IMG/VR virus record: IMGVR_UViG_3300035198_000074
Span: 1-60,264 of that record
Reading direction: 5' to 3' (one strand)
Length of the DNA: 60,264 nucleotides
DNA from: a virus
The notes under the pieces: model-generated
Database searches by the model: none
Seen by the model: only the letters and a program-made list of their open reading frames with translations
What the model was told of the DNA's origin: nothing
Made by a program: the position numbers and the translations under genes
In this document: piece by piece, positions 1-60,264 of the stretch
Numbering within the stretch: position 1 is the first letter of the stretch
Layout of the letters: the number at the start of each line of letters is the position of its first letter

Positions 1-1
1 T

Positions 2-187
2 GATTATTTAGGATGCCAAGTAATTAGTTTCTATCTAATTTGTCCGAAGTGTAGAGTCATATTCAGGGGTGAGCCATATCCAGTGATGGAATTCCCAGCT
101 GGTGCATACAGGGTGTATCCGAAGACTTGCCCTAATTGTGATACGCCACTAACCCCTGTTCTTAATAAGCAAGAACCATTGGAATAA
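2..187 (+). CDS. Partial zinc-ribbon protein, 5' end missing
   Basis: An open frame runs in from the left edge and ends at TAA 185-187, giving 61 residues. It carries two metal-binding knuckles, CPKC and CPNC, about 27 residues apart, as in small zinc ribbons. Its function is unknown; in phages such proteins often bind nucleic acid. It lies entirely in the 202 bases that are not repeated at the right end of the window, so it is an alternative upstream neighbour of the membrane-protein gene at 203. A ribosome site for that gene (GAAAGGAG) follows the stop. Confidence 0.6.
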   Translation, partial: DYLGCQVISFYLICPKCRVIFRGEPYPVMEFPAGAYRVYPKTCPNCDTPLTPVLNKQEPLE

Positions 188-202
188 TAAGAAAGGAGAA
201 AA

Positions 203-385
203 ATGGAAGCAAGTGAAATTGAACAAGCACGTAAGAAACAATACATTCACAAGCGTGCAGAGGACATTAGAGCAAGTTGGTTATTGTTCTGTCTGGTTGG
301 AATTCCCGTCTTAATTGTTTATCCTTTCTTGCTTGTTTGGTATTGGATAAAGAACGATGAGGAGGAGCGAAATGAGTCTTTATAA
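203..385 (+). CDS. Small single-pass membrane protein
   Basis: A 60-residue protein with a charged N-terminus, one hydrophobic segment (about residues 26-49, ending VWYWIK) and an acidic tail, so probably one transmembrane helix with positive residues on the N-terminal side. Ribosome site GAAAGGAG lies upstream. The first 127 bases recur at 60138-60264, where the gene instead starts inside the end of a different upstream gene. Function unknown. Its 3' end overlaps the next gene by about 14 bases, suggesting one transcript. Confidence 0.7.
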   Translation: MEASEIEQARKKQYIHKRAEDIRASWLLFCLVGIPVLIVYPFLLVWYWIKNDEEERNESL

Positions 386-791
386 CATGATGTTCGGAGT
401 TAACAAAATATATTCTATTTTATTGAAAGTGTTAAATTTGACACTTGAAGATATTGGTAGGTTCAGAAACGCTGTTGTTACAAAGAATGATGAAATAGCT
501 ATTTACACCAGATTGGGAGGTGGGAATAGAGAATATTATCAAGAAACTATTGCAAATCTTAGATCTCACCCAAATTATAAATACGATGAAGATGATGATT
601 TTGATTGCACGTATGCAACTTTTTACTTTTCAATACCAAAAGGTGCAGAATGGTTGAAAGTATTTAAAGAAGATTTTGAGCCTAATAAAAAGTGGAAAGA
701 AAAAATTGAAGAAATAAAGACAATGTCGAAGGAACAGATAGAGGAGAATTTTCCAGAAGTTGTAAAGGTGCTTAAAACACTTTTAGAGTGA
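372..791 (+). CDS. Conserved phage hypothetical protein
   Basis: A 139-residue acidic soluble protein. ATG 372 is chosen because GGAGGAG lies 5 bases upstream; an in-frame ATG at 357 has no such site. It contains the block RLGGGNREYY, then LRSHPNY and DDDFDCTYATFYF, a pattern I recall from a family of uncharacterised phage and bacterial proteins that usually open with an MFG motif, as here (MMFGVN). No catalytic motif is evident. It is followed directly by the structured RNA element at 791-885. Confidence 0.7.
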   Translation: MSLYNMMFGVNKIYSILLKVLNLTLEDIGRFRNAVVTKNDEIAIYTRLGGGNREYYQETIANLRSHPNYKYDEDDDFDCTYATFYFSIPKGAEWLKVFKEDFEPNKKWKEKIEEIKTMSKEQIEENFPEVVKVLKTLLE

Positions 792-885
792 GGCAGGTTG
801 GTGGCGTTCTGTGGTCTGATAGCCTAATGAATGTCAGGACGGGAATACCGACTATCAGCGGAGACAAGTCTTGCCCGACCTACCT
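791..885 (+). ncRNA. Predicted pseudoknotted intergenic RNA element, copy 1
   Basis: This fills the gap between two plus-strand genes and ends just before AAAGGAG and ATG 904. Closing stem 791-801 pairs with 875-885 (one C-A mismatch, one G-U). Inside, 816-822 (CTGATAG) pairs with 852-858 (CTATCAG), and 835-840 (CAGGAC) within that loop pairs with 868-873 (GTCTTG, one G-U) beyond it, which makes an H-type pseudoknot. The outer arms match copies at 1265-1367 and 59244-59321. The fold is hand-drawn, not computed. Role unknown; a translational switch or processed leader is possible. Confidence 0.55.
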
Positions 886-903
886 TATTGAAAGGAGAGA
901 AGA

Positions 904-1302
904 ATGAAAAGCGAAGAGATAAATCAAATTATAGCCTCTTGGGATGGAAAAGATAATTTGCCCTATGAATCATTTGGAGGTAAAGCGATACCCTATATAG
1001 GTTGGTTTTGGAGAGATGTTGATTTTGATAGCAATCATTGTTGGCTTGGAATTTTACCTATTTGTCAGGATGTATTAGATCCAAATGACAAAAGACGAGC
1101 TGGTTTTATGCAAAACAATAAATGGGGCTATGAAGAATATATTGTAGAAGGTGAAATTTGGAAAGAAATTAAAAGATTAATTGAAATCGCCGTTCAGAAC
1201 CCAACAAAAGAAAATTTAGAAGCAGTAGATAATTTTATTCAAGAAACATTACCTAAAGAAAAAGAGGCAGGTCGGTGGCGAAAGTCGCCAAGCGTTGAGT
1301 AG
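904..1302 (+). CDS. Hypothetical protein
   Basis: A 132-residue soluble protein with good ribosome site AAAGGAG. It is rich in Trp and acidic residues early on (YIGWFWRDVDF) and helical at the end. I do not recognise the family. Its last codons (AGRWRKSPSVE) are encoded by the 5' arm and first hairpin of the RNA element at 1265-1367, so the C-terminus may have been remodelled when that element arrived. Confidence 0.65.
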   Translation: MKSEEINQIIASWDGKDNLPYESFGGKAIPYIGWFWRDVDFDSNHCWLGILPICQDVLDPNDKRRAGFMQNNKWGYEEYIVEGEIWKEIKRLIEIAVQNPTKENLEAVDNFIQETLPKEKEAGRWRKSPSVE

Positions 1303-1367
1303 CCAGAGCGAGAGGCTTATTAAAAGCTCTACGAGCAGGAGTTAAAGGCAGCCTGCCCGACCTGCCT
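1265..1367 (+). ncRNA. Predicted pseudoknotted intergenic RNA element, copy 2
   Basis: An 11-bp perfect closing stem pairs 1265-1275 (AGGCAGGTCGG) with 1357-1367. Inside are a hairpin 1277-1281/1285-1289 with loop AAG, a stem 1305-1309/1326-1330 (AGAGC/GCTCT, extendable by GT/AC), and 1313-1317 (AGGCT) in its loop pairing with 1350-1354 (AGCCT) beyond it. The outer stem matches copy 1, but the inner stems differ in sequence while keeping the same order. It overlaps the end of the upstream gene and is followed by AAAGGAG and ATG 1390. Confidence 0.55.
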
Positions 1368-1389
1368 AAATGAAAGGAGATGATTTGGA

Positions 1390-1569
1390 ATGAAAGTAGA
1401 ATTTAAGAAACAAAGCATTGAAATCATTCCACAGAACGATCAAGATGAAGTCTATCTCGAATCGGTTTTAAACCTGCATAAAAAAGGTGATAAAGCTGTA
1501 GCAATACGAGTTGCACCAATGAATCTTGATCATGCATGGGCTTATCTCGAAATAAAGAAAAGTGAATAA
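1390..1569 (+). CDS. Small hypothetical protein
   Basis: A 59-residue protein starting at ATG 1390 after AAAGGAGATGATTTGG. It begins MKVEFKKQSIEIIPQND and ends AWAYLEIKKSE, a mixed strand/helix composition without Cys or membrane segments. Family not recognised. It follows RNA element copy 2 and is 16 bases before the next gene. Confidence 0.6.
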   Translation: MKVEFKKQSIEIIPQNDQDEVYLESVLNLHKKGDKAVAIRVAPMNLDHAWAYLEIKKSE

Positions 1570-1585
1570 AGTGAGGTGATGTGGA

Positions 1586-1780
1586 ATGAAAATTAAAATT
1601 ATAAAGAGTAGTAAGCAAGGATCCCCCTCTGAATATTTCTGCAAGAATTGTTTGCAGCTTAGATTATCGTTGACAGATGAAAAATCTAAATGTGGAAATT
1701 GTGGGAGCACTCGAATCATAAAGGGAGAAGTTGGGACTCTTAATAAAGCAAATTTAATTAGATTAACTATGATGGAGTAA
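1586..1780 (+). CDS. Zinc-ribbon protein
   Basis: A 64-residue protein with CKNC near residue 19 and CGNCGS near residue 36, a typical two-knuckle zinc ribbon. Start ATG 1586 follows GAGGTGATGTGGA. It probably binds zinc and perhaps nucleic acid. It belongs to the run of small genes ahead of the RepA-like ATPase. No other function can be assigned. Confidence 0.65.
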   Translation: MKIKIIKSSKQGSPSEYFCKNCLQLRLSLTDEKSKCGNCGSTRIIKGEVGTLNKANLIRLTMME

Positions 1781-1787
1781 ATGTAAG

Positions 1788-1952
1788 ATGAACGTTATTC
1801 AAGAATTAGAACAACTTGAGAAAGACAGACATAATTTAGGGCCTGACTTGACGTTGTATGCTCTAATTAAGATATTAATAAAATACTTCTCTTTGGAGGA
1901 GATAAAAGAAAGAGAACAAATAATCTTACCAGAAGGGTCAATAGATTCTTAA
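1788..1952 (+). CDS. Small helical hypothetical protein
   Basis: A 54-residue, mostly helical acidic protein (MNVIQELEQLEKDR, then a hydrophobic LIKILIKYFSLEEIK). It ends 3 bases before the next ATG, so it is probably translationally coupled to the RepA-like gene, which lacks its own clear ribosome site. The nearest Shine-Dalgarno-like GGAG is in the end of the upstream gene. Confidence 0.5.
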   Translation: MNVIQELEQLEKDRHNLGPDLTLYALIKILIKYFSLEEIKEREQIILPEGSIDS

Positions 1953-1955
1953 ATT

Positions 1956-2864
1956 ATGCAAAAAAAGAAATTTACTGCCCAAGATGTAGATGACCTATGC
2001 CTTCCTACCTCCAAGCAATTGGAGACATTTGACGTTGAAATTGAGTGGGTAGTGGAGGGTATCATCCCCAAACACGCCAATACCATGATTTATTCCGAAG
2101 GGGGGGTTGGCAAGTCTCTTTTAATGCTCCAAATGGCTACAGCAGTAGCCAATGGCGAGGAAATATTTGGCCTAAAAGTGGAAAAAATGCCCGTAATTTA
2201 TATAGATTTCGAGAATCCATTGTCAATTGTCGTGGACAGGGTCCGGAAAATTGGGGGATCATCTAACCTAAAAGTATGGCATCTTGATAATATTCCTCCT
2301 CCTTACCGATTAGACACTGACAAGTGGGAGATTTATCGTGTATTTGACCCAGGACTGTTTATTATTGATTCCCTAAGGTCATCCCATAGGCTTGATGAAA
2401 ACTCTTCTCAGGACGTATCCTTGTTGATGGAGAGGCTAAAATTTATACGGGGAGGCGATTCTACCATCGTCCTAATACATAATGAGAGTAAAACGGGAGA
2501 TTTTAGGGGTAGCTCATCGCTTGCCGACCTATGCGATCAAGTGCTCATGTATGGATGTGTCGAGGAAGTTGGCAGTGAGCGGGAGATTTCAGTCGCCAAT
2601 ACAGTAAGCACAATCAGGAGGCTTGGGATTGGGGGGAAACATAGATTTGATACTCCCATTATTAAATTTCCCCTTTATTTGACGTTAAATGATAATGGAA
2701 AGCTCGAAAAGGCTGAATTTGAGGAAAGGTTATATCAATGTATGGAATTGTTTCAAGAAGGCATTCCCCAGGCTGAAATAGCAAAAATATTTGGAGTTAC
2801 GCAGCAGACTATTTCAAGGTGGCTTCAAAAAATTAAGAAACTACAGGATAAGTGTAAGCTTTAA
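1956..2864 (+). CDS. RepA/RecA-fold ATPase with C-terminal HTH, probable replication helicase
   Basis: A 302-residue AAA_25-type (RepA/DnaB-like) ATPase. Walker A is GGVGKS (residues about 49-54); Walker B-like strands are PVIYIDFEN (about 79-87) and LFIIDSLR; sensor-like VLIHNE follows. The C-terminus (about 265-302) carries a helix-turn-helix, AEIAKIFGVTQQTISRW, suggesting DNA binding. Together this suggests a hexameric helicase or initiator-like ATPase acting at the replication origin. The downstream 450-base gap holds repeats and a long hairpin and is a plausible origin. The start has no strong ribosome site and probably relies on coupling with the gene before it. Confidence 0.75.
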   Translation: MQKKKFTAQDVDDLCLPTSKQLETFDVEIEWVVEGIIPKHANTMIYSEGGVGKSLLMLQMATAVANGEEIFGLKVEKMPVIYIDFENPLSIVVDRVRKIGGSSNLKVWHLDNIPPPYRLDTDKWEIYRVFDPGLFIIDSLRSSHRLDENSSQDVSLLMERLKFIRGGDSTIVLIHNESKTGDFRGSSSLADLCDQVLMYGCVEEVGSEREISVANTVSTIRRLGIGGKHRFDTPIIKFPLYLTLNDNGKLEKAEFEERLYQCMELFQEGIPQAEIAKIFGVTQQTISRWLQKIKKLQDKCKL

Positions 2865-2869
2865 AAAAT

Positions 2870-3330
2870 ATGTCTAAAATGCAATTTTTGGTTAAGCCTT
2901 GCGTCTCACGCCCTAACTTTCAAACAACTACTTTCCCTCAAAGGAAAGTAGTTGTAGTTAGGGTGTGAAGGTAACCCGTGAATTTTTTGTTTTATATATA
3001 TATAGGGGCCGTTGTAACGGCGTAGTTATTGAAATCATTAAGGAATTTAGGCAAGTTTCCAAAGTAGGCATGTGTAGGGTTTAAGCTATGGAAATTATTA
3101 ATGTTTTGGTCAATTTTCAAAAAGGGCTACACTTTGGTTTACACTTTGATGAGAAATTAGCCTACAATAGGACTACACTTAATTTTACAACGCTCAAGTG
3201 CTTGTATTTGTTCATTCTACAACAGGCTACACTTGATTTTACAATTTTAGGGTAAAAATGGCAATTTTATGTGTAAAAGCTGTTGTAAGGCCGTTGTAGC
3301 AAGTGTAAAAAAAGATAAATTTAAGTGAAA
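2870..3330. other. Gene-free region with iteron-like repeats, candidate replication origin
   Basis: About 590 bases separate two genes and no convincing gene is seen. Motif CTACACTT(A/G)ATTTTACAA occurs at 3173 and 3228. Further TACACTT copies lie at 3128 and 3140, and reversed copies (TTGTAG, AGTGTAAA) at 3290-3310. GCCGTTGTAACGGC is an inverted repeat at 3008-3021. A 26-bp stem sits at 2906-2968. Placement next to a RepA-like ATPase with an HTH fits an origin. This is inference; no DnaA-box array was identified. Confidence 0.45.
2906..2968. repeat. Long inverted repeat forming a 26-bp stem
   Basis: 2906-2918 pairs with 2956-2968 (13 bp, one G-T) and 2924-2936 pairs perfectly with 2943-2955 (13 bp). 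The loop is CTCAAA and there is one 5-base bulge. No T-run follows directly, so a simple terminator is less likely than a cruciform or single-strand hairpin, although termination of the RepA-like gene cannot be excluded. Confidence 0.8.
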
Positions 3331-3452
3331 GGAGGTAGGAATTGCATTAAGTTTTTACTGGACATTGTCCGCAGAAAGGAGGCAATTGCGTCTAAATTCA
3401 AAGCGTGTAGAAGGAAGTTTATCAATCCACAAAATTCAAAGGAGGAAGTATT

Positions 3453-4199
3453 ATGGCAAAAGAAGAATATGCAAGTTTTAGTAGTGAGGATGATTTCTCG
3501 GAAGGTGGGGGATTGATTCAGGGAAGGCTTAAATGGAACAATCCCAGGTTTGTGATTTTTGATTACAATGGCGCAGGACCAGAGACACCATCCTTTGCGG
3601 TGGATCTGGAGCCAGAAGATGGGGAAACGGTGACTCAGTATTGGTCATGCGGATCGCTTGACGAATGGATTCCATCAAAGGATGGGAAACGGCTTCTTAA
3701 GGTCGGGAGAATGTCCAAGTTGAGCAAGTCCTGTAAGTATTACCGACTATTGACCTCGCTTTGGGAAGCCAAATTCCCAAAGGATAAAATGGTTGATGAT
3801 GTATCGGTATTGGATGGCATGGTGTGTGATATGGTGCGAGTCCCTGACGTAGAGAGAAAGGGGCTTGAACCAAAAAAGGATAAGAAGTATGCCGCTGATG
3901 TCCTTGTGGTGGATGCCATTGTAACCTTGCCATGGGATCAAGAAGGTAGTAAGTCTGCTGGTGATGATTTGACATCCGAAGCCACTTCCATCATTTTGGA
4001 GATATTGCCAGATTATAAAAATGGCATTGCCAAAATGAAGCTTGCTGGCGAGGTATTCAATCGACTCAAGAAAACCCTTGGCACGGGCAAAGAATCCATG
4101 ACCAAAATTAACTCTATCGTTCAGTTGATCACGGCGAAAGATGAAGAGCTGCTGAAGTTGGGGCCATGGACGTATGAGAAAGGGATAATCAGTCAGTAA
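3453..4199 (+). CDS. Probable phage single-stranded DNA-binding protein
   Basis: A 248-residue protein with strong ribosome site CAAAGGAGGAAGTATT. The beta-rich N-terminus (APSFAVDLE-like block, YWSCGSLDEWIPS, then DGKRLLKVGRMSKLSKS) resembles a phage family commonly encoded just upstream of Sak4-type RecA ATPases, where an SSB is expected. The C-terminal part is helical. Its position between the RepA-like ATPase and a Sak4-like gene supports a recombination or replication role. No acidic SSB tail is present, so the assignment is tentative. Confidence 0.5.
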   Translation: MAKEEYASFSSEDDFSEGGGLIQGRLKWNNPRFVIFDYNGAGPETPSFAVDLEPEDGETVTQYWSCGSLDEWIPSKDGKRLLKVGRMSKLSKSCKYYRLLTSLWEAKFPKDKMVDDVSVLDGMVCDMVRVPDVERKGLEPKKDKKYAADVLVVDAIVTLPWDQEGSKSAGDDLTSEATSIILEILPDYKNGIAKMKLAGEVFNRLKKTLGTGKESMTKINSIVQLITAKDEELLKLGPWTYEKGIISQ

Positions 4200-4210
4200 T
4201 ATAGAATAGG

Positions 4211-4308
4211 GTTGGCGGCCAATAGATTTATCGTTGCCGACAGGTAAACAAGGGTTTATAGGAAGTAAGATCGGCATCTTATAAATTCCTTGGCTATTGG
4301 CCGTCAAC
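4211..4308 (+). ncRNA. Predicted pseudoknotted intergenic RNA element, divergent type
   Basis: A 15-bp closing stem (one G-U) pairs 4211-4225 with 4294-4308. Inside, 4235-4240 (TGCCGA) pairs with 4271-4276. Within that loop 4249-4253 plus 4255-4260 (CAAGG, TTTATA) pair with 4280-4285 plus 4288-4292 (TATAAA, CCTTG), an 11-bp second stem crossing the first. This is the same closing-stem-plus-pseudoknot order as at 791-885, but the sequence is unrelated. It ends 13 bases before ATG 4322. Confidence 0.5.
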
Positions 4309-4321
4309 ACAAGAGGTTATC

Positions 4322-4594
4322 ATGAAAAAATATATTGATAAATGCTTAAAAAATGATCATTGGATTATCAAAAAAGTAGTAGATGAAAAAAGTAACCAAC
4401 TTCTTAAATGGGGCATCCAATCTCGTTCTTCATTTGAATGGCTAACTTATACTACTGAAGAACTTGGAGAATTAGCTAAAGCTATTGGGGAATATGAATA
4501 TCGAAATGGAACTAAAAATGATGTAGTGAAGAAAGCTATTCAGACAGCAACACTTGCCCTTACTATTGCAGAAATGTTTGAAATGGAAGATTAA
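4322..4594 (+). CDS. MazG-like nucleotide pyrophosphohydrolase
   Basis: A 90-residue all-helical protein with EELGELAKAI (residues about 42-51), the metal-binding EExxE-type motif of MazG-like NTP pyrophosphohydrolases, and a conserved second helix IQTATLALTIAEMF. Phage MazG-like enzymes hydrolyse (d)NTPs or alarmones to adjust host nucleotide pools. It is short, as expected for the single-domain form. The ribosome site AGAGG lies directly after the structured element. Confidence 0.65.
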   Translation: MKKYIDKCLKNDHWIIKKVVDEKSNQLLKWGIQSRSSFEWLTYTTEELGELAKAIGEYEYRNGTKNDVVKKAIQTATLALTIAEMFEMED

Positions 4595-4651
4595 ATAACC
4601 AATTACGGGGAGACTACTTAAGAAACATCTAAAAAATAGAAAGGAGTAATT

Positions 4652-5395
4652 ATGGCCATAATCAAAGGATTTGTAAAGGCAAAAAAGGATAGTAGGGCGA
4701 AGCGGTGTCTAATATCAGTCGAGGGCAAGGAAAGGACGGGGAAAACTACCTTTGGATTATCAGCGCCAGGCCCCCTTGTCTATCTTCCTCTCGATCCTGG
4801 TATGGAAGGAGTAATTGATAAGGTAATAGGCACAAAGGAGATTCTGCTGCCAATTAAAGAAAATGGGGACATTGAAACGTTTAACTATCGGGATGCAACT
4901 TCCCAAAAGGATTATGAGAGGCTATGGGAGAAATTTAAAGCTACCTATGAAATGGGGTTGGCGTCTAAAGAGGTTAAGAGTCTTGTGATTGATACAGGAA
5001 CTGAGGCTTGGGAATTAGTGCGATTAGCCAGACTTGGGAAGTTAACGCAGGTTATGCCCCATCATTATGGCCCTGTTAATGCCGAATTCCGAGACCTCAT
5101 TAAACGTGTCTATGAAACGGACAAGAACCTTATTATTATTCATAAAGTCAAGAAGGAATATGTAAATGATAAGGCAACAGGGGAAATGGAGCGTGCAGGA
5201 TTTAATGATATTGGCTATCTTGTTCAGATTAACCTTGTGACATGGTGGAGTCAGGAGGAAGGATTCGGAATGAGCGTAAAGGATTGTCGCCAGAACATGG
5301 ACATAGCAGGGAATAAGTATAATGAACCTATGAATACATTTCCATTTCTGGCTTCGCAAGTCTATCCCGATACCGATCCCGAAAACTGGGAGTAG
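4652..5395 (+). CDS. Sak4-like RecA-fold ATPase (recombination)
   Basis: A 247-residue AAA_24/Sak4-type ATPase. Walker A is GKERTGKTT (about residues 24-32) and Walker B is SLVIDTGTE (about 109-117). The middle shows the family helix around FRDLIKRVYETDKNLIIIHK. These RecA-related proteins promote single-strand annealing or pairing with a partner SSB, which fits the upstream 3453 gene and the nearby ERCC4 nuclease. The Shine-Dalgarno AAAGGAG is well placed. Confidence 0.75.
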   Translation: MAIIKGFVKAKKDSRAKRCLISVEGKERTGKTTFGLSAPGPLVYLPLDPGMEGVIDKVIGTKEILLPIKENGDIETFNYRDATSQKDYERLWEKFKATYEMGLASKEVKSLVIDTGTEAWELVRLARLGKLTQVMPHHYGPVNAEFRDLIKRVYETDKNLIIIHKVKKEYVNDKATGEMERAGFNDIGYLVQINLVTWWSQEEGFGMSVKDCRQNMDIAGNKYNEPMNTFPFLASQVYPDTDPENWE

Positions 5396-5433
5396 TTAGA
5401 CATAGGAAATGATAAGGACGAAAGGAGTAAGTG

Positions 5434-5751
5434 ATGAAGTGTAGCTTCTGTGATATGGAGGCAGTAACTGGTGTTGGGCTTGCCTATTGCGAGGATCATC
5501 TTGGTAACTTTGAGTCTGGCTTCTTTGAGAAAGCGATTATTGGAAAGCTTAATGGTAAGGAGGAGCAAGAGAAGTTCTTTGTATGGGCCTTCGGGAGCGA
5601 AAAGCCTAAGTTGTCGGATTTGCAGAAATGGCATGATAGACTACCACGCAAGGAACGCCCGCATGGAAAACAAAATCAAGGTATTTATATGGAAGAGCAA
5701 GACACTTATATCCAAAGGATTTTGGAAATATATTTAAGGCCAGAAGTATGA
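5434..5751 (+). CDS. Hypothetical protein with N-terminal Cys/His cluster
   Basis: A 105-residue protein starting at ATG 5434 (AAAGGAG 6 bases upstream; a GTG lies 3 bases earlier). The first 25 residues contain CSFC and YCEDH, a possible zinc-binding knuckle. The rest is helical and charged. Its stop overlaps the start of the ERCC4-type nuclease gene (ATGA), implying coupled translation and perhaps joint function in DNA processing. Confidence 0.6.
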   Translation: MKCSFCDMEAVTGVGLAYCEDHLGNFESGFFEKAIIGKLNGKEEQEKFFVWAFGSEKPKLSDLQKWHDRLPRKERPHGKQNQGIYMEEQDTYIQRILEIYLRPEV

Positions 5752-6482
5752 TATATGTTGATGATAGAGTAGGGAGTAAGGAACTTGCTGACTTGATAGA
5801 GGACAGTATCTTAGTGCACCTCGACTATGCCGATATTGCATTTGAGGGAAATGGGCCAAATGGAAAAGTCCAGATTGGTATTGAGCGAAAAACATGGGGA
5901 GACCTCATTAACTCCTTCAGGACAGGAAGACTCGTAGGACATCAGGTACAGGGGCTATTGGATAATTACCATAAAGTTTATCTGGTGTGTGAAGGCATTA
6001 TACGTGAGAACCAGAAGACAGGCGAGATAAATGAATGGAAGCATGGTAAATGGAAGAAGGTGGATTATTCTACATCAGAATCGGCAAGGAATAGATTTAA
6101 TTATTCGTCTATATGGAAACATTTGATTACACTGGAGAGTAAAGCAGGCATAGAATTGCGTTCTTCTTGGAATATGCAGGAGACTGCCCGGATGGCGGAA
6201 ATATTGTATGCCTGGTGGAGTAAGCCATGGGAAGCACATAAAAGTCATCTACAGCATTATAGCAGTATTCAGACTGCATTATTGCGACCCGATAAACCAT
6301 CCTGGCCAGTGCAGTTTGCCGCAAACCTGCCTGGATTTGGGTGGGATAGGGCGGTTAAGGCAGAAGCATATTTTGAAACTGTTCCCCGGATGATAGGTGC
6401 AAGTGAGCAAGAATGGAGAAAGGTAGAAGGGATAGGGAAGGTGTTGGCGAAAATGGCATGGGAAGCGTTGCATAAAGCATAA
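5748..6482 (+). CDS. ERCC4-domain structure-specific nuclease with HhH
   Basis: A 244-residue protein. The N-terminus (VDDRVGSKEL) and ERKTWGDL (about residues 47-54) match the XPF/Mus81 catalytic signature ERKxxxD, with an upstream Asp pair and a downstream strand VYLVCEG. The C-terminus (about 190-244: LPGFGWDRA and VEGIGKVLAKM) shows two helix-hairpin-helix motifs that bind branched DNA. The role is probably cleavage of flaps or Holliday-type intermediates during phage recombination, alongside Sak4 and the SSB candidate. Confidence 0.8.
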   Translation: MIYVDDRVGSKELADLIEDSILVHLDYADIAFEGNGPNGKVQIGIERKTWGDLINSFRTGRLVGHQVQGLLDNYHKVYLVCEGIIRENQKTGEINEWKHGKWKKVDYSTSESARNRFNYSSIWKHLITLESKAGIELRSSWNMQETARMAEILYAWWSKPWEAHKSHLQHYSSIQTALLRPDKPSWPVQFAANLPGFGWDRAVKAEAYFETVPRMIGASEQEWRKVEGIGKVLAKMAWEALHKA

Positions 6483-6500
6483 TATATAGGGAGGAAAACA

Positions 6501-6800
6501 ATGCAAGGTTATTATATCCATTTAGAGAACGGTGAATGGCAAAAGGTTAAGGGTCATAGAATTAAAATTGAAGGCTTTGAAGACCTTGATCTATTTTGCC
6601 ATAAAGAGGATAAGTATTATCATATTTCGGAAGGAAAGACAGGAATGGAAATTATTCCTGAATTTGGATTTTTAAAGATTGCTAAAGAATGTGCTCAACA
6701 TGCTCTAATAAAAGCAAAGAAAAAAGGTGTATTGGATAAGGCAATAAGCAGGTCCATCAAACAATATGGGTTATCTCCAAGATGGAGGAAAAAAGTCTAA
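6501..6800 (+). CDS. Hypothetical protein
   Basis: A 99-residue basic protein with ribosome site GGGAGGAAAACA. The N-terminal half looks strand-rich (YYIHLENGEWQKV), and the C-terminal half is helical and Lys/Arg-rich (ALIKAKKKG, SPRWRKKV), compatible with nucleic-acid binding. Family not recognised. Confidence 0.6.
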   Translation: MQGYYIHLENGEWQKVKGHRIKIEGFEDLDLFCHKEDKYYHISEGKTGMEIIPEFGFLKIAKECAQHALIKAKKKGVLDKAISRSIKQYGLSPRWRKKV

Positions 6801-6822
6801 TAAATTCACAGGAGGTGACAAT

Positions 6823-6936
6823 ATGAGAAATTGGAATTGGGGTCTGATAATTATGGTCGGTTGTTTACTGGCATTTTGGGGTTGGGTAGCTACTCAGTTA
6901 ATTCCTTTTGCCTTAAAAATTAGCAGGATGTTCTAA
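6823..6936 (+). CDS. Very small membrane protein
   Basis: A 37-residue protein starting 6 bases after a full GGAGGT ribosome site. It is mostly one hydrophobic helix (LIIMVGCLLAFWGWVATQL), ending in a basic tail. Probably inner-membrane; function unknown. Confidence 0.55.
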   Translation: MRNWNWGLIIMVGCLLAFWGWVATQLIPFALKISRMF

Positions 6937-6951
6937 TGAAAGGAGTTTGCC

Positions 6952-7191
6952 ATGACTAATTTCGATGAAGGTAGTTACAAAAAGTGTCCATGTTGCGGTG
7001 AATTATACTTTGTGCCAGAAGGGCCCTTATGCGATTGCTGGGAATGCTCAAACTGTGGGGAGTGGTTCTCAGATTTTGACATGCTTGCCAATAGAAATGA
7101 GTGGCTATGTTTGTATTGCGAAGATGAGAGATATCAGGAAGAAATGAAAGTTGCCAGTAGTGATTGGGTCGATAAACTTTGCGACTGTTAA
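6952..7191 (+). CDS. Cysteine-rich zinc protein
   Basis: A 79-residue protein with CPCC, CDCWECSNC, CLYC and a C-terminal CDC: ten Cys in all, enough for two or three zinc sites. It is very acidic between knuckles. Ribosome site AAAGGAG. It probably acts in nucleic-acid or protein binding; no family assigned. Confidence 0.65.
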   Translation: MTNFDEGSYKKCPCCGELYFVPEGPLCDCWECSNCGEWFSDFDMLANRNEWLCLYCEDERYQEEMKVASSDWVDKLCDC

Positions 7192-7216
7192 AACAACCTA
7201 AGAGGAGGTAAGTAAA

Positions 7217-7381
7217 ATGAAGCCCAAAAGGAAGTATGTGGTGCTTGAGGTGGAGACAAATTTAACTAATAAAGAACTAAAAAATAGAGAATTATGGAAA
7301 CAGACGTTGGAGGAAGAACCTACATTTTACAGAACTACATTGATTCAGATTCAAGTAAATACTGTAAAGCCTATAAAATAA
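7217..7381 (+). CDS. Small hypothetical protein
   Basis: A 54-residue protein preceded by GAGGAGGTAAGTAAA. It reads MKPKRKYVVLEVE, a charged helix, then a strand-like TFYRTTLIQIQVN, suggesting a compact alpha/beta fold. Family not recognised. Confidence 0.55.
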   Translation: MKPKRKYVVLEVETNLTNKELKNRELWKQTLEEEPTFYRTTLIQIQVNTVKPIK

Positions 7382-7394
7382 GATGGAGACAACA

Positions 7395-7700
7395 ATGAAT
7401 GTAGATGCATTTAAGAAACAATATGGAGAACAATATCTCCACGAATTATTCAAGCATGACATAATTGCAGAGACTATCCAGGCCATTAACCGAATCTATA
7501 TTCCCTATACTCTTAAATGGATTATTCAAAAGAAGCCAAAGGTATGGAGACAGATTAGGGAGATTGAGGAAGGAATAAATGTAGCGGTGATGTGTGAAGA
7601 TGAAGAATATTTGAAGGTAGAATTAGACCTTTATTATCATGCATGGGGAGATGCCATTATGGAGTTTGATGCAGGGGGAAGGAGATACGTGCCATTTTAG
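7395..7700 (+). CDS. Hypothetical protein
   Basis: A 101-residue protein. ATG 7395 is preferred because GGAG lies 5-6 bases upstream; an earlier ATG at 7383 has none. It is helical in the middle and rich in Tyr and Trp (YHAWGDAIMEF near the end). Family not recognised. Confidence 0.55.
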   Translation: MNVDAFKKQYGEQYLHELFKHDIIAETIQAINRIYIPYTLKWIIQKKPKVWRQIREIEEGINVAVMCEDEEYLKVELDLYYHAWGDAIMEFDAGGRRYVPF

Positions 7701-7710
7701 GCGAGATTAT

Positions 7711-7812
7711 ATGAACCATTCACTAATGTTGGCAATTATATTAACAATAGTTACACTTTGGTTGGGAGTAGTCTTGGCTTGGTGGATATATATACTATTC
7801 ATGCTGTCGTAA
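7711..7812 (+). CDS. Very small membrane peptide at the end of the plus-strand block
   Basis: A 33-residue peptide made almost wholly of one hydrophobic helix with several Trp (VTLWLGVVLAWWIYILF). The ribosome site is weak (GGCGAG). It is the last plus-strand gene before the convergent minus-strand block; only a dozen bases separate its stop from the opposing stop. Confidence 0.4.
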   Translation: MNHSLMLAIILTIVTLWLGVVLAWWIYILFMLS

Positions 7813-7823
7813 CTGGTATCTTC

Positions 7824-8123
7824 TTACGGGAGACTTTCTTCTTCGGCCTGATTATTCGCCAGATGAACCTTGGCCATCGCATGGCTATCGCACGTGTAGC
7901 AATTACACTTCCCGCAATATAGGAGAGGGAAAACGGAAGGTAGAAGAGGTCCACCACAAGTAGGGCAAGAGCCAGAAGTCCCAGAGATTCGTCCAGCCCA
8001 TCGAGTATCATGGAGATATTCCCTCGTTTGCTGAGGGTAGTGAAAGTCCCCAACCTCACGAGGTAGGTTTCCATGAACTTGGAAGAGAAAATGATCAGCA
8101 TCCAGAGGAATATCACTTGTCAT
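7824..8123 (-). CDS. Zinc-ribbon protein (alternative overlapping frame exists)
   Basis: A 99-residue frame whose C-terminal half has CPTCGGPL, then YCGKCNCYTC, a convincing zinc ribbon. Third-position composition is closer to neighbouring genes than that of the overlapping frame. Against it, AAAGG abuts ATG 8123. A second frame (GTG 8116 to 7799, 105 residues, two possible membrane helices, basic tail) has AAAGG 7 bases before its start. Which frame is used, or whether both are, cannot be settled here. Confidence 0.45.
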   Translation of the reverse strand: MTSDIPLDADHFLFQVHGNLPREVGDFHYPQQTREYLHDTRWAGRISGTSGSCPTCGGPLLPSVFPLLYCGKCNCYTCDSHAMAKVHLANNQAEEESLP

Positions 8124-8167
8124 CCTTTACTTATTCCCTTTCTTAATCATCTATTATGCATCACTGC

Positions 8168-8506
8168 CTAATTTACTATGCATCGCTTCTCCCACTGGAG
8201 AATGACATTCTTAAATGTCTTGGGTTCAATGTAAATTGCCTTAACAGGCTTGTCTAAAGCAATGCACATTCCCAGATCGAACATTGTGCCAAATGAGCGC
8301 TGATCCCAGAACAGATGCACTTCATCAGCCCATTGTACAAGACTTTTATTATATAGGCAGATACCAAGCTCGACATCGCCCTCACCATAACCATCATCAT
8401 CATCGAAAGCGGGGAGGCGAACCTCATGTCCTTTTGCTTCTAATTCTCTTTTATGCATTAACATGCGAACCAAGTAACTTGTAGTGCCTATAATAGCTAC
8501 TTTCAT
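8168..8506 (-). CDS. Nucleoside 2-deoxyribosyltransferase-like protein
   Basis: A 112-residue Rossmann-like protein. It opens MKVAIIGTTSY and continues HKRELEAKGHEVRLPAFDD, LGICLYNKSLVQWADEVHLFWD and GTMFDLGMCIALDKPVKAIY, the pattern of short proteins related to nucleoside 2-deoxyribosyltransferases. The family cleaves N-glycosidic bonds of (deoxy)nucleosides or nucleotides, so a nucleotide-salvage or signal-degrading role is possible. Ribosome site AAGGAG. Substrate unknown. Confidence 0.65.
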   Translation of the reverse strand: MKVAIIGTTSYLVRMLMHKRELEAKGHEVRLPAFDDDDGYGEGDVELGICLYNKSLVQWADEVHLFWDQRSFGTMFDLGMCIALDKPVKAIYIEPKTFKNVILQWEKRCIVN

Positions 8507-8522
8507 ATAACTATCTCCTTTC

Positions 8523-8726
8523 TTAAGGCTTCATAAATACCAATTCCTGTATTGGCTTTACTCCCCATTGCACTTTTAATTGACGTAAATCTAATTCAGC
8601 ATCTTGGATATCTTCTTTATGGCGTTGTATCTCGTTCCAAAGGAAATTGCAAAGAGCTTGAGCTTCATCCTTGTTTTGGCAGTGTTTAATAGCTACACCT
8701 CGGCCTTCCACTGACTTCAATGCCAT
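8523..8726 (-). CDS. Small hypothetical protein
   Basis: A 67-residue helical protein with ribosome site GGGGAGAAATAGATA. The middle (NKDEAQALCNFLWNEIQRHKEDIQDAELDLRQLK) looks like a coiled coil. It lies between the deoxyribosyltransferase-like gene and another small helical gene. Function unknown. Confidence 0.6.
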   Translation of the reverse strand: MALKSVEGRGVAIKHCQNKDEAQALCNFLWNEIQRHKEDIQDAELDLRQLKVQWGVKPIQELVFMKP

Positions 8727-8729
8727 TAT

Positions 8730-8969
8730 CTATTTCTCCCCTTCATGGTATTTGCCATCTGTCATTGATCTCTCGTCTATCTCGATTTTGTTAAGCGGAG
8801 CAAAATCAGAGCCAAGTATCCAGCACGTAAGGCGAAGAGCAAAATAAGAAGAGTCAATATTGTATGAATTGACATGATTCTCGAATGCTTCAATCGCCTT
8901 CTCCAACGCCTCGAATACAATTTGCTTATCGGATTTTTCTTCTTCTATTTTTTTATTAACTTTCCCCAT
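8730..8969 (-). CDS. Small hypothetical protein
   Basis: A 79-residue charged helical protein whose start overlaps the end of the metallophosphoesterase gene by 25 bases. No good ribosome site is seen, so coupling is likely. No known domain. Confidence 0.5.
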   Translation of the reverse strand: MGKVNKKIEEEKSDKQIVFEALEKAIEAFENHVNSYNIDSSYFALRLTCWILGSDFAPLNKIEIDERSMTDGKYHEGEK

Positions 8970-9889
8970 GGTGTATTCTCGCTAAAGAGAATCGGCTTAT
9001 TGCCATCAAAAATGACCACAAATCCTGTAACCCATTCATTATGACTGGTATCCCAGATGTTCTTATATGGGACTTTCCGCTTGTCCACCAAGCACCCAGG
9101 AGCAATTAAATGATGGATACCATCTGGGGCATATTCATGTCCCCACCAATGCCCATGACCAAATATCAGACTTTTGTGATGTTTGGCAAATAACCTAATA
9201 GAAGACAAGCCCCCAATCTTCACCACATTCTTGGGGTGACTCACCCTCCATTCTTTCCCTATATCGCAATACCTATAAGAGGATATTTTAATTTGTTTCT
9301 TGGCAGTCAGTAATTGCCAAATATCATCAAATGCTGTTGCCTTTCCCTGATCATATAATAATTTCCACATACGAATATCATGACTTCCGAGAAAGAAACG
9401 AACATCACTGAAGCCCGATACCAGTGCATTCATTAAGACATTGCTATACTCAACCTCCTTGTTAAAATCTACCATGTCTTCCTTTGATACCCACCACGTG
9501 GAAAACTGATCCTGATTCCAGAAATCGCCAGCATGGAGAAAATTCTTAATCCCATAGTGATTGGCTACCTTGAGCATCAAGTTAATGATTTCTTCATTTG
9601 TGAATGGGGAATGGGCATCAGCCGCAACGATCGCCTCATCCCAATTAAGCTTCCAGTAACCAGCCCAGTAATCTCTTGTAGCGAAAGGTTCTACAAATCG
9701 CTGATTAAGAGAATTGGGATGACCAATACCCAAAGCATGTTGAATTTCCGATAAGGAATAGCGTACATCATGATAGGATAATCGCTTTATTGATAGATTA
9801 TGCTTTTGGGCTAATTTGGAAACAGTGGCTCTATCAATATTTAATCGCTTACTTATTTCTGGCGATGTAAGAAAATCGTTTTTGATCAC
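8945..9889 (-). CDS. Metallophosphoesterase with N-terminal HTH
   Basis: A 314-residue protein. Residues about 8-50 look like a helix-turn-helix (SPEISKRLNIDRATVSKLAQK). The phosphoesterase core follows: ADAHSP (DxH motif, about 90), HAGDFWN (GD motif), FLGSHD (usually GNHD/E), a late VSHPKN and GHGHWWGHEY. These are the metal ligands of calcineurin-like phosphatases/nucleases. The Asn-to-Ser change in the GNHD motif is notable. It starts at GTG and overlaps the upstream coiled-coil gene. Possible roles are DNA nuclease or phosphatase; the DNA-binding module favours DNA. Confidence 0.7.
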   Translation of the reverse strand: MIKNDFLTSPEISKRLNIDRATVSKLAQKHNLSIKRLSYHDVRYSLSEIQHALGIGHPNSLNQRFVEPFATRDYWAGYWKLNWDEAIVAADAHSPFTNEEIINLMLKVANHYGIKNFLHAGDFWNQDQFSTWWVSKEDMVDFNKEVEYSNVLMNALVSGFSDVRFFLGSHDIRMWKLLYDQGKATAFDDIWQLLTAKKQIKISSYRYCDIGKEWRVSHPKNVVKIGGLSSIRLFAKHHKSLIFGHGHWWGHEYAPDGIHHLIAPGCLVDKRKVPYKNIWDTSHNEWVTGFVVIFDGNKPILFSENTPWGKLIKK

Positions 9890-10416
9890 AATGCAGCCCC
9901 TACTATAAGGCCAAGAAACAGAAGTAATTCACCTATAGCCAATGATCGCCAAAATGTTTTCTTGCTCGCTTCCTTGGTAAGCCTATCTATTAGAGCACTC
10001 TGTTGTTGAATAATAGTATCTTTAGCTATTCCCTGCTCAATATAGAATTGAGCACGCTCATGCTCCAGTTCTGTCCTCTTCTTTTCAATATCAAGCAGTT
10101 GTTTGGCAATCTCTACTTGTTGCGTCAAGTTGGCATTCTGTTCAGATAGGTTTATATTGGATTCCTTTTGGGCAGCCAATTGTTCTTCAAGATTGTGCAG
10201 GCGTTCTTCAAGAATAGGAACCTTCTCCAAATCACGTACAATCTTCTCGCTGGATTCGTCTCCAATAATCAAGCCCCCGTAAGGAGAAGGTTTTCCTTCC
10301 TCAATTGTCTCAATCTGGGCAGAAACTTCAGTATCCCAAGCTACGTAGCAAATCCCTGCGATCAGGACGAGAAGTAGGAACAACAATCGAATCATATTTT
10401 TTCTTAAGGTCAGCAT
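9886..10416 (-). CDS. Coiled-coil exported protein, possible lysis (spanin-like) component
   Basis: ATG 10416 is chosen because GGAG lies 7 bases upstream, giving 176 residues. The N-terminus MIRLLFLLLVLIAGIC is a signal or anchor segment followed by a possible cleavage site after VSA. A long coiled coil follows (about 60-140), and the protein ends in a second hydrophobic segment (LLLFLGLIVGAAL). With the gene upstream, which is also membrane plus coiled coil, it resembles a spanin-like pair, but the C-terminal helix is unusual for an outer spanin. Confidence 0.5.
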   Translation of the reverse strand: MLTLRKNMIRLLFLLLVLIAGICYVAWDTEVSAQIETIEEGKPSPYGGLIIGDESSEKIVRDLEKVPILEERLHNLEEQLAAQKESNINLSEQNANLTQQVEIAKQLLDIEKKRTELEHERAQFYIEQGIAKDTIIQQQSALIDRLTKEASKKTFWRSLAIGELLLFLGLIVGAAL

Positions 10417-10726
10417 ATTTTCGCTCCAATTCGGTACTCCTTTTTTGTATCTCTGTATTCTGTGCAATTAGGGCAGTATTGCGTTTTTGAAGCTCAGCAA
10501 GACGCTTTCCAGCATCTTCTGCCTCCTTACTTAATTCACTTATGGACGTTTTATAGTCTTTTTCACGCATCTCTGCCTCTGCCTTCATTTGCTGCATCTC
10601 TTTTCTCAATTTATCTACTTCCTGTTTATAGGGGGAAGTGGATAGGATGCCACTAAAATATAAGAATAGAAATACAACGACAGGAATTGCCACTATCCAG
10701 AACCACTTACTTTTCAGGATTGCCAT
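10328..10726 (-). CDS. Inner-membrane coiled-coil protein, Rz-like
   Basis: A 132-residue protein with start ATG 10726 after GGAGGCAGTA. One N-terminal transmembrane helix (FWIVAIPVVVFLFLYFS) is followed by about 85 residues of coiled coil, the layout of inner-membrane spanins. It overlaps the next coiled-coil gene by 89 bases in another frame, an arrangement typical of overlapping spanin genes. Membership is inferred from architecture only. Confidence 0.5.
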   Translation of the reverse strand: MAILKSKWFWIVAIPVVVFLFLYFSGILSTSPYKQEVDKLRKEMQQMKAEAEMREKDYKTSISELSKEAEDAGKRLAELQKRNTALIAQNTEIQKRSTELERKYADLKKKYDSIVVPTSRPDRRDLLRSLGY

Positions 10727-11036
10727 TACTGCCTCCAATATGGATATTAGGACCCACTTGCTTTAGACCATATAGCATTGCAATTAACCCAGATAAAGCA
10801 ACAGGTAAATCGGGAATTATGCCTTTTGTCAAAACAATATAGCCAGAATAGTAGATATAGGAGACAACCAACAAGAAACACATGAGCCTACCCGAACTTA
10901 GCACTTTTGTCTTATCATCCTGTAGAAATTCTTTCAGTGTATTGGAGTAGGCAATTAGAATGACTAATCCAATCATCATACAAATGAATAGAAAAACGAT
11001 AATTGGCTGAGAATTGCTTATAAAGAAAGACAGCAA
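10707..11036 (-). CDS. Holin-like membrane protein
   Basis: A 109-residue protein starting at TTG 11036 after AGAGGTGTTAA. Three hydrophobic segments are visible (about 12-29, 52-68, 77-92), separated by the charged stretch LKEFLQDDKTKVLSSGRL. The size, topology and position directly before spanin-like genes and after the DUF5675 gene suggest a holin. I recall similar phage proteins with an SSGRLM motif, but the family name is uncertain. Confidence 0.5.
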   Translation of the reverse strand: MLSFFISNSQPIIVFLFICMMIGLVILIAYSNTLKEFLQDDKTKVLSSGRLMCFLLVVSYIYYSGYIVLTKGIIPDLPVALSGLIAMLYGLKQVGPNIHIGGSNGNPEK

Positions 11037-11106
11037 TTAACACCTCTATGAGAAAAAGAATGGCAGGGGCAAAACATAATATGCCCCCTGCCAGAAAAAG
11101 CAAGGT

Positions 11107-11295
11107 TTACTTTAATGCGTCTTCAATCTTCTGCTTCAAGTCTTCAAGTTTAGCTTTTCCGAGGCTAAGTAGTTGATCTCGTTCTGCCTTGAGCATCTTG
11201 TCAATCCCGAAATACTTTGGATTGTTCCGCATTACAAAGAAACTTACCACAAATCCAATGACAAAACAAACAATGCAAGTTATTACATACCACAT
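11107..11295 (-). CDS. Small membrane protein
   Basis: A 62-residue protein with ribosome site AAGGAGGGAAGAAGT. One N-terminal transmembrane helix (VITCIVCFVIGFVVSFFV) is followed by an amphipathic helical tail (LKAERDQLLSLGKAKLEDLKQ). It lies in the lysis group and may be a holin accessory or antiholin; this is inferred from position only. Confidence 0.55.
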   Translation of the reverse strand: MWYVITCIVCFVIGFVVSFFVMRNNPKYFGIDKMLKAERDQLLSLGKAKLEDLKQKIEDALK

Positions 11296-11319
11296 ACTTC
11301 TTCCCTCCTTTCTTTGAAT

Positions 11320-11733
11320 TTAGACCTGTATCCACCTTACGTGGAGCACAAATTCGTCCACGTCTTTAGTGCGAGCAAGAAATTCTTCAAATGCCTTGCC
11401 ACTTGAGACTACCCCGTAGCTGCCCAATACTGGTTCGTATTGTTCCCCCACTATTACGCATCCATGTGAATCATCATCAATATTCCCTTTATGAAAGAGA
11501 CAGGCAGTGCGGTTAGGAATATTGGTAATTTCAAACGTATTACCAAACTTGGGTGAAGTGACTCGTTTGCATATATAATCCCCGTCCGGGAAGCAACTAA
11601 TATTCTTCTGGTTGTCAAGCCATTCCCTTTCCAATGTAAGACAAAAAGGAATATTACCATCCAGTAATACGCCAAATGTGCCAAACAACGTGCTTGGAAA
11701 TCTATATAACCATATTTGCTTCACTTCCACCAT
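11320..11733 (-). CDS. DUF5675 family protein, possible cell-wall enzyme
   Basis: A 137-residue protein matching the DUF5675 pattern as I know it: FGVLLDGNIPFCLTLE, a Gly-Asp-Tyr block (FPDGDYIC), NRTACLFHKGN, DDDSHGCVIVG. The conserved His and the SHGC motif resemble the active site of L,D-transpeptidase-like folds. In phages these proteins often occupy the lysis region, so a peptidoglycan-modifying role is plausible but unproven. It overlaps the upstream gene by 13 bases. Confidence 0.6.
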   Translation of the reverse strand: MVEVKQIWLYRFPSTLFGTFGVLLDGNIPFCLTLEREWLDNQKNISCFPDGDYICKRVTSPKFGNTFEITNIPNRTACLFHKGNIDDDSHGCVIVGEQYEPVLGSYGVVSSGKAFEEFLARTKDVDEFVLHVRWIQV

Positions 11734-11942
11734 CCTTTCTTCCTACCAGCCTCATCAGATGTGTTAATTAACAAGAAAAGTTCTTTATGACTTTTGCCAA
11801 TATTTGTTACAAGGGTAGCAAGTTCCTTCTCCTTTTGTTCAGGTAAATGTCGTGCCTTATGCGATAGCATTTCAATGACTACAAGTTTATCCCTTATCTT
11901 ATCTATGCGTTTCGGGGAATGATTAGATTGATTGCGCTCCAT
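11721..11942 (-). CDS. Small hypothetical protein
   Basis: A 73-residue basic helical protein that starts 20 bases inside the end of the exported-protein gene and ends inside the DUF5675 gene. The ribosome site is TGGAAG. No family recognised. Confidence 0.5.
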   Translation of the reverse strand: MERNQSNHSPKRIDKIRDKLVVIEMLSHKARHLPEQKEKELATLVTNIGKSHKELFLLINTSDEAGRKKGWWK

Positions 11943-12321
11943 AGGCTTCCAATAACATCTGATGAGCTACTTCAATGGCATCTTCTTTCGAAATCTCAAC
12001 ACGCTTCCCGTCATTATATAGAGCAAATCTATTTTCCTTAACCCAATATTCTATCGCAAGAATGTTAAATTTAGTCGTTGCCACAATAGCAATCATTTCC
12101 TGTTTAGGGAAATAACATGCCCAGATGTCAATCCCACTTTCTGTCGTTGCGAGTTTGGCAACATAGTAACCATTGGCGTTTTTAGGTTGTAATAATGCGG
12201 TCGCTTTTATTTTATCAAATGGGGTAGTAGGAGTGTCCTGCGCCGAAACTATTGTCAAACAGAAAAGGAAAATTATGGTAGCAATTATTAATTTCTTTCT
12301 CATTGACATCTTCTTACCCAT
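11923..12321 (-). CDS. Exported hypothetical protein
   Basis: A 132-residue protein with a classic signal peptide: basic start (MGKKMSMRKK), hydrophobic core (LIIATIIFLFCLTIV) and a likely cleavage site after SA. The mature part is a mixed alpha/beta domain with one Cys. Its start overlaps the gene before it. It may act at the envelope during lysis or exclusion. Family not recognised. Confidence 0.6.
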   Translation of the reverse strand: MGKKMSMRKKLIIATIIFLFCLTIVSAQDTPTTPFDKIKATALLQPKNANGYYVAKLATTESGIDIWACYFPKQEMIAIVATTKFNILAIEYWVKENRFALYNDGKRVEISKEDAIEVAHQMLLEAYGAQSI

Positions 12322-12562
12322 GGATTAGTTTATATAAAGTGTAGACAATACCAAGGGCAACAGTGAATCCACCACTTATGGCAGATAGTAATTTAAGCGT
12401 TCCATTTCGTCTTCGCTTCCTTGCAAACTCACATCCTTCATCATCAATCTTATCTATACATTGCCTTACGGCAGTTACTCCCTGAAATAATATCCAGTTT
12501 TGATCTTGGACAGGCTTTTGCTTGAAGTCCTGCTCAGTAATGTTGATCTCGAATCCGCTCAT
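12314..12562 (-). CDS. Small C-tail-anchored phage protein
   Basis: An 82-residue protein with ribosome site GAGGAGAAGCGCCC. The N-terminal domain has two Cys (AVRQCIDKIDDEGCEFA) and a strongly basic stretch (ARKRRRNG). It ends in one hydrophobic helix (GGFTVALGIVYTLYKLI). The layout recalls small haemolysin/XhlA-like or holin-accessory proteins beside lysis genes. Confidence 0.5.
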   Translation of the reverse strand: MSGFEINITEQDFKQKPVQDQNWILFQGVTAVRQCIDKIDDEGCEFARKRRRNGTLKLLSAISGGFTVALGIVYTLYKLIHG

Positions 12563-12581
12563 GGGCGCTTCTCCTCTTTTC

Positions 12582-14018
12582 TCAATATTTTTTCATCTTG
12601 TATCCTTTCTGAAATACTACTCCTTCAGGCGTTTGGGCGGTAGTAGCTCCCAATGATGGCCCCATTTCACTTTCAGCCTGTTGCAATAATGATGTAGCTA
12701 CTCCTTGCCGTCTACTTTTGGGAGCTACTTCAATCTTGTTAACTGTAAATCCTTCTGGCTTCTTAGTATACCATAGATAGCCTATATCATTGCCCTTAGT
12801 ATCTTTTGCCACCAGCATCCCATCATCAGGGCCAAATAGGGAAGTCTTGCGTTGGCCTCGGTAAGTATTAGATTCAATAATCTTAAAAGGTGGAGGTTGT
12901 TCAATGGGAGCCCTAAGTTGAGGTTGTTCAATGGGAGTGCCTAATTGTAGACTTCCTTTCTCACTTTTTAGAAGATTTGTTGGCCCGCCTTTTGGAAGCT
13001 GAAAGGTAGGGCCAGCAATCGTAGACTGGAAGAAGGGACTGGTTTCATCTACAACCTGCCACATATGCATAGCATCTTGTGAATATGGAGTGAATTTTTG
13101 CAATCCAACATATTCGAGATTTTCGGGCTTTACTCCCACCTTCTTAGCAGCTAATTGGGCATCTCTACTTAGTTCTGGTACCTTCATCCATTCAGATGGA
13201 GGCATATAATGACGCACTTCTTGTAACAATTCGGGGGTTTCCATAATATTCTTTTGTGCCACATTAACCCGACTTTCGGGTTCTGTCAAGACATTTTTTT
13301 GTCTTAATGGCTCAAGCATTTGACCAGTAGTTTCCAGTTCAGGTGTACCTTTACGAAGATCGAATAGTTCTGCACGCCCAACTTTGGCTTTAGGTGGCAT
13401 AGGTTTTTCAAGCCATACATCATAAGGATTAGTTTCATAAGCAGAACCAAGAGTTTCGATCATTGGGGATTTAGTAGAGGATGGAGGTATGGCAGGTCTC
13501 GCAGTTCCTTCTGGCATTCGAGTAATGAGACCTGGGGGAGTAACAGGATAAGGTGAAGGGCCTTTTGCCATCGCTTTGAGTCCTAATATCCCCATTAGGA
13601 TTTCAGGTGCCCCAGAAACGACAGTTCCAGCGCCTGTGGCAAGGAGAGGACTACCTGTTTTCTCCTGCACCCAATCAGCAACCTTCGGCCCAGTTTCCCT
13701 GGCAAGTTCAAAAGGTAATGCTATGGTGCGTTGAAGAGCTTGACCAGCTTGAGTTTTTGGCTGGTAGATTATTTCTGGTCGTGCAAGAAATTCTGATGCC
13801 TGTTTTAGGCCAATTTTTTCAGGTAGGCCAGGAGCGACTGCCTCTACACCTTGATGTACGCCTCCCACAATAAAAGAAGGAAGCCCAGATACCATACTTA
13901 AGGCAACTTCGGCAGGCCCGTAACCTGTAGCGACGTTTTTGACTGTCTCCAGAGATACGAGATAAGGATTATCTTCCTCTTCCCGCTTGATTTCTGGTGT
14001 CATCCAGGGTAACGCCAT
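12582..14018 (-). CDS. Internal virion/ejection-type protein with C-terminal GNAT domain
   Basis: A 478-residue protein. The N-terminal half has hydrophobic Gly-rich helices (ALSMVSGLPSFIVGGV and SPLLATGAGTVVSG) that are similar to those in the 16042-17628 protein, so the two look like paralogs of the ejected-protein type. The last ~90 residues resemble a GNAT acetyltransferase: VNKIEVAPKSRRQGVATSLL contains the acetyl-CoA-binding RxxGxA motif. This suggests an enzyme delivered with the DNA (polyvalent protein). Start ATG 14018 follows GAGGTAAAATA. Confidence 0.6.
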   Translation of the reverse strand: MALPWMTPEIKREEEDNPYLVSLETVKNVATGYGPAEVALSMVSGLPSFIVGGVHQGVEAVAPGLPEKIGLKQASEFLARPEIIYQPKTQAGQALQRTIALPFELARETGPKVADWVQEKTGSPLLATGAGTVVSGAPEILMGILGLKAMAKGPSPYPVTPPGLITRMPEGTARPAIPPSSTKSPMIETLGSAYETNPYDVWLEKPMPPKAKVGRAELFDLRKGTPELETTGQMLEPLRQKNVLTEPESRVNVAQKNIMETPELLQEVRHYMPPSEWMKVPELSRDAQLAAKKVGVKPENLEYVGLQKFTPYSQDAMHMWQVVDETSPFFQSTIAGPTFQLPKGGPTNLLKSEKGSLQLGTPIEQPQLRAPIEQPPPFKIIESNTYRGQRKTSLFGPDDGMLVAKDTKGNDIGYLWYTKKPEGFTVNKIEVAPKSRRQGVATSLLQQAESEMGPSLGATTAQTPEGVVFQKGYKMKKY

Positions 14019-14027
14019 TATTTTACC

Positions 14028-15293
14028 TCAAAATTTAATCCCAATTGAATTAAGCTTATCTATTTCTTTATGCACATCATCAAAGCAATCAGGAAATAAA
14101 TCAATATAATATCCCTCTATTTCCCTTGAATACTCTTGAACCTTCCCGATTGCTTCATCTAAAGTGTTGCCTACAGCCACTATAGCACCTATTTCGGGTA
14201 ATCCCACATTCTGTGGAACAACATAATATTCTTCGTTTATTATAGTTAAGTTTCTAAGCTTTACATTTTCCCGCAAGTGCTTTGGAAATTGTACAGCCTG
14301 CCAATTCTTATCTGCCCAAGAGGAGTGAATTAGCATTTCAGCACCGTAGTTTCCTAAAAATTCGGGATCGATACATTTTCCTTCAGCGCCATACCATAAA
14401 ATGTCAGGCAAATTGGTAATAGAGAAAAGTTGTAATTCTCCAGGCGGAGAGCCAAATCTACAACACGGATCAGTTACGAATGGCATCCTATCGGCAAGTC
14501 TAATTCTCATTTCAGGTGAAATAAAATTACGATACTTGGCTCTCTTTAAAAAGGGAATCAATCGTTTGTTTACTTCAATTAATTGTTTTGGTAATTGTTT
14601 ATATTCACAGACAACGCCAACATATCCCTTATCCTTAACTTCAATTCCATACATTGTCTTATTTGGAAATATTCCATCTATGCAGGGTCCATCATAAGCA
14701 ATTTCAATAGCGTCATCTATAGAATCCTCTACGATAAACTCCGTGATTAATTTTTTTGCGCCAAGACTATGTTCCAATTCATCAAGTCTTGGTTCTATAA
14801 GTTTATAGTTCTTTGAATGAAATGATTCCATGTCCCCACGGGTAAGACTTATTTTAACCCATACATTATCGTGAGACTTCAGGTAAGTTCTAAGATTAGG
14901 AAGACCTATCACTATCTCATATTTTCCAATAGGGATACCTGCATTTTTGAGAAGTATTTTAGCCTCATGCCTTAATAACTCTAATTTTTCCCCCAGTCTG
15001 CTTCCCCATACTCTTTTTTTATATTTTTCCTCAAGTTCAAGTTGCAGACTTCCATGATAAATATCTGGAAAAACAAATAGATCGGTCTCGCTTATAACGC
15101 TGCTAACATCAAATATACGCATTACATCCGCAATCCCATATCCAACTAATCGCTGATTTGATTTTGGGAAAGGGCCTTCCCATGGGGAGTAATAATTAAC
15201 TTTCCCGAAATGCTTTGACAGGGTAATAGCCAATTCCACAAAAAGGCCATTATCAACAACAGTTACACATTTTGTTTTATAATTCTGTAACAT
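14028..15293 (-). CDS. ATP-grasp-like enzyme
   Basis: A 421-residue protein whose order of motifs resembles ATP-grasp ligases of the GAR-synthetase type. It has helix RLGEKLELLRHEAKILLKNAGIP followed by VWVKIS (an ATP-binding Lys strand), then LITEFIVEDSI and an Asp/Glu-rich region. Late in the protein, FVTDPCCRFGSPPGELQ resembles the metal/phosphate site. Such enzymes join a carboxylate to an amine using ATP. The substrate is unknown. It overlaps the AdoMet-decarboxylase-like gene by 17 bases, so the two are probably co-translated and may act together. Confidence 0.55.
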   Translation of the reverse strand: MLQNYKTKCVTVVDNGLFVELAITLSKHFGKVNYYSPWEGPFPKSNQRLVGYGIADVMRIFDVSSVISETDLFVFPDIYHGSLQLELEEKYKKRVWGSRLGEKLELLRHEAKILLKNAGIPIGKYEIVIGLPNLRTYLKSHDNVWVKISLTRGDMESFHSKNYKLIEPRLDELEHSLGAKKLITEFIVEDSIDDAIEIAYDGPCIDGIFPNKTMYGIEVKDKGYVGVVCEYKQLPKQLIEVNKRLIPFLKRAKYRNFISPEMRIRLADRMPFVTDPCCRFGSPPGELQLFSITNLPDILWYGAEGKCIDPEFLGNYGAEMLIHSSWADKNWQAVQFPKHLRENVKLRNLTIINEEYYVVPQNVGLPEIGAIVAVGNTLDEAIGKVQEYSREIEGYYIDLFPDCFDDVHKEIDKLNSIGIKF

Positions 15294-15666
15294 CGTCTAG
15301 ACATAATCCTTCACAAAAAGTTTGTGTAATTTTCAAATGATTTGATCTAAGTATCTTTGCTACAACCGATGTCCAAAAGAGTTTGCAAGAACATATAATG
15401 AGATATCCTCCTCCTAAATCTTCCCACACATCCCAGGCAATGAATGAATCCGTGATTGGTTGAATAAAAGTATATCCATTGCCTCCTCTCCCTTTATGCG
15501 GATATTGATAAGTAACTGCGCCTGGAACTCTTCTTAAACCGACCTCACTAATGATATTGTCCACAATCTTTCTGCTTTTTGTTAAGGGAAGGTCTCCCTT
15601 AACAACAAATGAAGCGAGAAGTAACTTTGATCCGAATTTATCCATGTTTTTCTTGTAAATAGTCAT
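15277..15666 (-). CDS. S-adenosylmethionine decarboxylase-like (SpeD-fold) protein
   Basis: A 129-residue protein; ATG 15666 is preferred because AAGGAATACA precedes it. GGNGYTFIQPITDSFIAWD and then GYLIICSCKLF align by eye with the bacterial AdoMetDC core: the Ser that becomes pyruvoyl and the catalytic Cys 20 residues later are both kept. The position of the second catalytic His is Asp (IAWD). It could be an active divergent enzyme, a SAM-binding or SAM-depleting protein, or an inactive relative. It is coupled to the ATP-grasp gene. Confidence 0.55.
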   Translation of the reverse strand: MTIYKKNMDKFGSKLLLASFVVKGDLPLTKSRKIVDNIISEVGLRRVPGAVTYQYPHKGRGGNGYTFIQPITDSFIAWDVWEDLGGGYLIICSCKLFWTSVVAKILRSNHLKITQTFCEGLCLDDVTEL

Positions 15667-16057
15667 TGTATTCCTTCCATGAAGTTCCAGTACAGGCACA
15701 GATCAATGCCTCAACTGCATTGGCGATAAGGTGTTCCTTCTTGTAAGGAGCATCGGAGTCTTCTCCTGGTTCGTCCATGCTTCCTGGATGTTTTTTGTCA
15801 AATTCCATGTCAAATTTATCAATATCTTCAAACTTCACTCCATCTATCTCACATAAAAAGCATTCAATTAAAGCATGAATTATAAGCAACTTGTTGTAGA
15901 TAGCGTTTCCTGTATCCGCAATGGTAATAAGTAAGCTTCCAGAGGGCAAACGGCGGTAATAATCATAGGTGTCATAAGGCATTTCATTCTTAGGCATCAA
16001 TACGATTCGTATATCTATCTTCTCTATATCCATTATTCTGGTTACCTTGCTGGCCAC
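15638..16057 (-). CDS. Conserved phage hypothetical protein
   Basis: A 139-residue protein with LLIIHALIECFLCEIDG, IDKFDMEFDK, DAPYKKEHLIANAVEALICACTG and WKEYNDYL. I recall this pattern in many phages beside structural genes; no function is known to me. Start is GTG 16057 (AGGGGAA upstream), with ATG 16033 (AAGG 11 bases upstream) an alternative. It overlaps its upstream neighbour by 16 bases. Confidence 0.6.
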   Translation of the reverse strand: MASKVTRIMDIEKIDIRIVLMPKNEMPYDTYDYYRRLPSGSLLITIADTGNAIYNKLLIIHALIECFLCEIDGVKFEDIDKFDMEFDKKHPGSMDEPGEDSDAPYKKEHLIANAVEALICACTGTSWKEYNDYLQEKHG

Positions 16058-17628
16058 TCTTCCCCTGTGCGTTGCTTAAACATTTGCTTGACCTTATCAG
16101 GAGATGCCCCTCTTGAAATAGCATCTTGCGCTTGAATAAGTTCCTTATCAACATTCACTGGAGGCGTAACCGTTTCCTTTTCTTGCGGTTTGCTTAATAA
16201 TCCACGTGTCGTGCCCTTCGAAATAGCTTCTTGAGCCTGTATAAGTTCCTTTCCCTTCTGTGGCACTCCTATTATCGTTCCAGCCATTAGACCTTTCTCG
16301 ACGGGAGGAAGCATTTTGCTTGCCCTGTCTAAAGCAATAGCCAACGCACTCTTGACTTTAGGAGAATCCAAAATGCCTATAACTAATCCAGCTATGGCTC
16401 CTGTTGCTGGACCACCCGCAGCATATCCAGCGCCTGCTCCACCAGCAACTTTCAGCGCTTTTCCAGCCATGGTTTTTAGAGGTATGCCGATTCCAATCAA
16501 ATCACGGTTCTGTATTCTCTTTACTGCTCTTTGGATTTCATCTTCAAGTTGAAGCATAGGCCCAACTTTTTCGTTTAATGTGGATATTTCTGGATATTGT
16601 TTTGCGATTTCGTCTTTTACCGCACGTGCAACAGTTTTTTGTGCTTCGTTAACAGCACTACTCAATTCTCCGTAACTTTTCCGTATAAGTTTATAGGTAT
16701 TCTGCTTAAATGCTTGGGCCTCCTCGGCAGACATATAATTACCCTGACTAAGCACTTTATTTCTTACGTCATTTATACTGGCATAAGTTTCTGGAGGCAT
16801 CCCCGACCTGTTATACATATCAATAAGACTATCGAGACTATCGGCAATATCCAAAGTTTTGATAGGTTTTGCGGTAACTTTTCCTTGTTTAATAATGGAG
16901 TCTATTTGATTCTCAATAGAGTCAATTTTAGTGGCAAGCTTATCCAAACCTCCCATAGTCGGAAGAATACCTTCCTCTACACCAGCCCGCATTGCTGATT
17001 CTCTTTTACCCACAGACAATTTCTGTCGTATACCTGGCTTGATAGCGCTTGTGTATAATCGCTCTGGAATGTTGAATTTCTCTATTGCTTTCCTACCGTA
17101 AGGAAACAGGAATGGCAATGCTTGGACACCAATGTCTGCTCCCGTGGCAACAATAGGGCTACCCGTAACATTTTCCGCAAATCTTCCTACTGTTTCAGCA
17201 GCTTTACCTAAATACCGAAACGGAATTCCCATCAACTCATATGCTCGTTGACCAGTTGGAGTTACTGGCTCAGGTGCAATGGCTTGCCCAATCTTAGCCA
17301 GTTTTTCCGTCCAACCTTCAGGTGAGGGTTCAACAGAAGATGCATATTTTTCATAAGATGATGGTTCAATAGGCGGTGCGTATTTTTCGTAAGTTGATTT
17401 AATCATGTGGGGAACCATAAATGGAAGGGAAGCAAGGCCAGTAGCCATCGAAACAAGATTTTCCCCAACACCTCTTGGTATTTCCGAATATCTGGTACTT
17501 GGAACCTGAGTCTCGGGTGGCTCTGGTGCTGGGGAAGCAATATTAAATGCTTGTGCGATTTCTGCTTTAGTAAGTGGAGTATCGGAAGAGATAGATTTAC
17601 CTGTTTCGGGATCAGTATATCTTGGCAT
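16042..17628 (-). CDS. Internal virion/ejection-type protein
   Basis: A 528-residue protein with ribosome site GAGGAGGACTAAGT. The N-terminus (YTDPETGKSISSDTPLTKAE) is followed by hydrophobic helices shared with the 12582-14018 protein (SPIVATGA block), a long helical middle, and a Gly/Ala-rich amphipathic segment (AGGAGAGYAAGGPATGAIAG) that could insert into membrane. The tail holds a duplicated motif, KELIQAQEAISKG and KELIQAQDAISRG. This suggests a protein ejected into the cell envelope, but no lytic domain is evident. Confidence 0.55.
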   Translation of the reverse strand: MPRYTDPETGKSISSDTPLTKAEIAQAFNIASPAPEPPETQVPSTRYSEIPRGVGENLVSMATGLASLPFMVPHMIKSTYEKYAPPIEPSSYEKYASSVEPSPEGWTEKLAKIGQAIAPEPVTPTGQRAYELMGIPFRYLGKAAETVGRFAENVTGSPIVATGADIGVQALPFLFPYGRKAIEKFNIPERLYTSAIKPGIRQKLSVGKRESAMRAGVEEGILPTMGGLDKLATKIDSIENQIDSIIKQGKVTAKPIKTLDIADSLDSLIDMYNRSGMPPETYASINDVRNKVLSQGNYMSAEEAQAFKQNTYKLIRKSYGELSSAVNEAQKTVARAVKDEIAKQYPEISTLNEKVGPMLQLEDEIQRAVKRIQNRDLIGIGIPLKTMAGKALKVAGGAGAGYAAGGPATGAIAGLVIGILDSPKVKSALAIALDRASKMLPPVEKGLMAGTIIGVPQKGKELIQAQEAISKGTTRGLLSKPQEKETVTPPVNVDKELIQAQDAISRGASPDKVKQMFKQRTGEEWPAR

Positions 17629-17630
17629 AC

Positions 17631-19979
17631 TTAGTCCTCCTCAATGATACGTTTACCGTTAATTATAATTTCTTTGCGTGCTGCTTGCGGAGTGCCTTGA
17701 CCTTTCCCAACTGACTCTCCCTTTATAGACCCGGTTAATTCTATTGGCACATCTGTAGTAACATCCATGTCGCCTATCTTAATTTTCACCTTTTTATATT
17801 TAGGTCTTTCAACAGGAGGAGTCGTGTTAGTCATTTCATAAATTTCTTTTCGCTGTTCTGCCTCCCTGTTATAGATGCTATTGGCAGCATGTCCAGCATC
17901 AGCTCTAATTGTTTGAAGAAGCGCCTTTAGCTGATCTATATTAGTTGACGCATTTAACAAGGCATCCATGTTTCTCTGCGCCTGGACACTAACTTCAGCC
18001 ATCCCCAAGGAACCAGAAGTAAGTTTAGCCCACTCTACAGCAACCCTACCTAATTGGGTTTTAAATGCCACCACGTCTGGATTACCTGCATTATGTTGCA
18101 TCCATAACTTGATGTTGTTCACGGCTGGATATTTTGTTCGTAGCACTTTTAAATTCTCTTGTTCGAGAAGATCTGTATTCTGTTTTAACATATTCTCAAA
18201 ATAGAGAGTTGCAGCCTTTCTCTTTGCCGTAGTCTGATATTCGGTTGTAAGTCCTTTGTATGCGGCTTCCCTAACTCCAGCTTCGGTTCCAGTAAATCCC
18301 TTCTCTCTGGCTCTGCGATATATTTCTGTCGCAACAAGAGGGTATCTATAAGCCATTCGAGAAAACTCAAAGGGTATAACGCCTTTAGTCATATAGCTCT
18401 CAACGGCTTGTTGCCAAGCATCTTCACTAATGTTTCTGATAACAGCTTCTTGCTGTCCCTGTATTGTTGCCCCTGCTTTTTGTTGAGTGCGATTAATCTG
18501 CATTTTGTCCCATGCTTTCAGAGCTTCATCTTCAGATAACCCTAACCCACCTTGCTCTTTTGGCGATTTAGCATGTCGCATAAAGTCCCTATATTCATTT
18601 TGTTCTTCTGGCGTTGTCTTTCCCATAATGCCCGCTGGAAGCACGCCGCCAGGGGTAGCCCATACATATTCTCCTGTGGAAGTCTGCACTAAATGAGGAG
18701 TAAAAGGCTTAGTTGGTGTTGGCTCCATTGCCTTTAGGTATTGAGGGCCAGTTGCTTCCTCTCTCGCTGTCGCTTGGGTTAATGCTTGAGTGAGTGAAGC
18801 AACGTCTTTACTGGCCTGAAGCCTTTCTGCTGCTGCTCTTTTTGGAGTTAGTCCCATTAACCCAAATCCCTGCGATTTAGTTCGTGCTTCTTCAAGAGCC
18901 TTCTGCATAGCGTCTGTAGTAGGTTTATTTTGCTCAGCGATAAGTTCCATCATTCTTTCTTCAGGATGGGCTTCATAGTAAGTTCTTTCATATCCAGGGA
19001 ACACGCCTATTACTGGTAATATAGATGGCCCGCCTTTGAGACTAATCGTGCCTTCCTTTGCCCGCTCCTCGGCCAATCGTTTCTCTGCATAACCAGGAAC
19101 AGCCCATTTTTCTCGTTCGGCAAGCTCCAGGCTTTCAGGGGTAGGTGGCCATACACTTCCACCACCCTGTCGTGAGAAAAGTCGAGAAAAATCCTGCCAC
19201 TTCTTATTGTAAGCAATTTCTTGATCTGACCCAAATATCGGGGAACGGGTATTTTCCTTAAAAGGAGGTGGCGTAAATGGAGACAACGATGTTTGATTGG
19301 TTTGGGTAGTGGGCAATAAACCTCTCATATGTTGGCCAGCTTCCTCGTATGCAGCCATGCCAGTCGGTGCAGATTCTCCTGGCGCCAATGCTGGCAATCC
19401 TCTCATTTTCCTCGCATTGGCTTCATATTCTGCCATACCAGTAAGAGGAGTTACTTCACCCCCCATTTGGCGAGAATAGAGTTTGAGGGTAGGGCGCAAA
19501 AATTCCACTAACTTATCAATAATATCTGGTTCTTTCTTAGGAGGAGGCGTAGACACAGGTTGTGGCGGGGGTGCAGATGTAGGTTGAGGCGGGTTAGTAT
19601 CTTCATCAATACCAATGTCTGCCTGTCCCCATCCCCCTCCTTGCTTCTTCTCCATTTCAAGTAAAGTAGGGGCTACAGTTCCTCCACTTTGTCGTGGAGT
19701 ATACTTATCCTGCCATAGAAAGTTACTTCCTCCAAGTTTTGACGCTTCTGGCAGCATGGAGTAACTTCTACCAGTAGGCGCCTTGGGCAATCCTGGGATT
19801 GGAGGAGGCCTTAATGGTATCACCTTCCCATTCTCGGCAGGAAAGTAGACTCCAGGGGCAGTTACCACTTCTGGGGCAGTTTCAGCTACTGTGTATCCAT
19901 GTGAAGGCTTGGCAATTCCCAAAAGGGCGATCAGCCTCTCTAAATTCGGGTTAGGCTTCTTATAATTTGCAGTTGCCAT
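17631..19979 (-). CDS. Large internal virion protein
   Basis: A 782-residue protein, the longest of the internal group, with ribosome site AAGGAGGAAGT. Residues about 1-260 are Pro/Gly-rich and low in structure and contain a duplicated 24-residue segment (GMAEYEANARKMRGL and GMAAYEEAGQHMRGL). Residues about 330-720 are helical, with a block around SEDAWQQAVESYMTKG and TAKRKAATLYFENMLKQN that resembles helical domains of podovirus internal proteins. Probably part of the ejected set; no enzyme domain was found. Confidence 0.55.
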   Translation of the reverse strand: MATANYKKPNPNLERLIALLGIAKPSHGYTVAETAPEVVTAPGVYFPAENGKVIPLRPPPIPGLPKAPTGRSYSMLPEASKLGGSNFLWQDKYTPRQSGGTVAPTLLEMEKKQGGGWGQADIGIDEDTNPPQPTSAPPPQPVSTPPPKKEPDIIDKLVEFLRPTLKLYSRQMGGEVTPLTGMAEYEANARKMRGLPALAPGESAPTGMAAYEEAGQHMRGLLPTTQTNQTSLSPFTPPPFKENTRSPIFGSDQEIAYNKKWQDFSRLFSRQGGGSVWPPTPESLELAEREKWAVPGYAEKRLAEERAKEGTISLKGGPSILPVIGVFPGYERTYYEAHPEERMMELIAEQNKPTTDAMQKALEEARTKSQGFGLMGLTPKRAAAERLQASKDVASLTQALTQATAREEATGPQYLKAMEPTPTKPFTPHLVQTSTGEYVWATPGGVLPAGIMGKTTPEEQNEYRDFMRHAKSPKEQGGLGLSEDEALKAWDKMQINRTQQKAGATIQGQQEAVIRNISEDAWQQAVESYMTKGVIPFEFSRMAYRYPLVATEIYRRAREKGFTGTEAGVREAAYKGLTTEYQTTAKRKAATLYFENMLKQNTDLLEQENLKVLRTKYPAVNNIKLWMQHNAGNPDVVAFKTQLGRVAVEWAKLTSGSLGMAEVSVQAQRNMDALLNASTNIDQLKALLQTIRADAGHAANSIYNREAEQRKEIYEMTNTTPPVERPKYKKVKIKIGDMDVTTDVPIELTGSIKGESVGKGQGTPQAARKEIIINGKRIIEED

Positions 19980-19994
19980 ACTTCCTCCTTATTG

Positions 19995-21005
19995 CTAACC
20001 AGCCTTAATTTGTGCAACTTCTACATCACTTGAACTGTAATTATAATTTGCTGCGTTGCTTGCAGAAATATGGGCTGCGGCACTTACGCTTGCTAACGCC
20101 CCTGCAACTATCTGGGAATTGATCCTTCCTATTGAATCCATTGCAGCCAATCGTAATTGCTTCATAACCTCATAGTTTTTAATATCAATTTCAGCATTCT
20201 TAATGAGCAGGTCAGCCCTTGCTAATTCATACCGCAATTCAGTATCAAAACTCTTAATATCAATATCTGCAAGAGCGGAATGCACCTGGGCAGATGTGCG
20301 ATAAGCATCCAATTCTCCCAGGTAGGTCTTAACTATGGCATCTATACGAGCGGCTTCAGCAGCAATTTCCGCCTGGTAAATCTGGATTCGCTGGAGAATG
20401 AAGGCAGTTCCTTGCTGAATCGCAAACTTAATGTTAGCATCTGACATTTCAAAGTTCTTAATAAGAATATCCCTGCTCTTGTCAGTGCGTTTATTGCCGT
20501 GTTCAGTAATGGCCTGCTGTAGATTAGCCATTAACATGGCATTAGGAAGAGAAAATCCCCGTTTACTCCACTCATCATTAATCCTATCCAGAGTATCTTC
20601 CAGTATTAAGGCATCTCTTTCACTATCTTTTGCAATAATGGCATCCTGGATATTTTCAGGTATGCCCTGTGACTCTCCCTGCACAAGTGTCATAAGCTTG
20701 GACTGGATGAGGTCTTCAAGTTCACTCGCAGTAGGAGCAGTAGGGAAATTAGTAGTTGTATCAGGTTTAGTAGGCTTGGTGTCGGTGAAATCAGATATAA
20801 CAGGAGGGGTAATGGTTCCTAAGTTGGCATCAACATCTATTGCGTTCAATTCCGATGCAATAGTTTGTATGTTATTCATTATTTGAGTGGCTTGGCTTAA
20901 AGCACTGGTAGCATAGGTTCGACCATCCTCAAATTTCTCATCAACAATGGTCATTGATTGATTAAATATAGCCCACCTGTAGGCAATATCATCAGCTACT
21001 GACAT
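19995..21005 (-). CDS. Helical virion protein
   Basis: A 336-residue protein, almost wholly alpha-helical with heptad-like repeats (about 130-290) after a Pro/Thr-rich linker (TDTKPTKPDTTTNFPTAPT). The motif WSKRGFSLPNAML occurs in phage structural proteins I recall as uncharacterised. It ends in an Ala/Ser-rich helix. Its position between the large internal protein and tail genes suggests a tail-tube or internal component. Ribosome site AGGAGGTAGTAAG. Confidence 0.55.
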   Translation of the reverse strand: MSVADDIAYRWAIFNQSMTIVDEKFEDGRTYATSALSQATQIMNNIQTIASELNAIDVDANLGTITPPVISDFTDTKPTKPDTTTNFPTAPTASELEDLIQSKLMTLVQGESQGIPENIQDAIIAKDSERDALILEDTLDRINDEWSKRGFSLPNAMLMANLQQAITEHGNKRTDKSRDILIKNFEMSDANIKFAIQQGTAFILQRIQIYQAEIAAEAARIDAIVKTYLGELDAYRTSAQVHSALADIDIKSFDTELRYELARADLLIKNAEIDIKNYEVMKQLRLAAMDSIGRINSQIVAGALASVSAAAHISASNAANYNYSSSDVEVAQIKAG

Positions 21006-21016
21006 CTTACTACCTC

Positions 21017-21484
21017 CTATTTGAGTCCATCATCTGTTATCGTCTTGATTCCAAAAGCTTTTTTGCTTCCATTAGGGATTTCTATGCCCATTTCATTCAA
21101 TACCTGCGTCAGAAACTTCTCTGACTTTTCCATTATAACACCACATTTTTGACAAGTCCATGCTGAATGATACTTGCCACCCTCGGAATCCTTGCAGGAG
21201 GGACAGAGGGAGACAAGGATAACGGTATTCTTCTCATTGCAATTTGGGCAGTCCTTTCTGGGGATAGTAAATGCTCCCTTATCATTTACCATTTCGGCAG
21301 GGGACGGTAAATGGTTCACGTCTCTGGAACTCATGGTGCGGACAGGGATGCCAAGAAGCGGAGCAGTTTCATTGTAAAGTGTTGTGATATTCTTCTCTTC
21401 TGGCAAGCCTTTTAATTGTCGAATAATTGCCCCTGCCTTCAATACTATTTGAGTTATTTGGTGTGGACATGGATCAAAAGCCAT
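21017..21484 (-). CDS. Zinc-ribbon protein in the structural operon
   Basis: A 155-residue protein. A helical N-terminus is followed by CPNCNEKN, CPSCKDSEG and CQKCG, giving two zinc knuckle pairs. Ribosome site AAGAGGAGAAGATT. Zinc ribbons inside tail operons are unusual; it may be a chaperone or a small structural protein. Confidence 0.6.
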   Translation of the reverse strand: MAFDPCPHQITQIVLKAGAIIRQLKGLPEEKNITTLYNETAPLLGIPVRTMSSRDVNHLPSPAEMVNDKGAFTIPRKDCPNCNEKNTVILVSLCPSCKDSEGGKYHSAWTCQKCGVIMEKSEKFLTQVLNEMGIEIPNGSKKAFGIKTITDDGLK

Positions 21485-21502
21485 AATCTTCTCCTCTTAA
21501 TA

Positions 21503-21970
21503 CTACAAGTTTGTCAGTCTATGAAATTCCATTAAATATGCCACCGCTTGATTTAAAATCTCTGGATCATCTCCAAAAAAACCAAGTCCTGTATTACAAG
21601 ATCGGCACAAAATTCCCCTAATTTTATTACTTGAATGTTCATGATCTATAACGGTTGTTTGATCTGAAAGGGAATTTTTACAGATAGCGCATTTATTATC
21701 TTGCTTAATTAATAGATATTCAAATTCTTTTAATGAAATTCCATATTTATATTTCAACTTTCGGTCTTTATATATTGATTTTCTTTCTTGATAATACCTT
21801 TGATGATATTTATGCTTTCGTTCTTTAATTTGAACCTTATTTTCCATGGCATAAACCTTACCATTCTCTGACATTTTCTTCCTATTCTTTTGATACCATG
21901 CTCTTGTTCTCTGTAACTGTTCTTGCTTGTGCTTTGCATACCATTTTTTTCTTTGTTCTGCGGTATTCAT
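21503..21970 (-). CDS. HNH endonuclease, recombination endonuclease VII type
   Basis: A 155-residue protein from ATG 21970. The N-terminal ~80 residues are a basic helix rich in Lys, Arg, Tyr and Gln. The C-terminus has CAICKNS, VIDHEH, RGILCRSCNTGLG and FGDDPE: the Cys-Cys, DHxH and CxxC hallmarks of Endo VII-like HNH nucleases. It sits inside the tail operon, overlapping no structural domain, which suggests a homing-type insertion. Alternatively it resolves DNA branches before packaging. Confidence 0.8.
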   Translation of the reverse strand: MNTAEQRKKWYAKHKQEQLQRTRAWYQKNRKKMSENGKVYAMENKVQIKERKHKYHQRYYQERKSIYKDRKLKYKYGISLKEFEYLLIKQDNKCAICKNSLSDQTTVIDHEHSSNKIRGILCRSCNTGLGFFGDDPEILNQAVAYLMEFHRLTNL

Positions 21971-21972
21971 AA

Positions 21973-23859
21973 TCAAAATGGTAATCCCGTCCATGGATTA
22001 ATGGGACAGCAACCTTGATCTTTCATTGCCTGCGTTCTTTTATCGCAAGTATAGCCACAAGGATGTGCATAGGAGCATGTTGGTGGTTGGCATTGATATG
22101 CACCACAATTTATTCCAGAATTAGTAATGTAATCGCATGGATCTCCAAATATATCTTCACATGAAGCCCCCAATTGGTTACAGGAAAACGTCACTTGAGC
22201 ACAATTTCCAGGATTATAGCCTGGACAACCAGGCCCAAGAGTTTCAGAAATAAAACTTCCATCGCAACGATAGCTGTAATATTTATAGCCGATACCACAT
22301 ACCCTCAAAACCCCACAACCATAACAATCTGCCCATCCACATATCCCCGGCCAGTTTGCCCATTGCTCATTATAGGCAATCTCATCGGGTGTATAACAAT
22401 TTACGGCTATCTTAATATCCGCACTGTCACCGCAACAGTCTGTAACTGTAATTGTAGGATTAAAAGCACATCCAGCATTTGAAGCAGGGGCTGTATATGA
22501 CGCAGATGAACCATCGTCGCTTTGTGTCAGTGTGCCACCACCTGCAAGACTCCATTCATAGGGACCGATCCCGCCATTAGCTGAGAAATTTTGGCCTTCG
22601 CTACATTCCATCATCAGCGATGTATATCCTATTGAAAGAGGCTCATGTTGACCACTACAAGCATCAACTGTTTGAACAACATACTGGACTCCACAACGAT
22701 CTGTCAAAGTAATAGTCACTTTATCATGACAGTCTTCTGATAGATTAGTAATATAATAAGCAACCGTTTTATACCCGCTCTCTGGAACAATAAGCTCTCC
22801 AGGGCCAGATAAAGTCCATTCAAACGGAATACAGCTTCCTTTAATATCAGGAATGGCATATAAGGGAGCGCGGTCATAAGGACTTAATAATGAATATAGC
22901 CTTAATTTCGGTTGGTCTAAATCTTGAGGCATTTTACAAAGTGCAACATCTCCATACATAATAAAAGGTGAGCACGTCCCAAAATCTTCCCACCAGATTT
23001 CTACTTTTCTATCATCCGCCGCTTTTTCGCAACAATCCACCTTCACGATGGTTTCGACTTGACAAAGCTCATTTCCACCATACTGGATAAACAATTTTAA
23101 AAGAAGGTATCCCAAACCAGTTCTTGAGAAAATGCCACCTTCCCATTCTGTATAGGCTTTCCATAAGAAATAAGTACCTTGCGCATCATGATCAAACTTT
23201 AGAATTTCGGCTTGCCCAGAGTCATAGAAACTGTAGATGAGGTGATTTTCAGGATCGGGCGGAACAGGGGGAGTACTGTCTGGATGACCTTGAAAATAAG
23301 GAACAGCCCCACCCAGATAAAGGCGTTTTGAAGCATCATAAGTATAGGGATGACATTCAGGCGAACTTATACTATCTGTCTCGCATACAGTAGAAAGAAC
23401 GGAGGAACAGGTAGTACAATTCGTCAAACTGAGACGATAATATGTTTTAAGATAATCCACTCCTTCTACCTCAGTATTGCCCTCTGGGTCTTTAATTATC
23501 CACACATCGCCTTCCTTTGTAAATATCTCCTGACCTGGGGCATACCACTTCATCGGGGGTATTTTTTCTGGTGGATTTATAAATTCAATAACACATGCAG
23601 GCGCCAAAGCCGCCACTGCCGCCAGAGTTGTATCAATATTGACAAAGTCTTGTCCGAATATTGACCATGCCGTGATGATGGTTCCGTCTGTGAAATAGCG
23701 GGTCATCTTCAACTGACCGAGGGCATTAAACTTCATTTGATTCTTGAGTTCATAGAGGAGTTTATCCGCCTCGCCCCGAAATTGACTCGCATAAACCTTA
23801 TCGCCCTTGACGGTTCGAGTGAGTGCTGTGCTTGGATACTGGAATTGCCATTCCTTCAT
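21973..23859 (-). CDS. Cys-rich tail/adhesin protein with Ig-like domain
   Basis: A 628-residue protein whose start overlaps the end of the SPSX protein. The N-terminal half is beta-rich. Residues about 420-500 (NFSANGGIGPYEWSLAGGG and SSASYTAP) look like a bacterial Ig/PKD-type domain, with a related but weaker repeat just before it. The last ~130 residues hold many Cys (CGWADCYGCGVLRVCG and others), implying disulphides or metal sites. It probably binds receptor or stabilises the tail tip. Confidence 0.55.
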   Translation of the reverse strand: MKEWQFQYPSTALTRTVKGDKVYASQFRGEADKLLYELKNQMKFNALGQLKMTRYFTDGTIITAWSIFGQDFVNIDTTLAAVAALAPACVIEFINPPEKIPPMKWYAPGQEIFTKEGDVWIIKDPEGNTEVEGVDYLKTYYRLSLTNCTTCSSVLSTVCETDSISSPECHPYTYDASKRLYLGGAVPYFQGHPDSTPPVPPDPENHLIYSFYDSGQAEILKFDHDAQGTYFLWKAYTEWEGGIFSRTGLGYLLLKLFIQYGGNELCQVETIVKVDCCEKAADDRKVEIWWEDFGTCSPFIMYGDVALCKMPQDLDQPKLRLYSLLSPYDRAPLYAIPDIKGSCIPFEWTLSGPGELIVPESGYKTVAYYITNLSEDCHDKVTITLTDRCGVQYVVQTVDACSGQHEPLSIGYTSLMMECSEGQNFSANGGIGPYEWSLAGGGTLTQSDDGSSASYTAPASNAGCAFNPTITVTDCCGDSADIKIAVNCYTPDEIAYNEQWANWPGICGWADCYGCGVLRVCGIGYKYYSYRCDGSFISETLGPGCPGYNPGNCAQVTFSCNQLGASCEDIFGDPCDYITNSGINCGAYQCQPPTCSYAHPCGYTCDKRTQAMKDQGCCPINPWTGLPF

Positions 23860-25091
23860 GATGTCTTAATAGGCTCCACAAGCATACTCATGTTATCAAT
23901 ATCAAAATCTGCACCATCATTATTCATGATTCGGATTGTGAAATAGTATCCCTTCAAACCAGTAGGCATCTTAAGCCGCTCTTGCGCAATCACGCTACCT
24001 GTTATTGTAGATGCTTTACTTACTTCTTGAGTTACATCTTCATCAGGGTAGACGTAGACAGTAAGAGTGCCTGTTGCCCTAAACATAAAGGTTATATCCC
24101 GCAAATATTTGCGCAAGCTTGTCCCGAAGTCAGTAGAGCCAGTCTTGAGCTTGGCAGATATAGTCGTTCCATTATCATCTGTCCCGCCTATCTCATAAAT
24201 ACCAGTCGGAGTAGCCCCCAATATTCTTCCGTTAAAATTAGCAATGGAGTTAAAGTTGAAGCCACTGTAGGTAGAGATTGCCTTATTCTTTATGTTGATT
24301 ACGATTCCAGTATATACCTCAGCAGGAGCTTCGCTGGGGCTGGCGCTTGGGGAAGCGGAAGGGCTGGCAGACGGAGACATGGAAGGACTCATTGAAGGCG
24401 AGGGAGAAGGACTTTCCGATGGGCTTCGTGAAGGAGAGGCTGTGCCACTTGCGCTTGGGCTACGGCTTGGGCTTGCGCTGGGAGATTTACTGGGGCTTTC
24501 CGAAGGCGACATGCTTGGGCTGGGAGAAGGAGAAATTGATGGACTCTTACTGGGACTCATACTTGGCGAAATACTTGGGCTTTCAGATGGCGATTCACTT
24601 GGGCTTCGACTCTTGCTTGCAGATGGTGATAAGCTTGCGGAAGGTGATAAGCTTGGGGATTCGCTGGGCGACATACTGGGGCTTCTGCTGGGGCTTAGCG
24701 ATGCTGATGGCGACAAACTGGGACTTGCACTGGGACTCATGCTTGGACTTTTGCTTGGTGATTCACTGGGACTAATACTCGCTGATGGGGATAAGCTTGG
24801 GCTTGCAGATGGCGATCTGCTTGGACTGGCAGAGGGAGAAGCACTTGGGCTTATACTGGGACTCATAGATGCAGAGGGAGATAAACTTGGACTCTTACTG
24901 GGGCTTACTGATGGAGAAGCGCTGGGACTTCTGCTTGGACTGACAGAAGCCGATGGAGACAAACTTGGGGAGGCGCTTGGACTCTGGCTTGCAGACGGAG
25001 AGAGACTCGGTGAGACACTGGGGCTCATCGAAGGGCTTAAACTTGGAGAAGCGCTTGGGCTTGCTGATGGGCTTTCACTTGCACTTGCCAT
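23856..25091 (-). CDS. Ser-Pro-Ser-X repeat tail protein
   Basis: A 411-residue protein from ATG 25091 (GGGAGGTAGTAAT). Residues about 5-255 are an uninterrupted (S-P-S-X)n array in which X varies (A, L, M, V, E, K, R, I, P). The last ~155 residues form a beta-rich domain ending in a segment with YYFTIRIMN and NMSMLVEP, as in phage tail proteins adjacent to propeller-like proteins. The repeat is probably an extended stalk. Its first residues, MASASESPS, match the capsid-side protein at 42331-42774. Confidence 0.65.
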   Translation of the reverse strand: MASASESPSASPSASPSLSPSMSPSVSPSLSPSASQSPSASPSLSPSASVSPSRSPSASPSVSPSKSPSLSPSASMSPSISPSASPSASPSRSPSASPSLSPSASISPSESPSKSPSMSPSASPSLSPSASLSPSRSPSMSPSESPSLSPSASLSPSASKSRSPSESPSESPSISPSMSPSKSPSISPSPSPSMSPSESPSKSPSASPSRSPSASGTASPSRSPSESPSPSPSMSPSMSPSASPSASPSASPSEAPAEVYTGIVINIKNKAISTYSGFNFNSIANFNGRILGATPTGIYEIGGTDDNGTTISAKLKTGSTDFGTSLRKYLRDITFMFRATGTLTVYVYPDEDVTQEVSKASTITGSVIAQERLKMPTGLKGYYFTIRIMNNDGADFDIDNMSMLVEPIKTS

Positions 25092-25095
25092 ATTA

Positions 25096-25986
25096 CTACC
25101 TCCCAATAGCTAAAAATTGCTGAAATGGGGAATTTCTGATAATAGCAGAACCAGACGTGAGTCCAGTCTTTTGGAATAGTCCTTCCTGCACCTTGACTAC
25201 AACCCCCTGATTATAGCCTGCATATACGTAACCATCTTCCGCAAGCCAGTAAGCTACCCTTGCTGCTGGTGCGCCTTTGGGGACCAATACCGCAGACATG
25301 CCTTCAATAGCAGGATAATCTAACTTTGGAGTTTCTACCCACTCTGATATTGGACTCCTGCCCGCTTCAAAATAGACTTTTTCACTATCGCTTACATAGA
25401 TGCCATTATCCACAGCCTTTACCATGGTAATCCTGCTTTTGAAAGAAATGGCATTTTTTCTTGTATCCATACGAGTAGGGATAGTGGCATCTGAGAAGAA
25501 TAGGTTGGTATTGTTAGCTGCATAAAGTCTGCTATTATACCATTCAAGTATCTGACCACCCACCATTCTTACTTTATAATCTTCTGTTGGGGTCGGAAAT
25601 GGATAGGGCAATCCTGTTCTCACATCAATATAGCCAATGATACTCATATTGGAGAAGTAGACGTAATTGCCGTTAAATGTGTAGGCAAAATCGTCATCAC
25701 CACTCACATCCTCAATCAGGATAGTGGAAGTATTGTCGGCATTGAGTCGTTTGAAAGTTGTGCCTTGCAGGTAGAGACAAATGTCGTCATTTGCCCACAG
25801 GCTTCTTATGTTAGTGCCTGATACTATTGCACTCCCGAAGCCATCTCGTAAGTGAGGCTTGCCCATATCATCAATATCCACATTCTCAATCTCGTAGAAG
25901 TAGGCTCCATCCTTGCGAAGTCTGTTGGTTGCAAGGTCAGATACATTATCAATTCCATAGACTCGTGTAATTTTATAATCAGGCAT
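25096..25986 (-). CDS. Tail stabilisation/structural protein
   Basis: A 296-residue protein. Start ATG 25986 is chosen because AAAGGAGG lies 8 bases upstream; a longer frame begins inside the previous gene. It starts MPDYKITRVYGIDNVSD and contains ENVDIDDMGKPHLRDGF, VYFSNMSIIGYIDV and LYAANNTNLFFSD, repeated blade-like beta units. I recall this pattern in podovirus tail proteins adjacent to the neck and fibres. Confidence 0.65.
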   Translation of the reverse strand: MPDYKITRVYGIDNVSDLATNRLRKDGAYFYEIENVDIDDMGKPHLRDGFGSAIVSGTNIRSLWANDDICLYLQGTTFKRLNADNTSTILIEDVSGDDDFAYTFNGNYVYFSNMSIIGYIDVRTGLPYPFPTPTEDYKVRMVGGQILEWYNSRLYAANNTNLFFSDATIPTRMDTRKNAISFKSRITMVKAVDNGIYVSDSEKVYFEAGRSPISEWVETPKLDYPAIEGMSAVLVPKGAPAARVAYWLAEDGYVYAGYNQGVVVKVQEGLFQKTGLTSGSAIIRNSPFQQFLAIGR

Positions 25987-27079
25987 CGAGGAAGCCTCCT
26001 TTATACCCATAGTATGACGCATTTGAATAACTTGTGCCATTATTAATTCTAATGTCTCTTACCCACCCAGCATAGGGAGGTTCCGTTATTGCTTCTGATG
26101 GCGATGGGGAAGGACTCATAGATGGACTGACGGATAGACTTAAGCTTGGGCTTAATGAAGGAGAAATGCTTGGCGAAGCGCTCGGCGAAACACTGGGCGA
26201 TAGACTTGGACTAATACTTGGACTCTTAGACGGCGATCCGCTTGGAGAAATACTTGGACTTAATGATGCACTGGGGCTGAGTGAAGGACTCACAGATGGA
26301 GACGCAGAAGGTGACTCAGACGCAGAAAGTGACGCTGAGGGACTTAGCGAAGGACTCATGCTCGGCGATATAGAAGGCGAAGCCGAAGGGGAAACACTTG
26401 GTGAAAGCGATGCAGAACCTATTGCCACACTTGGGCTTGCAGATGGAGACTCGCTTGGACTTATTGACGGAGATAGACTCGGAGAAATAGATGGAGATAA
26501 AGACGGAGACACCGATGCTGATGGACTCAAGCTTGGGCTTTCACTTGGAGAAATAGAAGGAGAAATGCTTAGACTAATGGATGGGCTTGCGGATGGAGAA
26601 ACTGAAGCTGATGGAGATAAGGAAGGACTTGCCGAGGGCGACATAGATGGTGACAAGCTTGGTGACTGCGAGGGCGATGCTGAAGGAGAAAGCGATGGCG
26701 ATTCGGAAGGTGACTCACTGGGACTCATTGAGAGCGACATACTTGGAGAAACTGATGCTGAAGGACTTAATGAAGGACTTTCAGATGGAGACTTACTGGC
26801 ACTTAGCGAAGGAGATGCGGATGGCGACAAACTCGCACTCTCAGAAGGTGATTTAGAAGGTGATAGACTCGGACTTTCTGATGGCGAGGGTGAAGGGCTA
26901 ACAGATGGAGATATTGATGGGCTAAGGCTTGCACTTGGCGAAAGCGATGGACTGGCACTTGGCGATTCGGATGGACTTACCGATGGAGATAAGCTTGCCG
27001 AAGGGGCACTAATAATCACCTCATCGCCAGCATTACTGATAACTTGATTGCCTAAATTGTCTATGACATATAAAGCCAT
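25979..27079 (-). CDS. Ser-Pro-Ser-X repeat fibre protein
   Basis: A 366-residue protein. A short N-terminal module (MALYVIDNLGNQVISNAGDE) is followed by about 300 residues of (S-P-S-X)n and a 30-residue C-terminal tail (GWVRDIRINNGTSY and YYGY). That tail recurs at the end of the 27899-30496 protein. The N-terminal module resembles the 37-residue gene at 27100-27213. It probably forms an extended fibre or stalk attached by its ends. Confidence 0.65.
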   Translation of the reverse strand: MALYVIDNLGNQVISNAGDEVIISAPSASLSPSVSPSESPSASPSLSPSASLSPSISPSVSPSPSPSESPSLSPSKSPSESASLSPSASPSLSASKSPSESPSLSPSASVSPSMSLSMSPSESPSESPSLSPSASPSQSPSLSPSMSPSASPSLSPSASVSPSASPSISLSISPSISPSESPSLSPSASVSPSLSPSISPSLSPSISPSESPSASPSVAIGSASLSPSVSPSASPSISPSMSPSLSPSASLSASESPSASPSVSPSLSPSASLSPSISPSGSPSKSPSISPSLSPSVSPSASPSISPSLSPSLSLSVSPSMSPSPSPSEAITEPPYAGWVRDIRINNGTSYSNASYYGYKGGFLDA

Positions 27080-27099
27080 AATTCTCTTTTATTTACCTT

Positions 27100-27213
27100 T
27101 CAATCATTTCCCATACCTGACCCACAATCAATGGCCATACCCTTTTCCGAATTCCCTACATTGTCAATCACATCGTTGGTCAAGTTATCTATCACTTGTC
27201 TTGGAATAGCCAT
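27100..27213 (-). CDS. Short relative of the fibre N-terminal module
   Basis: A 37-residue protein, MAIPRQVIDNLTNDVIDNVGN onwards in content, matching the spacing of the VIDNL and VI.N.G motifs of the neighbouring SPSX protein. It may be a truncated duplicate or a free-standing attachment peptide. The ribosome site is a distant GAGGA. A 16-codon frame with a perfect AGGAGGAG site lies just before it (27219-27269). Confidence 0.4.
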   Translation of the reverse strand: MAIPRQVIDNLTNDVIDNVGNSEKGMAIDCGSGMGND

Positions 27214-27334
27214 TTACTCTAATTCCTCAATGCTCGACTTGTCTCGTCCCATGAATAGGAATAAGCCATTTTTCTCCTCCTATAATTGTTTTCTCATAAC
27301 AATTCTATTATGAACTTAAATATTGTTCTCATTT

Positions 27335-27883
27335 TCAATACCATTCTACCCAATAATTTAGAGATGCAGAACCAGAAGTGCCAATCTTATAATAGTTATT
27401 TGGTAAAACCATAAATGCCAACGTAAAGGCAGTACTATTATAAGACACTCCAGCAACTATAGTTGTTGGGGGATTACTGGCGTCTGTATAAGCATACTGC
27501 CAACCAGAGGTAGATACCAAAGTAACCACTACAAATATTGTTTTACCTGTTGTGTTCTGATACACTGTTCCAATTGCACGTGAAGCAGTAACCACATTTT
27601 GGGTAGAAAATGGAGCAGCTGTTATTGTTACGTCAACCTCATCATCAGTGGCATCATCTGCAACTGTTAGGGTAATGTTAGTTCCTTCAACTAAGTTAAG
27701 CCTTTTTCTTGTTCCAACGTTCGCTCCGCTATTCTTTCTTACCGTAACTTTCTGAGCATCAGCTAAAAGTCCTGACAATCCTGCTACACTAATCTCATCA
27801 CTTCCTCCATCCTGATGGGAAGTTGAATGAGCTTTTGGACTATGAAGATCGGCATCAGTCAAATCTTTATGATATACAGTCAT
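27335..27883 (-). CDS. Tail fibre protein
   Basis: A 182-residue protein with ribosome site GGGAGGTAATAACAA. Residues about 15-45 (HSTSHQDGGSDEISVAGLSG) and the following KNSGANVGTRKRLNLVEG match the collagen-like/adhesin-linker blocks common in phage tail fibres. The rest is beta-rich and ends in aromatic residues (YWVEWY). Probably a trimeric fibre segment. Confidence 0.65.
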   Translation of the reverse strand: MTVYHKDLTDADLHSPKAHSTSHQDGGSDEISVAGLSGLLADAQKVTVRKNSGANVGTRKRLNLVEGTNITLTVADDATDDEVDVTITAAPFSTQNVVTASRAIGTVYQNTTGKTIFVVVTLVSTSGWQYAYTDASNPPTTIVAGVSYNSTAFTLAFMVLPNNYYKIGTSGSASLNYWVEWY

Positions 27884-27898
27884 TTGTTATTACCTCCC

Positions 27899-30496
27899 TT
27901 AATAAATATAATAAATTGCTGGTACATAACTACTTCCATGACTTTCCCTAATATCCCTTACCCAATCCCCGAACTCGAAATCCCCTGCAACCTGTGGAGA
28001 AGGAGATGCGGAAGGAGACGGTGATGGTGATTTAGATGGAGAACGAGATGCCGACATGGATGGGGAGCGACTCGGACTCTCCGATGGACTCTTACTTGGC
28101 GATGCAGAAGGCGACATAGAAGGAGAGCAAGAAGGCGATGCAGAAGGTGATGCGGATGGACTCTTAGATGGAGATATAGATGGAGACAAGCTTGCAGACG
28201 GCGATAGACTTGGCGATATAGACGGCGATAGGCTTGGCGAGATGCTTGGACTTAGTGAAGGAGATGCGCTTGGCGAAATTGATGGCGATAAACTTGCCGA
28301 GGGAGATAGGCTGGGCGACTCCGAGGGAGATTCACTTGGAGAGATGCTTGGGCTAAGCGAGGCACTGGGGCTAAGTGATGGACTCTCACTGGGGCTAAGT
28401 GATGCAGAAGGACTAAGCGATGGGCTTGGCGAAGGTGAGAGCGATGGACTGGCAGATGGAGACATTGATGCCGATCCAGGAGTTTCTTCCGCTCCCCAAC
28501 TTCCCCAGGCTGGTTCTGGATCAAGATATTGTCGAACAAAATAATCATCAATACTATGTGTAATATAATAAGCATCAGTATAAAAATCTCCCCAAGCTAA
28601 ACATTTGCCACTTGCAAATGCTTTCACGGAAGCAATGGCAATAGAAGCGGGTGACGTAAAAAGACTGACTCCACCAGAAAAAATATCACAAAGAAAATTT
28701 GTGCCGTCTGACCAAATTTTAACCACAAGGTTGCTGTTAGCAGTAAGTACAGTTGCGGTGGTAGTCCATGCACTCCCTGTCCAAAAATGAAATGTGCCAC
28801 CTGTATCTTGGTATAGAACGGAAATCTTATTCGGATTAGTAGCAGCATTGGAATTATATCTCATAAAGTAAAATCTTCTCTTCGGCCCAGCAACGGCAGC
28901 GGTTCCTATTAAGTGAGCAACTGTATCTGAATCAAAAAGACCAACTATACTTTGATGACCTGCGGTTGTACCACCAATGTGTGTGTTCCACTTATTGATA
29001 GTAGCTTCAAATGCCCAATCGGCAAGAATAGCACCAGCAATTCCGCAATCGTCAGTACTATCTTCTGTAAGTGTATACTCTCCTGATCCATGTGATAAAG
29101 CACCTGTTCCAGATACAGCTTCCGTAAAACTGCCAGCAACCCCGTCATCACCCTTTATAAAAGTATTTATAATATTTGAAACAGAGGTTGCGTCTGCCTT
29201 TCCATAATACATATAGAAAGTCGTTGCACCTGTTCCAATGGAATCAAATTCAATGAAGAATTTTGCTATGGGTCTCTCGCTGGTAGCTTGTCCAATAAGT
29301 GGATAACCTGTACTTGCATACCCAGAATAAAAAAGAGTAAACTGCTTATTTGCATCAACTACAATATTCTTTAATGCATCTGTAAGAGGACTACTCCTAT
29401 AAATATGTAATGCTTCCCAAGACCAATCTGCATTTCGAGCTAATACCTTACCCTGATATATCCACGTCTTCTTATCAGTACAAGTAAATAGAGCAAGTTC
29501 AAAATTCACAGAAGCAACTATCTCACGAACACAATACATATAGTAAATGCCATTGTAGAGCGAAACATGTACATGGCCTAAACCACTTTTAAAATCGCTG
29601 TCTTCAGCTGGGTAAGCGATTGGATTCCCCCCATCTCTGGTAAAGTTCTCAACAACATTGGTTGTATTATTCCAAGTAAAAGTAGCTAATAAAAGTTTTC
29701 CTCTATTATTTCCTAAAAATGTTGTTCCTCCCGCAGCCCCCGTCACATACCAGAGATAAAAAACTCCACCTTCATAAGTAAGACTTGGTTGATAACAATT
29801 CCTTTCATTTGTATCTGAATACTTCTCATAAGAAGCCGTACCATCAACCAAGACTCCCAATTTTGTCCAACTCTTTCCATCAGACGAATAGGCCAAACCA
29901 ACTGTCGTATTATTATGCAGCGGTTCTTTGCCTGCTCCAGATTTCGACCCAGCATAGGCAATGAACCACTTTGAATAATCAGAAACGTAAACCATGGATG
30001 GATCGGCGCAATGGTACTCATCCCATTCACCAGTACCACCCAAAGAAATGACAGGATTTGTAATTCCAGTCTCCACCCATGTTATCCCATCATTACTTCG
30101 AACTATACAGGGAGTTTCACTTGCATCAGGCGGATATGGAGTATAAACCATCCAATATTTATAACCATCTACCGCAGAATCAAAGTAGAGTACATCTGGA
30201 TGAACAACCCCATTTGCACCCTGCAATGGCAAAGTCAATGGATTGAATCTATATTTTAGAAACGATTTACCAAATAATGAATAACTTTTGAGAAAATAAT
30301 CCAGAAGAGTTTCACCATCAGCCTTTGTAAATCGAAGATCACCAAAATCAGCAAGGCAGTGGTCATTGCAATCAACATCCGCACCGGCATCTGCATTCTT
30401 ACCAACCAGCAATTTCATCTGGTAATTGGTGACAGCACCAGAGGCACGACTTAATGTAATACTCTTACGATATGCCCAACCAGTTAACCACGCCAT
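27899..30496 (-). CDS. Tail spike: DUF2341 lectin split by a propeller, plus SPSX stalk
   Basis: An 865-residue protein. Residues 1-75 (AYRKSITL, DLRFTKADGETLLDYF) match the first half of DUF2341. The second half appears only at about 405-440 (TTFYMYYGKADATS). Between them lie repeats resembling a five-bladed GH43/sialidase-type propeller (YKYWMVYTPY, WFIAYAGSKSG, FYLWYVTG, YYMYCVREI). About 445-660 is another lectin-like beta domain, about 672-830 is (S-P-S-X)n, and the end repeats the GWVRDIR-type tail as GDWVRDIRESHGSSY. A carbohydrate-binding or -cleaving receptor protein is likely. Confidence 0.7.
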   Translation of the reverse strand: MAWLTGWAYRKSITLSRASGAVTNYQMKLLVGKNADAGADVDCNDHCLADFGDLRFTKADGETLLDYFLKSYSLFGKSFLKYRFNPLTLPLQGANGVVHPDVLYFDSAVDGYKYWMVYTPYPPDASETPCIVRSNDGITWVETGITNPVISLGGTGEWDEYHCADPSMVYVSDYSKWFIAYAGSKSGAGKEPLHNNTTVGLAYSSDGKSWTKLGVLVDGTASYEKYSDTNERNCYQPSLTYEGGVFYLWYVTGAAGGTTFLGNNRGKLLLATFTWNNTTNVVENFTRDGGNPIAYPAEDSDFKSGLGHVHVSLYNGIYYMYCVREIVASVNFELALFTCTDKKTWIYQGKVLARNADWSWEALHIYRSSPLTDALKNIVVDANKQFTLFYSGYASTGYPLIGQATSERPIAKFFIEFDSIGTGATTFYMYYGKADATSVSNIINTFIKGDDGVAGSFTEAVSGTGALSHGSGEYTLTEDSTDDCGIAGAILADWAFEATINKWNTHIGGTTAGHQSIVGLFDSDTVAHLIGTAAVAGPKRRFYFMRYNSNAATNPNKISVLYQDTGGTFHFWTGSAWTTTATVLTANSNLVVKIWSDGTNFLCDIFSGGVSLFTSPASIAIASVKAFASGKCLAWGDFYTDAYYITHSIDDYFVRQYLDPEPAWGSWGAEETPGSASMSPSASPSLSPSPSPSLSPSASLSPSESPSLSPSASLSPSISPSESPSESPSLSPSASLSPSISPSASPSLSPSISPSLSPSISPSLSPSASLSPSISPSKSPSASPSASPSCSPSMSPSASPSKSPSESPSRSPSMSASRSPSKSPSPSPSASPSPQVAGDFEFGDWVRDIRESHGSSYVPAIYYIY

Positions 30497-30497
30497 T

Positions 30498-31418
30498 TTA
30501 GTATCCTATCCCCGACCCTGACCGTATCGTAAAAGTCTTATCAGGTTTATTGAGTAATATTCCCTTCCGCTTGGCATTGCGCTTTGCTTCCTCAAATAAT
30601 CCACGATGGTATTCTGCCTTTTGAGGAAAGTAGGTATACTTATCGGGCTTGAGGAAGGCACGTTTGGCAATCCCATCTACCAAGTCATCTATTAAGTCTT
30701 CCTGGATGTCAGTTATTTCTGTCAAGGAAGTAATATCAGATACGGCGAATCTTGCAGTAGGCAATCTGCTAACCGTCATAAGCAACGTATCTCGCACCTT
30801 GCGCAATATGGCGTTGGTATTTGCTTCACAGACAAGCGCATCAGTTACTGTAATCGAGGTTGTGCCTTCAGTGGCTACTGTGTAGTAGCCGTCATTACTT
30901 GTTGTGCCAGACACGTAGAACTCATCACCCACTGCGAAGTCCGAGAAGTCTCCCCCAACCTGGGAAATGGTTACGCCATTAAAAGTAATGTTAGAAGCCC
31001 CTGTTACCTCGCCTTCATCGTCAAACTTTGGGTAAATGGATAAGTAGCCAGAATACGCCCCTGGACAGAAGCGAGAAGGTATCCCTGTCGTGCTGCGCCA
31101 ATCAGAGATAGTTTTATCGAGGACGGATTCAGTTGTCCGTAGTAATGGACCAAATGAAGAGTTAGTCTCCAGTCTTGCGTCATGCACACTGATGACACGT
31201 GAATCGAGGGCATAAACGCCTACATTGCTTATAAGCTTGATAGTGCGTATCGCCTCAGTTGTCTGATCCCTGATTGGTAAAGCGGACTTTACCAGTTCAT
31301 TGATAGCACGATTTAGAAGGTGGATAAGCTCCGTATTGCTCCATAAATATTTCTGGCTATCTGTATCATCCAACACCTCTTCCCTTGTCCAATTTATTAC
31401 ATCAGCTACGGTTGACAT
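30498..31418 (-). CDS. Head-to-tail adaptor protein
   Basis: A 306-residue protein with ribosome site GGAGGAAGAAA. The N-terminus (VINWTREEVLDDTDSQKYLWS) and the following helix ELIHLLNRAINELVKSA match podovirus adaptor/gp4-like proteins that join portal to tail. A small beta domain appears inserted at about 142-200 (ITFNGVTISQVGGDFSDF, DGYYTVATEG). The C-terminal helices resume the adaptor fold. Confidence 0.7.
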   Translation of the reverse strand: MSTVADVINWTREEVLDDTDSQKYLWSNTELIHLLNRAINELVKSALPIRDQTTEAIRTIKLISNVGVYALDSRVISVHDARLETNSSFGPLLRTTESVLDKTISDWRSTTGIPSRFCPGAYSGYLSIYPKFDDEGEVTGASNITFNGVTISQVGGDFSDFAVGDEFYVSGTTSNDGYYTVATEGTTSITVTDALVCEANTNAILRKVRDTLLMTVSRLPTARFAVSDITSLTEITDIQEDLIDDLVDGIAKRAFLKPDKYTYFPQKAEYHRGLFEEAKRNAKRKGILLNKPDKTFTIRSGSGIGY

Positions 31419-31668
31419 TTTCTTCCTCCATGTATCTATATTCCTTTAAATTTAGCTCTTCCTCCATTTGCTTGTATTGCTTCAATTTCTCGTGCATAGC
31501 CTTCGTCATGGCCATCGCTTCTCGACACTTCAACTTCAATCCTGCATCATCAGTCATATGGTAAATGTCCCGCAACGTTTGACAGATGGAATGATGCCCT
31601 TCCCACCTCGTCTTATCCATTTCCTCTAATGGAGCAGGTTCACGCTTGGGGAGATGCTTAAATCCCAT
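31402..31668 (-). CDS. Small helical protein, paralog A
   Basis: An 88-residue protein. Start ATG 31668 aligns its N-terminus with the upstream paralog (MGFK versus MPYK) and overlaps that gene's stop. It contains ICQTLRDIYHMTDDAGLKLKC and AMTKAMHEKL. Two relatives lie at 31658-31891 and 35404-35712. Function unknown; it probably has a helical bundle fold and may assist virion assembly. Confidence 0.6.
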   Translation of the reverse strand: MGFKHLPKREPAPLEEMDKTRWEGHHSICQTLRDIYHMTDDAGLKLKCREAMAMTKAMHEKLKQYKQMEEELNLKEYRYMEEENVNRS

Positions 31669-31891
31669 CCTGATACTCTGGTTTGCCGAGTCCATATTTC
31701 TCCTTGTATTTTGACAACTTCTCACACATAGCTTTCCCCATAGCCATCGCCAGACGACACTTAAGTCTTATTTCCTGGTTATCTGTCATATGATACATAT
31801 CACGTATCGTTTGACACAAGGTATTTTCCCCTTCGTAAATCTTGCGATCCATGACCCTTTCTGGCACAGGGTCTCTACGTTTGTAGGGCAT
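31658..31891 (-). CDS. Small helical protein, paralog B
   Basis: A 77-residue protein with ribosome site GAAGGAGGCAGCAA. It contains LCQTIRDMYHMTDNQEIRLKC and AMGKAMCEKLSKYK, nearly the same pattern as paralog A, so the two are a tandem duplication. It overlaps the glycosyltransferase gene at its start. Confidence 0.6.
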   Translation of the reverse strand: MPYKRRDPVPERVMDRKIYEGENTLCQTIRDMYHMTDNQEIRLKCRLAMAMGKAMCEKLSKYKEKYGLGKPEYQDGI

Positions 31892-33632
31892 TTGCTGCCT
31901 CCTTCAGCCATTCATTAAAACGCCCCTTACATCTTCCCCAAAATGGAATCTCATCTGCCATAGTCCAATCCACCACCTGACCTCGGTAGCCACTTGGGTC
32001 AAAAATGTTGCGAGTTAGGGCATCCCCATGGCGAATATCAACATAGGGAATTTCAGACATCCATGTGTCAAAACCATGAGGAGTTAATTGCCTGTATTCT
32101 TCCCTGCAATGCCCGCCTGGTTCAAAGTGCCTGCGTCCTCCTATCACTCCTTGCTCAATTAATCTTACCCTATTGCGGTAATATTCAATAAGAATATCTC
32201 GGTATGCACACAATCCCGACACCTGCTTAGCTTTAAAATGGAGCGCTTGACCATCTCCTGCCCTCACTTTCCACCAATTGAGGTTATAATAGAATGTATC
32301 CTTTCTTGGAGGCGTAAATTCAAAATGGCACTTCGGGTAGAGGATGTCGTGTTCGACCATAAATGCAATGTCAGTATCAAGCGCCTCCAATCCAGCCAAC
32401 TGTTGCTTAGCCATGGTAAGGTATCCCCTCTTCATATTTAATACTATATTTTCGCCAAAATTGATAGGGGATAAGGAGACAGTAATAAGTCTATACCCAT
32501 TTGAGGAAGCAAGTAACTTTGTTTTCACAGCTTCAAAAATCGTAGGATCAATCCTGTTATCTGTGTAAAAACACAAGCCTTTTGTGGGATGGGATGCACC
32601 TTTTGGCACAGGAGGAGGGATGCTTTTCCTTGATTCCATGCTATATGGCACAAATGACTTACTGGCCTCCCGCAACTGTCGCCTGTCTTCTTCCGACCAT
32701 CGTGGCACAGGCCAAAATTTGTCAATAAGCCAAATAAGTGGGTATTTTTGGTGAGGCCATTTATTGCCAAAGAATATTTCCCTGGCCCGCTTCTTGGCGA
32801 ACTCAACCTGTTTACCAGAGAGTGTATAAGGAAACCCAAAATCTCCCCCTTGTGTCCTAAACATATGGGCATACCAGGTATTGTGATTACATACAACTCT
32901 ACCCCCTGATAGCCATGTTTTTACTGCTACCTCTATCCCCTGGCTTCCCCATGATCCAAAATCCTCATCACACAAATTAAGCTCCCAAAATTTATCTCTG
33001 GTTACCATGAAAAAGGAACCCTGAAGCGACATTGTTTCGGTGAGTTGCTTCTTCCTTGCTTCTGGACGGGACTTAAACTCCCGAAAATATTGAAAATGGG
33101 GTTCTGGGTCGAAGCAGTAGGAAGTAGATTGAGGGTTAGTTTTGGCGATCCAGCATATATCCATGGTGGTGGCCTTACCGCATAATATCTCCTGCCCACT
33201 TTTATCTTTCCCTATTACCTCTCTGCATGGCCCTGATGGACTCTGGTAACGTCTATGGCCATCTGGGCATACCCAATCAAATGCATGCAGATTGCGCATT
33301 ACTGGCACCATAGTCCAGTCATCCTGCATATCTTTCATTAACTTAACATCGAACCCTTCATCGAAGGCGCAATGGGCGTCAACTTTTGCGATATACTTGG
33401 CCTTAGATAGCTTAACGCATTCGTTGGTAATTGCCCTTTGCCCAATGGGGGTACTATGATAAATCATGTGGACTAAGGGATGATCGTTAATTGGCGGGTC
33501 AGGCCAATTGCCATCACACCCTATGATTATCTCAGTATTCCCCCTGATATTCTTGAGTAAATCCTCCACGGTGCGGGCAAGAAATACCTCATTTCTCGCA
33601 GGAATGCAGATACTCAAATCAACCTTTGCCAT
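31875..33632 (-). CDS. Two-domain glycosyltransferase
   Basis: A 585-residue protein. Residues about 1-330 are a GT-A fold family 2 transferase: LSICIPARN, then IIGCDGNWP and AKYIAKVDAHCAFDEGFD with a DxH-type metal motif. This half is paralogous to the 36965-37963 protein. Residues about 350-585 (FYTDNRIDPTIF, INFGENIVLN, FMVEHDILYP, YYNLNWWK) are paralogous to the 35699-36373 protein. It is therefore a fusion of two families that also exist separately in this cassette. It probably adds sugars to virion protein or to host glycans. Confidence 0.7.
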   Translation of the reverse strand: MAKVDLSICIPARNEVFLARTVEDLLKNIRGNTEIIIGCDGNWPDPPINDHPLVHMIYHSTPIGQRAITNECVKLSKAKYIAKVDAHCAFDEGFDVKLMKDMQDDWTMVPVMRNLHAFDWVCPDGHRRYQSPSGPCREVIGKDKSGQEILCGKATTMDICWIAKTNPQSTSYCFDPEPHFQYFREFKSRPEARKKQLTETMSLQGSFFMVTRDKFWELNLCDEDFGSWGSQGIEVAVKTWLSGGRVVCNHNTWYAHMFRTQGGDFGFPYTLSGKQVEFAKKRAREIFFGNKWPHQKYPLIWLIDKFWPVPRWSEEDRRQLREASKSFVPYSMESRKSIPPPVPKGASHPTKGLCFYTDNRIDPTIFEAVKTKLLASSNGYRLITVSLSPINFGENIVLNMKRGYLTMAKQQLAGLEALDTDIAFMVEHDILYPKCHFEFTPPRKDTFYYNLNWWKVRAGDGQALHFKAKQVSGLCAYRDILIEYYRNRVRLIEQGVIGGRRHFEPGGHCREEYRQLTPHGFDTWMSEIPYVDIRHGDALTRNIFDPSGYRGQVVDWTMADEIPFWGRCKGRFNEWLKEAANALQT

Positions 33633-33653
33633 CTATCCCTCACTAAATTTTAC

Positions 33654-33681
33654 TTGACAAATTAGAACTATATGCTATATT
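33654..33681 (+). promoter_or_regulatory. Promoter of the Tad2-like gene
   Basis: A consensus -35 TTGACA (33654-33659), a 16-base spacer, and -10 TATATT (33676-33681) preceded by TGC, an extended -10. It lies about 25 bases before the first ribosome site of the only plus-strand gene in this minus-strand block. The 11 bases TATGCTATATT recur at the small-terminase promoter (51471-51481, minus). Confidence 0.75.
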
Positions 33682-33705
33682 TCCCATATCAAATATCCGC
33701 TATGA

Positions 33706-33759
33706 AAGGAGTCAATAATGTCAGACAACGATAAGGAGTCAATAATGCCAGACAACGAT
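33706..33759 (+). repeat. 27-bp tandem duplication of ribosome site and start codon
   Basis: 33706-33732 and 33733-33759 are identical except for one base (T/C after ATG). Each copy carries AAGGAG and an ATG, so the gene has two in-frame starts, each with its own Shine-Dalgarno, adding 9 residues if the first is used. Confidence 0.9.
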
Positions 33760-34017
33760 TATTATAAACTTGAAGTATCACCTACGCATCCAACTACCCC
33801 AATACTTAATAACTTTGGGATTGCCATGGACCGAATTCTAAGCGGCTTTGTCATGCGAAGGTTATCATGGCCCGACGATGGAACTGTAGTAGCCATGCAT
33901 AATGACATATTGTCCATATTCATCCCAACCGATAAACAGTGGCATCCCCTTATGGTATCCATCGCTGACATAGCTGGGGAAGACTGGGTAACTGCATCAC
34001 CCCCAAGAGTTAATTAA
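33718..34017 (+). CDS. Tad2-like (DUF2829) protein, candidate anti-Thoeris factor
   Basis: A 99-residue protein (or 90 from ATG 33745). The core fits DUF2829 as I know it: FGIAMDRILSGFVMRRLSW, then LSIFIPTDKQWHP and DIAGEDW, the conserved Arg-x-x-Trp and the C-terminal Trp/Asp/EDW features. Tad2 proteins of this family bind the cyclic ADP-ribose signal of Thoeris defence and block it. The lone plus-strand orientation inside late minus-strand genes, the private sigma70-type promoter and convergent neighbours are typical of an added cargo gene. Anti-defence activity is inferred, not shown. Confidence 0.65.
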   Translation: MSDNDKESIMPDNDYYKLEVSPTHPTTPILNNFGIAMDRILSGFVMRRLSWPDDGTVVAMHNDILSIFIPTDKQWHPLMVSIADIAGEDWVTASPPRVN

Positions 34018-34733
34018 GGTTGAGCCAAACTTAATTTATGAAATAGTCCAAATGGATTGTTGTCTCCATCTGTCCTGAATTTACTCACAGGATAACAATA
34101 AATCTTAGGGCCTATTACTTGCTCTTTTGCCTTTCCCAACCTTACCAATCTATCAAAACTACCATTGAATTGCCCTTCTTCAGAAATAAATCTTCCTCCC
34201 ATATGAAATCCTTGCTCACAGAAGCGCACATCGTAGCCCCCGATAGCATTGAAAACTGCCTTGCGGATTAAGTAAGTGTTGCCATGAAAACCTCCACAAA
34301 GGTGTCCTCTTCTGGTACGCACTCGTGCAGGATTTAGTCCAAATTCCAGCATAGACTTCTCATCGCATACGATATCCCCATTTTCATCGAGAATCCCGTA
34401 GTAGCGTGGAAATACCATCTTATCAGAAGTAAATGTTAGGGAAGCGTCTATTGCCTCTTGTGTGATGATGTGGTCAATATCAGTAAAAAATAGGTATTCC
34501 CCTTTGGCGTTGGTTGCACCGAGGTTGCGTGCCAATCCCTGTGTCCAGGGACGCTTATCGTGAGTATAGTAGAAGGTTAGATTCCGCATCTCGCCAGTAA
34601 GTGGTGGCTCACTCCCGTCATCCACGAAAATAAACTCCACCGAATCGGGCAAATCCATTTTCTTGAAATGTGCAATCTGTCTTCGCACAACTTCATGACT
34701 ATCCAGAATTGCGATAACAATGGATATCTTCAT
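34014..34733 (-). CDS. Family 2 glycosyltransferase
   Basis: A 239-residue GT-A protein: MKISIVIAILDSHE, then VEFIFVDDGSEPP, LARNLGATNAKGEYLFFTDID (nucleotide-sugar binding and DxD-type motif TDID), and HLCGGFHGNTYLIRKAVF with GGYD. It has no membrane segment, so it is soluble. Its stop overlaps the plus-strand Tad2-like gene's stop by 4 bases. It belongs to the glycan cassette. Confidence 0.75.
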   Translation of the reverse strand: MKISIVIAILDSHEVVRRQIAHFKKMDLPDSVEFIFVDDGSEPPLTGEMRNLTFYYTHDKRPWTQGLARNLGATNAKGEYLFFTDIDHIITQEAIDASLTFTSDKMVFPRYYGILDENGDIVCDEKSMLEFGLNPARVRTRRGHLCGGFHGNTYLIRKAVFNAIGGYDVRFCEQGFHMGGRFISEEGQFNGSFDRLVRLGKAKEQVIGPKIYCYPVSKFRTDGDNNPFGLFHKLSLAQP

Positions 34734-35404
34734 CTATACCTCACAAGTGTCAGGTAGGGTAATTTGAAGTCATGATGATGCTCGGTGGGGATTACCTTTA
34801 CCATACAATTGTGCTTAAATAGTACATAGGGAAAGGACAATTGATCCACTGAGTGATACCTTGACGTATGATACCACCAGTCTTTAAGCATTACCCGATT
34901 CTTCTCAATATTGCGGTAAACGAAGGCAGTAGAGGCGTAGAGTTTATCGTCCACGTACTCCTTATCGCTAAAAATTTCTGATAACTGATCATCTATCAAT
35001 TCATTGTCATATCTAAGGGTTACGTATTGATCCATGCCTGGATTTTTGCGCTCCTTTTGCAATCTCTGCTTGAGATATATCGCCTCCTCCCTGATGGAGT
35101 TTCGTATGGGGTGCTTCAGGACAGCAATATCCACTCCACTGCATTGCTCTACGAACCATTTCACTGAGTCAATATGCTGTAGTGAAAAGGAAGCATCTAT
35201 CCATATATAATAGTCGTAGCCTGGCACCATCTGCCATGCGAACATTTTTGGGATACGTGCCTGCAGTCGTGGTGTCATGGAACAATGCCGTAGTGGGAAA
35301 TTAGCATCTGTGAAAATGTGGAAATCATAGGGGATACTTTGCGGAACGTAGGGCACAAGTTTGTCGAAATCTCCCATGTTGGCAGTAACCACTGCGATTC
35401 GCAT
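34730..35404 (-). CDS. Glycosyltransferase of the TOD1/MUCI70 (DUF616) type
   Basis: A 224-residue protein; ATG 35404 is chosen for the perfect GGAGAGGATA site. It has MRIAVVTANMGDFDKL, IPKMFAWQMVPGYDYYIWID and ASFSL (the DxD-like IDAS motif), as in DUF616/TOD1-type GT-A proteins. Downstream helices and the HHHDFKLPY end are less conserved. It overlaps the next gene by 4 bases, consistent with a single transcript. Confidence 0.6.
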   Translation of the reverse strand: MRIAVVTANMGDFDKLVPYVPQSIPYDFHIFTDANFPLRHCSMTPRLQARIPKMFAWQMVPGYDYYIWIDASFSLQHIDSVKWFVEQCSGVDIAVLKHPIRNSIREEAIYLKQRLQKERKNPGMDQYVTLRYDNELIDDQLSEIFSDKEYVDDKLYASTAFVYRNIEKNRVMLKDWWYHTSRYHSVDQLSFPYVLFKHNCMVKVIPTEHHHDFKLPYLTLVRYR

Positions 35405-35712
35405 TATCCTCTCCGTCCTGGCATTACGCATCCTGGTTTACCAGCTTCCCACCAGGGAGTCAATGGATACACCTTCCGCCCCCATCCTCTACCTTCATGC
35501 ATAGTAATTCTTTTTGCCATAGATTTAGACATGGTTGTAGCTATTCGCAATAAACGCCTTATTTCAACTAAATCTACATTTTCCTCTTTGGTCAATTGGT
35601 AAATATGTCGTAAAACCTCGCATGGAGAAAGTAGGCGATATGACCCATGCATCAATTCTTCTTTCTCTGGCTCACAATGAAACCAGTCAGTAGGGTATCT
35701 ATTTTCCTCCAT
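35404..35712 (-). CDS. Small helical protein, divergent paralog C
   Basis: A 102-residue protein. Its middle (CEVLRHIYQLTKEENVDLVEIRR, IATTMSKSMAKRI) follows the same pattern as the proteins at 31402-31668 and 31658-31891, so the set has three paralogs that bracket the glycan cassette. It overlaps both neighbours by short stretches. Confidence 0.55.
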   Translation of the reverse strand: MEENRYPTDWFHCEPEKEELMHGSYRLLSPCEVLRHIYQLTKEENVDLVEIRRLLRIATTMSKSMAKRITMHEGRGWGRKVYPLTPWWEAGKPGCVMPGRRG

Positions 35713-36373
35713 TCCAGTATTGCTCCCACAATTCTGTCGCCTTTCCCCAATAAGGCAATTCTCGCTTTATCTTATCTTTTCTACGAATAATTCTTACTCC
35801 TCCTACGCTGGGACGATGGTTAAAAACAATAGTAGGAGTTCGAGTCTGAAATCTCTCAATTCCCACTATAGGCAATCCAAGTTGCTCCTCAAATCTTCCA
35901 GGCTCCCCAAACCCAATAAGTTCTCCCTTTTCCCTACTAAGGGGATTGGGAAATTTCTTGAAACGTGTTTCAAGAGTATCTACCATTAGCTCAGTTGAGG
36001 CAATGCACATAGACATATTTGCCCTATTGCGCCAGAAAAATAGGTCTCGATTGGCATTCCATCTATTAACATTATAGGAGAAGGTTCCATCAGGGGGGCG
36101 GTGTCGGAAATGCTCCTCATTATAGAGTGCATCGTCCTCGCAACATGCTACATACTTGGTTTTTGCCTCTATTGCCCCAATAAGCACCTGCTTATAGATA
36201 TTGTAGATGGATGCCCCAATGTCGCCTACACAGATATTGTAGCCAAAGTCGAGTGGCTTCTGGGAGACAGAGATAATGGGAAGACCGAAGGAGAGCAGGG
36301 ACTGCCTGATGTTATTAGCAAATTTCTCATCCACTAAGTTGGCAGTATAGTAAATGAGGGTTAAGTCCGTCAT
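35699..36373 (-). CDS. Glycosyltransferase-like protein
   Basis: A 224-residue protein homologous to the C-terminal half of the 31875-33632 protein: LTLIYYTANLVDEKF, DFGYNICVG, YVACCEDDALYNEEHF and FSYNVNRWN. The EDD stretch could be the metal-binding motif of a GT-A fold. No ribosome site; the start overlaps the methyltransferase stop (ATGA), so coupling is likely. Substrate unknown. Confidence 0.6.
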   Translation of the reverse strand: MTDLTLIYYTANLVDEKFANNIRQSLLSFGLPIISVSQKPLDFGYNICVGDIGASIYNIYKQVLIGAIEAKTKYVACCEDDALYNEEHFRHRPPDGTFSYNVNRWNANRDLFFWRNRANMSMCIASTELMVDTLETRFKKFPNPLSREKGELIGFGEPGRFEEQLGLPIVGIERFQTRTPTIVFNHRPSVGGVRIIRRKDKIKRELPYWGKATELWEQYWNGGK

Positions 36374-36963
36374 GGCTTCACCCAGAAAAAGCTATGTAAT
36401 TCATCCTGTGTAATGTACCACTCAAGTATCGAATGCCCTCGTGTATACCCCTCAACCGCTGGCACTACTCCGCAACCATGCAAATTGGTATAGTCATGCC
36501 CCGACACTATTCCTCCCCTTCTTACCTTCTTGCTCCATCCAATAATGTCCATCATGACATTGTCAAAGTCATGCATAGCATCAATATAGACAAAATCAAG
36601 CGATTCATCCTCGAAGTCGGCCAGCGCCTCCATGCTTGGCTTTCTTATCAGAGTAGCACCAAGCGGAGTAAGTACCTTATTAGCTCTTCTAAATACTCTC
36701 TCCTGTCGAATAGGTCCTATTCTGCCATAAGGTGCCCATGAGTCGATGCAAAACATCTTAACCCCTGGATTCTTACGAATTATCATCTCTGAATACTCTC
36801 CCCACCTAACTCCTATTTCTGCCCCTACCTTGAACCCAGCTTCAGCAAACAATTCCGCAAGATTTTCACGGGTACTTTTCAACCATCCCGCATAAGGGAT
36901 AGTCGATATACCCTTTACTCTGAATTTTGCCTTAATATAGGCATTTAGTTCGGATGCGTTCAT
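36370..36963 (-). CDS. Class I SAM-dependent methyltransferase
   Basis: A 197-residue protein from ATG 36963 (AAGGAGGTATAGA). Motif I is GAEIGVRWGEYS, motif II-like is KMFCIDSWAPYG, and LDFVYIDAMHDFDNVMMDI marks the Methyltransf_24-like family. RRGGIVSGHDY follows. In a glycan cassette it probably methylates a sugar hydroxyl, for example as a chain cap, though a small-molecule substrate is possible. Confidence 0.7.
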   Translation of the reverse strand: MNASELNAYIKAKFRVKGISTIPYAGWLKSTRENLAELFAEAGFKVGAEIGVRWGEYSEMIIRKNPGVKMFCIDSWAPYGRIGPIRQERVFRRANKVLTPLGATLIRKPSMEALADFEDESLDFVYIDAMHDFDNVMMDIIGWSKKVRRGGIVSGHDYTNLHGCGVVPAVEGYTRGHSILEWYITQDELHSFFWVKP

Positions 36964-36964
36964 T

Positions 36965-37963
36965 CTATACCTCCTTAAAGGGCAGTGCATCTATGCCGTC
37001 TGGATCAAATATACGGAAATTTGTATTGAATTGTGGGTTCTCCTTCTCAAATCTTACCTTATCTTCCTTCCAGTTGGCTGGCCAGCTTGGGATAGGCCAG
37101 AAATGCTCCACAAACCACTCCATCTTACGGGTTGCAAGAGGCCATAGATCATTCATCCAGTAGTAGGTCTGGAAGCGCCCCGTTTCCCGCATGGCCTGCC
37201 ACGACAATTTCCATGTCCTGCCGTGCGAATCCTTTTCCCGTTCGCTTTTGTGCATATGGGCATACCACGTATTCTTATTCACAATGCACCTACCACCTGA
37301 TAGCCATACCTTAAATCCTAACTCTTGCGGCTCGTTCTCCATTAAATCGCAATGCTTCTCGTCAAGTCCGCCTATTGCGAGATACTTCTCCTTCGTCATC
37401 ATCCAGAAGGAACCCTGAAACGTCATCATGTCATCTATGGGCTTATCCTTATTGTGTATCTCCATCCAGTAAAATTCGCTTACTCCCATATTCTTTCCGA
37501 ACCCATCTTTCCCTATCCACTTCCTGCCATGGAGTCCATTGCCATACATATTGTCAGGAGTATAGGGGTAAGTGATGAAGAGATATTCGGTAGGTCCCCT
37601 TCCCCTTTCCCATTTTTCGGCATCCATTGCATATCGACTGGGGTTAACAAGCCAATCATCTTCCATGTCCTTCTGTAATATTTCATCGAACCCTTTTCCA
37701 AACATTGTGTGATCATCGCATTTTGCGACATATTTACCTTTGGCAAGTGCTACCCCAAGGTTGACACTTTTACGCATTCCTGTAACTTGTGGTTTATGAA
37801 CAATGGTGAGATTTGGGTGGGGCTTTATTTCTGGGACGGGCCAGTACCCGTCGAGAATTGCGAGTACTTCAATTTCCCCCGTGGCGTTTTTGAAAATATC
37901 TTCAACAGTATTCGATACATATTTGCAATTCCGACTTGGAATTATTATGCTCAGCAAGGCCAC
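36965..37963 (-). CDS. Family 2 glycosyltransferase
   Basis: A 332-residue protein starting at GTG 37963 (GGGGAAGAC upstream). It has LSIIIPSRNCKYVSNTVEDI, ILDGYWP, KYVAKCDDHTMFGKGFD (DxH/DD metal motif) and FQGSFWMMTKEKYLAIGGLDE. It aligns along its length with the N-terminal half of the 31875 protein. It is soluble and cytoplasmic and probably uses a nucleotide-sugar donor. Confidence 0.75.
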   Translation of the reverse strand: MALLSIIIPSRNCKYVSNTVEDIFKNATGEIEVLAILDGYWPVPEIKPHPNLTIVHKPQVTGMRKSVNLGVALAKGKYVAKCDDHTMFGKGFDEILQKDMEDDWLVNPSRYAMDAEKWERGRGPTEYLFITYPYTPDNMYGNGLHGRKWIGKDGFGKNMGVSEFYWMEIHNKDKPIDDMMTFQGSFWMMTKEKYLAIGGLDEKHCDLMENEPQELGFKVWLSGGRCIVNKNTWYAHMHKSEREKDSHGRTWKLSWQAMRETGRFQTYYWMNDLWPLATRKMEWFVEHFWPIPSWPANWKEDKVRFEKENPQFNTNFRIFDPDGIDALPFKEV

Positions 37964-38468
37964 TTCGTCTTCCCCATGGATAGCAATATTCTTTCACAAT
38001 CTCTCTTACTTTCATTCTTCGGCCAGTTATATTCATTTCGCACGACCATGGTGGGATTTGATTAATCCAATACCGAAACTCATCTAAATCAACAATGTAG
38101 CGATACACATCCTGGATATTGGGCATTTCCCCACGCCTGATCTGATTTCGGATAAAATTTATAAGCGTATGGGGATTGTTACCCCATGTAATGTTACCAA
38201 CCCTGACAATAGTGTAGGGATGAAAAATACTTTTTACGATATTCTCTACTGTCCTCTTGTGACGTGCATAGCGAGAATCGGAATAGAATACGCATAGAGA
38301 GCTAAAATAGACAAGGTGCATGGATCTGTCTTGCTTATACAGTAATGCTATTTCTCTTTGGTATTCTGATTCTCGTGTCTCGTTGCTATTGCTTACGCCT
38401 GAAGCGAAATAAATTAAGTCGGAGCGGTCAGTTAGGGCACTGGCCAGATCTCCATATCCAACTATCAT
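37902..38468 (-). CDS. Small NAD(P)-dependent epimerase/dehydratase-like protein
   Basis: A 188-residue protein. MIVGYGDLASAL is a Rossmann glycine motif, VYFSSLCVFYSDSRYARHK provides the Ser and YxxxK active-site pattern of extended SDR enzymes, and YTIVRVGNITWG follows. It is shorter than full-length sugar epimerases (about 300) and lacks much of the substrate domain. It overlaps the next gene by 62 bases. It could make or modify a nucleotide-sugar for the adjacent transferases. Confidence 0.6.
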   Translation of the reverse strand: MIVGYGDLASALTDRSDLIYFASGVSNSNETRESEYQREIALLYKQDRSMHLVYFSSLCVFYSDSRYARHKRTVENIVKSIFHPYTIVRVGNITWGNNPHTLINFIRNQIRRGEMPNIQDVYRYIVDLDEFRYWINQIPPWSCEMNITGRRMKVREIVKEYCYPWGRRSGLAEHNNSKSELQICIEYC

Positions 38469-38803
38469 AAGGTGCGGGCCTTCTTTGATTGGGTCATGGC
38501 ATCCAACATAGACTCATGCTTATTGCTTTCGCATCCAACTTCATGAAGTTGCACTTCCACTTCCCAACTTTCCTTCCCCTCTTTCTGCTCGCTCATGCGA
38601 ATCTCAGTAACTTCTCCAACTCCTTGCACCGTTACCTTCTGCCCAATCTTCATGTCCTTCAAATGGGGGAGTTTGTCTACCTGGTCGGTCTCAAAGTGAA
38701 GTCTCAAGCCATACGGCCAGCGATCCCCTTCTTCTATAGCTGGCATTTTGCCCATCATTTCCTTTTTCGTCTTTTTGGGTAACTTGACATCCACCATCTT
38801 CAT
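38465..38803 (-). CDS. Capsid-associated (staple-like) protein
   Basis: A 112-residue protein with ribosome site GTAGGAGACAGTT. It reads MKMVDVKLPKKTKKE, then WPYGLRLHFETDQVDKLPHL and VTVQGVGEVTEIRMSE. This is a pattern I recall from phage proteins annotated as capsid staple or capsid-stabilising, encoded near the capsid gene. The C-terminus holds one Cys. The assignment rests on pattern memory. Confidence 0.55.
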   Translation of the reverse strand: MKMVDVKLPKKTKKEMMGKMPAIEEGDRWPYGLRLHFETDQVDKLPHLKDMKIGQKVTVQGVGEVTEIRMSEQKEGKESWEVEVQLHEVGCESNKHESMLDAMTQSKKARTL

Positions 38804-38812
38804 AACTGTCTC

Positions 38813-38914
38813 CTACGCCTTGGCCCCACATTTTGGGCACGTTCCCTGATAAATATCGTGGTCAATGTAGATTGCCCCACATTTCTTACACCGCTTCACT
38901 TTGCCTATTGCCAT
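38813..38914 (-). CDS. 33-residue zinc-ribbon protein
   Basis: Starts at ATG 38914 after GGAGTAGGAG and ends 9 bases before the staple-like gene. It consists almost only of a zinc ribbon, CKKCGAIY and CPKCGAKA, 14 residues apart. Too short for most gene callers, but the Cys pairs and ribosome site support it. Confidence 0.55.
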   Translation of the reverse strand: MAIGKVKRCKKCGAIYIDHDIYQGTCPKCGAKA

Positions 38915-38927
38915 CTCCTACTCCGCC

Positions 38928-39584
38928 CTACTCAACAGGAGCCGTTTCTACTGCGTTCTCCTGTTCCTTCTTTACACCACCCCGCATTCTTTCTCTAAAG
39001 GCCGGGTCTTTCCAACGTTCCTTCAATGTTGCGCTCTGTTTCTTGTGAGCCATGCCCAGTTTCTTTGGTAATACCTCTAATTTAGCAATCCTTTCCCCTT
39101 GAGATAGGACGGCTGTAGTGAGATTGCTAATCGCTCCAAGCACCTTATCGAGCCTATCATCTACTTTCTCGATATTGGTCTCACCTACCTCTTCACCCCC
39201 TATAGCTTCGATGATGTCTGGTCTCTCATCTGATCGCACCCAGTTTGGTTCTGGGGGCTTCAACTCTTTAGGAGGAGGGGCGTTAACGATTGCTTCTTTG
39301 GGGATGGCGGTATTTTCTGCGTCAAACCATGCCAGTGCCTTATCCCGCATGGCTTCTGGCAAGTTTTCCAGATGGTTTCTCTTGTTAACAATCTGACCAG
39401 AACTATAACAAAATGCCCCGCCAACTAACTCATAAATGGTGGGGGCTGGTTCAAGCATCTCCGCTGATCCATCGGCATGACGAATCCTCTTGGGACCGTC
39501 TGTCCAAACTCTTACAACCTTCAATCCTTTCTTTGACTTCTGGGGGTAAATAATACCGTATCCAGGATACTTACCTTTTTCCAT
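38928..39584 (-). CDS. Structural-region hypothetical protein
   Basis: A 218-residue protein with ribosome site AAAGGAGATATT. The N-terminal ~70 residues are a beta-rich domain (GYGIIYPQKSKKGLKVVRVW). A Pro-rich linker (PPPKELKPPEPN) and a helical coiled region (DDRLDKVLGAISNLTTAVL) follow, with a basic tail. Probably a head accessory protein; no family rec­ognised. Confidence 0.55.
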   Translation of the reverse strand: MEKGKYPGYGIIYPQKSKKGLKVVRVWTDGPKRIRHADGSAEMLEPAPTIYELVGGAFCYSSGQIVNKRNHLENLPEAMRDKALAWFDAENTAIPKEAIVNAPPPKELKPPEPNWVRSDERPDIIEAIGGEEVGETNIEKVDDRLDKVLGAISNLTTAVLSQGERIAKLEVLPKKLGMAHKKQSATLKERWKDPAFRERMRGGVKKEQENAVETAPVE

Positions 39585-39643
39585 AATATCTCCTTTACAG
39601 CGAGTAATCGCATATGCCTTATCCGAGTCGCTGTGGTTAAATT

Positions 39644-39681
39644 TGGGGAGGGGTGAATGTCACATGACACTTCCCTCCCCA
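39644..39681 (-). terminator. Probable terminator after the capsid decoration gene
   Basis: 39644-39652 (TGGGGAGGG) pairs perfectly with 39673-39681, with an inner TGTCA/TGACA pair. On the minus strand the stem is followed by AATTTAA, a weak U-rich tail. It lies just after the stop of the 39702 gene, so it could end or attenuate the capsid transcript. Confidence 0.5.
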
Positions 39682-39701
39682 GTTTGATTAATTGCTACTT
39701 A

Positions 39702-40160
39702 CTATCCAGCCACCATTGCGGAATTGTTACCTGGCATTTCAGGGAATAACTCTACGAGCAACCAGGGAATTCCTTTCCCTGCGACAGTAGAAGCTGTTGT
39801 TACTTGAACTACGACCTGCTCGCCTTCGTCAAGGTAATCAACCCATTCCCCTGTTCCAGCGTCAACATAGTCGGTGTTCTCATAGTAGGCTTTCCCAGCC
39901 GCAGCAGTCGAAGCAATGGTGATTGTTCCTACATCGCCATCGCCACGACTCGTATCTGATCCTGCAGTGGGTCGTCTATCAAACTTCACAACCACAGACG
40001 CAGCAGAACTGACGGTAGTGGTAATGGTGACTCCTGCCCTAATGGGCTTGCATTTGAAGGGGATTGTAAAAGTATGGATGTCGGCAGCGCTGGTAAGCAA
40101 CTGTTCCGCACCCGCAGCCCCTCCACCAATAAAAGCGAATAAAGGCTTTCCTCCAATCAT
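39702..40160 (-). CDS. Probable capsid decoration or structural protein
   Basis: A 152-residue beta-rich, Ala/Thr/Val-rich protein (TFTIPFKCKPIRAGVTITTTV, VVVKFDRRPTAG, EGEQVVVQVTTAS) directly downstream of the capsid gene, with ribosome site AAGGAGGAAAAGTT. Composition and position fit a head decoration protein. No enzyme motif. Short hairpins fill the 110-base gap between it and the capsid gene. Confidence 0.55.
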   Translation of the reverse strand: MIGGKPLFAFIGGGAAGAEQLLTSAADIHTFTIPFKCKPIRAGVTITTTVSSAASVVVKFDRRPTAGSDTSRGDGDVGTITIASTAAAGKAYYENTDYVDAGTGEWVDYLDEGEQVVVQVTTASTVAGKGIPWLLVELFPEMPGNNSAMVAG

Positions 40161-40270
40161 AACTTTTCCTCCTTAACTGACAAAAATTGTCAGGTATTAG
40201 TTGTCACTGACACCTACCAATGGTCAGTAATCAATGACCACTTACGAGATGCCAGTAATATGACCACTAA

Positions 40271-41227
40271 TTATGATGCTTCACCAGTGATGTAAAGAAC
40301 TCTAACTTCACCTGCGGTGCTTGTCTCATTCCAGATCAACCCGTATCCAAGCACCCCATACCAGGCCATTCCCTTCCATCTACCGTATCCACCAGGGATT
40401 GCGGCACGAAGTTCAGGGGTAAGAACCTCAGCAATGGCCACTCCATCTTCCCCAAATACAAGGCCCTCACCAAGAACTCCACCTGATCCAACTGACTCAT
40501 CCAGTGAATCGGTATTGGTAATCTCGATCCACCTGATCTGCTCCACCATCCCTACCTCGGACTTGAAAAGCACATCGCCAGGCTTCAGCCAGTATCTCCA
40601 TGCCTGAAAATCAGGATCATTCTTGATACCTCTTAGAAGTTTGGTTGTGCCAAGACCAATGTAGTTTCCGGCTTCGTAGAAGGGGATTTTATAAGTGGAT
40701 CGCATTGCGTCCCGAATGGCGCCACAATGGGTGATGTTGAGGTTATTGGTTGCAACCTCCGCAAATGTCGGAGTATCGAATGTTACTGCCGTTGCGGAAG
40801 TAGGCACTGCCCTTACATAAGTCGTCTTGAAAGCGGTAGCCGCAAGGGCGTCATTGACTGCTGCCAACTGATCCTTCAGCCTTCTCTGGACAGGAATTTC
40901 CAGGTCGAATCTCGCAAAATCTTGTGCGAGACTGGTATACTGCACCGCCCTACCAAGCTCTTTAGCCTCAATACCAACTGTCCCGATGGAAATGGTATCC
41001 ACTGGGATGTCGGTATTTTCATCCAGAAGAGCAGAAGTAGGAATAGAGATATTTTTGATTTTGGTGATATTGATGGTATCGCCCATCTTACGACCAAAAC
41101 CTGGCTCTTTGCGGCAAAACTGAGCGATTTCAAAATCGTCAACCGCCGCATACCTTAACTCTTTTGACATCTCTTCACACACCGAATAACCAGTGGCGAG
41201 AGACCCAGTCCATGTAAATGATGCCAT
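40271..41227 (-). CDS. Major capsid protein (HK97-fold, N4-gp56-like)
   Basis: A 318-residue protein with ribosome site AAGGAGGATAGATT. It begins with a helical arm (SVCEEMSKELRYAAVDDFEIAQFC), then GDTINITKIKNISIP and a long middle with ELGRAVQYTSLAQDFARFD, and ends in GRWKGMAWYGVLGYGLIWNE. The length and pattern agree with podovirus N4-gp56-type capsid proteins, and it is flanked by the scaffold and decoration genes. Confidence 0.8.
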   Translation of the reverse strand: MASFTWTGSLATGYSVCEEMSKELRYAAVDDFEIAQFCRKEPGFGRKMGDTINITKIKNISIPTSALLDENTDIPVDTISIGTVGIEAKELGRAVQYTSLAQDFARFDLEIPVQRRLKDQLAAVNDALAATAFKTTYVRAVPTSATAVTFDTPTFAEVATNNLNITHCGAIRDAMRSTYKIPFYEAGNYIGLGTTKLLRGIKNDPDFQAWRYWLKPGDVLFKSEVGMVEQIRWIEITNTDSLDESVGSGGVLGEGLVFGEDGVAIAEVLTPELRAAIPGGYGRWKGMAWYGVLGYGLIWNETSTAGEVRVLYITGEAS

Positions 41228-41250
41228 AATCTATCCTCCTTAGAGACGGG

Positions 41251-42135
41251 TTAGAATTTTAGGTCTTCTCTTTTAACCCGCCTGTTTTCCTTTAATTGCC
41301 TCAATGCGTCCGTCATGGTAGCGGGCTTATCGCTGCCAGACGTCTTCTCTCCTTCCTTGCGACTGGAACCTCTACCTAACACCTTCAGAGAATTCTTTTC
41401 ATCTTTGTCTTGCATCTGACGTTTTGTAAATCCTTCCCGCAGGCGAGACAATCTGGATTTGGTAACTTCAACGGCCTGACTAATCCTGTCCTCTAAGTTG
41501 CTAATATCAGATAATCTGTCAAACGCCGTAGCTACCATGTCCATCTCATCATCTGAAGTAAGTCCCTCATCTTTGGCTTTCTTCGTCAACTTAGTTACTG
41601 TGTTTCGCCAGTTGCTTGTCTCTTTTTCCCTCTCATCTATCTCAAGACGAGCAATGGTGCGCTGCGCCTTGGCCCAAATAATAGCTGAATCCAGATCCCG
41701 CTTAGCAAGGGATTCTGCGGTAGGCTTACCTTCCGCATCATATTGGACAGGCAAAGCGCTGATTGCCTTAAGTGCCTCCTGGGTAATTTCAGTAATCTTG
41801 TCGTCAATAGTGGGAGGTTTAGGCTCAGGAGGCTTGCGGTATTGCGCTAATTCCTTTTCGAGATTAGCTGCACGAGTAGTTGCCTCATGCATCTTTCTCT
41901 CTGCTTCCTTATAAGCCTTATCATATTCCTCTATTGACTTATGCTTATACTCTGTTTTCTCTGAAGGTTTAGGTTGAGGTTCCTCGCCGCCTTCCTTCTT
42001 CTCCGCTTCGGGTTCCTGCTCAACTACCTGCCCATCTTCGCCAATCATGGCATCAGATGGAATCTCTTGAGTAGAAGTATCCTCTGCAACAGTTTCTTCT
42101 TCCTGAAAATCCTCCTTCTTTAATACTTTTGGCAT
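41251..42135 (-). CDS. Scaffolding protein
   Basis: A 294-residue protein from ATG 42135 (AAGGAGGACAAT). Residues about 1-80 are very acidic and disordered. A long coiled coil follows (about 85-240), and the C-terminus is basic (LRQLKENRRVKREDLKF), the expected capsid-binding end of scaffolds. It lies immediately upstream of the capsid gene and downstream of a strong terminator. Confidence 0.75.
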   Translation of the reverse strand: MPKVLKKEDFQEEETVAEDTSTQEIPSDAMIGEDGQVVEQEPEAEKKEGGEEPQPKPSEKTEYKHKSIEEYDKAYKEAERKMHEATTRAANLEKELAQYRKPPEPKPPTIDDKITEITQEALKAISALPVQYDAEGKPTAESLAKRDLDSAIIWAKAQRTIARLEIDEREKETSNWRNTVTKLTKKAKDEGLTSDDEMDMVATAFDRLSDISNLEDRISQAVEVTKSRLSRLREGFTKRQMQDKDEKNSLKVLGRGSSRKEGEKTSGSDKPATMTDALRQLKENRRVKREDLKF

Positions 42136-42237
42136 ATTGTCCTCCTTATCCGTATCCTGCATTGCCTTGCAGGGGGTAGTGCCAGTAGGGTGTCCAGTTA
42201 TGGGGCCTGCTGGGGTAATGTTACTTGTCTCGGCAAC

Positions 42238-42282
42238 AAAAAAGGGCTGATACGAAGGTACGGCTCCGTACAGCCCTTTTTT
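42238..42282. terminator. Bidirectional intrinsic terminator
   Basis: 42238-42249 (AAAAAAGGGCTG) pairs with 42271-42282 (CAGCCCTTTTTT), and TACG/CGTA extends the stem inward. The A-run and T-run make it functional in both directions. It separates the 42331 capsid-side gene from scaffold and capsid genes, so part of the transcription may stop here. Confidence 0.8.
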
Positions 42283-42330
42283 GCCAATTATTTGAATCGT
42301 TAGGGGATCAGACTAACGACTTGCCTTTTA

Positions 42331-42774
42331 TTAGAATCCTATTGCCATTACCTCCAATGTGGTAGATGATAAATATGCACCTTCACTCACCTCTGTTCCA
42401 TAGGTAGTGAAAACTCTAATGGTATTGGCCGATCTATCCCATTCATAATTTATTCCCGCTCCATTAGCTTCAAGAATGACTACTGCGTCAATGTTACTCA
42501 TCCCCAATTCTCCAGCGGTTAATGGAACCCCGCCAGATGGATAGGATGCTGGCGCACCCCCAAAAGCAATCGTAGCAAATGTCAACCTTTTCCTGCCTAT
42601 TCTCGATATTTTACCATGAAGAGTGTAAGTAACGTCTCCAGCAGGGATAGGTGATGGCGAAGCGCTGGGGCTTGCGCTGGGGCTGGATGAGGGAGACCTG
42701 CTTGGGCTCACACTTGGTGATGCACTGGGTGATGCACTGGGGCTAATGCTTGGGCTTTCTGATGCTGATGCCAT
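42331..42774 (-). CDS. Ser-Pro-Ser-X protein beside the capsid genes
   Basis: A 147-residue protein from ATG 42774 (AAGGAGGAAGGAAAT). Residues 1-42 are (S-P-S-X) repeats with the same MASASESPS opening as the tail protein at 23856-25091. The rest (VTYTLHGKISRIGRKRLTFAT, AFGGAPASYPSGGVPLT, YEWDRSANTIRVFTTYG) matches a beta-rich phage head protein pattern that I recall from genes next to capsid genes. It suggests surface-exposed repeats on the head. Confidence 0.65.
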   Translation of the reverse strand: MASASESPSISPSASPSASPSVSPSRSPSSSPSASPSASPSPIPAGDVTYTLHGKISRIGRKRLTFATIAFGGAPASYPSGGVPLTAGELGMSNIDAVVILEANGAGINYEWDRSANTIRVFTTYGTEVSEGAYLSSTTLEVMAIGF

Positions 42775-42855
42775 ATTTCCTTCCTCCTTATTCCCCTTGG
42801 TATTTGTGGGCAATTACGTCCCACGTTAGACTTCGGAGATAAATTTTAGTTGTGT

Positions 42856-42968
42856 TTCAGCAAACGCTGAAATGTTCACTATTTGTGAACGAATACATTT
42901 AATGAACATCAGAGTGTCCCTTTCGGGGTCTCACCTGCCAAAGTAGGGTATCCTCACTGGGGCCTACT
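42856..42968 (-). promoter_or_regulatory. Run of four short hairpins before the 42331 gene
   Basis: Perfect stems are 42856-42862/42867-42873 (TTTCAGC), 42875-42880/42886-42891 (GTTCAC) and 42942-42947/42963-42968 (AGTAGG). A weaker one lies at 42912-42932 with loop TTTC. The region is otherwise gene-free and would be the 5' leader of the downstream head gene. A regulatory or RNA-stabilising role is inferred. Confidence 0.45.
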
Positions 42969-42982
42969 ACATCACATTACCT

Positions 42983-43011
42983 ATATGACATAAGACACAA
43001 TAAGTTGTCAA
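42983..43011 (-). promoter_or_regulatory. Possible minus-strand promoter
   Basis: On the minus strand, TTGACA (43011-43006) is followed after 17-18 bases by TCATAT/CATATA with TGT before it. The -35 is perfect, the -10 poor. It could drive the head genes below it. Confidence 0.35.
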
Positions 43012-43320
43012 TTATTTTTTTGTTACAAGGCTGACAAGCCTGTCTGCCGCAACCTTTCCCACATCAATTGTTACACCCATATCTATCAGAAGCCTCTTTA
43101 GCGCCTTGCATTCCCCATCATTGTTCACAAGCTCATTAACTCTTGCCATCAAGTGAGCGTGGATTTTATTAAGTATCTCCTTCCCCTTCTCACTCTCCAC
43201 CTCATGAAGCAATAGGTCAGCCTTAGCCTTCTGTGCGCCAAATCTATCGAGGAGTGACTGATTAGTTGTTCCTATAGGCTCAACTTGTGGCAATCCACTT
43301 ACTGGGTCTACAGTTACCAT
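43012..43320 (-). CDS. Hypothetical protein
   Basis: A 102-residue helical protein (SLLDRFGAQKAKADLLLHEVE, LNKIHAHLMARVNELVNND), with a C-terminal VAADRLVSLVTKK. It sits among head genes and may be a minor virion or assembly protein. Ribosome-site support is weak, and the family is not recognised. Confidence 0.55.
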   Translation of the reverse strand: MVTVDPVSGLPQVEPIGTTNQSLLDRFGAQKAKADLLLHEVESEKGKEILNKIHAHLMARVNELVNNDGECKALKRLLIDMGVTIDVGKVAADRLVSLVTKK

Positions 43321-43352
43321 ATACTGATCCTACCTTTCTGGCAATTTGCTGC

Positions 43353-43595
43353 CTATCCTACCTTCTTATACCCTTGTTTAATGTCTGCCTGGCTAAACTC
43401 CCCGCTACCATGTGCTGACTTCTTATGCATTCCGCTAAGAGTTAAGGCAAGTCTCGCCCTCTGTCCTACTTTTCCACCTCGCTTAGCTGCTGCCTCAAGG
43501 GTAGATTTAGGTATCTTCTTGCCTTGCGGAACACCCAAATCTTTATGTAACTGACCAGGTTTTCTAATCGCTTCTTGTATCCATTTCTTCGCCAT
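43353..43595 (-). CDS. Small basic phage protein with shared C-terminal tag
   Basis: An 80-residue protein from ATG 43595 (AAAGGAGGAAGAAG). It reads MAKKWIQEAIRKPGQLHKDL, PQGKKIPKS and KVGQRARLALTLSG, a pattern I recall from small basic proteins encoded by many phages near structural genes. Its last ~20 residues (KKSAHGSGEFSQADIKQGY) almost repeat those of the neighbouring 43675-43872 protein. Confidence 0.65.
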   Translation of the reverse strand: MAKKWIQEAIRKPGQLHKDLGVPQGKKIPKSTLEAAAKRGGKVGQRARLALTLSGMHKKSAHGSGEFSQADIKQGYKKVG

Positions 43596-43674
43596 CTTCT
43601 TCCTCCTTTGGCCTTCTTGCAAGACCAATATCATCATCTACATCATCTTCTATCCAAATATCATGACAACACAT

Positions 43675-43872
43675 TTAAATCTTCCTATACCCTTGCGCAA
43701 TCTCGGCAGGGGTAAATTCCCCACTACCATGCGCCGATTTCTTCACTTTCTCTGGCAACTTGGATATGTTGGGAGTCTCGTGTGCCCATTTTCCCGCTGT
43801 ACCCTTGGGCAATTCTCCCCTATTTTCCATAGCAAAAAACTTCCGCATCTGTTTCTTGCTCTTAAATGGCAT
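43675..43872 (-). CDS. Small basic phage protein with shared C-terminal tag
   Basis: A 65-residue protein with ribosome site GTAGGAGGCAGGAAT. MPFKSKKQMRKFFAMENRGELPKGTAGKWAHETP is a small-protein pattern I have seen in phage genomes. It ends KKSAHGSGEFTPAEIAQGY, nearly the same as the adjacent protein although the N-terminal parts are unrelated. The tag may be a docking or targeting segment. Confidence 0.65.
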   Translation of the reverse strand: MPFKSKKQMRKFFAMENRGELPKGTAGKWAHETPNISKLPEKVKKSAHGSGEFTPAEIAQGYRKI

Positions 43873-43883
43873 ATTCCTGCCTC

Positions 43884-44090
43884 CTACCTCAACCTAAACC
43901 GTCTCGCAATCTCTGTCTCAATCATCCTTAATTCGGTTGGACTTACTTCCTTCATATCCCATGCATCCCTGAATCTATTAAACTCCCTTATTCTTCTTGT
44001 GAAGAAACGTATCTCGCCAGAGTGGAAAGTATCATCTGGCTTCGTAACTTCCACTCTTCCCCCAATGTAGCCATTGTAATCAGGATTCAT
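43884..44090 (-). CDS. Hypothetical protein
   Basis: A 68-residue protein if started at ATG 44090 (AGAGGAAG upstream); ATG 44129, directly after the previous stop, is an alternative. It has a beta start (YNGYIGGRVEVTKPD) followed by basic helices (IRFFTRRIREFNRF, IETEIARRFRLR). Family not recognised. Confidence 0.55.
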   Translation of the reverse strand: MNPDYNGYIGGRVEVTKPDDTFHSGEIRFFTRRIREFNRFRDAWDMKEVSPTELRMIETEIARRFRLR

Positions 44091-44129
44091 GATGGCTTCC
44101 TCTATGAAGGAAATGTGGATATTTTTCAT

Positions 44130-44474
44130 TTATTTCTTTACCGCATAGACATAAACAGTCACTTGCGCCCCGCTTGCACCTGCATCCCCGCTCGGATCAA
44201 TCCCAATGCTTCCGCCTTCTATAAATGGCCATTCATGGTTTTCAGTTGTACTCGGCCCCAGAACCGTAGTCCCGTCATCGGCAATAGAAGCCTTCGAGAA
44301 TAGCGACACTCCATGGGAATTGCGGAGTGTCAATGTAAAAGTCACATTGTTATCAGTAGCCCCTGCCACAACTACAAATGTATGTGTAAGTCCATTTGGC
44401 ACACCTGTAAATGTCGAAGTCTGCTCTGCGTGCCCTGTCGCATCCCATGTAAACGCTGCTTTATGCTCTATCAT
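44130..44474 (-). CDS. Beta-rich structural protein
   Basis: A 114-residue protein with ribosome site CAGGGAGGATTGAC. It is rich in Thr, Val and Gly (HTFVVVAGATDNNVTFTLTL) and lacks enzyme motifs. Directly downstream of the portal gene, it fits a small head or connector protein as seen in other podovirus-like operons. Confidence 0.55.
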   Translation of the reverse strand: MIEHKAAFTWDATGHAEQTSTFTGVPNGLTHTFVVVAGATDNNVTFTLTLRNSHGVSLFSKASIADDGTTVLGPSTTENHEWPFIEGGSIGIDPSGDAGASGAQVTVYVYAVKK

Positions 44475-44523
44475 GTCAATCCTCCCTGTTAACTTATGTT
44501 AACTATCAAATAGTAACTTAACA

Positions 44524-46416
44524 TTAGGCCGTAGGAGGCATCCCAGCAGGTGCAGTTTCCATAGGTGTCGGCGCAGGCTCTCCTGCCATTGGCGGTGGCC
44601 CTCCTGGTGCCTGTCCCCCTACTTCTGGCACCTGTCCCCCTACTCCTAATGAATCCAGAAACTCTTTTATCTTTGCCTGCACCTCTGGCCCGCCCGATGC
44701 CACAAGTTCCCCTAACTTCTCGACCAATTGCTCCCCAATCTGGGTCTGCTCCAACTCCTCTTTCGTTTTTATGAATGGGGCCTTATACATTCCTATTGCC
44801 CCCATTACTTCATCAAGGTATTCTTTTAACTTAAAGAAGGGCTGAAATTTCGGGTCATCTGTAAATGCCTTCATTGCCATTAGCAATTTCGACTTTTCTG
44901 CCTGTTTAAGTTGAGAAGAAATTCCCGTGATGCTCAAATCACACTCCTCTGACAAGAATTGCTTTTTCTCATCAAGACTTGCCCCTTCCAGAAATCTTGT
45001 AAATTCATTATCTCCCAATACCCTTGTCGGAGTGGGGTCAGACAACCCATTCCAGTTTAGCACCATTGTCTCAAAAAGGGAATATCCTACATTGACCGCT
45101 CCACTCTCTATTTCCGCCCCTATGGAATCAAATATGCCTAAACTTTGCTCAGTCTTAATCTCCACTTCCCCTTTTGTAATCTGCTCCCTATATCCAGGCA
45201 ACCCTGCCGCCATAGCATTTACAAAATCCCCTTCCTCAATTAGGCCAGTGACATATTGCGCCACGGCGAGAATCTTCTCAATATTGGAAGTTGTCAAGAC
45301 ATCCTTAACTACTGGATATTGTATCATATCTGTGGTGCGATAGACTTCCTTACCGGGATAAAAATCAAGGTCTGTGGGATCAAGCATCAGTTCAGGCGCT
45401 ATCTCCCGCATACGGTTCACCACCCACGAAAAGTCATCCATGGTGAGGCTTAGCATATTATTGAGCATTCTCCAAATATCAAACACTCCCTCAATCAACC
45501 CTCTTCCGTCATAGCGAAGAATATGGGGAATGGGAACAAAGGAAGTACCTGCCCAGCGCATTTTTACAAAAGGAATCACTTCTGGCTTTCTGATAAGCAC
45601 CTCACCCGCAATTGTATATTTTGCATTAGGGAGAAGCATATCCCCTTTCTTATCAAGCACTATGCCATTAAATTCCCGCACAAGAACCGACTTTCGATAC
45701 TTGGTGCGATCCCAGTACATTTTCTTCCTGCGCTCTATCTCCTCCTTAGAGTCCTGTAACCCAGTAGGCGCTCCCCCTTCCTTTACTTTATCAATGTTGA
45801 TATAGTAACCATCTTTTGCCGCTTCATGAAGCGTCCACATATCAAGCCACTCTTCATGGATGCAATAATTGCCCGACCACGGTTCCCCTGTCAGGGCATC
45901 TGGGTCACGCAATATTTTCCATGGCTCCGCACAATCAAGTAGCATTCCATTTTCCCAGCGAGGGATAAGCTCAAGGGAGGTGCCAGTGGCGAAAGCCATT
46001 CGGCATGAATTAGCAAATTTTCGGGGAAAGTCGATTTTTCGTGGGGCAGACCAGAAAAGTAGGGCGTTCTTTACCTCATATGACATGTTTTTATCATTAA
46101 CTTCTACTCCTTCCACATTAATGTAGTTGGGATCTCGGAAGGCCCTTCTGATGATGGACACTGCTCTTTCTACGGCAGTGAATGGCTTATTGGTGGTGAC
46201 TCGTGATTGCCATGCTTCCTTATCGCCAAATGCCATAATGTTCTGGTAGGCATCCCAGAGTAAGGTCATGGCGTCAAGTATATCTATTCTGGCTCTTCGG
46301 GATTCGGTAGCGCATTCTATGCAATAATCGACAAAATGTTGGTCATCCTCTCCCGCAATAGCAATCGCTTCTTCCTCTCTTTCCTTTAGTTCTTTATCAT
46401 CTATGACATCAGGCAT
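44524..46416 (-). CDS. Portal protein
   Basis: A 630-residue protein in the expected place between large terminase and scaffold. The N-terminus contains an acidic, helical clip-like region (ATESRRARIDILDAMTLLWDAYQ) and repeats such as PRRAFRDP-type turns (IIRRAFRDPNY). VREFNGIVLD, WAGTSFVPIPHILRYDG and WRMLNNMLSLTMDDFSW resemble podovirus portals. The tail is Pro/Gly/Ala-rich (VGGQVPEVGGQAPGG). The length fits the family. Confidence 0.75.
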   Translation of the reverse strand: MPDVIDDKELKEREEEAIAIAGEDDQHFVDYCIECATESRRARIDILDAMTLLWDAYQNIMAFGDKEAWQSRVTTNKPFTAVERAVSIIRRAFRDPNYINVEGVEVNDKNMSYEVKNALLFWSAPRKIDFPRKFANSCRMAFATGTSLELIPRWENGMLLDCAEPWKILRDPDALTGEPWSGNYCIHEEWLDMWTLHEAAKDGYYINIDKVKEGGAPTGLQDSKEEIERRKKMYWDRTKYRKSVLVREFNGIVLDKKGDMLLPNAKYTIAGEVLIRKPEVIPFVKMRWAGTSFVPIPHILRYDGRGLIEGVFDIWRMLNNMLSLTMDDFSWVVNRMREIAPELMLDPTDLDFYPGKEVYRTTDMIQYPVVKDVLTTSNIEKILAVAQYVTGLIEEGDFVNAMAAGLPGYREQITKGEVEIKTEQSLGIFDSIGAEIESGAVNVGYSLFETMVLNWNGLSDPTPTRVLGDNEFTRFLEGASLDEKKQFLSEECDLSITGISSQLKQAEKSKLLMAMKAFTDDPKFQPFFKLKEYLDEVMGAIGMYKAPFIKTKEELEQTQIGEQLVEKLGELVASGGPEVQAKIKEFLDSLGVGGQVPEVGGQAPGGPPPMAGEPAPTPMETAPAGMPPTA

Positions 46417-46504
46417 AGTTTCCTCATGGTAGAGCGTTATATTTATCTTAATTCATTTATCCCAGCGAATCAAGTCATAGTTTTGGCGATATGCCTTACT
46501 CGCT

Positions 46505-46723
46505 TTATGATAGACATGATCTTACCTCCACCAATGCTTTCCCAAAATCGCCAAGCTCTCCTATATTCCAGTAATCTATATCCTGAATAAATTCAGAATC
46601 CCTATCTGAATAAATGGTTACTTTCATCCACACACTATCATCATCATCTATATCCCGAATAAAAATATGTTTCTCTCTCTTTTTGTTAATTTCAACATAA
46701 GCCTCGATTGGTCTTAATTTCAT
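46505..46723 (-). CDS. Small hypothetical protein
   Basis: A 72-residue acidic protein from ATG 46723 (GGAGGTATTTG). Strand-rich with IFIRDIDDDDSVWMKVTIYS. It lies upstream of the portal gene. Function unknown. Confidence 0.55.
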   Translation of the reverse strand: MKLRPIEAYVEINKKREKHIFIRDIDDDDSVWMKVTIYSDRDSEFIQDIDYWNIGELGDFGKALVEVRSCLS

Positions 46724-46807
46724 CAAATACCTCCATTATTCCATCTTATGAAATCATCTATCTCATACTCATTCATAATCCGATATACCTACGGGCTGTA
46801 ATTTAAA

Positions 46808-47080
46808 TCAATTCTTGTCCTTCGACCCTGAACTATTCCACTTTATTTTTGAATAATTATTCCTATATGCCTCACTTGTTCCCCCAGTAGTCGGCACATA
46901 CCCATTATCGCACAATTCCCTTGGCGGGCCCTCGCTGTGCTTGCGGTGCGGTACCCGCTTATTGCATCCGCATGTACATGCCCATCCCTGGCCATGGAGC
47001 TTACCATCACTCAACTCCATTTCATCATGAATGACATCATGCCTACGGGTAAATATTTCTGTCCATTTACCTTTCTTCAT
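46808..47080 (-). CDS. Hypothetical protein with Cys cluster
   Basis: A 90-residue protein from ATG 47080 (GGTGATAAA upstream; ATG 47095 is an alternative). It includes GWACTCGCNKR, which may bind metal, with His and further Cys nearby. Very polar C-terminus. Family not recognised. Confidence 0.5.
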   Translation of the reverse strand: MKKGKWTEIFTRRHDVIHDEMELSDGKLHGQGWACTCGCNKRVPHRKHSEGPPRELCDNGYVPTTGGTSEAYRNNYSKIKWNSSGSKDKN

Positions 47081-47182
47081 TTTATCACCATCCAAGCATA
47101 TGTAAGATTGTTCCGAGTATAAAGAGAGCCATTTCTATAGCTATAAAAATTAATTCTAACTTATTAGGACACAGTAATTTTA

Positions 47183-47446
47183 TCATTTTATCACCATCAT
47201 CTTCCTATCCTGCCTCTCAGCAATTGCCCTCATTGCTATATCTCGCTTACTCTCAAACTCTCTTGGAGCAGGATTAAATATTGAATTCATGTACTTACAC
47301 ATATCACAAATCTTCTCGCCTTCCCGAATCTTGCCTCCGCAGGGACACAGACGCTCCTCATCCATATTGCTTATGTTTGTCCCTATCTCCATATTACTTA
47401 CATTCACTTCCGCCCCCATATTGCCTACGCCTCTCCCCATGTCCAT
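47183..47446 (-). CDS. Zinc-ribbon protein with Met/Asn-rich N-terminus
   Basis: An 87-residue protein from ATG 47446 (AAGGGGG upstream; ATG 47464 also possible). The start has short repeats (GNMGAEVNVSNMEIGTNISN), then CPCGGKIREGEKICDMC, a zinc ribbon, and a basic end. It overlaps the gene at 47425-47583. Confidence 0.55.
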   Translation of the reverse strand: MDMGRGVGNMGAEVNVSNMEIGTNISNMDEERLCPCGGKIREGEKICDMCKYMNSIFNPAPREFESKRDIAMRAIAERQDRKMMVIK

Positions 47447-47583
47447 GTCAATGCCCCCTTCCATCCCCCATCATCCATAACCTCCACCACAGATAAGGGT
47501 ATCTTCATATCCATGATCATGTCAAATACCCATATAATATCTCCTACTTTTATTTCCAGGTCAGGGGAAGTATCGGTTAACAT
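47425..47583 (-). CDS. Small hypothetical protein
   Basis: A 52-residue protein from ATG 47583 after AAAAGGAAATGATAA. It reads LEIKVGDIIWVFDMIMDMKIP and ends GALTWTWGEA. The ribosome site and tight spacing (3 bases after the previous stop) support it. Function unknown. Confidence 0.5.
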   Translation of the reverse strand: MLTDTSPDLEIKVGDIIWVFDMIMDMKIPLSVVEVMDDGGWKGALTWTWGEA

Positions 47584-47586
47584 TTA

Positions 47587-47715
47587 TCATTTCCTTTTCT
47601 TGATTCTATATGGACATTGCACATTACTGCACGATTTCGCCTCTGAGCATACACCATCATCAATCCATACGGTTATTATACTATGTTTACATTTTTTCGC
47701 AATATGGACACTCAC
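47587..47715 (-). CDS. Small Cys-rich protein
   Basis: A 42-residue protein from GTG 47715 after AAAAGGAGATAGTT. Four Cys (KKCKHS, GVCSEAKSCSNVQCPY) suggest a metal site or disulphides. It ends immediately before the next gene's start. Confidence 0.45.
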   Translation of the reverse strand: MSVHIAKKCKHSIITVWIDDGVCSEAKSCSNVQCPYRIKKRK

Positions 47716-47759
47716 AACTATCTCCTTTTACATAGATATTTACGCATGGATGTTTACTC

Positions 47760-49331
47760 CTACCCTCCATACAGTGATTGTACTGAACTTGCAATTGCTG
47801 CCTTCTTTCTACCTGCTGGTAACTTAATCCTCGCCTCCCTATCCATTTGAAACAATTTAGCTATGCCATGCGACAACCCTGCGGCTGGATGTGAGTTAAT
47901 ATCCCGATTATCAGGCTCATCTGATACCTTGCCACTGGCAGATTTATGATAGTGCCACCCACCTGATAATGCCCTATGGAGTATCTTCTCATGCTTGCTT
48001 ACCACAAACATAGGCTCCCCGCTTCCTATTTCTGATAGTAGAAGCTGCTTCAATGCCTCCTTTCTCGGCCCCCACCTCAACACTCCCCCTTCATATCTGG
48101 TATTTAACTCTTTCTCAATAATGGATGCTGCCGTCTGGGAACTATCAGATGGGTCACGATCCGCAAGAGTAGGATCGCCTAAATCTCGCCACTTAGTGAT
48201 TGCGTGATAGCGGTTCTGAATAAGTGGCTTTACCTGATCATCTAAGAATTGCTTCATCCCATATCCCAATATAGGCGCCCTCAATGTATCTGTGACAATG
48301 AACTTTCCCCTGGGCGTCCATTGAGCAAATACCACAGATGGGTGCATATCTCCATCCCAGAATCTATACGTAGTCTGATTTGGCATAGGGTCAAGGTCTT
48401 TATCAGACCTATGCCAGGGGCCATTATTCTTAGTTGCCTGGTATTCAGGGGTTACCGCAACCCCCTGCTGGACATGGGCAGGTCTACCTACAACCAGTCT
48501 ATCGAGCAAGTCAGGCCGCCCCCGAAGTGATGCTTCCATTGTCTTGCGGTAGACAATATCAATGTGCGGATTCTCTCCTCTTGGGATTCGGAACATCCTC
48601 CTATCCCATCCCCCCTCTTCATAAAACCTTACCCATGTCCAGTGATCTTCGGCAGGATAATTCTCTGTTATCATCCCGTGCCTTCGCTTTACCAATATCT
48701 CTGGTCCATTCCCGAAGTCTGTCCTTACCAGAGCTCCCATCCTCAGTCCCTCCTTGACCTCGGCAGGTGTCAGGCGCTCTTTTCCTCCCAATGCATCCAT
48801 CTTTTCTATAAACTCAGACGCCTCATTCGACATAATTGGATGTCGGAGTGAGGTAAGTCCAATTGTCCACACTTCTTCAGCTATCCCTCTCCCAATTTCC
48901 TCCTGCATGGCTGGGGCAGCTTCCTCCATCCATAGCCCGAATAATTGCATGGATTGTAACTGGTTAAGGTCGTCTGGGGAATCTACCCCAAAAAGGTAGG
49001 CTGTCCACCTTCCTGGAAGTTCTATATATCTGCCACCATCCCTTATAATTAGCATTTTCCGTATTTGGGCTGCGAATGAGTCTGGTTGAGGAAGAGTAAA
49101 GCTCTTAAGAGTGGTTCGGTCAAGGTTTGTCCATGTATCACGCACTATGGCCCAAGGAAGAGGCAGATATTGCTTATCAATAAGCGAGGCCCAGAAAGTC
49201 ATATCCATAATGCCTCCCTGTGTCTTACCTTCGCCTCTGGGGGAAACAATGAGCTTCTCAGGCGCATCGCATTTAATGAAATCCCATTGGGTAGGATTGG
49301 GAAGTAGCTTAACCTGTAATAGTTCAGTCAT
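47760..49331 (-). CDS. Terminase large subunit
   Basis: A 523-residue protein. The ATPase has the variant Walker A SPRGEGKT (about residues 30-37) and Walker B-like LFGLWMEEAA (about 130-139). The nuclease half shows RFWDGDMHPS and DLGDPTLADRD, acidic residues of the RNase H-like domain. It cuts concatemeric DNA and drives packaging into the portal encoded downstream. It overlaps the upstream 60-residue gene by 8 bases. Confidence 0.85.
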   Translation of the reverse strand: MTELLQVKLLPNPTQWDFIKCDAPEKLIVSPRGEGKTQGGIMDMTFWASLIDKQYLPLPWAIVRDTWTNLDRTTLKSFTLPQPDSFAAQIRKMLIIRDGGRYIELPGRWTAYLFGVDSPDDLNQLQSMQLFGLWMEEAAPAMQEEIGRGIAEEVWTIGLTSLRHPIMSNEASEFIEKMDALGGKERLTPAEVKEGLRMGALVRTDFGNGPEILVKRRHGMITENYPAEDHWTWVRFYEEGGWDRRMFRIPRGENPHIDIVYRKTMEASLRGRPDLLDRLVVGRPAHVQQGVAVTPEYQATKNNGPWHRSDKDLDPMPNQTTYRFWDGDMHPSVVFAQWTPRGKFIVTDTLRAPILGYGMKQFLDDQVKPLIQNRYHAITKWRDLGDPTLADRDPSDSSQTAASIIEKELNTRYEGGVLRWGPRKEALKQLLLSEIGSGEPMFVVSKHEKILHRALSGGWHYHKSASGKVSDEPDNRDINSHPAAGLSHGIAKLFQMDREARIKLPAGRKKAAIASSVQSLYGG

Positions 49332-49506
49332 ACAAATCTCTTATACTATCTGGAGATGGGTTTGCTTTCCATGTAGCCATAATATTACCTTCCGCATCAA
49401 GGAATGTGCCATACATCCCCCATATTACCACCACTACCCCATTATTGTGGGCCTCCTTCACTTCTTCATTATTGCAGGTATTTTTATCCATATCCACCTC
49501 AACCAC
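49324..49506 (-). CDS. Small hypothetical protein
   Basis: A 60-residue protein. The N-terminus is acidic (MVEVDMDKNTCNNEEVKE), followed by VVVVIWGMYGTFLDAEGNIM. The stop overlaps the terminase start, so it is part of the same operon. Function unknown. Confidence 0.5.
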   Translation of the reverse strand: MVEVDMDKNTCNNEEVKEAHNNGVVVVIWGMYGTFLDAEGNIMATWKANPSPDSIRDLYD

Positions 49507-49571
49507 CTCTCCACCAAGTATCTAATATACTTAAGGATGTAGGCTCAGCAGAAGGGATAAAGTAGTGATTT

Positions 49572-49844
49572 CTAATCTTCATTAAAGTATTTGCATCCCA
49601 TATTTAATAGCCACGGCTGCGGGCCAATATTTAGCGGAAACAGCTTGCAGTATTCTGGTTTGGCATCCTGCACCGCACATTTGTTATCCTTCGTGAGCCA
49701 TTTACATACCGATGGCACATATACATGCTCCCCCACAACTCTCCCACCTCGCCCCTCCACCCACTTCAGATCGTAATTGACCTGTTCGAGACGGAGATGG
49801 GAAGTACGGCAGCATATCCCGCACTGACGGCAGTAATGCTTAAT
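49572..49844 (-). CDS. YkgJ-like Cys-cluster protein with probable AUU start
   Basis: A 90-residue protein if begun at ATT 49844. It has YCRQCGICC near the start, then CKWLTKDNKCAVQD and PEYCKLFP, the spacing of YkgJ-type iron/zinc-chelating clusters. The only in-frame ATG (49760) would delete the first cluster. Between the upstream in-frame TAG and that ATG, ATT 49844 has GGAG 7 bases before it and overlaps the previous gene's TAA by one base. Role unknown. Confidence 0.6.
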   Translation of the reverse strand: MKHYCRQCGICCRTSHLRLEQVNYDLKWVEGRGGRVVGEHVYVPSVCKWLTKDNKCAVQDAKPEYCKLFPLNIGPQPWLLNMGCKYFNED

Positions 49845-49995
49845 TTTCCCGCTCCTCTACAATCCACTTATAAATCTCTTGCGCTCTGTCTATAAGCTGA
49901 GACTCTCTTATTTTATCTGTTTTATCTGAGTCGTATTCTAACGCTAATTCTAATGCTAATTTAATACACATCAATCTAAGTTCATCTCTTTCCAT
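49840..49995 (-). CDS. Small helical protein
   Basis: A 51-residue protein from ATG 49995 after AAAAGGAGGGCACAA. Helical (LRLMCIKLALELALEYDSDK, IDRAQEIYKWIVEER). It overlaps the YkgJ-like gene's ATT start by three bases, giving a coupled pair. Confidence 0.6.
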   Translation of the reverse strand: MERDELRLMCIKLALELALEYDSDKTDKIRESQLIDRAQEIYKWIVEEREN

Positions 49996-50212
49996 TTGTG
50001 CCCTCCTTTTGGCGACGTACTGCCCTACACGCTTTCTCTGTTAGCTTCATCCACCCATCTTCCCGCCTATGCCATACTTCCATTACCTTTTCGCCATGGT
50101 CCAATGCCGATACCTTATACTTATATTGCCCCTTGCGGTTGGTGATTCCTGTATTGAGAATATCCACTCTATCAATTGCGAGATTGTTAATGAATGCTAC
50201 AATATGCAACAT
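49982..50212 (-). CDS. Small hypothetical protein
   Basis: A 76-residue protein with a strand-rich core (YKYKVSALDHGEKVMEVWHR), EDGWMKLTEKACRAVRR, and a basic tail. It overlaps the next gene by 14 bases. It lies at the edge of the repeat array at 50254-50630; no strong ribosome site is seen. Confidence 0.5.
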   Translation of the reverse strand: MLHIVAFINNLAIDRVDILNTGITNRKGQYKYKVSALDHGEKVMEVWHRREDGWMKLTEKACRAVRRQKEGTNGKR

Positions 50213-50253
50213 GTTATTTCTACCTTAACATACTTCGCCAGTTTTTCAAGGTA

Positions 50254-50630
50254 AATTTTTCACGCCAATTTTCCAAGGTAAATTTTGCATACCAGTTTTT
50301 CCAGGTAATTTTTGTCTCCTAAATTTTCCAAGCAATTTTGTCCACAGAAATTTTCCAGGTAAATCTCGCCCCCTAAATTTTCCCCCAGAAATTTTCAAGC
50401 ACAAATTTTTAGGCCCAATTTTCCAGGTAGAAATTTTTAGGCATAATTTTCTGGACAACAATTTTTCGCCTCATCTGCGAGGTAAGAATTTTTTGGCGTA
50501 TGCAAGACATAAGAATTTTCCGACCTACCTGCCTGGGCAGAATTTTTGCCCCATTTATTTGGACAGAATTTTTGCCCCATTTATTTGGGCAGAATTTTTT
50601 GGCGCATGGCATCTAACAGAATTTTTTGGC
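50254..50630. repeat. Phased AATTTT tandem array between terminase genes
   Basis: At least 21 AATTTT-type blocks (a few AGTTTT/AATCTC) start at 50254, 50267, 50281, 50294, 50307, 50322, 50334, 50349, 50362, 50376, 50390, 50404, 50417, 50432, 50445, 50460, then every 26-28 bases to 50620. The period is therefore 13-14 bases, with a 27-base super-unit (AATTTTCCAGGTA alternating with AATTTTTnnGCC). Frames across it are not preserved, so it is probably non-coding. A packaging (pac) or origin-type binding array is plausible. Confidence 0.75.
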
Positions 50631-50639
50631 GCATGGCGT

Positions 50640-50963
50640 AGAGTTGGATGGGGGGAGACCTTGTTACCATATATATGCTCCCCGACCCAAGGGGGGTATC
50701 CATGGTTTTTTGATTTCCCACTATTCCCATAGATATGGTATGGTATCCTATTTGTCATCATCACTATCCTCCCCCTTCACCTAAACAGGGTATGATAATA
50801 TCTAATTCTGTCTACTTTGACTATAATATCCAAATTAGAAACATACATTATTTTAATAAGTTACAATCCATAATTAAAGTAAATTGTTTTTCCACAATAA
50901 ACCTGCCCGCAAATCCTTTATTTCTGGGCTATGTAGACTTTGCATAGATGCCAAATCTATCTT
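50640..50963. other. Gene-free AT-rich stretch
   Basis: No convincing gene on either strand. One GGGGAG/CTCCCC inverted repeat lies around 50655-50685; the remainder is AT-rich with many TATAAT-like words but no clear promoter. It separates the repeat array from the small terminase gene. Confidence 0.4.
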
Positions 50964-51446
50964 TCATAAGTCAATTTCCTTGCGATCAGTGGCCCGGCGG
51001 GGCGGGATAACCTGGAGAATTATATCTCCTCCATCTTTACCGGTATGTTCCTGGACGTCCCTAAAACGTCCTTTTGCTTTGCCTAATAATTCCGCAAACT
51101 TAGCTCTGGCCGAAAAATCTGGCGTTTCCAGGGTATCAGTGATCTTGCCCCGGAATGTTGCAAAATTGAAACGTGTCGAATTTAAGCCTTCCTTTAATTT
51201 CTCGGCCAATAAATTATCGGAAAGTCCTTTGATTTCGAGAAGTTGGTCGAACTCAATATTAAGTTTCTTTAATCTTCCGTACCCGGCCACAGCCAGAGAC
51301 TGTCTATTTTTCGACATACTCCCAGCATGTTTTTCGCATTGCCAAAGTGGTTTGCCTTGTAAATAGTAGTCAAGGAAACGGCGGTCTTTAAGGCTAAGTT
51401 TGCGTGTACCTATTAGTTTGGGTATATCCGGCGGTGATAATGGCAT
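50964..51446 (-). CDS. Terminase small subunit
   Basis: A 160-residue protein with ribosome site TAGGAGGAGTATACATT. The N-terminal half is helical with LSLKDRRFLDYYLQGKPLWQC and a helix-turn-helix-like pattern. GLSDNLLAEKLKEGLNSTR followed by FRGKITDTLETPDFSARAKFAELLGKAKG is typical of phage small terminases. It recognises packaging sites on DNA. The array at 50254-50630, transcribed after it, is a candidate target. Base composition is richer in GC than that of neighbours. Confidence 0.75.
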   Translation of the reverse strand: MPLSPPDIPKLIGTRKLSLKDRRFLDYYLQGKPLWQCEKHAGSMSKNRQSLAVAGYGRLKKLNIEFDQLLEIKGLSDNLLAEKLKEGLNSTRFNFATFRGKITDTLETPDFSARAKFAELLGKAKGRFRDVQEHTGKDGGDIILQVIPPRRATDRKEIDL

Positions 51447-51470
51447 AATGTATACTCCTCCTAAGCAGTT

Positions 51471-51499
51471 AATATAGCATAATATTTGATGTTAGGCAA
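51471..51499 (-). promoter_or_regulatory. Late promoter before the small terminase gene
   Basis: On the minus strand, TTGCCT (51499-51494), a 17-base spacer, and TATATT (51476-51471) with TGC before it, forming TATGCTATATT. The same 11 bases form the -10 of the Tad2-like gene. The implied leader is under 25 bases. It would drive the packaging and head operon. Confidence 0.65.
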
Positions 51500-51712
51500 G
51501 GAGATAATGAGTAAATATAATTTTAGATGTTATTGGGCGCATACCGCAAAAATTGTTAGTTTGTGCATAAAATTTTTATCTTTTGTAGAATCAAGTAGTT
51601 AGGCGAGTTATCAACATTTCTACAGGACGTAAATTGTCAGTCTGATGTAAAATGCGACAAGTGACAAAGTTTGCGCTATTGAAATCATTGAGGATTTTTG
51701 TTTGGGGTTGGC

Positions 51713-52045
51713 ATGAGGGTTGCAGTATTAAATGTTATGAAAAATTTAATAAATCTCATTTACCAGCGGGCTGCGGAGCAAAACATAAAGATAGAGTCCG
51801 CACCCTCCCATCGAAGGGATAAAGACCATATTAGTGCAGGCCGCCGCTCGGTTACAATGCCGAATGGCAGAGTGTATGATTACAGGGACACTCTGATCGG
51901 CATTGGCCTGCGACTCAACCTGATAACTCAGGCTGAGTACGAGGAGGCGTTATTGCGCAATCCTCGTAATATGCGCTGCCCTCGATGCGGCAGGGTAACC
52001 GAGAAAGAGGTAGTAACCCAATTTGGGTACTGCCTAAATTGCTAA
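51713..52045 (+). CDS. Zinc-ribbon-tailed hypothetical protein
   Basis: A 110-residue protein from ATG 51713 (GGGG 5 bases upstream; longer starts lack a site). The body is basic and helical. The C-terminus CPRCGRVTEKEV and YCLNC is a zinc ribbon. It is the first gene of the rightward early block. Its DNA contains three nested stems at 51836-51911. Function unknown. Confidence 0.6.
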   Translation: MRVAVLNVMKNLINLIYQRAAEQNIKIESAPSHRRDKDHISAGRRSVTMPNGRVYDYRDTLIGIGLRLNLITQAEYEEALLRNPRNMRCPRCGRVTEKEVVTQFGYCLNC

Positions 52046-52055
52046 GGAGGAGAAA

Positions 52056-52478
52056 ATGAAAGTAATCGTACCACGGAAAGCAGAAGTAACGGTAAAACGG
52101 CCAGACGGGACGGTGGAAACCATCGTCCATCCTAAAATTGACTATTTTACCCCCGCACTTTTTGACCGTTTTCGGCAGGCAATGAAGGACGCTGGGCGAG
52201 GCGCAGCGCTTTCCTACCACAACATCGATGCGGTTGTCGAGATGGAAGAATCCGATTATCAAGGTCGCTGTGAGAGATGCGGTGCGAAGATTGATACTCG
52301 GAAAGCCTACTCCCAAAAAGAGTGGACCAGATTTGGTGGGCAGAAAGTTGGGGTAATCGCCCATTACTGTGACTCCTGCCATAACATTCTGACCACGGTT
52401 GGCGCCGGTGAAATCACAGACATGGAACATCGAGCTGGGTACGTCCCAAGCTACGAACCCTACACAAAGGAGGATTAA
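52056..52478 (+). CDS. Zinc-binding hypothetical protein
   Basis: A 140-residue protein with ribosome site AAGGAGGAGAAA. It opens MKVIVPRKAEVTVKRPDGTVE, has CERCGAKID and HYCDSCHNIL, and ends with an acidic tail. Four Cys and a His could bind zinc. Early nucleic-acid-binding role is possible; family not recognised. Confidence 0.6.
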   Translation: MKVIVPRKAEVTVKRPDGTVETIVHPKIDYFTPALFDRFRQAMKDAGRGAALSYHNIDAVVEMEESDYQGRCERCGAKIDTRKAYSQKEWTRFGGQKVGVIAHYCDSCHNILTTVGAGEITDMEHRAGYVPSYEPYTKED

Positions 52479-52482
52479 TATC

Positions 52483-52761
52483 ATGAAAAAAGGATGGACA
52501 AAAAAGTCATATGATGCGCTGTATTTTTGGATTGATACCACAAAGAGGCCGAAAGTGCGCGAAACTCTATTGCAGGACGGACTCAACGACATTGTAAGTC
52601 GCCTGGAGTCCGCCAAGAACCTCGGAGAATGGTATAAGATTACGCAGGAGGCTGCTGCCGCTGTTGGTCCTAGAGTTGTCGAAAAATCTGCAATGGAAGC
52701 GGAGTTAGCTCTTGATAAGGCCGCCGCTATCGGTCGCAAGGGAGGTACAATAAGAAGGTAA
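52483..52761 (+). CDS. Small helical hypothetical protein
   Basis: A 92-residue protein from ATG 52483 after AAAGGAGGATTAATATC. Helical, with an Ala-rich C-terminus (EAELALDKAAAIGRKGG) and Lys/Arg clusters at both ends. Its DNA includes a CGGACTC/GAGTCCG hairpin (52578-52612). Function unknown. Confidence 0.6.
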   Translation: MKKGWTKKSYDALYFWIDTTKRPKVRETLLQDGLNDIVSRLESAKNLGEWYKITQEAAAAVGPRVVEKSAMEAELALDKAAAIGRKGGTIRR

Positions 52762-52784
52762 AGGGTTGGCTGGATACCCGATAA

Positions 52785-52848
52785 CCAGCCCGTGTGGAGA
52801 TTAACCCACTCCGCACTCCACGAGACGGAGTGACACTTGACGGGTTGG
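52785..52848 (+). ncRNA. Predicted pseudoknotted intergenic RNA element, compact type
   Basis: Closing stem 52785-52793 (CCAGCCCGT) pairs with 52840-52848 (one G-U). Directly stacked, 52794-52799 (GTGGAG) pairs with 52816-52821. In its loop, 52807-52813 (CACTCCG) pairs with 52826-52832 (CGGAGTG) beyond, so the two inner stems cross. Same topology as at 791-885. It sits between two genes, 20 bases before the ribosome site of ATG 52875. Confidence 0.5.
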
Positions 52849-52874
52849 CCAGTACTCCTGGCAGGGAGGAGAAA

Positions 52875-53276
52875 ATGATAATTTATTTAAAAGGGGATCC
52901 CAGTTGGGATATCCCCAAGAATGATCTTGGCGGCCAAGCTGGCTCTGTAGAGAGACGGCCTGACCTTGATCGGGATGGGTACAGAGCTTATGCACTGTAC
53001 CGAGAAAGCCACAACTTTGGCTATCCCCACCCAATAGGTGGAGAAGAAGGCCGCCCTTGCTGCAAGTGCGGCCGCATAACTCCGGTAAGATTACTGGAGT
53101 TATGTCCTGAGTGTGAAGAGGAGCTCAACCTTTTAGAAGAGGTTGAGCTAAAACCCCACGTAAAGAAGTGGGGTAACGTGGAAGAGATTGCTGACCGGTT
53201 TTTACACCGGAAGGCAACTATAGGGGAACTTCGGGCCGCCGTAAATGCGGCCAAGAAGTCCTATAAGGGAGAGTAA
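52875..53276 (+). CDS. Zinc-ribbon protein encoded by hairpin-rich DNA
   Basis: A 133-residue protein from ATG 52875 (CAGGGAGGAGAAA). It has CCKCGRITPVRLLELCPECEEE, a zinc ribbon, near residue 60, and a basic helical end. The DNA contains a chain of perfect or near-perfect stems, for example at 52893-52916, 52978-53001, 53075-53104, 53122-53149 and 53153-53174, plus GAGAGT/ACTCTC at the stop. Coding is supported by the ribosome site and ribbon; a dual RNA role cannot be excluded. Confidence 0.55.
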   Translation: MIIYLKGDPSWDIPKNDLGGQAGSVERRPDLDRDGYRAYALYRESHNFGYPHPIGGEEGRPCCKCGRITPVRLLELCPECEEELNLLEEVELKPHVKKWGNVEEIADRFLHRKATIGELRAAVNAAKKSYKGE

Positions 53277-53304
53277 AACTCTCCTAAAATTTAGAGGTTA
53301 GAGG

Positions 53305-53402
53305 CTCCCCGTAAAGCCTCGACTTAGGCTTCAGCCTCGCCGTGTGGGTGATAGGTTGAAGCCTATTTTTTTATTTAGCTGTCCTATCGGCCATACGGGG
53401 AG
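53305..53402 (+). ncRNA. Predicted pseudoknotted leader with terminator-like stem
   Basis: Closing stem 53305-53313 (CTCCCCGTA) pairs with 53394-53402. 53325-53333 (TAGGCTTCA) pairs with 53357-53365 and is followed by seven T, like an intrinsic terminator. 53350-53355 (GATAGG) within that loop pairs with 53383-53388 beyond it. Competing hairpins GAGGCT/AGCCTC (53301-53320) and AGGCT/AGCCT exist, as in attenuators. It precedes the 53420 gene by a short ribosome-site region. Confidence 0.55.
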
Positions 53403-53419
53403 AGAGGGAGATGACATAA

Positions 53420-54019
53420 ATGAGAACGTTAATTGTCAAATATCAAGGTACATGTAAAAAATGCGGTAAAACTTTAGATATTGGCGAACAAGCTATGTAT
53501 AAAAAATCTATGGGTATTTTTTGTATTGGATGCGAACCCAAAGAAATTGAAGAAATAAGAGCCTTTAGATTGGCTAAGGCTGAAGCGAAGGCTGAGCGGT
53601 ATAAAGAATGGGCAGAAAAAAGAGAACAAAAAGCTTTGGCTCAATTAAATAGCAACCCAGAAATAAGGCATGACTGGGCTTTTATTACTCAACCTGGGTA
53701 TATCCCAACGAGAGCCCGAATGATACAAGCCGATAATAAGGCACATGAAAGTTTACATATTGCTAAAGAAATGAGAAATAAAGCCGAAAATTTACTAAAT
53801 GTTAGGGTTGCGGGAGATGCCGAAAGAAATAGAGAAATCAAAAGACAAGCTAATGATGCGCTCATAACAAAAGGCTCAAAAGTCTATGATCCTGTTTTCG
53901 GGGAAGGAATAGTTTTAAGTATCCATAAAAAATCTTACCGTATCCAGTTTAATACTAAAAGTAATGATGGCCAATTGTTGGTTTATGCCAGGGATAAGAG
54001 TTATATTAAACCATTATGA
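53420..54019 (+). CDS. Zinc ribbon plus DUF3560-like helical protein
   Basis: A 199-residue protein. CKKCGKTL and FCIGCEPKE form an N-terminal zinc ribbon. A long charged helix follows (AKAEAKAERYKEWAEKREQKA), then PTRARMIQADNKAHESLHIAKEMR, which resembles the DUF3560 region. The C-terminal ~55 residues look like a small beta domain (YRIQFNTKSNDGQLL). Probably a DNA-associated early protein. It is the first gene after the candidate attenuator at 53305. Confidence 0.5.
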   Translation: MRTLIVKYQGTCKKCGKTLDIGEQAMYKKSMGIFCIGCEPKEIEEIRAFRLAKAEAKAERYKEWAEKREQKALAQLNSNPEIRHDWAFITQPGYIPTRARMIQADNKAHESLHIAKEMRNKAENLLNVRVAGDAERNREIKRQANDALITKGSKVYDPVFGEGIVLSIHKKSYRIQFNTKSNDGQLLVYARDKSYIKPL

Positions 54020-54082
54020 ATAAGAAATCACTTTTAACTATAGACGGCCCGGCATAACACCGAGGCGAAAGGAGATAATACC

Positions 54083-54700
54083 ATGTATAATAAAGAAAAT
54101 TTTACAGTGGCCAAAGTAGCGTCAAAAGACGAACAAAGATATAGAATTAATTCTATCTATTGTCATCCCAAGTATACAGTTGGATGTGATGGCTATGCTC
54201 TAATGATTGTGACAGCCCCAAAAGTGGATATAAAAGATATGCCTACACCGCCTGAAGGTGAACTTACAGATAAATTTGAACCTTTCTTGCTGGATTTAAA
54301 TGACGCCAAAAAGGTCGAAAAGTCTATTCCTCAAAAGGTAACGTTTCCAACTCAAAAACATGCAGCCATTATTAAAACCAAAAATGATAATGCTTTTGCT
54401 AAGATATTTACGACTGATCTCCAAAGTCAAAACATTACAGTATCAAAGAAAGTTGAGGGTGAATATCCTCAATTTGGCAGGGTGTTTCCTAAAGGTAAAC
54501 CTGTAAAGACAATCCGAGTGCAAACTAAATTACTTAGAAACTTACTCAGTGCCATTGAAGAGGCCCAAGGACCGGCAAAAATGCCTTATGTTGATCTCCA
54601 AATATATGATAATGAAGAAGGGCCTATTAGGTTAAGCTCCATCAACCAGAACACAAATCAAAAGATTACAGCCGTATTAATGGCAATGAAAAAAATATAA
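54083..54700 (+). CDS. Sliding-clamp-like (DnaN-fold) protein
   Basis: A 205-residue protein with ribosome site GAAAGGAGATAATACC. The C-terminal half (TIRVQTKLLRNLLSAIEEAQG, VDLQIYDNEEGPIRLSS, NQKITAVLMAMKK) resembles the last domain of beta clamps, and the N-terminal half is strand-rich with a VGCDGYALMIV segment. It is about half the length of bacterial DnaN. It may tether a host polymerase, since no phage polymerase is seen. Confidence 0.6.
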   Translation: MYNKENFTVAKVASKDEQRYRINSIYCHPKYTVGCDGYALMIVTAPKVDIKDMPTPPEGELTDKFEPFLLDLNDAKKVEKSIPQKVTFPTQKHAAIIKTKNDNAFAKIFTTDLQSQNITVSKKVEGEYPQFGRVFPKGKPVKTIRVQTKLLRNLLSAIEEAQGPAKMPYVDLQIYDNEEGPIRLSSINQNTNQKITAVLMAMKKI

Positions 54701-54721
54701 AGAGATAGGAGAAAATAAGGC

Positions 54722-54829
54722 ATGATAATTCTTAAGGGTTTTATCGCTGTCATCCTTGAACCTTTTGCAGCATCACTGCTAATCGTTATACTGCAAGTCA
54801 TTATAAACCTGCTGGAAGGAGGTGATTAA
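54722..54829 (+). CDS. Very small membrane protein
   Basis: A 35-residue protein, largely one hydrophobic helix (FAASLLIVILQVIINLL). Site AGGAG lies about 11 bases upstream. It ends one base before the next gene's ATG, and its last codons contain that gene's ribosome site. Function unknown. Confidence 0.45.
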   Translation: MIILKGFIAVILEPFAASLLIVILQVIINLLEGGD

Positions 54830-54830
54830 A

Positions 54831-54959
54831 ATGAAAGAAATAATCATAATTGAGCTATCAGAATCAGACAAAGAACAAAGCTCAGAAATAGTTAGGACAA
54901 TTGAAGAGCTTTTAGCAGGAAAAATCTCATATGATGAGATTCGAGTAGTAAAGTTATAA
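54831..54959 (+). CDS. Small hypothetical protein
   Basis: A 42-residue protein with ribosome site GGAAGGAGGTGATTAAA. It shows a beta-alpha-beta pattern (KEIIIIELSE, EIVRTIEELLAG, YDEIRVVKL), so it is a plausible small folded protein. Family not recognised. Confidence 0.55.
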   Translation: MKEIIIIELSESDKEQSSEIVRTIEELLAGKISYDEIRVVKL

Positions 54960-54960
54960 G

Positions 54961-55053
54961 ATGCAATTAAAAGACTATGGTGAAATCAATAATGATACGA
55001 AAGAGGAAACAGACCCTCAACTTAATCTCAATATTATAAAAGGAGGTGAGTAG
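54961..55053 (+). CDS. Very small hypothetical protein
   Basis: A 30-residue frame starting one base after the previous stop. It lacks its own ribosome site, and its 3' end provides AAAGGAGGTGAG for the next gene. It could be a coupled leader rather than a functional protein. Confidence 0.35.
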   Translation: MQLKDYGEINNDTKEETDPQLNLNIIKGGE

Positions 55054-55054
55054 C

Positions 55055-55198
55055 ATGGGAAAGTGTCATTACTGTGACCTATGTGGAAAAATTACTTGGG
55101 TTCTTTATGATATTATTACAATAGACGGCACAATTATCTCAGTCTGTAGGGAGTGCTTTTACGCAACCCCTATCGACAAGGTTGAGATTGGTAACTAA
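55055..55198 (+). CDS. Zinc-ribbon protein
   Basis: A 47-residue protein with ribosome site AAAGGAGGTGAGTAGC. It has CHYCDLCGK near the start and VCRECF later, a compact two-knuckle zinc fold. Function unknown. Confidence 0.6.
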   Translation: MGKCHYCDLCGKITWVLYDIITIDGTIISVCRECFYATPIDKVEIGN

Positions 55199-55240
55199 TA
55201 ACATCCTCAATCAAATATTATGATAAAGGGAGGTGACATT

Positions 55241-55495
55241 ATGAGTGATTTCATAATGACCAATGTAAATTATTATCCTAAAGTTGGGGACCAGGTATCA
55301 GGCATGGCAGGCAAAAGACTTGTGTCTGGCAAAGTTATTGCTTCAAAAAGAAATCCGCTGAAGCCTGCTATTTTTAGCCGGCATGGATTTGTAGGGCTTT
55401 ACATTCTCTGCGAAGATGGAAAGCAGAGAGTGATTAATGAAGTATGCCCTAAAGATACAAATGAGAGAGTAACCTTTATTTCGAGGAATAGATAA
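55241..55495 (+). CDS. Small beta-rich hypothetical protein
   Basis: An 84-residue protein from ATG 55241 (AAAGGGAGGTGACATT). It has [28 protein letters not shown], the spacing of a small SH3/KOW-like barrel, and then [14 protein letters not shown]. It may bind nucleic acid or protein. Assignment to a family is not possible. Confidence 0.6.
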
Positions 55496-55499
55496 GAAG

Positions 55500-55649
55500 A
55501 TGTATAAAATTTATTTGAAAGGTGAAGTAATTGGCTTTCACCCCATATATTGTGGCTGCTTGCATGAGAAAATCAAGGTATTGTTATTCTTTGCAAGCCT
55601 CATGCGAGACTATGAAAATATTTGGCTTTGCGCAATAAAAATACCTTGA
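55500..55649 (+). CDS. Doubtful small gene overlapping a structured RNA
   Basis: A 49-residue frame ([19 protein letters not shown] onwards) with a weak ribosome site. Two of the crossing stems of the element at 55544-55694 lie inside it, so either the RNA or the peptide may be the real product. Confidence 0.3.
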
Positions 55650-55694
55650 CAAAAGTAGATTTCTATTGTAAAAGGTCATCATTCAATTCATATG
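55544..55694 (+). ncRNA. Possible pseudoknotted RNA element, loose version
   Basis: 55562-55568 (GCATGAG) pairs with 55599-55605, and 55573-55582 (TCAAGGTATT, 10 bp) pairs perfectly with 55640-55649, so the stems cross. An outer stem of 55544-55552 with 55684-55694 (CATATATTG/CAAT-ATATG, two-base bulge) encloses them. Spacings are longer than in the other elements. It precedes the ribosome site of ATG 55718. Confidence 0.4.
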
Positions 55695-55717
55695 AAACTC
55701 CCGAAAGGAATACTTTC

Positions 55718-55876
55718 ATGAAAGATCGAATATGTCCCCATTGTGGATTAGCAAATCTAAAATATCGCTTGACCTGCCAAAAATGCGGCGAAAGATTATC
55801 TCCTAAAAGTACAAAATTATTCTCCCCTAAAAAGATAAAGGCATTTGGTAAACGATTGCAACAAACCGAACAATAA
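55718..55876 (+). CDS. Zinc-ribbon protein
   Basis: A 52-residue protein from ATG 55718 after GAAAGGAATACTTTC. CPHCGLANLKYRLTCQKCG is a typical 16-residue zinc ribbon, followed by a basic tail. A longer upstream extension is unlikely because it lacks a ribosome site. Confidence 0.6.
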   Translation: MKDRICPHCGLANLKYRLTCQKCGERLSPKSTKLFSPKKIKAFGKRLQQTEQ

Positions 55877-55945
55877 GAAAGGATCCTCTTTTGACCTCTC
55901 ACACCCTCGCCAAATCTATTCAATCTATCCAGAAAGGAGAAAAGC

Positions 55946-56380
55946 ATGGAAAAGATATTTCATGTTAAGGGAGAAATATTTGAACAAATTGTCATTTTCC
56001 CTGATTATATTGAATGCAGAAATGGAACAATGTCAGTGGTGCTCCTGCCAGAAGATATTGGGTGCATTGATTATTTTAATGGTCAATTGTGCCAAGATAC
56101 TGAATGCAGGCATCATATTCATTGCATTGAACTTGGCAATTGTGTATTAAATAATGAAAAAGAAATGACCCTTGAAGAGATAGGGGAAGTAATGGGGTTT
56201 TCAAGAGAAGCGGCCAGGTTAAATGAAGCGCAGGCTTTATTCAATAGTAAAAAGAAGCTAAAAATCATGAATAAGCGTCTTGTTTGGGGTACATCTGATT
56301 TCATTGACACATATGATGAATGGCCGCCATATAATCGTATACCTAAATATCTAACAAGGGAGAGAAAATTTGCCCGCTAA
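55946..56380 (+). CDS. Sigma-region-4-like regulatory protein with Cys cluster
   Basis: A 144-residue protein. The N-terminal half has several Cys/His (CQDTECRHHIHCIEL). MTLEEIGEVMGFSREAARLNEAQAL (about residues 85-109) matches the helix-turn-helix of sigma-70 region 4. Such phage proteins may redirect or modulate host RNA polymerase. Ribosome site AGAAAGGAGAAAAGC. It ends overlapping the RecB-like gene by 11 bases. Confidence 0.65.
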   Translation: MEKIFHVKGEIFEQIVIFPDYIECRNGTMSVVLLPEDIGCIDYFNGQLCQDTECRHHIHCIELGNCVLNNEKEMTLEEIGEVMGFSREAARLNEAQALFNSKKKLKIMNKRLVWGTSDFIDTYDEWPPYNRIPKYLTRERKFAR

Positions 56381-57011
56381 ATTGGATGGTAATTTTTACG
56401 TAATAAATGGTAAGAAATATCCTCGATTATCGGCAATTGTGGAGCAAGTACCTAATATTGCTCTGCGCAATTGGAAAAAGCGGGTAGGGGAAGATGCAGC
56501 AAGGGAAATAAGTGAGGAAGCCTCTACCTGGGGCAGTAAAGTGCATAAGATTACGGAATATCATGATCATCAAGATTGTATAAAAATTGATGATATGTTG
56601 AATGAAATTGGAGGCAAAAATCTTCTTATACCTTTACTTGCGTGGGAGTCATGGGTAGAAAAATTTGTAAGCAAATGGGTCGCTATTGAGAAGATTGTAT
56701 GGTCAGAGGAGTTAAAGGTAGCTGGTACAATAGACCGAGTTGGAAGGCTTAAGGGAGATAAGTGTCTATCTATTTGCGATATTAAGACAGGGCATTTATA
56801 TGATGAGATAGGGATTAAGTTATTTGGGTATCGCCTCATGTGGAATGAGAGAAATCCTAAGAGAAAAGTGACAAGATGTTTAGCGGTGAATTTGCCCAGA
56901 GAATCTCCTGGGGAAGTAAAAATTAGGGAGTATATTGATAATAGCAAGAATCATTATGAGGAAAGATTCAGGCAACTCTGCAAAGATTACCATGCATTAA
57001 TAGGGAATTAA
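56370..57011 (+). CDS. PD-(D/E)XK exonuclease, RecB/Cas4-like
   Basis: A 213-residue protein starting at TTG 56370 (GGGAGAG upstream). It has YPRLSAIVEQVP, WGSKVHKITEYH, then AGTIDRVGRLKGDKCLSICDIKTG: the TIDR Asp and DIKTG Asp-x-Lys of the PD-(D/E)XK nuclease fold. FGYRLMWNE is the typical late helix motif. It probably resects DNA ends for Sak4-mediated annealing. The following small gene starts exactly at its stop. Confidence 0.75.
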   Translation: MPAKLDGNFYVINGKKYPRLSAIVEQVPNIALRNWKKRVGEDAAREISEEASTWGSKVHKITEYHDHQDCIKIDDMLNEIGGKNLLIPLLAWESWVEKFVSKWVAIEKIVWSEELKVAGTIDRVGRLKGDKCLSICDIKTGHLYDEIGIKLFGYRLMWNERNPKRKVTRCLAVNLPRESPGEVKIREYIDNSKNHYEERFRQLCKDYHALIGN

Positions 57012-57205
57012 TGAAAGTCACAAGGCTCATTTGTTATGAAGGGGAAGATGAGTGGATTCGCAAGACCCTCGAAAAGTCATTACTTAAGAAGATAGGAATA
57101 AATTTCCGAGTGGGATTTAACACGATTAAATTACTAAAGGAGGAAGTATATGGAGATAATCAAGGAAGCGGGAAGAATATTGAATCTGAAAATGAGTGGG
57201 GATAG
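57011..57205 (+). CDS. Small phage protein
   Basis: A 64-residue protein starting at the previous stop. It reads MKVTRLICYEGEDEWIRKTLEKSL, a pattern I recall from short phage proteins near recombination genes. Its 3' end overlaps the next gene by 56 bases in another frame. Confidence 0.5.
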   Translation: MKVTRLICYEGEDEWIRKTLEKSLLKKIGINFRVGFNTIKLLKEEVYGDNQGSGKNIESENEWG

Positions 57206-57626
57206 CTGGGTAAGGGAAGCGGCCCCTATTTTAGTGGAAATAGTAAAGGAAGTAAAAGAATTGGAAACTCGAAAGAAGGAGGAATCGGAACCTTTTAGGG
57301 TTCAGATCAATGATATTGCCTCCAAATATAAGCCAGCCCTCGAACCTCTGCAAGAAATTGAGGCAAAATATAGAGAGAGGATGGTGAAAGAAGCGGAAAG
57401 TGGGGAGAGTGTTGCTTGCGAAAACGGGGGAAAGATTGCCTTTGCCGATTCGTGGAAATATCGGGTGGTGGATTTTGCCAAAGTGCCTAAAGAATTGCGG
57501 ATGGAAGTAGTGGATGATAAGGCAATTAGGGATATGATTAAGAAAGGGATAAGAAATATTAAGGGCATTGCAATTGAACAGGTAAGACAATTGAGGGTAT
57601 TTACAAAGGAGGATATAAATGAGTAA
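57150..57626 (+). CDS. Coiled-coil phage protein, Gam-like by position
   Basis: A 158-residue protein with ribosome site AAAGGAGGAAGTAT. A long helical first half (ILVEIVKEVKELETRKKEES) is followed by YKPALEPLQEIEAKYRERMV, then KYRVVDFAKVPKELRMEVVDD and IRDMIKKGIRNIKGIAIE. Proteins with such a plan sit beside phage recombination nucleases and may protect DNA ends or inhibit host nucleases. The exact family is not certain. Confidence 0.55.
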   Translation: MEIIKEAGRILNLKMSGDSWVREAAPILVEIVKEVKELETRKKEESEPFRVQINDIASKYKPALEPLQEIEAKYRERMVKEAESGESVACENGGKIAFADSWKYRVVDFAKVPKELRMEVVDDKAIRDMIKKGIRNIKGIAIEQVRQLRVFTKEDINE

Positions 57627-57804
57627 ATATGGACATATTATAGCATTAAATGCTATTTTAGCTGTTCTGGCTATATCTATCATTGCTTCTGCCTACCCCA
57701 AATTCATTGAATTGGTAAATGTGATGTGGGGATGCTTCGCCATGACTGTATTGAATTGTGTTATTTTGTTAATGATAACAATAGACCATGAAATTAAAGG
57801 ATAA
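57619..57804 (+). CDS. Small two-helix membrane protein
   Basis: A 61-residue protein with ribosome site AAAGGAGGATATAA. Two hydrophobic segments (LNAILAVLAISIIASAYPK and FAMTVLNCVILLMITI) are separated by a short loop, so it is a helical hairpin in the membrane. Function unknown. Confidence 0.6.
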   Translation: MSKYGHIIALNAILAVLAISIIASAYPKFIELVNVMWGCFAMTVLNCVILLMITIDHEIKG

Positions 57805-57860
57805 GAAATGAGACTATTGAGTAAAGTACCAAAAATCAAACGAAAGGAGGCGACATAAAA

Positions 57861-58070
57861 GTGGATAGTATAATTGAAATGTATGAAAATGCTATTGATG
57901 TAGATACCGAAGGAAATCCTACGCATATAGAAGGATATTACCGAATATGTAAAGGATGCGGAATAAAAAATAAGGACACAGACACACATTGCACTTTATG
58001 TGGTTCTGGATTATACCCCCCAAAGAGGAGACTTTCTCTAATTGAGAAAGTTCAAAAGATATTCAAATGA
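57861..58070 (+). CDS. Zinc-ribbon protein
   Basis: A 69-residue protein from GTG 57861 (AAAGGAGGCGACATAAAA). CKGCGIKN and HCTLCGSGLYPPKRR form a zinc ribbon with a following basic segment. Its stop overlaps the next ATG (ATGA). Confidence 0.6.
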   Translation: MDSIIEMYENAIDVDTEGNPTHIEGYYRICKGCGIKNKDTDTHCTLCGSGLYPPKRRLSLIEKVQKIFK

Positions 58071-58225
58071 GTAAGGTCCAAGCATCTAAGCGTGCAAGAC
58101 ACCATAAGCGCCTGGGCCTGCACCATCCAAGTCATGTACCAGGCAAGGCATGGCAAAAGTTTGTGCAAAATAAGATGAAGGCATTGAAGGAAAGTTACCC
58201 AGATTGCATATCGCATAATGCATAG
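58067..58225 (+). CDS. Small basic protein ending inside a heptamer repeat
   Basis: A 52-residue His/Lys/Arg-rich protein (RHHKRLGLHHPSHVPGKAW), coupled to the gene before it. Its last codons (DCISHNA) and stop lie in the first three units of the 7-base repeat, so changes in repeat number would alter its C-terminus. Function unknown, possibly nucleic-acid binding. Confidence 0.55.
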   Translation: MSKVQASKRARHHKRLGLHHPSHVPGKAWQKFVQNKMKALKESYPDCISHNA

Positions 58226-58274
58226 GGCATAATGCATGATGCATATGGCATAATGCGTAATGCATATTGCATAA
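58205..58274. repeat. Ten tandem heptamers (TGCATAN type)
   Basis: 70 bases divide exactly into ten 7-base units: TGCATAT, CGCATAA, TGCATAG, GGCATAA, TGCATGA, TGCATAT, GGCATAA, TGCGTAA, TGCATAT, TGCATAA. The array ends directly at GGAGATAGCAAA and ATG 58287. Palindromic ATGCAT cores allow many local hairpins. Confidence 0.9.
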
Positions 58275-58286
58275 GGAGATAGCAAA

Positions 58287-58469
58287 ATGAAGGATTTACT
58301 TCTCGGTATTATCATTGGTATTCTTGCTACATCCTTATCCTTTATGCTTATTTTCCAACAGAATCAGATTAGCACGCTCCAAGAGAAGCAAAAATCTATT
58401 ATTAAGGATGTGGATAGTTTGGCGTTAAAAATAGGGCCTCTTCATGTAGATAAGAAGGGAAAGAAATGA
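58287..58469 (+). CDS. Membrane-anchored coiled-coil protein
   Basis: A 60-residue protein. An N-terminal hydrophobic helix (LLLGIIIGILATSLSFMLIF) is followed by a polar helical tail (QNQISTLQEKQKSIIKD). The ribosome site GGAGATAGCAAA directly abuts the heptamer array, so expression could vary with repeat number. Confidence 0.6.
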   Translation: MKDLLLGIIIGILATSLSFMLIFQQNQISTLQEKQKSIIKDVDSLALKIGPLHVDKKGKK

Positions 58470-58531
58470 TGAAAATACCTTTTTTCAGATTCAAACATAG
58501 ACTTTGGAATACCAAAGAAGAAAGGAGGATA

Positions 58532-58756
58532 ATGATGGTTGGTATTGAAGACATTACTTTTTATGTAGAGATAGTAACTGGTTTAAAAGAAAACTTTCCT
58601 GAGCTTGTCCTTACTGAATCCTTCTTTGTGTTTCCTAAAACCGTAGAAGAAATACAAGAAAAGTATCAAGAATTATTAGATAGATTGGGATTAAAAGTCA
58701 AAAGAATAGCAAGGGTGAGATTGAAGGAGTTGAAAGAGAATGAGAATAAAGAGTGA
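58532..58756 (+). CDS. Small helical hypothetical protein
   Basis: A 74-residue protein from ATG 58532 (AAAGGAGGATA); a longer frame from 58466 lacks a good site. It has IEDITFYVEIVTGLKENFP and KTVEEIQEKYQELLDRLGLKV, then a basic/acidic end. Family not recognised. Confidence 0.55.
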   Translation: MMVGIEDITFYVEIVTGLKENFPELVLTESFFVFPKTVEEIQEKYQELLDRLGLKVKRIARVRLKELKENENKE

Positions 58757-58913
58757 AGACGTGGATCAGCTTCTGCTAAAAGAATTAGCAGACCTGATAC
58801 ATAATACAGCAGAGTTGCAAGGTTGGGGATGTTACCACCCTGGAGCTGGCTTAAGTTGTTGTATAGGAATGGCAAGAGTGATTATTAAATTTTTTGAGGA
58901 GAGAAAGAAATGA
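58740..58913 (+). CDS. Small Cys-containing protein
   Basis: A 57-residue protein overlapping the previous gene's end. It reads VDQLLLKELADLIHNTAELQG, WGCYHPGAGLSCCIG, then a basic helix. The GLSCC stretch may bind metal. The frame is well supported by composition, although the ribosome site (GAAGGAG) lies 8-10 bases away. Confidence 0.5.
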   Translation: MRIKSEDVDQLLLKELADLIHNTAELQGWGCYHPGAGLSCCIGMARVIIKFFEERKK

Positions 58914-58978
58914 AGAAACTTGAAGAAAACTGTAACCAGCCTGGGGTGCGCCATGAGGAGGCCGAGTCAGATGCGTGA
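58910..58978 (+). CDS. 22-residue upstream peptide, possible leader
   Basis: A short frame from ATG 58910 (GAGGAGAGAAAGAA upstream) to TGA 58978, overlapping the start of the next gene at 58971. It may merely couple translation of that gene. Confidence 0.3.
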   Translation: MKKLEENCNQPGVRHEEAESDA

Positions 58979-59258
58979 TAGAGAATATGAATTGATTAAT
59001 TGTATCAAGGAGATGGTTAACCAATTTGCCTATCAGTTGGATAATCCTCCAAGGATAACCACTGGTGGCTTAAGTGCCTTAGAGACGGCTTTCGATATTT
59101 TGGGATATTCAGATCCAGAGCCAGCGCCTGAGAGAGGATGTCAGTATGGGAAATGTCAAAGGTTTGCTACCTGTGGCGTACCAACGAAAAGCGGCTACAA
59201 GTTTGTGTGTAATAAGCACTTTAGAAAACTGTATAAGAGGTATGCAGGTCGGAGGTGA
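58971..59258 (+). CDS. Zinc-binding hypothetical protein
   Basis: A 95-residue protein from ATG 58971 (GGAGG 9 bases upstream, inside the short leader frame). It has a helical N-terminus and GCQYGKCQRFATCGVP with FVCNKHF, a Cys/His cluster. Its last codons (YAGRR) are the 5' arm of the RNA element at 59244. Confidence 0.55.
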   Translation: MRDREYELINCIKEMVNQFAYQLDNPPRITTGGLSALETAFDILGYSDPEPAPERGCQYGKCQRFATCGVPTKSGYKFVCNKHFRKLYKRYAGRR

Positions 59259-59321
59259 AAGCCATTCTCCGTCATTAAATGCAGGAACAACGATATCAGT
59301 GGAGAATCCTGCCCGACCTAT
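59244..59321 (+). ncRNA. Predicted pseudoknotted intergenic RNA element, copy 3
   Basis: 59246-59252 (AGGTCGG) pairs with 59313-59319 (extended by a C-A mismatch and a G-U). 59264-59270 (ATTCTCC) pairs perfectly with 59301-59307, and 59281-59285 (GCAGG) within that loop pairs with 59308-59312 (CCTGC). Arms match copies 1 and 2; inner stems are new sequences with the same order. Followed by AAGGAG and ATG 59342. Shorter remnants of the 3' arm lie at 59521-59536 and 59689-59712. Confidence 0.55.
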
Positions 59322-59341
59322 CCTATTGGAAGGAGAAAAAG

Positions 59342-59512
59342 ATGGTTAAAGTAATTTGTGAAATGACGCAATGTATCTATTATATCCATAAGCCTGAAGA
59401 TGGAGAAGCCTATCAACATCAATGTGGAAATGATGAAATAGAAATCGGGTATGGTGGCCAATCAGCCTCTGGAGATGTTGCCAAATGCTATACTTTTGAA
59501 GAAAAGGAATAG
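59342..59512 (+). CDS. Small Cys-containing protein
   Basis: A 56-residue protein from ATG 59342 (GGAAGGAGAAAAAG). MVKVICEMTQCIYYIH with later QCGNDE and KCYTFEE gives four Cys at spacings that could bind metal. Function unknown. Confidence 0.55.
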   Translation: MVKVICEMTQCIYYIHKPEDGEAYQHQCGNDEIEIGYGGQSASGDVAKCYTFEEKE

Positions 59513-59552
59513 GAAGAAATTCTGCCCGACCTGCCTTAAATGAAAGAAAAAA

Positions 59553-59675
59553 ATGTTTGAAGAATTATTTACTGATAAAGAATTGGAAATTATAGATGAG
59601 ATAACTCAAGATATGGAGCCAGAGACAAAGCTGGCAACCGTATTTTTAATTGCTATTAAGGAAGGTAGGCTCTGA
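59553..59675 (+). CDS. Small helical protein
   Basis: A 40-residue acidic helical protein (MFEELFTDKELEIIDEITQDM). It follows a remnant of the RNA-element 3' arm (TGCCCGACCTGCC) at 59522. The ribosome site (GAAAG) is poor. Function unknown. Confidence 0.45.
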   Translation: MFEELFTDKELEIIDEITQDMEPETKLATVFLIAIKEGRL

Positions 59676-59728
59676 GGAGGAGTTGGTGGCTATCCTGCCA
59701 GTCCTGCCTTAATGAAAGGAGGTAATTT

Positions 59729-59929
59729 ATGTGTGATTCTACTCATGCTCACTTACAAGTTCCCCCCTGTCCAGAAAGTTATGATGGGAGACACGAATAT
59801 CTGGTCGACATCAGGACACAACTCAAATCAGAGATAGAAGATGAAATTAGTGTTGGATTAGTGTGTGTTTGTGGAGCGAGAGCAAGAGCATATTATAAGC
59901 TTGTAGAGATTAGTGAAGGGGAAGTGTGA
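59729..59929 (+). CDS. Hypothetical protein
   Basis: A 66-residue protein with ribosome site GAAAGGAGGTAATTT. It contains MCDSTHAHLQVPPCPESYDGRH and VGLVCVCGARARAYY, with Cys and His that may form a zinc site. Another truncated RNA-element arm precedes it. Function unknown. Confidence 0.55.
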   Translation: MCDSTHAHLQVPPCPESYDGRHEYLVDIRTQLKSEIEDEISVGLVCVCGARARAYYKLVEISEGEV

Positions 59930-59968
59930 GCCGTTTGGATCGACATTGTGGGGAGTCGATCAACGGCT
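59929..59968 (+). promoter_or_regulatory. Stable hairpin before a ribosome site
   Basis: 59929-59935 (AGCCGTT) pairs with 59962-59968 and 59938-59944 (GATCGAC) with 59955-59961: 14 bp with a TG bulge and a 10-base loop. It begins at the stop of one gene and ends before AAAGGAG and ATG 59987, the same context as the pseudoknotted elements, but is a simple hairpin. Confidence 0.7.
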
Positions 59969-59986
59969 AAAAGAAAGGAGAAGAAA

Positions 59987-60151
59987 ATGGAAGAAAGAAG
60001 ACTTTATTTTTATCCCGACATTGAAAGAATTCTTGATAGATATGGAGAGCAAGAAGGAAAGGACGAGTTAGTTGAAAGATTGTTATTATATTTAGCATCC
60101 TTAGTTAGTGACAAAAAAGAAGAGAAGGTTGAAGAAGATGGAAGCAAGTGA
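59987..60151 (+). CDS. Small helical hypothetical protein
   Basis: A 54-residue protein from ATG 59987 (AAAGGAGAAGAAA). It is charged and helical (LYFYPDIERILDRYGEQEGKDELVERLLLYLASLV). Its last 14 bases overlap the start of the membrane-protein gene repeated from position 203. Function unknown. Confidence 0.6.
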   Translation: MEERRLYFYPDIERILDRYGEQEGKDELVERLLLYLASLVSDKKEEKVEEDGSK

Positions 60152-60264
60152 AATTGAACAAGCACGTAAGAAACAATACATTCACAAGCGTGCAGAGGAC
60201 ATTAGAGCAAGTTGGTTATTGTTCTGTCTGGTTGGAATTCCCGTCTTAATTGTTTATCCTTTCT
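60138..60264 (+). repeat. Terminal direct repeat of 203-329 (second copy of a membrane-protein gene start)
   Basis: All 127 bases equal 203-329. The bases before the repeat differ (GAAGAAG here, GGAGAAA there), so the identity begins precisely at the ATG. The length and position suggest an assembly overlap where a circular genome closes into an internal junction. Confidence 0.9.

Follow-up and report, generated by a model that had tools for sequence, protein, structure and literature searches.

The RNase III sites of phage T7 are repeated intercistronic hairpins that lie just ahead of ribosome sites among small early genes. Start-associated repeats have also been described from the cluster K mycobacteriophages, where a short element, the so-called SAS, is found at the ribosome site of a subset of small, non-structural genes, always in one orientation (PMC3203893; PMC11373665; PMC12699233). 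The SAS has a 13-bp consensus, GGGATAGGAGCCC, located at the start codon, and about half of the SAS copies are preceded by an ESAS, an upstream imperfect inverted repeat with 17-nt arms around a variable spacer of 4-13 (PMC3203893). The ESAS carries SigA-like -35/-10 hexamers (PMC11373665). In T4-type phages the promoter early stem-loop (PeSL) is, as outlined in PMC4503421, an early promoter followed by a stem-loop/terminator, and it behaves as a mobile intergenic cassette.

Here we describe five related leader elements (E1 to E5) from the IMG/VR virus record IMGVR_UViG_3300035198_000074, all 60,264 bp of which are referred to as the window. The last 127 bases (60138-60264) duplicate bases 203-329 (repeat family D11), and the sequence therefore closes as a circle of ~59,935 bp (~59.9 kb). 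Bases 1-202 may represent a second route into gene 203 from upstream, as would arise from the assembly graph of a population with two junctions; this assembly ‘lariat’ (1-202 versus 60138-60264) suggests population variation precisely at the start of gene 203. Judging from its terminase- and connector-like proteins, the virus is a tailed phage. The elements belong to a series of very small plus-strand genes spanning the artificial sequence end, in a variable, early-type phage region, and all five lie on the plus strand within ~2.06 kb of the circle. Their features are as follows.

792..801, plus strand: 5′ arm of E1, GGCAGGTTGG, then TGGCG, immediately 3′ of the gene 372-791 stop codon (sequence; weight matrix, 21.7 bits).
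807..863, plus strand: possible stem B of E1, UUCUGU (807-812) with GCGGAG (858-863), at a position homologous to stem B of E3 and dependent on the 5′-half alignment.
835..873, plus strand: possible stem C of E1, CAGGAC (835-840) or the adjacent CGGGA with (G)UCUUG (868-873), crossing stem B.
870..897, plus strand: 3′ unit of E1, CTTGCCCGACCTACCTTATTGAAAGGAG, comprising the 3′ arm and the Shine-Dalgarno of gene 904-1302 (sequence, family D12, weight matrix).
1266..1275, plus strand: 5′ arm of E2, GGCAGGTCGG, within the final 37 nt of gene 904-1302 (weight matrix, 24.2 bits).
1313..1354, plus strand: nested alternative of E2, AGGCU/AGCCU around the hairpin AGCUCU/GGAGUU, uncrossed (nested p = 0.029).
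1352..1379, plus strand: 3′ unit of E2, CCTGCCCGACCTGCCTAAATGAAAGGAG, comprising the 3′ arm and the Shine-Dalgarno of gene 1390-1569 (sequence, family D12, weight matrix).
59243..59252, plus strand: 5′ arm of E3, TGCAGGTCGG, within the end of gene 58971-59258 (weight matrix, 21.4 bits).
59265..59312, plus strand: possible pseudoknot of E3, UUCUCCG/UGGAGAA (59265-59271 with 59300-59306) crossed by GCAGGA/UCCUGC (59281-59286 with 59307-59312) (p = 0.0025 against dinucleotide shuffles).
59308..59335, plus strand: 3′ unit of E3, CCTGCCCGACCTATCCTATTGGAAGGAG, comprising the 3′ arm and the Shine-Dalgarno of gene 59342-59512 (sequence, family D12, weight matrix).
59521..59547, plus strand: E4, a 3′ unit lacking a clear 5′ arm, ahead of gene 59553-59675 (24.2 bits; family D12).
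59660..59721, plus strand: E5, a degenerate 5′ arm GGAAGGTAGG (59660-59669), a short spacer and a 3′ unit CCTGCCAGTCCTGCCTTAATGAAAGGAG from 59694, ahead of gene 59729-59929.

A weight matrix derived from E1-E3 was scanned over the window for 3′ and 5′ units. The 27-nt 3′ unit (YCYTGCCCGACCTRCC...TGAAAGGAG) has exactly five copies, at 870, 1352, 59308, 59521 and 59694, which score from 36.3 to 24.2 bits as against 14.7 bits for the best non-member and stand well above chance; repeat finding groups the identical five members as the 38-nt family D12. Clear copies of the 5′ unit GGCAGGTYGGTGGCG occur at three sites (792, 1266 and 59243), in which the arm reads GGCAGGTYGG, and a degenerate fourth copy lies in E5 at 59660. 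The consensus arm pair is GGCAGGTYGG/CCGACCTRCC, and the spacer between the arms measures ~30, 60, 73 and 81 nt across copies. A Shine-Dalgarno follows ~10 nt past the 3′ arms of E1, E2 and E3, leading to the ATG at 904, 1390 and 59342, respectively; in each of the five 3′ units an ATG is placed 17-23 nt beyond the arm, E4 having a poor Shine-Dalgarno. The sequence-only reading that preceded this analysis had recognized three such elements before ribosome sites, with shared outer arms, and these are confirmed at 792-801/875-884 (E1), 1266-1275/1357-1366 (E2) and 59243-59252/59313-59322 (E3), in a family that proves larger than was listed (five 3′ units and three clear 5′ arms), E4 at 59521 and E5 at 59694 having been absent from its coordinates. 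It was also right that E1, E2 and E3 each run into the Shine-Dalgarno of the next plus-strand gene, and that two of them overlap the end of the preceding gene, as the 5′ arms of E2 and E3 lie inside it and that of E1 begins directly after the stop codon. The proteins encoded downstream (from 904, 1390, 59342, 59553 and 59729) are mutually unrelated and not paralogous, so it is the leader that spread by copying, not the genes.

The inner sequences had been described as unrelated among the three elements, and here the alignments differ. Under three scoring schemes the E1 and E3 interiors align at p ≤ 0.0015; the E2 and E5 interiors align at p of 0.001-0.006, the E5 interior matching the 3′ half of E2; E1/E2 and E2/E3 yield no interior alignment. 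By these alignments the family is divided into two subfamilies, E1/E3 and E2/E5, a division of some consequence, since a test for retained pairing requires copies that are homologous.

The closing stem formed by the arms is fully paired in E2 only (10/10), with 9/10 positions pairing in E1, one of them as G-U and the remaining one a C-A mismatch, and 8/10 in E3, and in E5 the in-register pairing is lost, 8 bp being possible in a shifted register. Across the homologous register of E1, E2, E3 and E5, 82.5% of cells pair, and randomly redealt 3′ letters pair as well as the real arms. The arm changes are not compensatory, the count of pairs changed on both sides being zero; arm conservation alone therefore does not demonstrate selection on RNA pairing, and the same pattern would be expected from common descent alone or from a role at the DNA level. 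The mismatches of ESAS are likewise not compensated, and Pope et al. drew the same conclusion on RNA pairing there (PMC3203893). Folded as whole elements against shuffles, E2 is far more stable (z = -4.9), E3 (-1.8) and E5 (-1.9) moderately so, and E1 no better (-0.8). The Shine-Dalgarno lies outside the closing stem in every copy, and simple sequestration is thus not the mechanism.

The organisation matches that of SAS/ESAS very closely: a start-associated repeat with an imperfect inverted repeat and a variable spacer upstream at some copies (here five 3′ units with three clear and one degenerate 5′ arm), one orientation, association with non-structural genes, uncompensated mismatches, and a stop codon of the previous gene that can fall inside the element. 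Unlike SAS/ESAS, the window has no match to GGGATAGGAGCCC at up to 2 mismatches, the arms are of 10 nt and the spacer is of about 30-81 nt; unlike ESAS, the elements have no plus-strand -35/-10 match, the best loose matches reaching 7-8/12. With PeSLs, as far as their published outline goes, the elements share the layout of a repeated intergenic stem-loop cassette amid shuffled small early genes, whereas no sigma70-like promoter (in a search for the sigma70 type only) and no U-tract after the stems are found here; intrinsic terminators are absent from E1-E5. In comparison with the T7 RNase III sites, the present family is defined by conserved arm sequence and has a long, variable and partly coding spacer.

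The elements are probably, with a good deal of doubt left, copies of a lineage-specific leader cassette duplicated within this genome, SAS/ESAS-like in organisation, unrelated to it in sequence, and with a function that we infer. One ancestral intercistronic leader, made up of a 5′ arm, a variable spacer, a 3′ arm and a Shine-Dalgarno, would have been copied before at least five unrelated small genes, and the copies would since have diverged into the E1/E3 and E2/E5 subfamilies and the truncated E4. We infer that the cassette is transcribed and that in the mRNA its arms can close a hairpin of 7-11 bp beside the ribosome site, the Shine-Dalgarno staying free; its role may be to provide a shared context for translation initiation at these genes and/or a hairpin between the cistrons for protection or processing. 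The cassette is supported by the finding that strong hairpins of unrelated sequence abut the Shine-Dalgarno at other genes of the phage too, so that hairpins in leaders seem to be usual in this genome. Against it stand the uncompensated arm substitutions, which fail to demonstrate that the closing stem is under selection, and E1, which as a whole is no more stable than its shuffles.

A tentative alternative, which we hold to be possible at most, is that the repeated leader serves as a homology cassette for gene shuffling, with recombination at the leader swapping small genes between phages in a PeSL-like manner. The copies do flank unrelated ORFans, and at the start of gene 203 the assembly offers a second path from upstream (bases 1-202). 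L032, the nearest relative found, matches window positions 2028-9484 in pieces with 77-86% nucleotide identity; it begins just short of the element region, and the genes that immediately precede gene 1956, which it shares, are different ones. PeSLs, however, consist of an early promoter with a stem-loop/terminator, and no promoter- or terminator-like plus-strand match occurs inside the elements; nor was a mosaic relative bearing the cassette found.

Exact and degenerate pattern searches revealed no second carrier in IMG/VR and no copy in 84,980 GTDB species genomes, with only coding-sequence or chance matches in either, and blastn of the element regions against sequenced phages and plasmids gave nothing meaningful. 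In other viruses with homologues of gene 904 (L006), gene 372 (L024) and gene 1956 (L025/L032), no element is found nearby, in line with the leader-cassette reading, and for the terminase relative L007, as for these, the element is absent nearby or the region is not reached. As far as the searched collections indicate, the cassette is lineage-specific; this is a real repeat family of which no earlier record was found. No homologue was found in these collections that could settle whether the E1/E3 pairing is retained.

That question concerns a further reading, a selected pseudoknotted RNA domain between the arms (regulatory, protein-binding or self-cleaving), at least in E1/E3, in which stem B would use the conserved GGAG and stem C the conserved YCYUG beside the 3′ arm. 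Interiors were compared with dinucleotide shuffles for crossed stems, both of at least 5 bp, and for the best crossed energy. The crossed topology put forward earlier gains nothing from its occurrence, since crossing stems of at least 5 bp are present in 95% (E1), 96% (E2) and 43% (E3) of the shuffles; crossed stems also occur in 56-85% of same-length real windows of this genome. By energy it holds up in E3, which is exceptional (p = 0.0025), E1 being marginal (p = 0.07) and E2 ordinary (p = 0.60); the summed crossed energy (p = 0.01) is carried by E3. Nor does the claim that all three elements retain pairing with changed sequence, in the same A-B-C-B′-C′-A′ order, survive as worded. The arm substitutions are uncompensated, as described above. 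The strongest inner stem of E1 (7 bp, CTGATAG/CTATCAG) has its 3′ strand kept in E3 (TATCAG) and its partner missing, and the conserved strands of E2 (GGAG, GCCUG) pair best nested (p = 0.029), with no crossed solution.

What speaks for a pseudoknot in E1/E3 is an alternative pair of stems at homologous positions: B, UUCUGU/GCGGAG in E1 and CUCCGU/GUGGAG in E3, and C, CGGGA/UCUUG in E1 and CAGGA/UCCUG in E3, each of which pairs in both copies. At all five differences in B and C the bases still form a standard or wobble pair (p = 0.015 by column shuffling, MAFFT alignment), structures constrained to the conserved strands give p = 0.07 (E1) and p = 0.001 (E3), and CAGGA recurs inside the interiors of E1, E2 and E3. 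On the other side, no pair of B or C is changed on both sides, the stems and the alignment were picked after inspecting the sequences, and stem B depends on the alignment: with other alignments of the 5′ half, which is poorly conserved, p ranges from 0.003 to 0.12 and stem B is lost in some, and hand alignment of CAGGA on CAGGA eliminates the E1/E3 crossed pair entirely. Stem C was also tried as a family-wide helix and rejected (p = 0.02 in E3, not significant in the other copies). Rfam 15 yields no covariance-model match above the gathering threshold in the window and, with E relaxed to 5, no meaningful hit to the element regions, so that the pseudoknot has no Rfam match and a self-cleaving ribozyme was set aside. 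A pseudoknot in the E1/E3 subfamily is possible and mildly favoured, and a family-wide one is not supported; as an explanation of the elements the pseudoknotted domain is doubtful. It is less probable still that they represent a new phage 5′-leader RNA class, with a closing stem around an H-type pseudoknot just upstream of the ribosome site acting as a portable regulatory or processing domain before several genes, and with E2/E5 refolded to a nested variant on the same conserved GGAG and YCYUG strands.

The arms might instead be an inverted repeat recognised as DNA by a phage or host protein, RNA pairing being irrelevant. Their sequence is conserved and their mismatches are uncompensated, which is the argument made by Pope et al. 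for ESAS (PMC3203893), yet a spacer of ~30, 60, 73 or 81 nt varies unusually for a dimer site, the arms are joined to the Shine-Dalgarno, always in one orientation, a clear 5′ arm is missing from at least one copy and the arm of another is degenerate, and no promoter-like site is present; we consider protein-binding sites improbable. Similarly unlikely are neutral, functionless leftovers of local duplications: all copies lie within 2.06 kb, their divergence is uncompensated and E4 and E5 are degraded, but conservation persists in the arms and start region, whereas between the subfamilies the interiors are no longer recognisably similar, and every copy is directly ahead of a gene start (E4 with its poor Shine-Dalgarno). 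Integron attC sites, which conserve the core RYYYAAC/GTTRRRY at their arm ends, were rejected, the arms being GGCAGGTYGG/CCGACCTRCC and E2 and E3 lacking AAC/GTT. REP/REPIN elements are dispersed palindromes with a RAYT transposase; the copies here are confined to 2 kb, and no transposase occurs among the part of the proteins scanned with Pfam.

Other structures and repeats were encountered in the window. The leader of gene 53420 (53305-53402) has a closing stem CUCCCCGUA/UACGGGGAG that encloses a 12-bp hairpin with a terminator-like U7 behind it; with a folding z of -6.0 it is the strongest structured RNA seen here, it has no Rfam match, and its GATAGG and CCTATC could also pair across the hairpin. 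Hairpins at 52009-52036, 55180-55212 and 59929-59968, unrelated in sequence to E1-E5, are placed just ahead of the Shine-Dalgarno of genes 52056, 55241 and 59987, and a tandem atgcat/gcata repeat (58200-58275) is immediately 5′ of the Shine-Dalgarno of gene 58287. Long imperfect repeats with a 12-nt step (GATGGAGA..., CTTGGGCT...), open on both strands, occur in late genes at 24325-28476 (and 42656-42781). AT-rich repeats with a 27-nt step (AAATTTT...CCAGG) occupy 50226-50640, where divergently oriented gene blocks leave a gap close to the GC-skew switch; this is possibly an origin-like region. Arm-like sequence is also seen in an unrelated virus contig (L003, 797-871), as an inverted repeat CAGGTCGGGCAA...TTGCCCGACCTACC that has no leader context.

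In the cluster K mycobacteriophages, the start-associated repeats and their inverted arms have lacked an explanation since 2011. The same layout, of apparently independent origin in an unrelated phage, suggests a general phage strategy in which one common leader is used for unrelated small genes, and it provides a second system for asking in which capacity such arms work: RNA, DNA site or recombination target.

Follow-up and report, generated by a model that had tools for sequence, protein, structure and literature searches.

A compact Tad2-like gene with its own promoter sequence, antisense to a glycosyltransferase cluster in a viral late operon

What function is to be expected of a short gene that is read against the direction of a late operon and is wedged between two glycosyltransferase genes? 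This situation is found in the window analysed here, which comprises an entire IMG/VR virus record (60,264 bases) and the middle of which (about 7.8 to 51 kb) is occupied by a block of minus-strand genes that includes terminase-, portal- and adaptor-like genes. An earlier note on this DNA had described a plus-strand gene at 33654-34017 with a private promoter and a DUF2829 match, and had interpreted it as acquired anti-defence cargo of the Tad2 type. Tad2 proteins are known to act as sponges that take up alarm signals of the ADP-ribose and cyclic-dinucleotide types. The features that bear on this proposal are the following.

30498-31418, minus strand: SU10-type head-tail adaptor (PF24175, E 5e-11; phrog_399, E 1.5e-17)
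31875-33632, minus strand: gt585, bimodular family-2 glycosyltransferase (PF00535, E 1.5e-8)
33654-33681, plus strand: sigma-70-type promoter TTGACA-16-tgcTATATT with an extended TG before the -10 element (11/12 matches)
33706-33759, plus strand: 27-bp tandem duplication with Shine-Dalgarno sequence and ATG (Tandem Repeats Finder: 2 copies, 96%)
33718-34017, plus strand: compact Tad2-like ORF, 99 amino acids, or 90 amino acids from 33745
34014-34733, minus strand: gt239, family-2 glycosyltransferase (PF10111, E 5e-13; PF00535, E 1.5e-10)
34730-37963, minus strand: rest of the glycosyltransferase/methyltransferase cluster
34730-35431, minus strand: TOD1_MUCI70 domain
36370-36990, minus strand: Methyltransf_24
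36965-37963, minus strand: further GT2

The gene, its promoter and its surroundings

The reading frame at 33718-34017 was recovered together with a preceding Shine-Dalgarno sequence, AAAGGAG, and we consider it to be a real gene because its frame has been conserved across 30 distinct viral loci. Since a 27-bp stretch with the Shine-Dalgarno sequence and the ATG is duplicated, there are two in-frame starts, at 33718 and 33745; the duplicated unit is present only once in the nearest homologue, L043. The 99-amino-acid protein consists of a disordered N-terminal tail with an SP motif, followed by a Tad2 fold of 65 residues. Its gene lies inside a cluster of glycosyltransferase and methyltransferase genes that spans 31.9-38.0 kb, and this sugar cluster sits within the late structural operon. 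The divergent neighbour is gt585, whereas gt239 is convergent, with stop codons that overlap by 4 bp (sequence 34001-34030). Base composition gave no foreign signature, the GC content being 0.433 for the Tad2-like gene as compared with 0.428 and 0.447 for its neighbours. As to gt585 itself, its GT2 domain is fused to a C-terminal region similar to a protein that is encoded separately at 35699-36373, and in an 824-amino-acid ORF of another record (L003:9124-11598) the two halves are parted by a long low-complexity linker.

The claim that this is the only plus-strand gene between 7.8 and 51.7 kb holds in substance, with the reservation that a gene is possible in the repeat-rich stretch at 49.9-51.4 kb. 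All other plus-strand ORFs of the interval overlap minus-strand genes, have a lower codon-use score or fall into that stretch. Three candidates with a good codon score (24292-25113, 26166-27047 and 28056-28544) were rejected because they run opposite to larger minus-strand genes that are tiled across repeat-rich DNA, and a fourth (43663-44070) was displaced by two minus-strand ORFs with a higher codon score. The stretch at 49.9-51.4 kb, with repeat units of 27 and 26 bp, is located between two gene blocks and may represent an origin or control region. Elsewhere in the window we observed a small late protein that starts with Ser-Pro repeats (SPSASPS...; 42331-42813), an AAA_25 ATPase with a C-terminal helix-turn-helix (1956-2864, plus strand) and an ERCC4-type nuclease domain (5748-6482, plus strand).

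The TTGACA-16 promoter is located where the earlier note had placed it. Its -10 element, TATATT, ends at 33681, and the first ATG follows 36 nucleotides further on. Only three sites with at least 11 of 12 matches occur in the 60-kb window, of which this is the only one on the plus strand and two are on the minus strand. By contrast, sites with at least 9 of 12 matches are not enriched (24 found versus 29.6 expected from shuffles), and the case for the promoter thus rests on the strength of a single site. Being antisense to the late operon, the gene is not readable together with it. An own promoter (judged by sequence), opposite transcription and absence from the same site in relatives are features that the gene shares with morons. 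No terminator-like site was present near 34.0 kb, and hence no terminator of its own; morons both with and without one are known.

A compact member of the Tad2-like superfamily

The window protein belongs to the Tad2-like superfamily, in which it is placed by its relatives and its fold, and we do not file it as Tad2 proper. Compared on its own with PF11195 it scored 17.7-18.1 bits (E 0.004-0.0052) and did not reach the gathering cut-off of 25 bits, which is a score threshold and no biological feature; nor did it have a convincing match in PHROGs, PADLOC or NCBIfam, with none at all in PADLOC. Because of this weak score the placement in PF11195 is firm only via the relatives: all 30 aligned homologues match the family (E≤0.1; best 3.5e-11), and the cut-off is exceeded by G002, G003 and G005 and by seven of the 23 gt585 records. 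The DUF2829 match reported earlier is thus correct at the level of fold and family, while the window protein alone stays under the Pfam cut-off.

A profile built from 12 members detected SPO1 Tad2 in the PDB (E 3e-10), and also SptTad2, HgmTad2, ModTad2 and AcrIIA7. An AlphaFold2 model of a single chain, built from the 30-row alignment A7, reached a pLDDT of about 95 over residues 21-80, with a poorly ordered N-terminal tail. When this model was compared with the PDB, the first 24 Foldseek matches were all Tad2/AcrIIA7 entries, and VIA-align returned Z scores of 10.6-12.2 for ten Tad2 entries. The next entry, a neck protein of phage 812 (8qkh; Z 5.7), was discarded since its score lies inside the tool's stated range of chance matches. 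Profile and structure searches, which had been suggested as a check of the assignment, hence both lead to Tad2.

The plain Tad2-like picture of the earlier note had overlooked that, in both alignment and model, the protein has neither an insertion between strands b2 and b3 nor the GWNGK motif. Aligned with five full-length phage Tad2-like proteins, including that of SPO1, it is shorter by about 20 residues in the segment that links strands 2 and 3, and in the model b2 ends at residue 52 and b3 starts at residue 55. GWNGK, located in the b1-b2 loop, is invariant in the five full-length phage sequences, which suggests to us that it may serve as a marker of Tad2; the corresponding residues here are WPDDGT, in which W is kept and NGK replaced. 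Replacement also affects the KTAD motif of the full-length forms, whereas the Tad2 residues W21 and D...DW are retained.

Tad2 proper is a homotetramer with two ligand pockets. According to passages of a review (PMC12043709), cyclic dinucleotides are bound via the insertion after b2, the pocket for an ADP-ribose-type ligand is formed by strand b4, helix a3 and the loops b1-b2, b3-b4 and b4-a3, and helix alpha2 forms part of the dimer interface. In a passage of a preprint, 3'3'-cGAMP is described as not bound by SPO1 Tad2 (PMC11722364). All pocket elements named in those passages of PMC12043709 exist in our model at the level of loops, strand and helix. Because the insertion credited with dinucleotide binding is absent, loss of this binding is predicted, and based on the model the compact form may accept ligands of the ADP-ribose type but no dinucleotides. 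The missing stretch should also hold alpha2, in which case the dimer interface via this helix would be gone; a dimer formed via helix alpha1, in which the pocket is shared, is predicted instead. If the fold was kept and the dinucleotide insertion lost, a natural minimal Tad2 would show which part does what, and the compact form leads to a clear-cut prediction, namely that ADP-ribose ligands may be bound whereas dinucleotides are not.

Comparison with characterized proteins places these differences in context. SPO1 Tad2 (gp34.65; PDB 8sme, 8smf, 8smg, 8wje), which sequesters gcADPR, is likewise phage-borne and resembles the window protein in fold (Z 12.2, rmsd 1.6 Å over 66 residues) and in the F, G, W21, D and DW positions. 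It differs by the b2-b3 residues and the GWNGK and KTAD motifs (23% identity), and the SP-containing tail and the glycosyltransferase neighbourhood are additions on the side of the window protein. The same differences in insertion, motifs, tail and neighbourhood apply to ModTad2 (PDB 9eib, 8v3e; Z 11.4, rmsd 1.5), the ligand of which is given in a passage of PMC13299392 as His-ADPR of type II Thoeris. HgmTad2/AcrIIA7 and SptTad2 (PDB 8kbi-8kbm, 8wjd; Z 10.6-11.3) were solved with cADPR and cyclic dinucleotides, and it is the dinucleotide insertion that is absent here. A 60-amino-acid protein of Klebsiella phage KpS110 (BFVD A0A2K9VAK2) shares the compact core and the approximate length (TM-score 0.87 by target), but its sequence similarity is weak (22%). 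Since compact DUF2829 proteins of 60 to 75 amino acids exist in cultured phages (BFVD), small size alone is not new.

The SP motif of the N-terminal tail (SPTP, SPVP, SPLP etc.; encoded at 33745-33810 in the window) is present in 19 of the 23 tails of at least 8 residues among the A7 homologues, as compared with a mean of 5.6 and a maximum of 13 in 5,000 shuffles. In the five full-length forms the tail is short or missing.

Homologues and their glycosyltransferase neighbours

Searches with the single sequence detected no relative in 50,697 phage records and none in viral_contigs; PHROGs returned only two matches (E 0.27-0.29) and the PDB only one chance match. The homologue in L003 (47% identity, E 9e-17), which occupies the same place and is likewise antisense to the cluster, surfaced only after relatives had been fetched via the neighbouring gt239. 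Profiles of this and further members led to the 30 distinct viral homologues of alignment A7. The compact form is retained across all of them, with small insertions of their own in L071 and L081. Two scans of bacterial genome_contigs, built on one or two short patterns, found no relative. Among cultured phages there were no relatives of gt585, of the compact Tad2-like proteins from L019 and L069, or of the 630-amino-acid portal-like protein encoded at 44524-46416. The L025 query gave one weak long-form match, in Cronobacter phage JK004, and the L003 query only four weak partial matches in Lactobacillus phages (E 0.2-0.8).

The Tad2-like gene is accessory because only some gt585 records and relatives have it, and have it in different places. 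A compact gene is present in eight of the 23 gt585-bearing records, all eight being recognized via the compact profile, and is not visible in the other 15, many of which are fragments. In L007, gt239 abuts gt585 with no gene in between, and in L017 and L022 the Tad2-like gene is found among small non-structural genes. Patchy presence, varied places and the empty junction of L007 support the accessory behaviour implied by the term acquired anti-defence cargo, and this part of the claim only. In L022 (IMGVR_UViG_3300027899_000982), a large gene (4299-5738) comes after the Tad2-like gene and may encode a TROVE/Ro60 RNA-binding protein, and a frame upstream (3628-4023) looks like translated tRNA genes.

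Nine of the 30 genes (those of the window, L003, L043, L044, L064, L023, L068, L078 and L079) are antisense to a glycosyltransferase cluster near gt585, which is thus a recurrent neighbour of antisense members. An exact TTGACA in the -35 position of the best upstream site distinguishes seven of these nine from the 21 others, none of which has it (Fisher 1.8e-5), and sites with 11 or 12 of 12 matches are similarly distributed (4/9 versus 0/21; Fisher 0.0046); start codons in this comparison were assigned by script and partly by hand, and some may be wrong and affect it. Its shuffles preserve base composition only, and L045, identical to L044, was dropped. Perfect promoters (12/12) precede the genes of L003 and L064 (both in the same place as in the window) and of L078, whereas L043 and L068 have no good promoter upstream. 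One more gene separates the Tad2-like gene from gt585 in L043, L064 and L068. The antisense genes do not form one clade, with seven changes on the best tree and at least two on supported branches of this weak tree. Once relatedness was allowed for, with two independent pairs on supported branches, the link between promoter and orientation was not significant.

The compact subfamily is specifically and strongly associated with glycosyltransferase clusters, a link that the earlier note had overlooked and that the canonical Tad2 genes examined do not share. Among 22 compact loci found by the Tad2-like sequence alone, eight have a GT2 gene at a distance of up to 300 bp, 11 at up to 1 kb and 14 at up to 3 kb, while eight have none within 3 kb. 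By contrast, no GT2 gene was found at any of these distances in 80 full-length Tad2 loci of the same collection with similar flanks, which are the best 80 of 575 and lean to the first sequence of alignment A8. Near-copies of L024 (L026, L027) and loci first reached via gt239 (G002, G003, G005) were left out. The GT2 profile used had been derived from the GT2 domains at compact-Tad2 and gt585 loci; with the curated PF00535 the picture did not change at the level of whole records, with matches in 16 of 19 compact-Tad2 records (the 22 Tad-first records without the short L029, L077 and L082) as compared with two of 27 full-length-Tad2 records, those of the best 80 of 575 that were picked for length (>30 kb).

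As lineage could explain such a co-occurrence, placement within records was tested in the 16 records with GT2 (L066, L071 and L075 have no PF00535 match), which are not independent lineages. The Tad2-like gene lies within 200 bp of a GT2 gene in six of them, 0.63 being expected at random (P 1.5e-5), and within 1 kb in eight (2.7 expected, P 0.0015). The nearest GT2 is 1.3 to 1.5 kb away in G011 and G012 and 8 to 39 kb away in G013, G019, G021, G022, G024 and G028. In L019, L029 and L080 the Tad2-like gene is on the same strand as, and 17-28 nucleotides upstream of, a glycosyltransferase domain. A search of one paper library returned no paper that joins Tad2, glycosyltransferase, anti-defense and phage, and the novelty of the link rests on such searches.

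Possible functions

We regard a self-transcribed, accessory and compact Tad2-like ligand-binding protein, probably an ADP-ribose-type sponge against host defence, as the leading explanation, to which we would give about an even chance. It is held to be the most likely because the wiring is what one would expect of an early anti-defence gene and immune-signal sponges have this fold. The gene would be a moron that was inserted, in antisense orientation, between two glycosyltransferase genes within the late operon. Host RNA polymerase would read it from its own consensus sigma-70 promoter from DNA entry onwards, and the convergent late transcript, not halted by a terminator, may later silence it. 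The compact protein would bind a small molecule derived from a nucleotide, most likely an immune signal of the ADP-ribose type; it retains the elements of the ADP-ribose pocket and has presumably lost the cyclic-dinucleotide site together with the insertion. Its oligomeric state would probably be altered, given that alpha2, which contributes to the dimer interface of Tad2, should be located in the missing stretch. Sequestration of the signal could then blunt a host defence of the Thoeris kind.

Several points count against the sponge. GWNGK, which is located in the b1-b2 loop and thereby belongs to the ADP-ribose pocket, is replaced by WPDDGT. The protein has no PADLOC match, and the promoter-orientation link is not significant after tree correction. 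A cargo gene for anti-defence in general would not be expected to track glycosyltransferases, and in L019, L029 and L080 the pairs on one strand resemble operon partners. From the glycosyltransferase association it follows that a non-defence role is possible, and a role within the glycan module is the strongest rival and a serious one, doubtful as we consider it on balance: the Tad2 fold might bind an ADP-, UDP- or GDP-linked nucleotide sugar or regulate the adjacent gt585. The proximity to GT2 genes in 14 of 22 compact loci but in none of the best 80 of 575 full-length ones, the PF00535 counts (16/19 versus 2/27, the latter again from the best 80 of 575), the placement within 200 bp in six of 16 records (P 1.5e-5) and the three tight pairs all argue for it. 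However, eight of the 22 loci have no GT2 nearby, 15 of the 23 gt585 records (many of them fragments) show no such gene, and most of the nine antisense cases own a promoter instead of being part of the operon. Moreover, glycosyltransferase clusters may simply be accessory islands, and the 16 records are not independent lineages.

It is tempting to speculate, although we would rate this as rather improbable, that the insertion-less Tad2 subfamily is tied to glycan-building clusters as such, either as a handler of sugar nucleotides or as a sponge for a signal that the sugar module provokes, with an early-on, late-off wiring when antisense. The compact subfamily to which this would apply is known here from uncultivated phages only. 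The glycosyltransferase link also hints that an automatic label of Thoeris anti-defence may be wrong for some of the PF11195 proteins.

The remaining explanations fare worse than the sponge. AcrIIA7, an anti-CRISPR, carries DUF2829 (as stated in a passage of PMC6739104), and its entries (9kzr, 8kbi) were matched by profile at about 1e-6 and by fold at Z 11.3. Nevertheless, an anti-CRISPR of this kind is very unlikely. The sequence of 8kbi (titled AcrIIA7) is identical to that of 8kbj (titled HgmTad2 with cADPR), so that ligand binding is the activity common to this fold. Furthermore, the window protein is no closer in sequence to AcrIIA7 than to SPO1 Tad2, and its direct neighbours are glycosyltransferase genes, with no helix-turn-helix (aca-like) gene among them. 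A late-operon product with a Tad2-like fold that serves as a small virion or assembly protein could be imagined from the position between the adaptor gene and other structural genes and from the neck protein as the next fold match after Tad2; it is most improbable, as that match is within the chance range, the gene here runs against the late operon, and in L017 and L022 it is found among small non-structural genes. Finally, a decaying, functionless remnant of a full-length Tad2 gene, to which the missing insertion and the low score of this copy (18 bits) relative to its relatives might point, is disfavoured and hardly credible, as the compact form is kept in 30 homologues with intact frames and, in several, strong promoters.

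Follow-up and report, generated by a model that had tools for sequence, protein, structure and literature searches.

Background

In phage SPP1, the cut site of pac is flanked by sites bound by the small terminase subunit (TerS), which reads DNA structure (PMC4856287, PMC6316719). The pac repeats themselves are immaterial for binding, and the DNA-binding domains of SF6 TerS show little sequence preference, being nearly non-specific (PMC4737164). Given that the isolated domain has almost no preference (PMC4737164), it is a standing question how an SF6/SPP1-type small terminase recognises the genome of its own phage. Binding of SPP1 TerS to DNA is inhibited by distamycin, a minor-groove binder (PMC7672466).

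Phage lambda depends on a stretch between cosN and cosB in which A4T4 tracts, spaced 17 bp, stand out of phase (GAAAATTTTCC; PMC4856287). The phi29 protein p6 binds the minor groove with one dimer per 24 bp and one monomer per 12 bp, and it is displaced by distamycin (PMC10899789).

Here we describe an array of AATTTT blocks in a single viral record of 60,264 bases (the window). The SF6-like TerS of this phage, together with the published findings on SPP1 and lambda, leads us to favour the array and an adjoining conserved core as the place where a phage family initiates packaging, whether pac or cos, a reading to which we give about an even chance.

Genomic setting and terminase genes

The array occupies part of a 750-base stretch in which no gene is convincing, with terS on one side and small ORFs followed by terL on the other. 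The positions of both genes bear out the original prediction, which had placed the array between terminase genes. All features discussed in this region lie on the minus strand: terS at 50964–51446 (160 aa, SF6/SPP1-type small terminase with an N-terminal helix-turn-helix (HTH); phrog_51, E 9e-5), a small ORF directly after the array at 49982–50212 (76 aa, no known family), terL at 47760–49331 (523 aa, large terminase; phrog_2, E 5e-9) and the portal or head-tail connector gene at 44524–46416 (630 aa; phrog_332, E 5e-7). Read on the coding strand, the element is 3′ of terS and 5′ of terL. Its claimed position next to the small terminase gene is correct as to the neighbour, but it adjoins the 3′ end of that gene and not its start.

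The TerS sequence matches the profile of SF6 TerS (3zqp, E 6.9e-5, profile positions 4–122). In the structural model, which has a mean pLDDT of 52 and is reliable only for about residues 15–70, residues 16–71 align with the SF6 DNA-binding domain 2cmp (Z 6.0, rmsd 2.2, 52 aligned). The three best structure matches of the model are 2cmp (Z 6.0), 4zc3 (Z 5.8) and 3zqq (Z 5.2). By profile and model, then, the window TerS is classed as an SF6/SPP1-type small terminase with an HTH domain.

Late genes run leftward from about 51.4 kb and early genes rightward from about 51.7 kb. At the point of divergence there is a weak match to a group I intron (51639–51821, E 0.026, below the gathering score). Other repeats occur in the window as well: ten tandem copies of the 7-base TGCATAA in the early region (58205–58274), and the dispersed motif CTGCCCGACCTGCC at 871–884, 1353–1366, 59309–59322 and 59522–59535. 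The latter stands shortly before early-gene ribosome-binding sites, is commoner than in shuffles and is possibly an early regulatory motif. Three late proteins (23856–25106, 25979–27079 and 42331–42813) carry long SASPSxSPS repeats.

The ends of the contig overlap exactly over 127 bases (203–329 and 60138–60264), and its first 200 bases are unrelated. The contig is probably a circular assembly closed at a word size of 127, with a 5′ tip that is spurious or a variant. Such self-closure is compatible with a permuted or a cos genome, and the overlap does not reveal the termini.

Anatomy of the array

On the plus strand, exact AATTTT occurs 20 times in the array, at 50254, 50267, 50281, 50307, 50322, 50334, 50349, 50376, 50390, 50404, 50417, 50432, 50445, 50460, 50487, 50514, 50541, 50567, 50593 and 50620. 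Two CAGTTTTTC variants (AGTTTT) at 50239 and 50293 bring the total to 22 blocks, in line with the claim of more than 20, and set the span at 50239–50625. The extent first given, 50254–50630, is indeed occupied, but the array continues to 50239. Blocks are strictly of one orientation, AAAATT being absent from the plus strand of the array.

Two parts can be distinguished. The dense part (50239–50466, minus strand) has 16 AATTTT or AGTTTT blocks as read on the plus strand, with steps of 12–15 bp and a single 27-bp gap between 50349 and 50376. With the variants included, the mean step is about 13.6 bp; the expected step of 13–14 bases therefore holds as an average, over an irregular range of 12–15 bp. 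The core-proximal part (50460–50626, minus strand) consists of seven AATTTT blocks whose six gaps measure 27, 27, 27, 26, 26 and 27 bp, as foreseen for the last six blocks at double step.

The regularity is far from chance expectation. AATTTT occurs 56 times in the whole window, 36 of them in the roughly 60 kb outside the array, a density at which only about 0.2 copies would be expected per 377 bp. A phase test of the array gave a peak period of 13.6 with a resultant of 0.90, and 27 was the most frequent pair distance. Three successive AATTTT blocks separated by 6–9 bases each were found eight times in the window, always within the array, and never in 100 shuffles. Cores of the A|T type number 22 in the intergenic region (shuffles, 7.8), where pairs spaced 26–28 bp number 16; neither count was reached in 2000 shuffles.

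Five positions of the block are constant in 22 of 22 copies and the sixth in 20 of 22, while the spacers vary freely. This suggests that the block is probably under selection, rather than a product of recent duplication. It also fits the suggestion that a protein array with its own spacing occupies the site.

The element in related phages

A search with TerL returned one distant relative only, whereas the portal protein served as the query that found five closer ones (L124–L128). Their TerL proteins are 61–67% identical to that of the window over the matched parts, and their TerS proteins 37–45%. In all five, the order terS, core, array, terL is kept in the same gap and on the same strand, so that terS and terL flank the site in the window and in 5/5 closer relatives.

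The conserved non-coding core, recognised in alignments, lies upstream of the array at 50640–50718 (minus strand) and reads ATCAAAAAACCATGGATACCCCCC...GCATATATATGGTAAC. In the relatives it is about 75 bp long and comprises ATMMAAAAMCC, a run of C and then, in most, TATAnnTATAGTAAnACC. There is one copy per genome, found only in the TerS–TerL gap of the six family members (several of the relatives being fragments), and the core is absent elsewhere among all loci examined. No conserved palindrome was seen in the core alignments, and the array stands on one side of the core.

After the core, the relatives have AAAATTTT-type cores mostly 27 bp apart, with some at 17. Read from the sequence, with some one-base core variants counted, the spacings are 27, 27 in L124; 27, 29 in L125; 27, 27, 17, 27 in L126; 27, 20, 24 in L127; and 27, 17, 27 in L128, where a second pair at 27 follows further on. 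Pairs at 26–28 bp exceed shuffles in L124 (P 0.0005), L126 (P 0.001) and L128 (P 0.004) and more weakly in L125 and L127 (P 0.04 each), values that are not independent, as L126–L128 are closely related.

As judged from these sequence comparisons, the core-proximal 26–27 bp section is the counterpart of the relatives' 27-bp-step cores. The dense 13–14 bp section belongs to this phage alone, without a counterpart in the five closer relatives. The 13.5-bp part is, then, a phage-specific doubling of a 27-bp register common to the relatives. The original prediction had described a 27-base super-unit and had advised looking for the array in relatives. The first matches the commonest pair distance, with the qualification that relatives share the 27-bp part and not the 13-bp part; the second yielded a shorter version in 5/5 closer relatives. 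Both the core at about 50640–50718 and the sharing of the 27-bp register had been missed.

In the distant relative (L002), array and core are absent, and the small gene before terL has no similarity to the window TerS. Co-occurrence of the element with this type of terS is confounded by descent, since relatives lacking the element are few and distant. Alignment scans with TerL and TerS brought no further close relatives, and a nucleotide search of phage records gave no match. No match was obtained with TerL in genome contigs either, so no host is named, and we found no cultured member of the family in this analysis. One more contig (L132) encodes a capsid protein 85% identical to that of the window; it starts inside the portal gene, hence the site region is absent.

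The bare triplet pattern is found at no fewer than 120 loci in viral contigs, almost all of them single matches. An unrelated 78-kb viral contig (L027) carries a dense GGAAAATTTTTT array with 12–14 bp steps in a non-coding gap (2366–2650). This 12–14 bp GGAAAATTTT array was set aside as a comparison, no terminase having been recognised among the ORFs of the contig.

Several further features were observed in the relatives. TerL of L127 (2101–4740) is interrupted by an intein with a LAGLIDADG homing endonuclease near the Walker motif, and that of L125 (3074–5686) has a C-terminal insert that resembles another intein and has no Pfam match. Directly upstream of terS, L125 carries an HNH endonuclease gene (1636–2088, PF01844); HNH proteins adjoining terminases are known partners in phage packaging. 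The portal gene of relatives is likewise followed by tandem repeats (12-base multiples). The public contig L126 begins with an apparent Illumina adapter sequence (1–24).

The element is conserved as DNA

Reading frames of 69–129 aa are open through the element in relatives, and 27 bp would equal nine codons. Substitutions in the element are nonetheless spread evenly over codon positions (for example 26/25/25, 40/31/38 and 32/28/32), as against 34/17/186 in terL and 11/9/45 in terS. This flat pattern, set against the two controls, indicates that the element is conserved as DNA. A coding repeat was rejected on these counts and on the many aligned columns that are out of frame. From the core count and the flat codon pattern, each genome has a single site conserved at the DNA level, as is expected of a packaging-initiation site.

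A structured leader RNA was likewise ruled out, by a weak consensus fold (−2.2 kcal/mol, 7 pairs, no conserved structure in the element) and by the lack of any Rfam match above the gathering score. Bent DNA probably does not account for the array. A rough dinucleotide model predicts a curvature of 42.6 for it, compared with a genome mean of 63.0 and 338 for an in-phase control. That the step is not the helical repeat, as originally noted, agrees with this lack of net predicted curvature. Steps of 13.55, 17 and 27 bp correspond to turns of about 105, 223 and 206 degrees. The 27-bp and 17-bp spacings of the relatives differ by about one helical turn and have nearly equal angles, a hint that it may be important on which side of the helix a core lies.

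Taken together, array and core form an authentic element whose DNA is conserved, and these features make it probable that it serves to bind protein.

Possible roles of the element

Anatomy, conservation, non-coding nature and the type of TerS all support a packaging site; from these we infer binding, cut and direction as follows. Several HTH domains, belonging either to one TerS oligomer or to oligomers aligned along the DNA, would each touch one A/T core, with a single HTH engaged about every 13.5 bp or two of them every 27 bp. TerS bound to the array would load TerL, and the first cut would be made in or near the core, which is the likely candidate for this site. Packaging would then proceed in the direction of terL, the portal gene and the remaining late genes. 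In this phage, the array may have been lengthened and its register doubled, which would provide more binding sites. The pac-site reading of the original prediction is supported in part, by the conservation of the element in the TerS–TerL gap of five relatives and by the SF6/SPP1 type of TerS, a kind that recognises pac, and has to be widened to pac or cos.

Several points argue against a packaging site. The SF6 DNA-binding domain is near-non-specific and the SPP1 pac repeats do not matter for binding; the element is 3′ of terS, whereas SPP1 pac overlaps the 5′ end of that gene; and the dense array is found in one genome only. Wrapping around a ring as in SPP1 is disfavoured by the 13.5-bp and 27-bp steps (about 105 and 206 degrees), which are unsuited to flat wrapping.

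The strongest rival, although in our view unlikely, is a late-gene operator or leader, in which terL and the structural genes are expressed from a promoter within the core while a phage repressor or activator polymerises on the leader array. The element does precede terL, and in L125 and L127 the array extends right up to where ribosomes would bind for the following gene. A TATA-like sequence is present in the core, and TTGACA or TTGACC stands 17–19 bp before it in L125, L126 and L128; yet neither the window nor L124 has kept the TTGACA part. A sigma-70 promoter, suspected from TTGACA in L126 and L128, was unsupported by scans limited to the sigma-70 consensus, which gave no promoter at the core of the window or of L124, L125 or L126. 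Moreover, terS precedes the element in the direction of transcription and presumably shares its transcript. As SPP1 pac also overlaps promoters, one site could serve both purposes.

A replication origin, with the A/T cores as iterons for an initiator, was offered in the original prediction as the other choice and has come out weaker; we consider it quite doubtful. Repeated A/T-rich sites are typical of origins, there is one copy per genome, and the cumulative GC skew is lowest at 50–51 kb, but the turn in skew coincides with the switch in gene direction, which explains it equally well. The array is also found beside the late terminase genes in each of the relatives, and it is not next to the initiator-like gene (1956–2864), which has repeats of its own. 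Just after this RepA-like AAA_25/HTH helicase gene, at 2865–3250 (plus strand), two 13-nt inverted repeats and three GGCTACACTTnnTTTTACA-like repeats form a more typical candidate, and this stretch (2.9–3.25 kb) is a plausible replication origin.

The spacing logic of 27/13.5 bp resembles the 24/12 bp of phi29 p6 (PMC10899789), and a small phage protein might form a filament on the A/T cores as a genome-organising or partition site, like p6 or a centromere of the ParR/TubR type. The location among packaging genes speaks against it, and no candidate protein was found among the annotated window genes, which are part of the full set; we regard it as decidedly improbable. Least probable of all is a functionless tandem repeat in decay. 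No other genome has the dense part, and tandem repeats exist elsewhere in the window, but AATTTT is near-invariant while the spacers vary, and five diverged relatives have kept both the core and the 27-bp register. Lack of function is unlikely for the whole element and possible for part of the dense section.

Should the favoured reading of a packaging site hold, the array might further represent a new mode of recognition, in which an SF6-type TerS is lined along the DNA and not wrapped on one ring. The 13.5-bp/27-bp register on AAAATTTT cores would then carry, next to the cut, either a filament of helical form or several rings in line, with an expandable number of sites; 13.5 bp would correspond to one HTH and 27 bp to an HTH pair. 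We put this forward as a speculative and rather improbable extension. In practical terms, up to 22 uniform, regular cores make a clean substrate for varying register, number and phase and for counting TerS binding, and the conserved core is a short, testable stretch for locating the first cut.

Comparison with known systems

Like phi29 p6, the locus has spacing at two levels (24/12 bp there, 27/13.5 bp here), and its A/T cores recall the minor-groove preference of p6 for A/T (PMC10899789). The p6 protein, however, responds to the bendability of DNA, with no set recognition sequence, and acts along the entire genome to organise it, as opposed to the fixed AATTTT block in one short region seen here, for which no p6-like protein was identified. 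Origin iterons, such as those of SPP1 oriL/oriR, are similar in their direct repeats and A/T-rich DNA; the window array differs in lying among late packaging genes, far from replication genes.

The pac site of SPP1/SF6 (pacL–pacC–pacR) is served by a TerS of the same structural family. SPP1 TerS is thought to read A/T-rich DNA structure and is blocked by distamycin (PMC7672466), which is reminiscent of the window array. The arrangement differs: SPP1 pac, known here from papers only, overlaps a promoter and the beginning of terS, and the sites to either side of its cut are dissimilar, whereas the element is 3′ of terS in 6/6 genomes. In addition, pacL is bent, and the rough dinucleotide model does not predict bending for the window array.

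Lambda cos (cosN–I2–cosB) is, as here, a single site near the terminase genes. The lambda cos elements are upstream of terS, and the present element is downstream of it. Lambda has one I2, three R sites and an IHF site, in contrast to the 3–22 A/T cores at 13.5 or 27 bp in this family. The lambda GAAAATTTTCC element nevertheless looks much like the relatives' GAAAATTTTTC cores at 17 and 27 bp. The layout proposed here would also be alike, for in lambda an A4T4 tract on one side of the cut is followed by TerS sites, with all elements on one side (PMC4856287). If the element is, as seems most likely, where the family starts packaging, its putative binding array in this member is unusually long and dense.

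Follow-up and report, generated by a model that had tools for sequence, protein, structure and literature searches.

The window analyzed here is a 60,264-nt stretch of viral DNA from an uncultivated tailed DNA phage, whose minus strand carries genes resembling those for the large (47760-49331) and small (50964-51446) terminase subunits. Divergent from these genes, a series of plus-strand genes starts at about 51.7 kb (Table 1), and its position and neighbors suggest that it is probably an early operon. Paired CxxC zinc-ribbon motifs are found in the sequences of genes 1, 2, 4 and 5, Shine-Dalgarno sequences accompany genes 2 to 5 (genes 2 and 4 have one of 14 nt in common) and are weak in gene 1, and coding-frame scoring ranks the annotated frame highest of the six for all of these genes. 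GC3 is near 0.5 in genes 1 to 4 and about 0.27 in genes 5 and 6. A single-sequence AlphaFold prediction for gene 4 was uninformative (pLDDT 50).

Several other features of the window are worth recording. A degenerate array of AATTTT-core repeats, spaced at 13 and 26-27 bp, lies between the terminase subunit genes (50230-50640) and is a candidate origin, packaging site or stretch of bent DNA. In a 120-nt folding scan, very strong intergenic hairpins appear in the plus-strand operon at 2906-2970 (z -5.7) and 4211-4310 (z -7.8), each with z -6.4 when folded alone, and these are possibly terminators or RNase III sites. A minus-strand gene at 40271-41227 folds moderately lower than expected (z -5.5, -5.2 kcal/mol per 120 nt). 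A group I intron match at 51639-51821 falls below threshold (20.7 bits against 50) and rests largely on AUAAAGAUAGAGUCC; it has a P7-like 3' strand for which no 5' partner was found by eye, and we judge it to be chance.

Table 1. Genes, hairpins and spacers at the start of the plus-strand series.
Feature	Position	Strand	Description
Gene 1	51713-52045	+	110-aa zinc-ribbon ORF (CPRCG...CLNC); hairpins saturate its second half (about 51836-52035)
Three-tier hairpin, 76 nt	51836-51911	+	Within gene 1; arms exact; appears in the minimum-free-energy fold
Gene 2	52056-52478	+	140-aa zinc-ribbon protein; conserved in L003, L004 and L026; small folding excess
Gene 3	52483-52761	+	92-aa protein; conserved in L003, L004 and L018; folding excess not significant
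Gene 3-gene 4 spacer	52762-52874	+	CACTCCG/CGGAGTG hairpin; folding mildly low (z -1.4)
Gene 4	52875-53276	+	133-aa zinc-ribbon ORF (CCKCG...CPEC); hairpin chain nearly end to end
Gene 4 hairpin between its two CxxC pairs	53075-53104	+	30-nt element with 12 Watson-Crick pairs and one G-T
Gene 4 perfect hairpin, 10 bp	53122-53149	+	From the stem search
Gene 4 perfect hairpin, 7 bp	53153-53174	+	From the stem search
Gene 4-gene 5 spacer	53277-53419	+	Terminator hairpin 53325-53365 and T7 run 53366-53372; competing fold uses 53383-53402
Gene 5	53420-54019	+	Widespread phage zinc-ribbon protein; without folding excess (z +0.6)

Hairpin density and synonymous codon choice

A first-pass annotation had described 51836-53402 as saturated with around a dozen stems of at least 7 bp, against about three expected by chance. 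The excess of hairpins is borne out: counting perfect Watson-Crick stems of at least 7 bp with loops of 3-30 nt, we found 11, compared with 1.85 ± 1.36 in 200 dinucleotide shuffles (maximum 6, none reaching 11), so that the chance estimate was generous if anything. Intervals of this size in other parts of the window contain 0-9 such stems. Every quoted arm sits where it was placed, and the three-tier stem is exact at each tier (GCAGGCC/GGCCTGC, ATGCCGA/TCGGCAT and CAGAGTGT/ACACTCTG). The individual stems need some correction: those at 52578, 52978, 53075, 53122 and 53153 are perfect over 7-10 bp, but 52108-52128 requires one G-T pair to make 7 bp and 52893-52916 has a mismatch after 6 bp. Imperfect palindromes with at least nine Watson-Crick pairs are also abundant (9 found against 1.5 expected). 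GC content is raised, as the annotation had it, and measures 0.50 at 52-53 kb against 0.42 on either side. In the 120-nt scan no other 1.5 kb of the window folds as low as 52001-53500, where z averages -2.4 compared with -0.37 over the whole window.

Synonymous shuffles that hold amino acids and codon usage fixed (n=60, local folding per 120 nt), the check proposed in the first-pass annotation, place folding far below the controls in two genes. Gene 1 folds at -41.0 kcal/mol per 120 nt where shuffled versions average -29.7, which is 11.3 lower (z -6.6, 0 of 60), and gene 4 folds at -48.0 against -34.2, 13.8 lower (z -6.75, again 0 of 60). Genes 2 and 3 deviate little from their shuffles (z -2.0 and -1.5), for genes 5 and 6 z is about 0, and the spacer after gene 4 shows a weaker excess than genes 1 and 4 (z -3.8). 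Gene by gene, then, the finding narrows from the whole of 51836-53402 to two ORFs and, less strongly, to that spacer. Folded as whole RNAs, gene 1 has z -5.3 and gene 4 reaches -177.7 kcal/mol (z -9.1), mainly as consecutive hairpins, and gene 4 contains 10 perfect stems of at least 6 bp where 2.1 are expected. In both genes nearly every 20-40 nt is able to form a perfect short hairpin, and this comes about through codon choices that their proteins do not require.

The raised GC content would fit an account in which chance, base composition or amino-acid sequence explains the stems, but dinucleotide, synonymous and codon-order shuffles never reach the values of genes 1 and 4. These three kinds of shuffle refute such an account for both genes, and we give it almost no credence. 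A genome-wide stem habit of the phage was likewise rejected, with 50 perfect stems of at least 7 bp in the rest of the window's genes against 49.6 expected, and a genome-wide mutational habit is thus unlikely.

The suggestion in the first-pass annotation of a large structured RNA does not hold up. The strong folding of genes 4 and 1 would suit one large noncoding RNA of the OLE, GOLLD or ROOL type that overlaps accidental ORFs, but no covariance model for ornate RNAs of this kind (OLE, GOLLD, ROOL, HEARO) matches at threshold, and Rfam yields no match at gathering thresholds anywhere in the window, its weak sub-threshold matches being to unrelated families. The excess complementarity is confined to short spans, and long-range complementarity is absent. 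The interval instead holds four ORFs with best-scoring coding frames and zinc-ribbon motifs, three of them with clear Shine-Dalgarno sequences, and genes 2 and 3 are conserved as proteins. We consider a noncoding RNA of this type very improbable.

Translated genes of the DNA phages that we sampled fold close to their codon-shuffled controls. Our comparison set comprised 508 ORFs from lambda, HK022, T4 (first 50 kb), T7, phiX174, M13 and related viral contigs, mechanically picked, so that some are non-genes, and given 8-15 shuffles each; gene 1 (-11 kcal/mol per 120 nt) and gene 4 (-14) surpass all 508. The strongest comparison excess, -8.9 kcal/mol per 120 nt, is that of a lambda ORF over gene FI (L015 7163-7600). 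The next, at -8.5, is an ORF of L034 near a gene-5 relative, which we rejected as a hairpin-rich counterpart: its start call includes a hairpin upstream of the likely ATG, and its folding is strand-asymmetric. The loci of gene-5 relatives contain no gene comparable to genes 1 and 4. Nothing comparable appears in the single-stranded DNA phages phiX174 and M13, and a signature of that phage type was rejected on this ground. The O genes of lambda and HK022 have a moderate excess. MS2 is the textbook structured coding RNA, and its coding pieces lie at -8 to -10 kcal/mol per 120 nt, values that genes 1 and 4 exceed.

A terminator and a competing fold after gene 4

In the spacer after gene 4, 53325-53333 pairs with 53357-53365 and seven T follow, forming a credible intrinsic terminator that is present in the fold of RNA cut at the T run. 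This element (53325-53372) goes unlisted in a simple scan for terminators that admits only loops of 3-8 nt. The full spacer has a minimum-energy fold of -54.2 kcal/mol and an alternative centroid of -50.9, and in a competing fold part of the terminator pairs with 53383-53398; CTCCCCGTA at 53305 is moreover the exact complement of 53394-53402. We infer a candidate role for the competing fold in read-through into gene 5.

The segment GCTGtCCTATCGGCCAtACGGGGAG is found just upstream of start codons in the window (53378-53401), in L032 (7967-7990), in L004 (5450-5478) and in L030 upstream of gene 5. The copy in the window is shared with L032, where it stands before the gene-5 homolog, and resembles those of L004 and L030. 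Read by eye, the shared segment in the relatives is a short peptide motif, LTYRLDGE/LSYRPDGE, and from its sequence 53378-53401 looks like a remnant of a peptide of this type. The window's upstream reverse-complement arms (53305 and 53341) were not seen in the stretch of L032 examined.

Relatives, strand symmetry and the origin of the stems

The genes at this locus differ in how far they can be traced. Gene 2 has relatives in L003, L004 and L026 (61-64% identity), gene 3 has relatives in L003, L004 and L018 (60-73% identity), and the viral contigs contain 15 relatives of gene 5. For gene 1 the viral_contigs search found no relative, and for gene 4 no convincing one emerged; in the searches with these two genes, the match in L002 is limited to a short piece of zinc ribbon. 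The gene 2 and gene 3 regions of L003 and L004 fold without any excess and lack the stems at 52108 and 52578, and the ORFs of at least 180 nt in L018 show no hairpin saturation. A promoter-like sequence, TTGACAAACC.AA.CGAT.AGGATATAT, is common to L003, L004 and L018 upstream of their gene 2 or gene 3 cassettes.

Selection for mRNA folding, the other suggestion of the first-pass annotation, fares better and is in part sustained, since it survives the refuting condition set in that annotation: folding in two genes is far lower than in codon-shuffled controls. The excess in genes 1 and 4 is abolished by synonymous shuffles and goes beyond both the 508 phage ORFs and the MS2 pieces, and the G-U share of pairs is reduced about as in MS2. 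Against it, antisense folding equals sense folding in gene 1 (asymmetry z 0.0) and lies below it in gene 4 (+0.7), so that the sense-strand preference looked for in a selected structured coding mRNA is missing from both genes, while all three MS2 pieces lean toward sense (z -0.9, -1.1 and -3.0), one of them significantly. The stems are also more perfect and more local than those of MS2. Perfect 6-bp complementary pairs of segments outnumber expectation only where the span is below about 50 nt, and at spans under 30 nt the counts are 9 against 1.9 in gene 1 and 18 against 2.6 in gene 4; with a similar folding gain, MS2 has a short-span 6-bp excess in one of three pieces. Because the antisense excess is equal, relatives lack the gene 2 and gene 3 stems that were examined and a mutational origin would lead to a similar pattern, we grade selection for mRNA folding in genes 1 and 4 as plausible but unproven.

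That mutational origin, in which template switching makes inverted copies, is the main rival and a serious one, whether it merely gave rise to the stems or accounts for them entirely. In its neutral form, template switching or quasi-palindrome correction would have built the hairpins in two weakly constrained genes, a prospect that we rate as quite possible. Genes 1 and 4 show the pattern that template switching leaves, which is strand-symmetric, perfect and short-span, and they are the genes without known homologs, whereas the pattern passes over genes 2 and 3, which are conserved. The segment shared with L032, in which the window's upstream arms are unseen, points the same way. Template switching has been reported to make perfect stems in one event (PMC8794818), and in yeast DNA under high transcription a link between quasi-palindrome mutations and RNA:DNA hybrids has been reported (PMC3820800). 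Yet many events would be needed in about 700 nt when the rest of the genome shows none, and the ORFs are still open with their zinc-ribbon motifs intact. Two further tests had no power. The G-U share and the composition of the pairs, meant to tell DNA from RNA level, are similar in MS2. The fraction of the excess due to amino-acid order (0.11 and 0.26), meant to separate copying from synonymous selection, does not do so, because hairpins planted in random coding sequence give 0.07 and 0.11. The results leave mRNA selection and DNA-level inverted copying both viable, and the two may combine as maintenance and origin.

The same strand symmetry could reflect a function of the DNA itself, with the palindromes acting as single-stranded DNA hairpins, for example where replication starts, close to the point of divergence. 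Cumulative GC skew reaches its minimum at about 51 kb, and the moderate excess in the lambda and HK022 O genes is suggestive in that the lambda replication origin lies inside O. Gene orientation nevertheless explains the skew minimum, the stems have no common sequence, phiX174 and M13 lack a comparable excess and the AATTTT array is a more ordinary candidate for an origin. We regard a DNA-level function as unlikely.

Our preferred reading, held tentatively, is that genes 1 and 4 carry a chain of local mRNA hairpins kept for their effect on the mRNA, and that the spacer terminator sets read-through into gene 5. The transcript of these genes would fold into the chain, which would be kept most likely through its effect on decay or translation speed; the terminator and its competing fold would then govern how much transcription passes into gene 5. 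Single stems may originate by inverted copying and be kept afterwards. The broader proposition, that a dsDNA phage writes selected genes at the head of an operon as hairpin-armored messages through synonymous codon choice, as a device for mRNA protection or timing with folding at or above the level of an RNA phage, strikes us as rather doubtful.

Genes 1 and 4 among known systems

Two genes of one region that exceed MS2 offer a compact case in which to ask whether mutation creates extreme hairpin density in coding DNA or selection preserves it, and how such density affects a phage mRNA. Across taxa, local mRNA folding in coding sequences has been reported to differ from codon-preserving controls (PMC7063772, and a survey of dsDNA viruses, PMC3072339). 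Genes 1 and 4 likewise differ from such controls, but more strongly than any sampled phage ORF. The closest parallel in size is found in the Leviviricetes, where the coding RNA of MS2 lies far below synonymous controls to a similar extent and has its G-U share reduced to about the same degree. Unlike MS2, the host of this signal is a dsDNA phage, only two genes carry it, the stems are more perfect and of shorter span and the lean toward the sense strand is lacking.

Template-switch hairpins, as described in PMC8794818 and PMC7202029, are short, perfect, strand-symmetric inverted repeats, as are those of genes 1 and 4, but here the stems are many and run end to end in two genes. The spacer after gene 4 resembles an attenuator-type terminator in its GC-containing stem, U7 run and competing downstream helix (53325-53372), while any ligand or leader-peptide logic is putative and the competing arms are known from the window alone.
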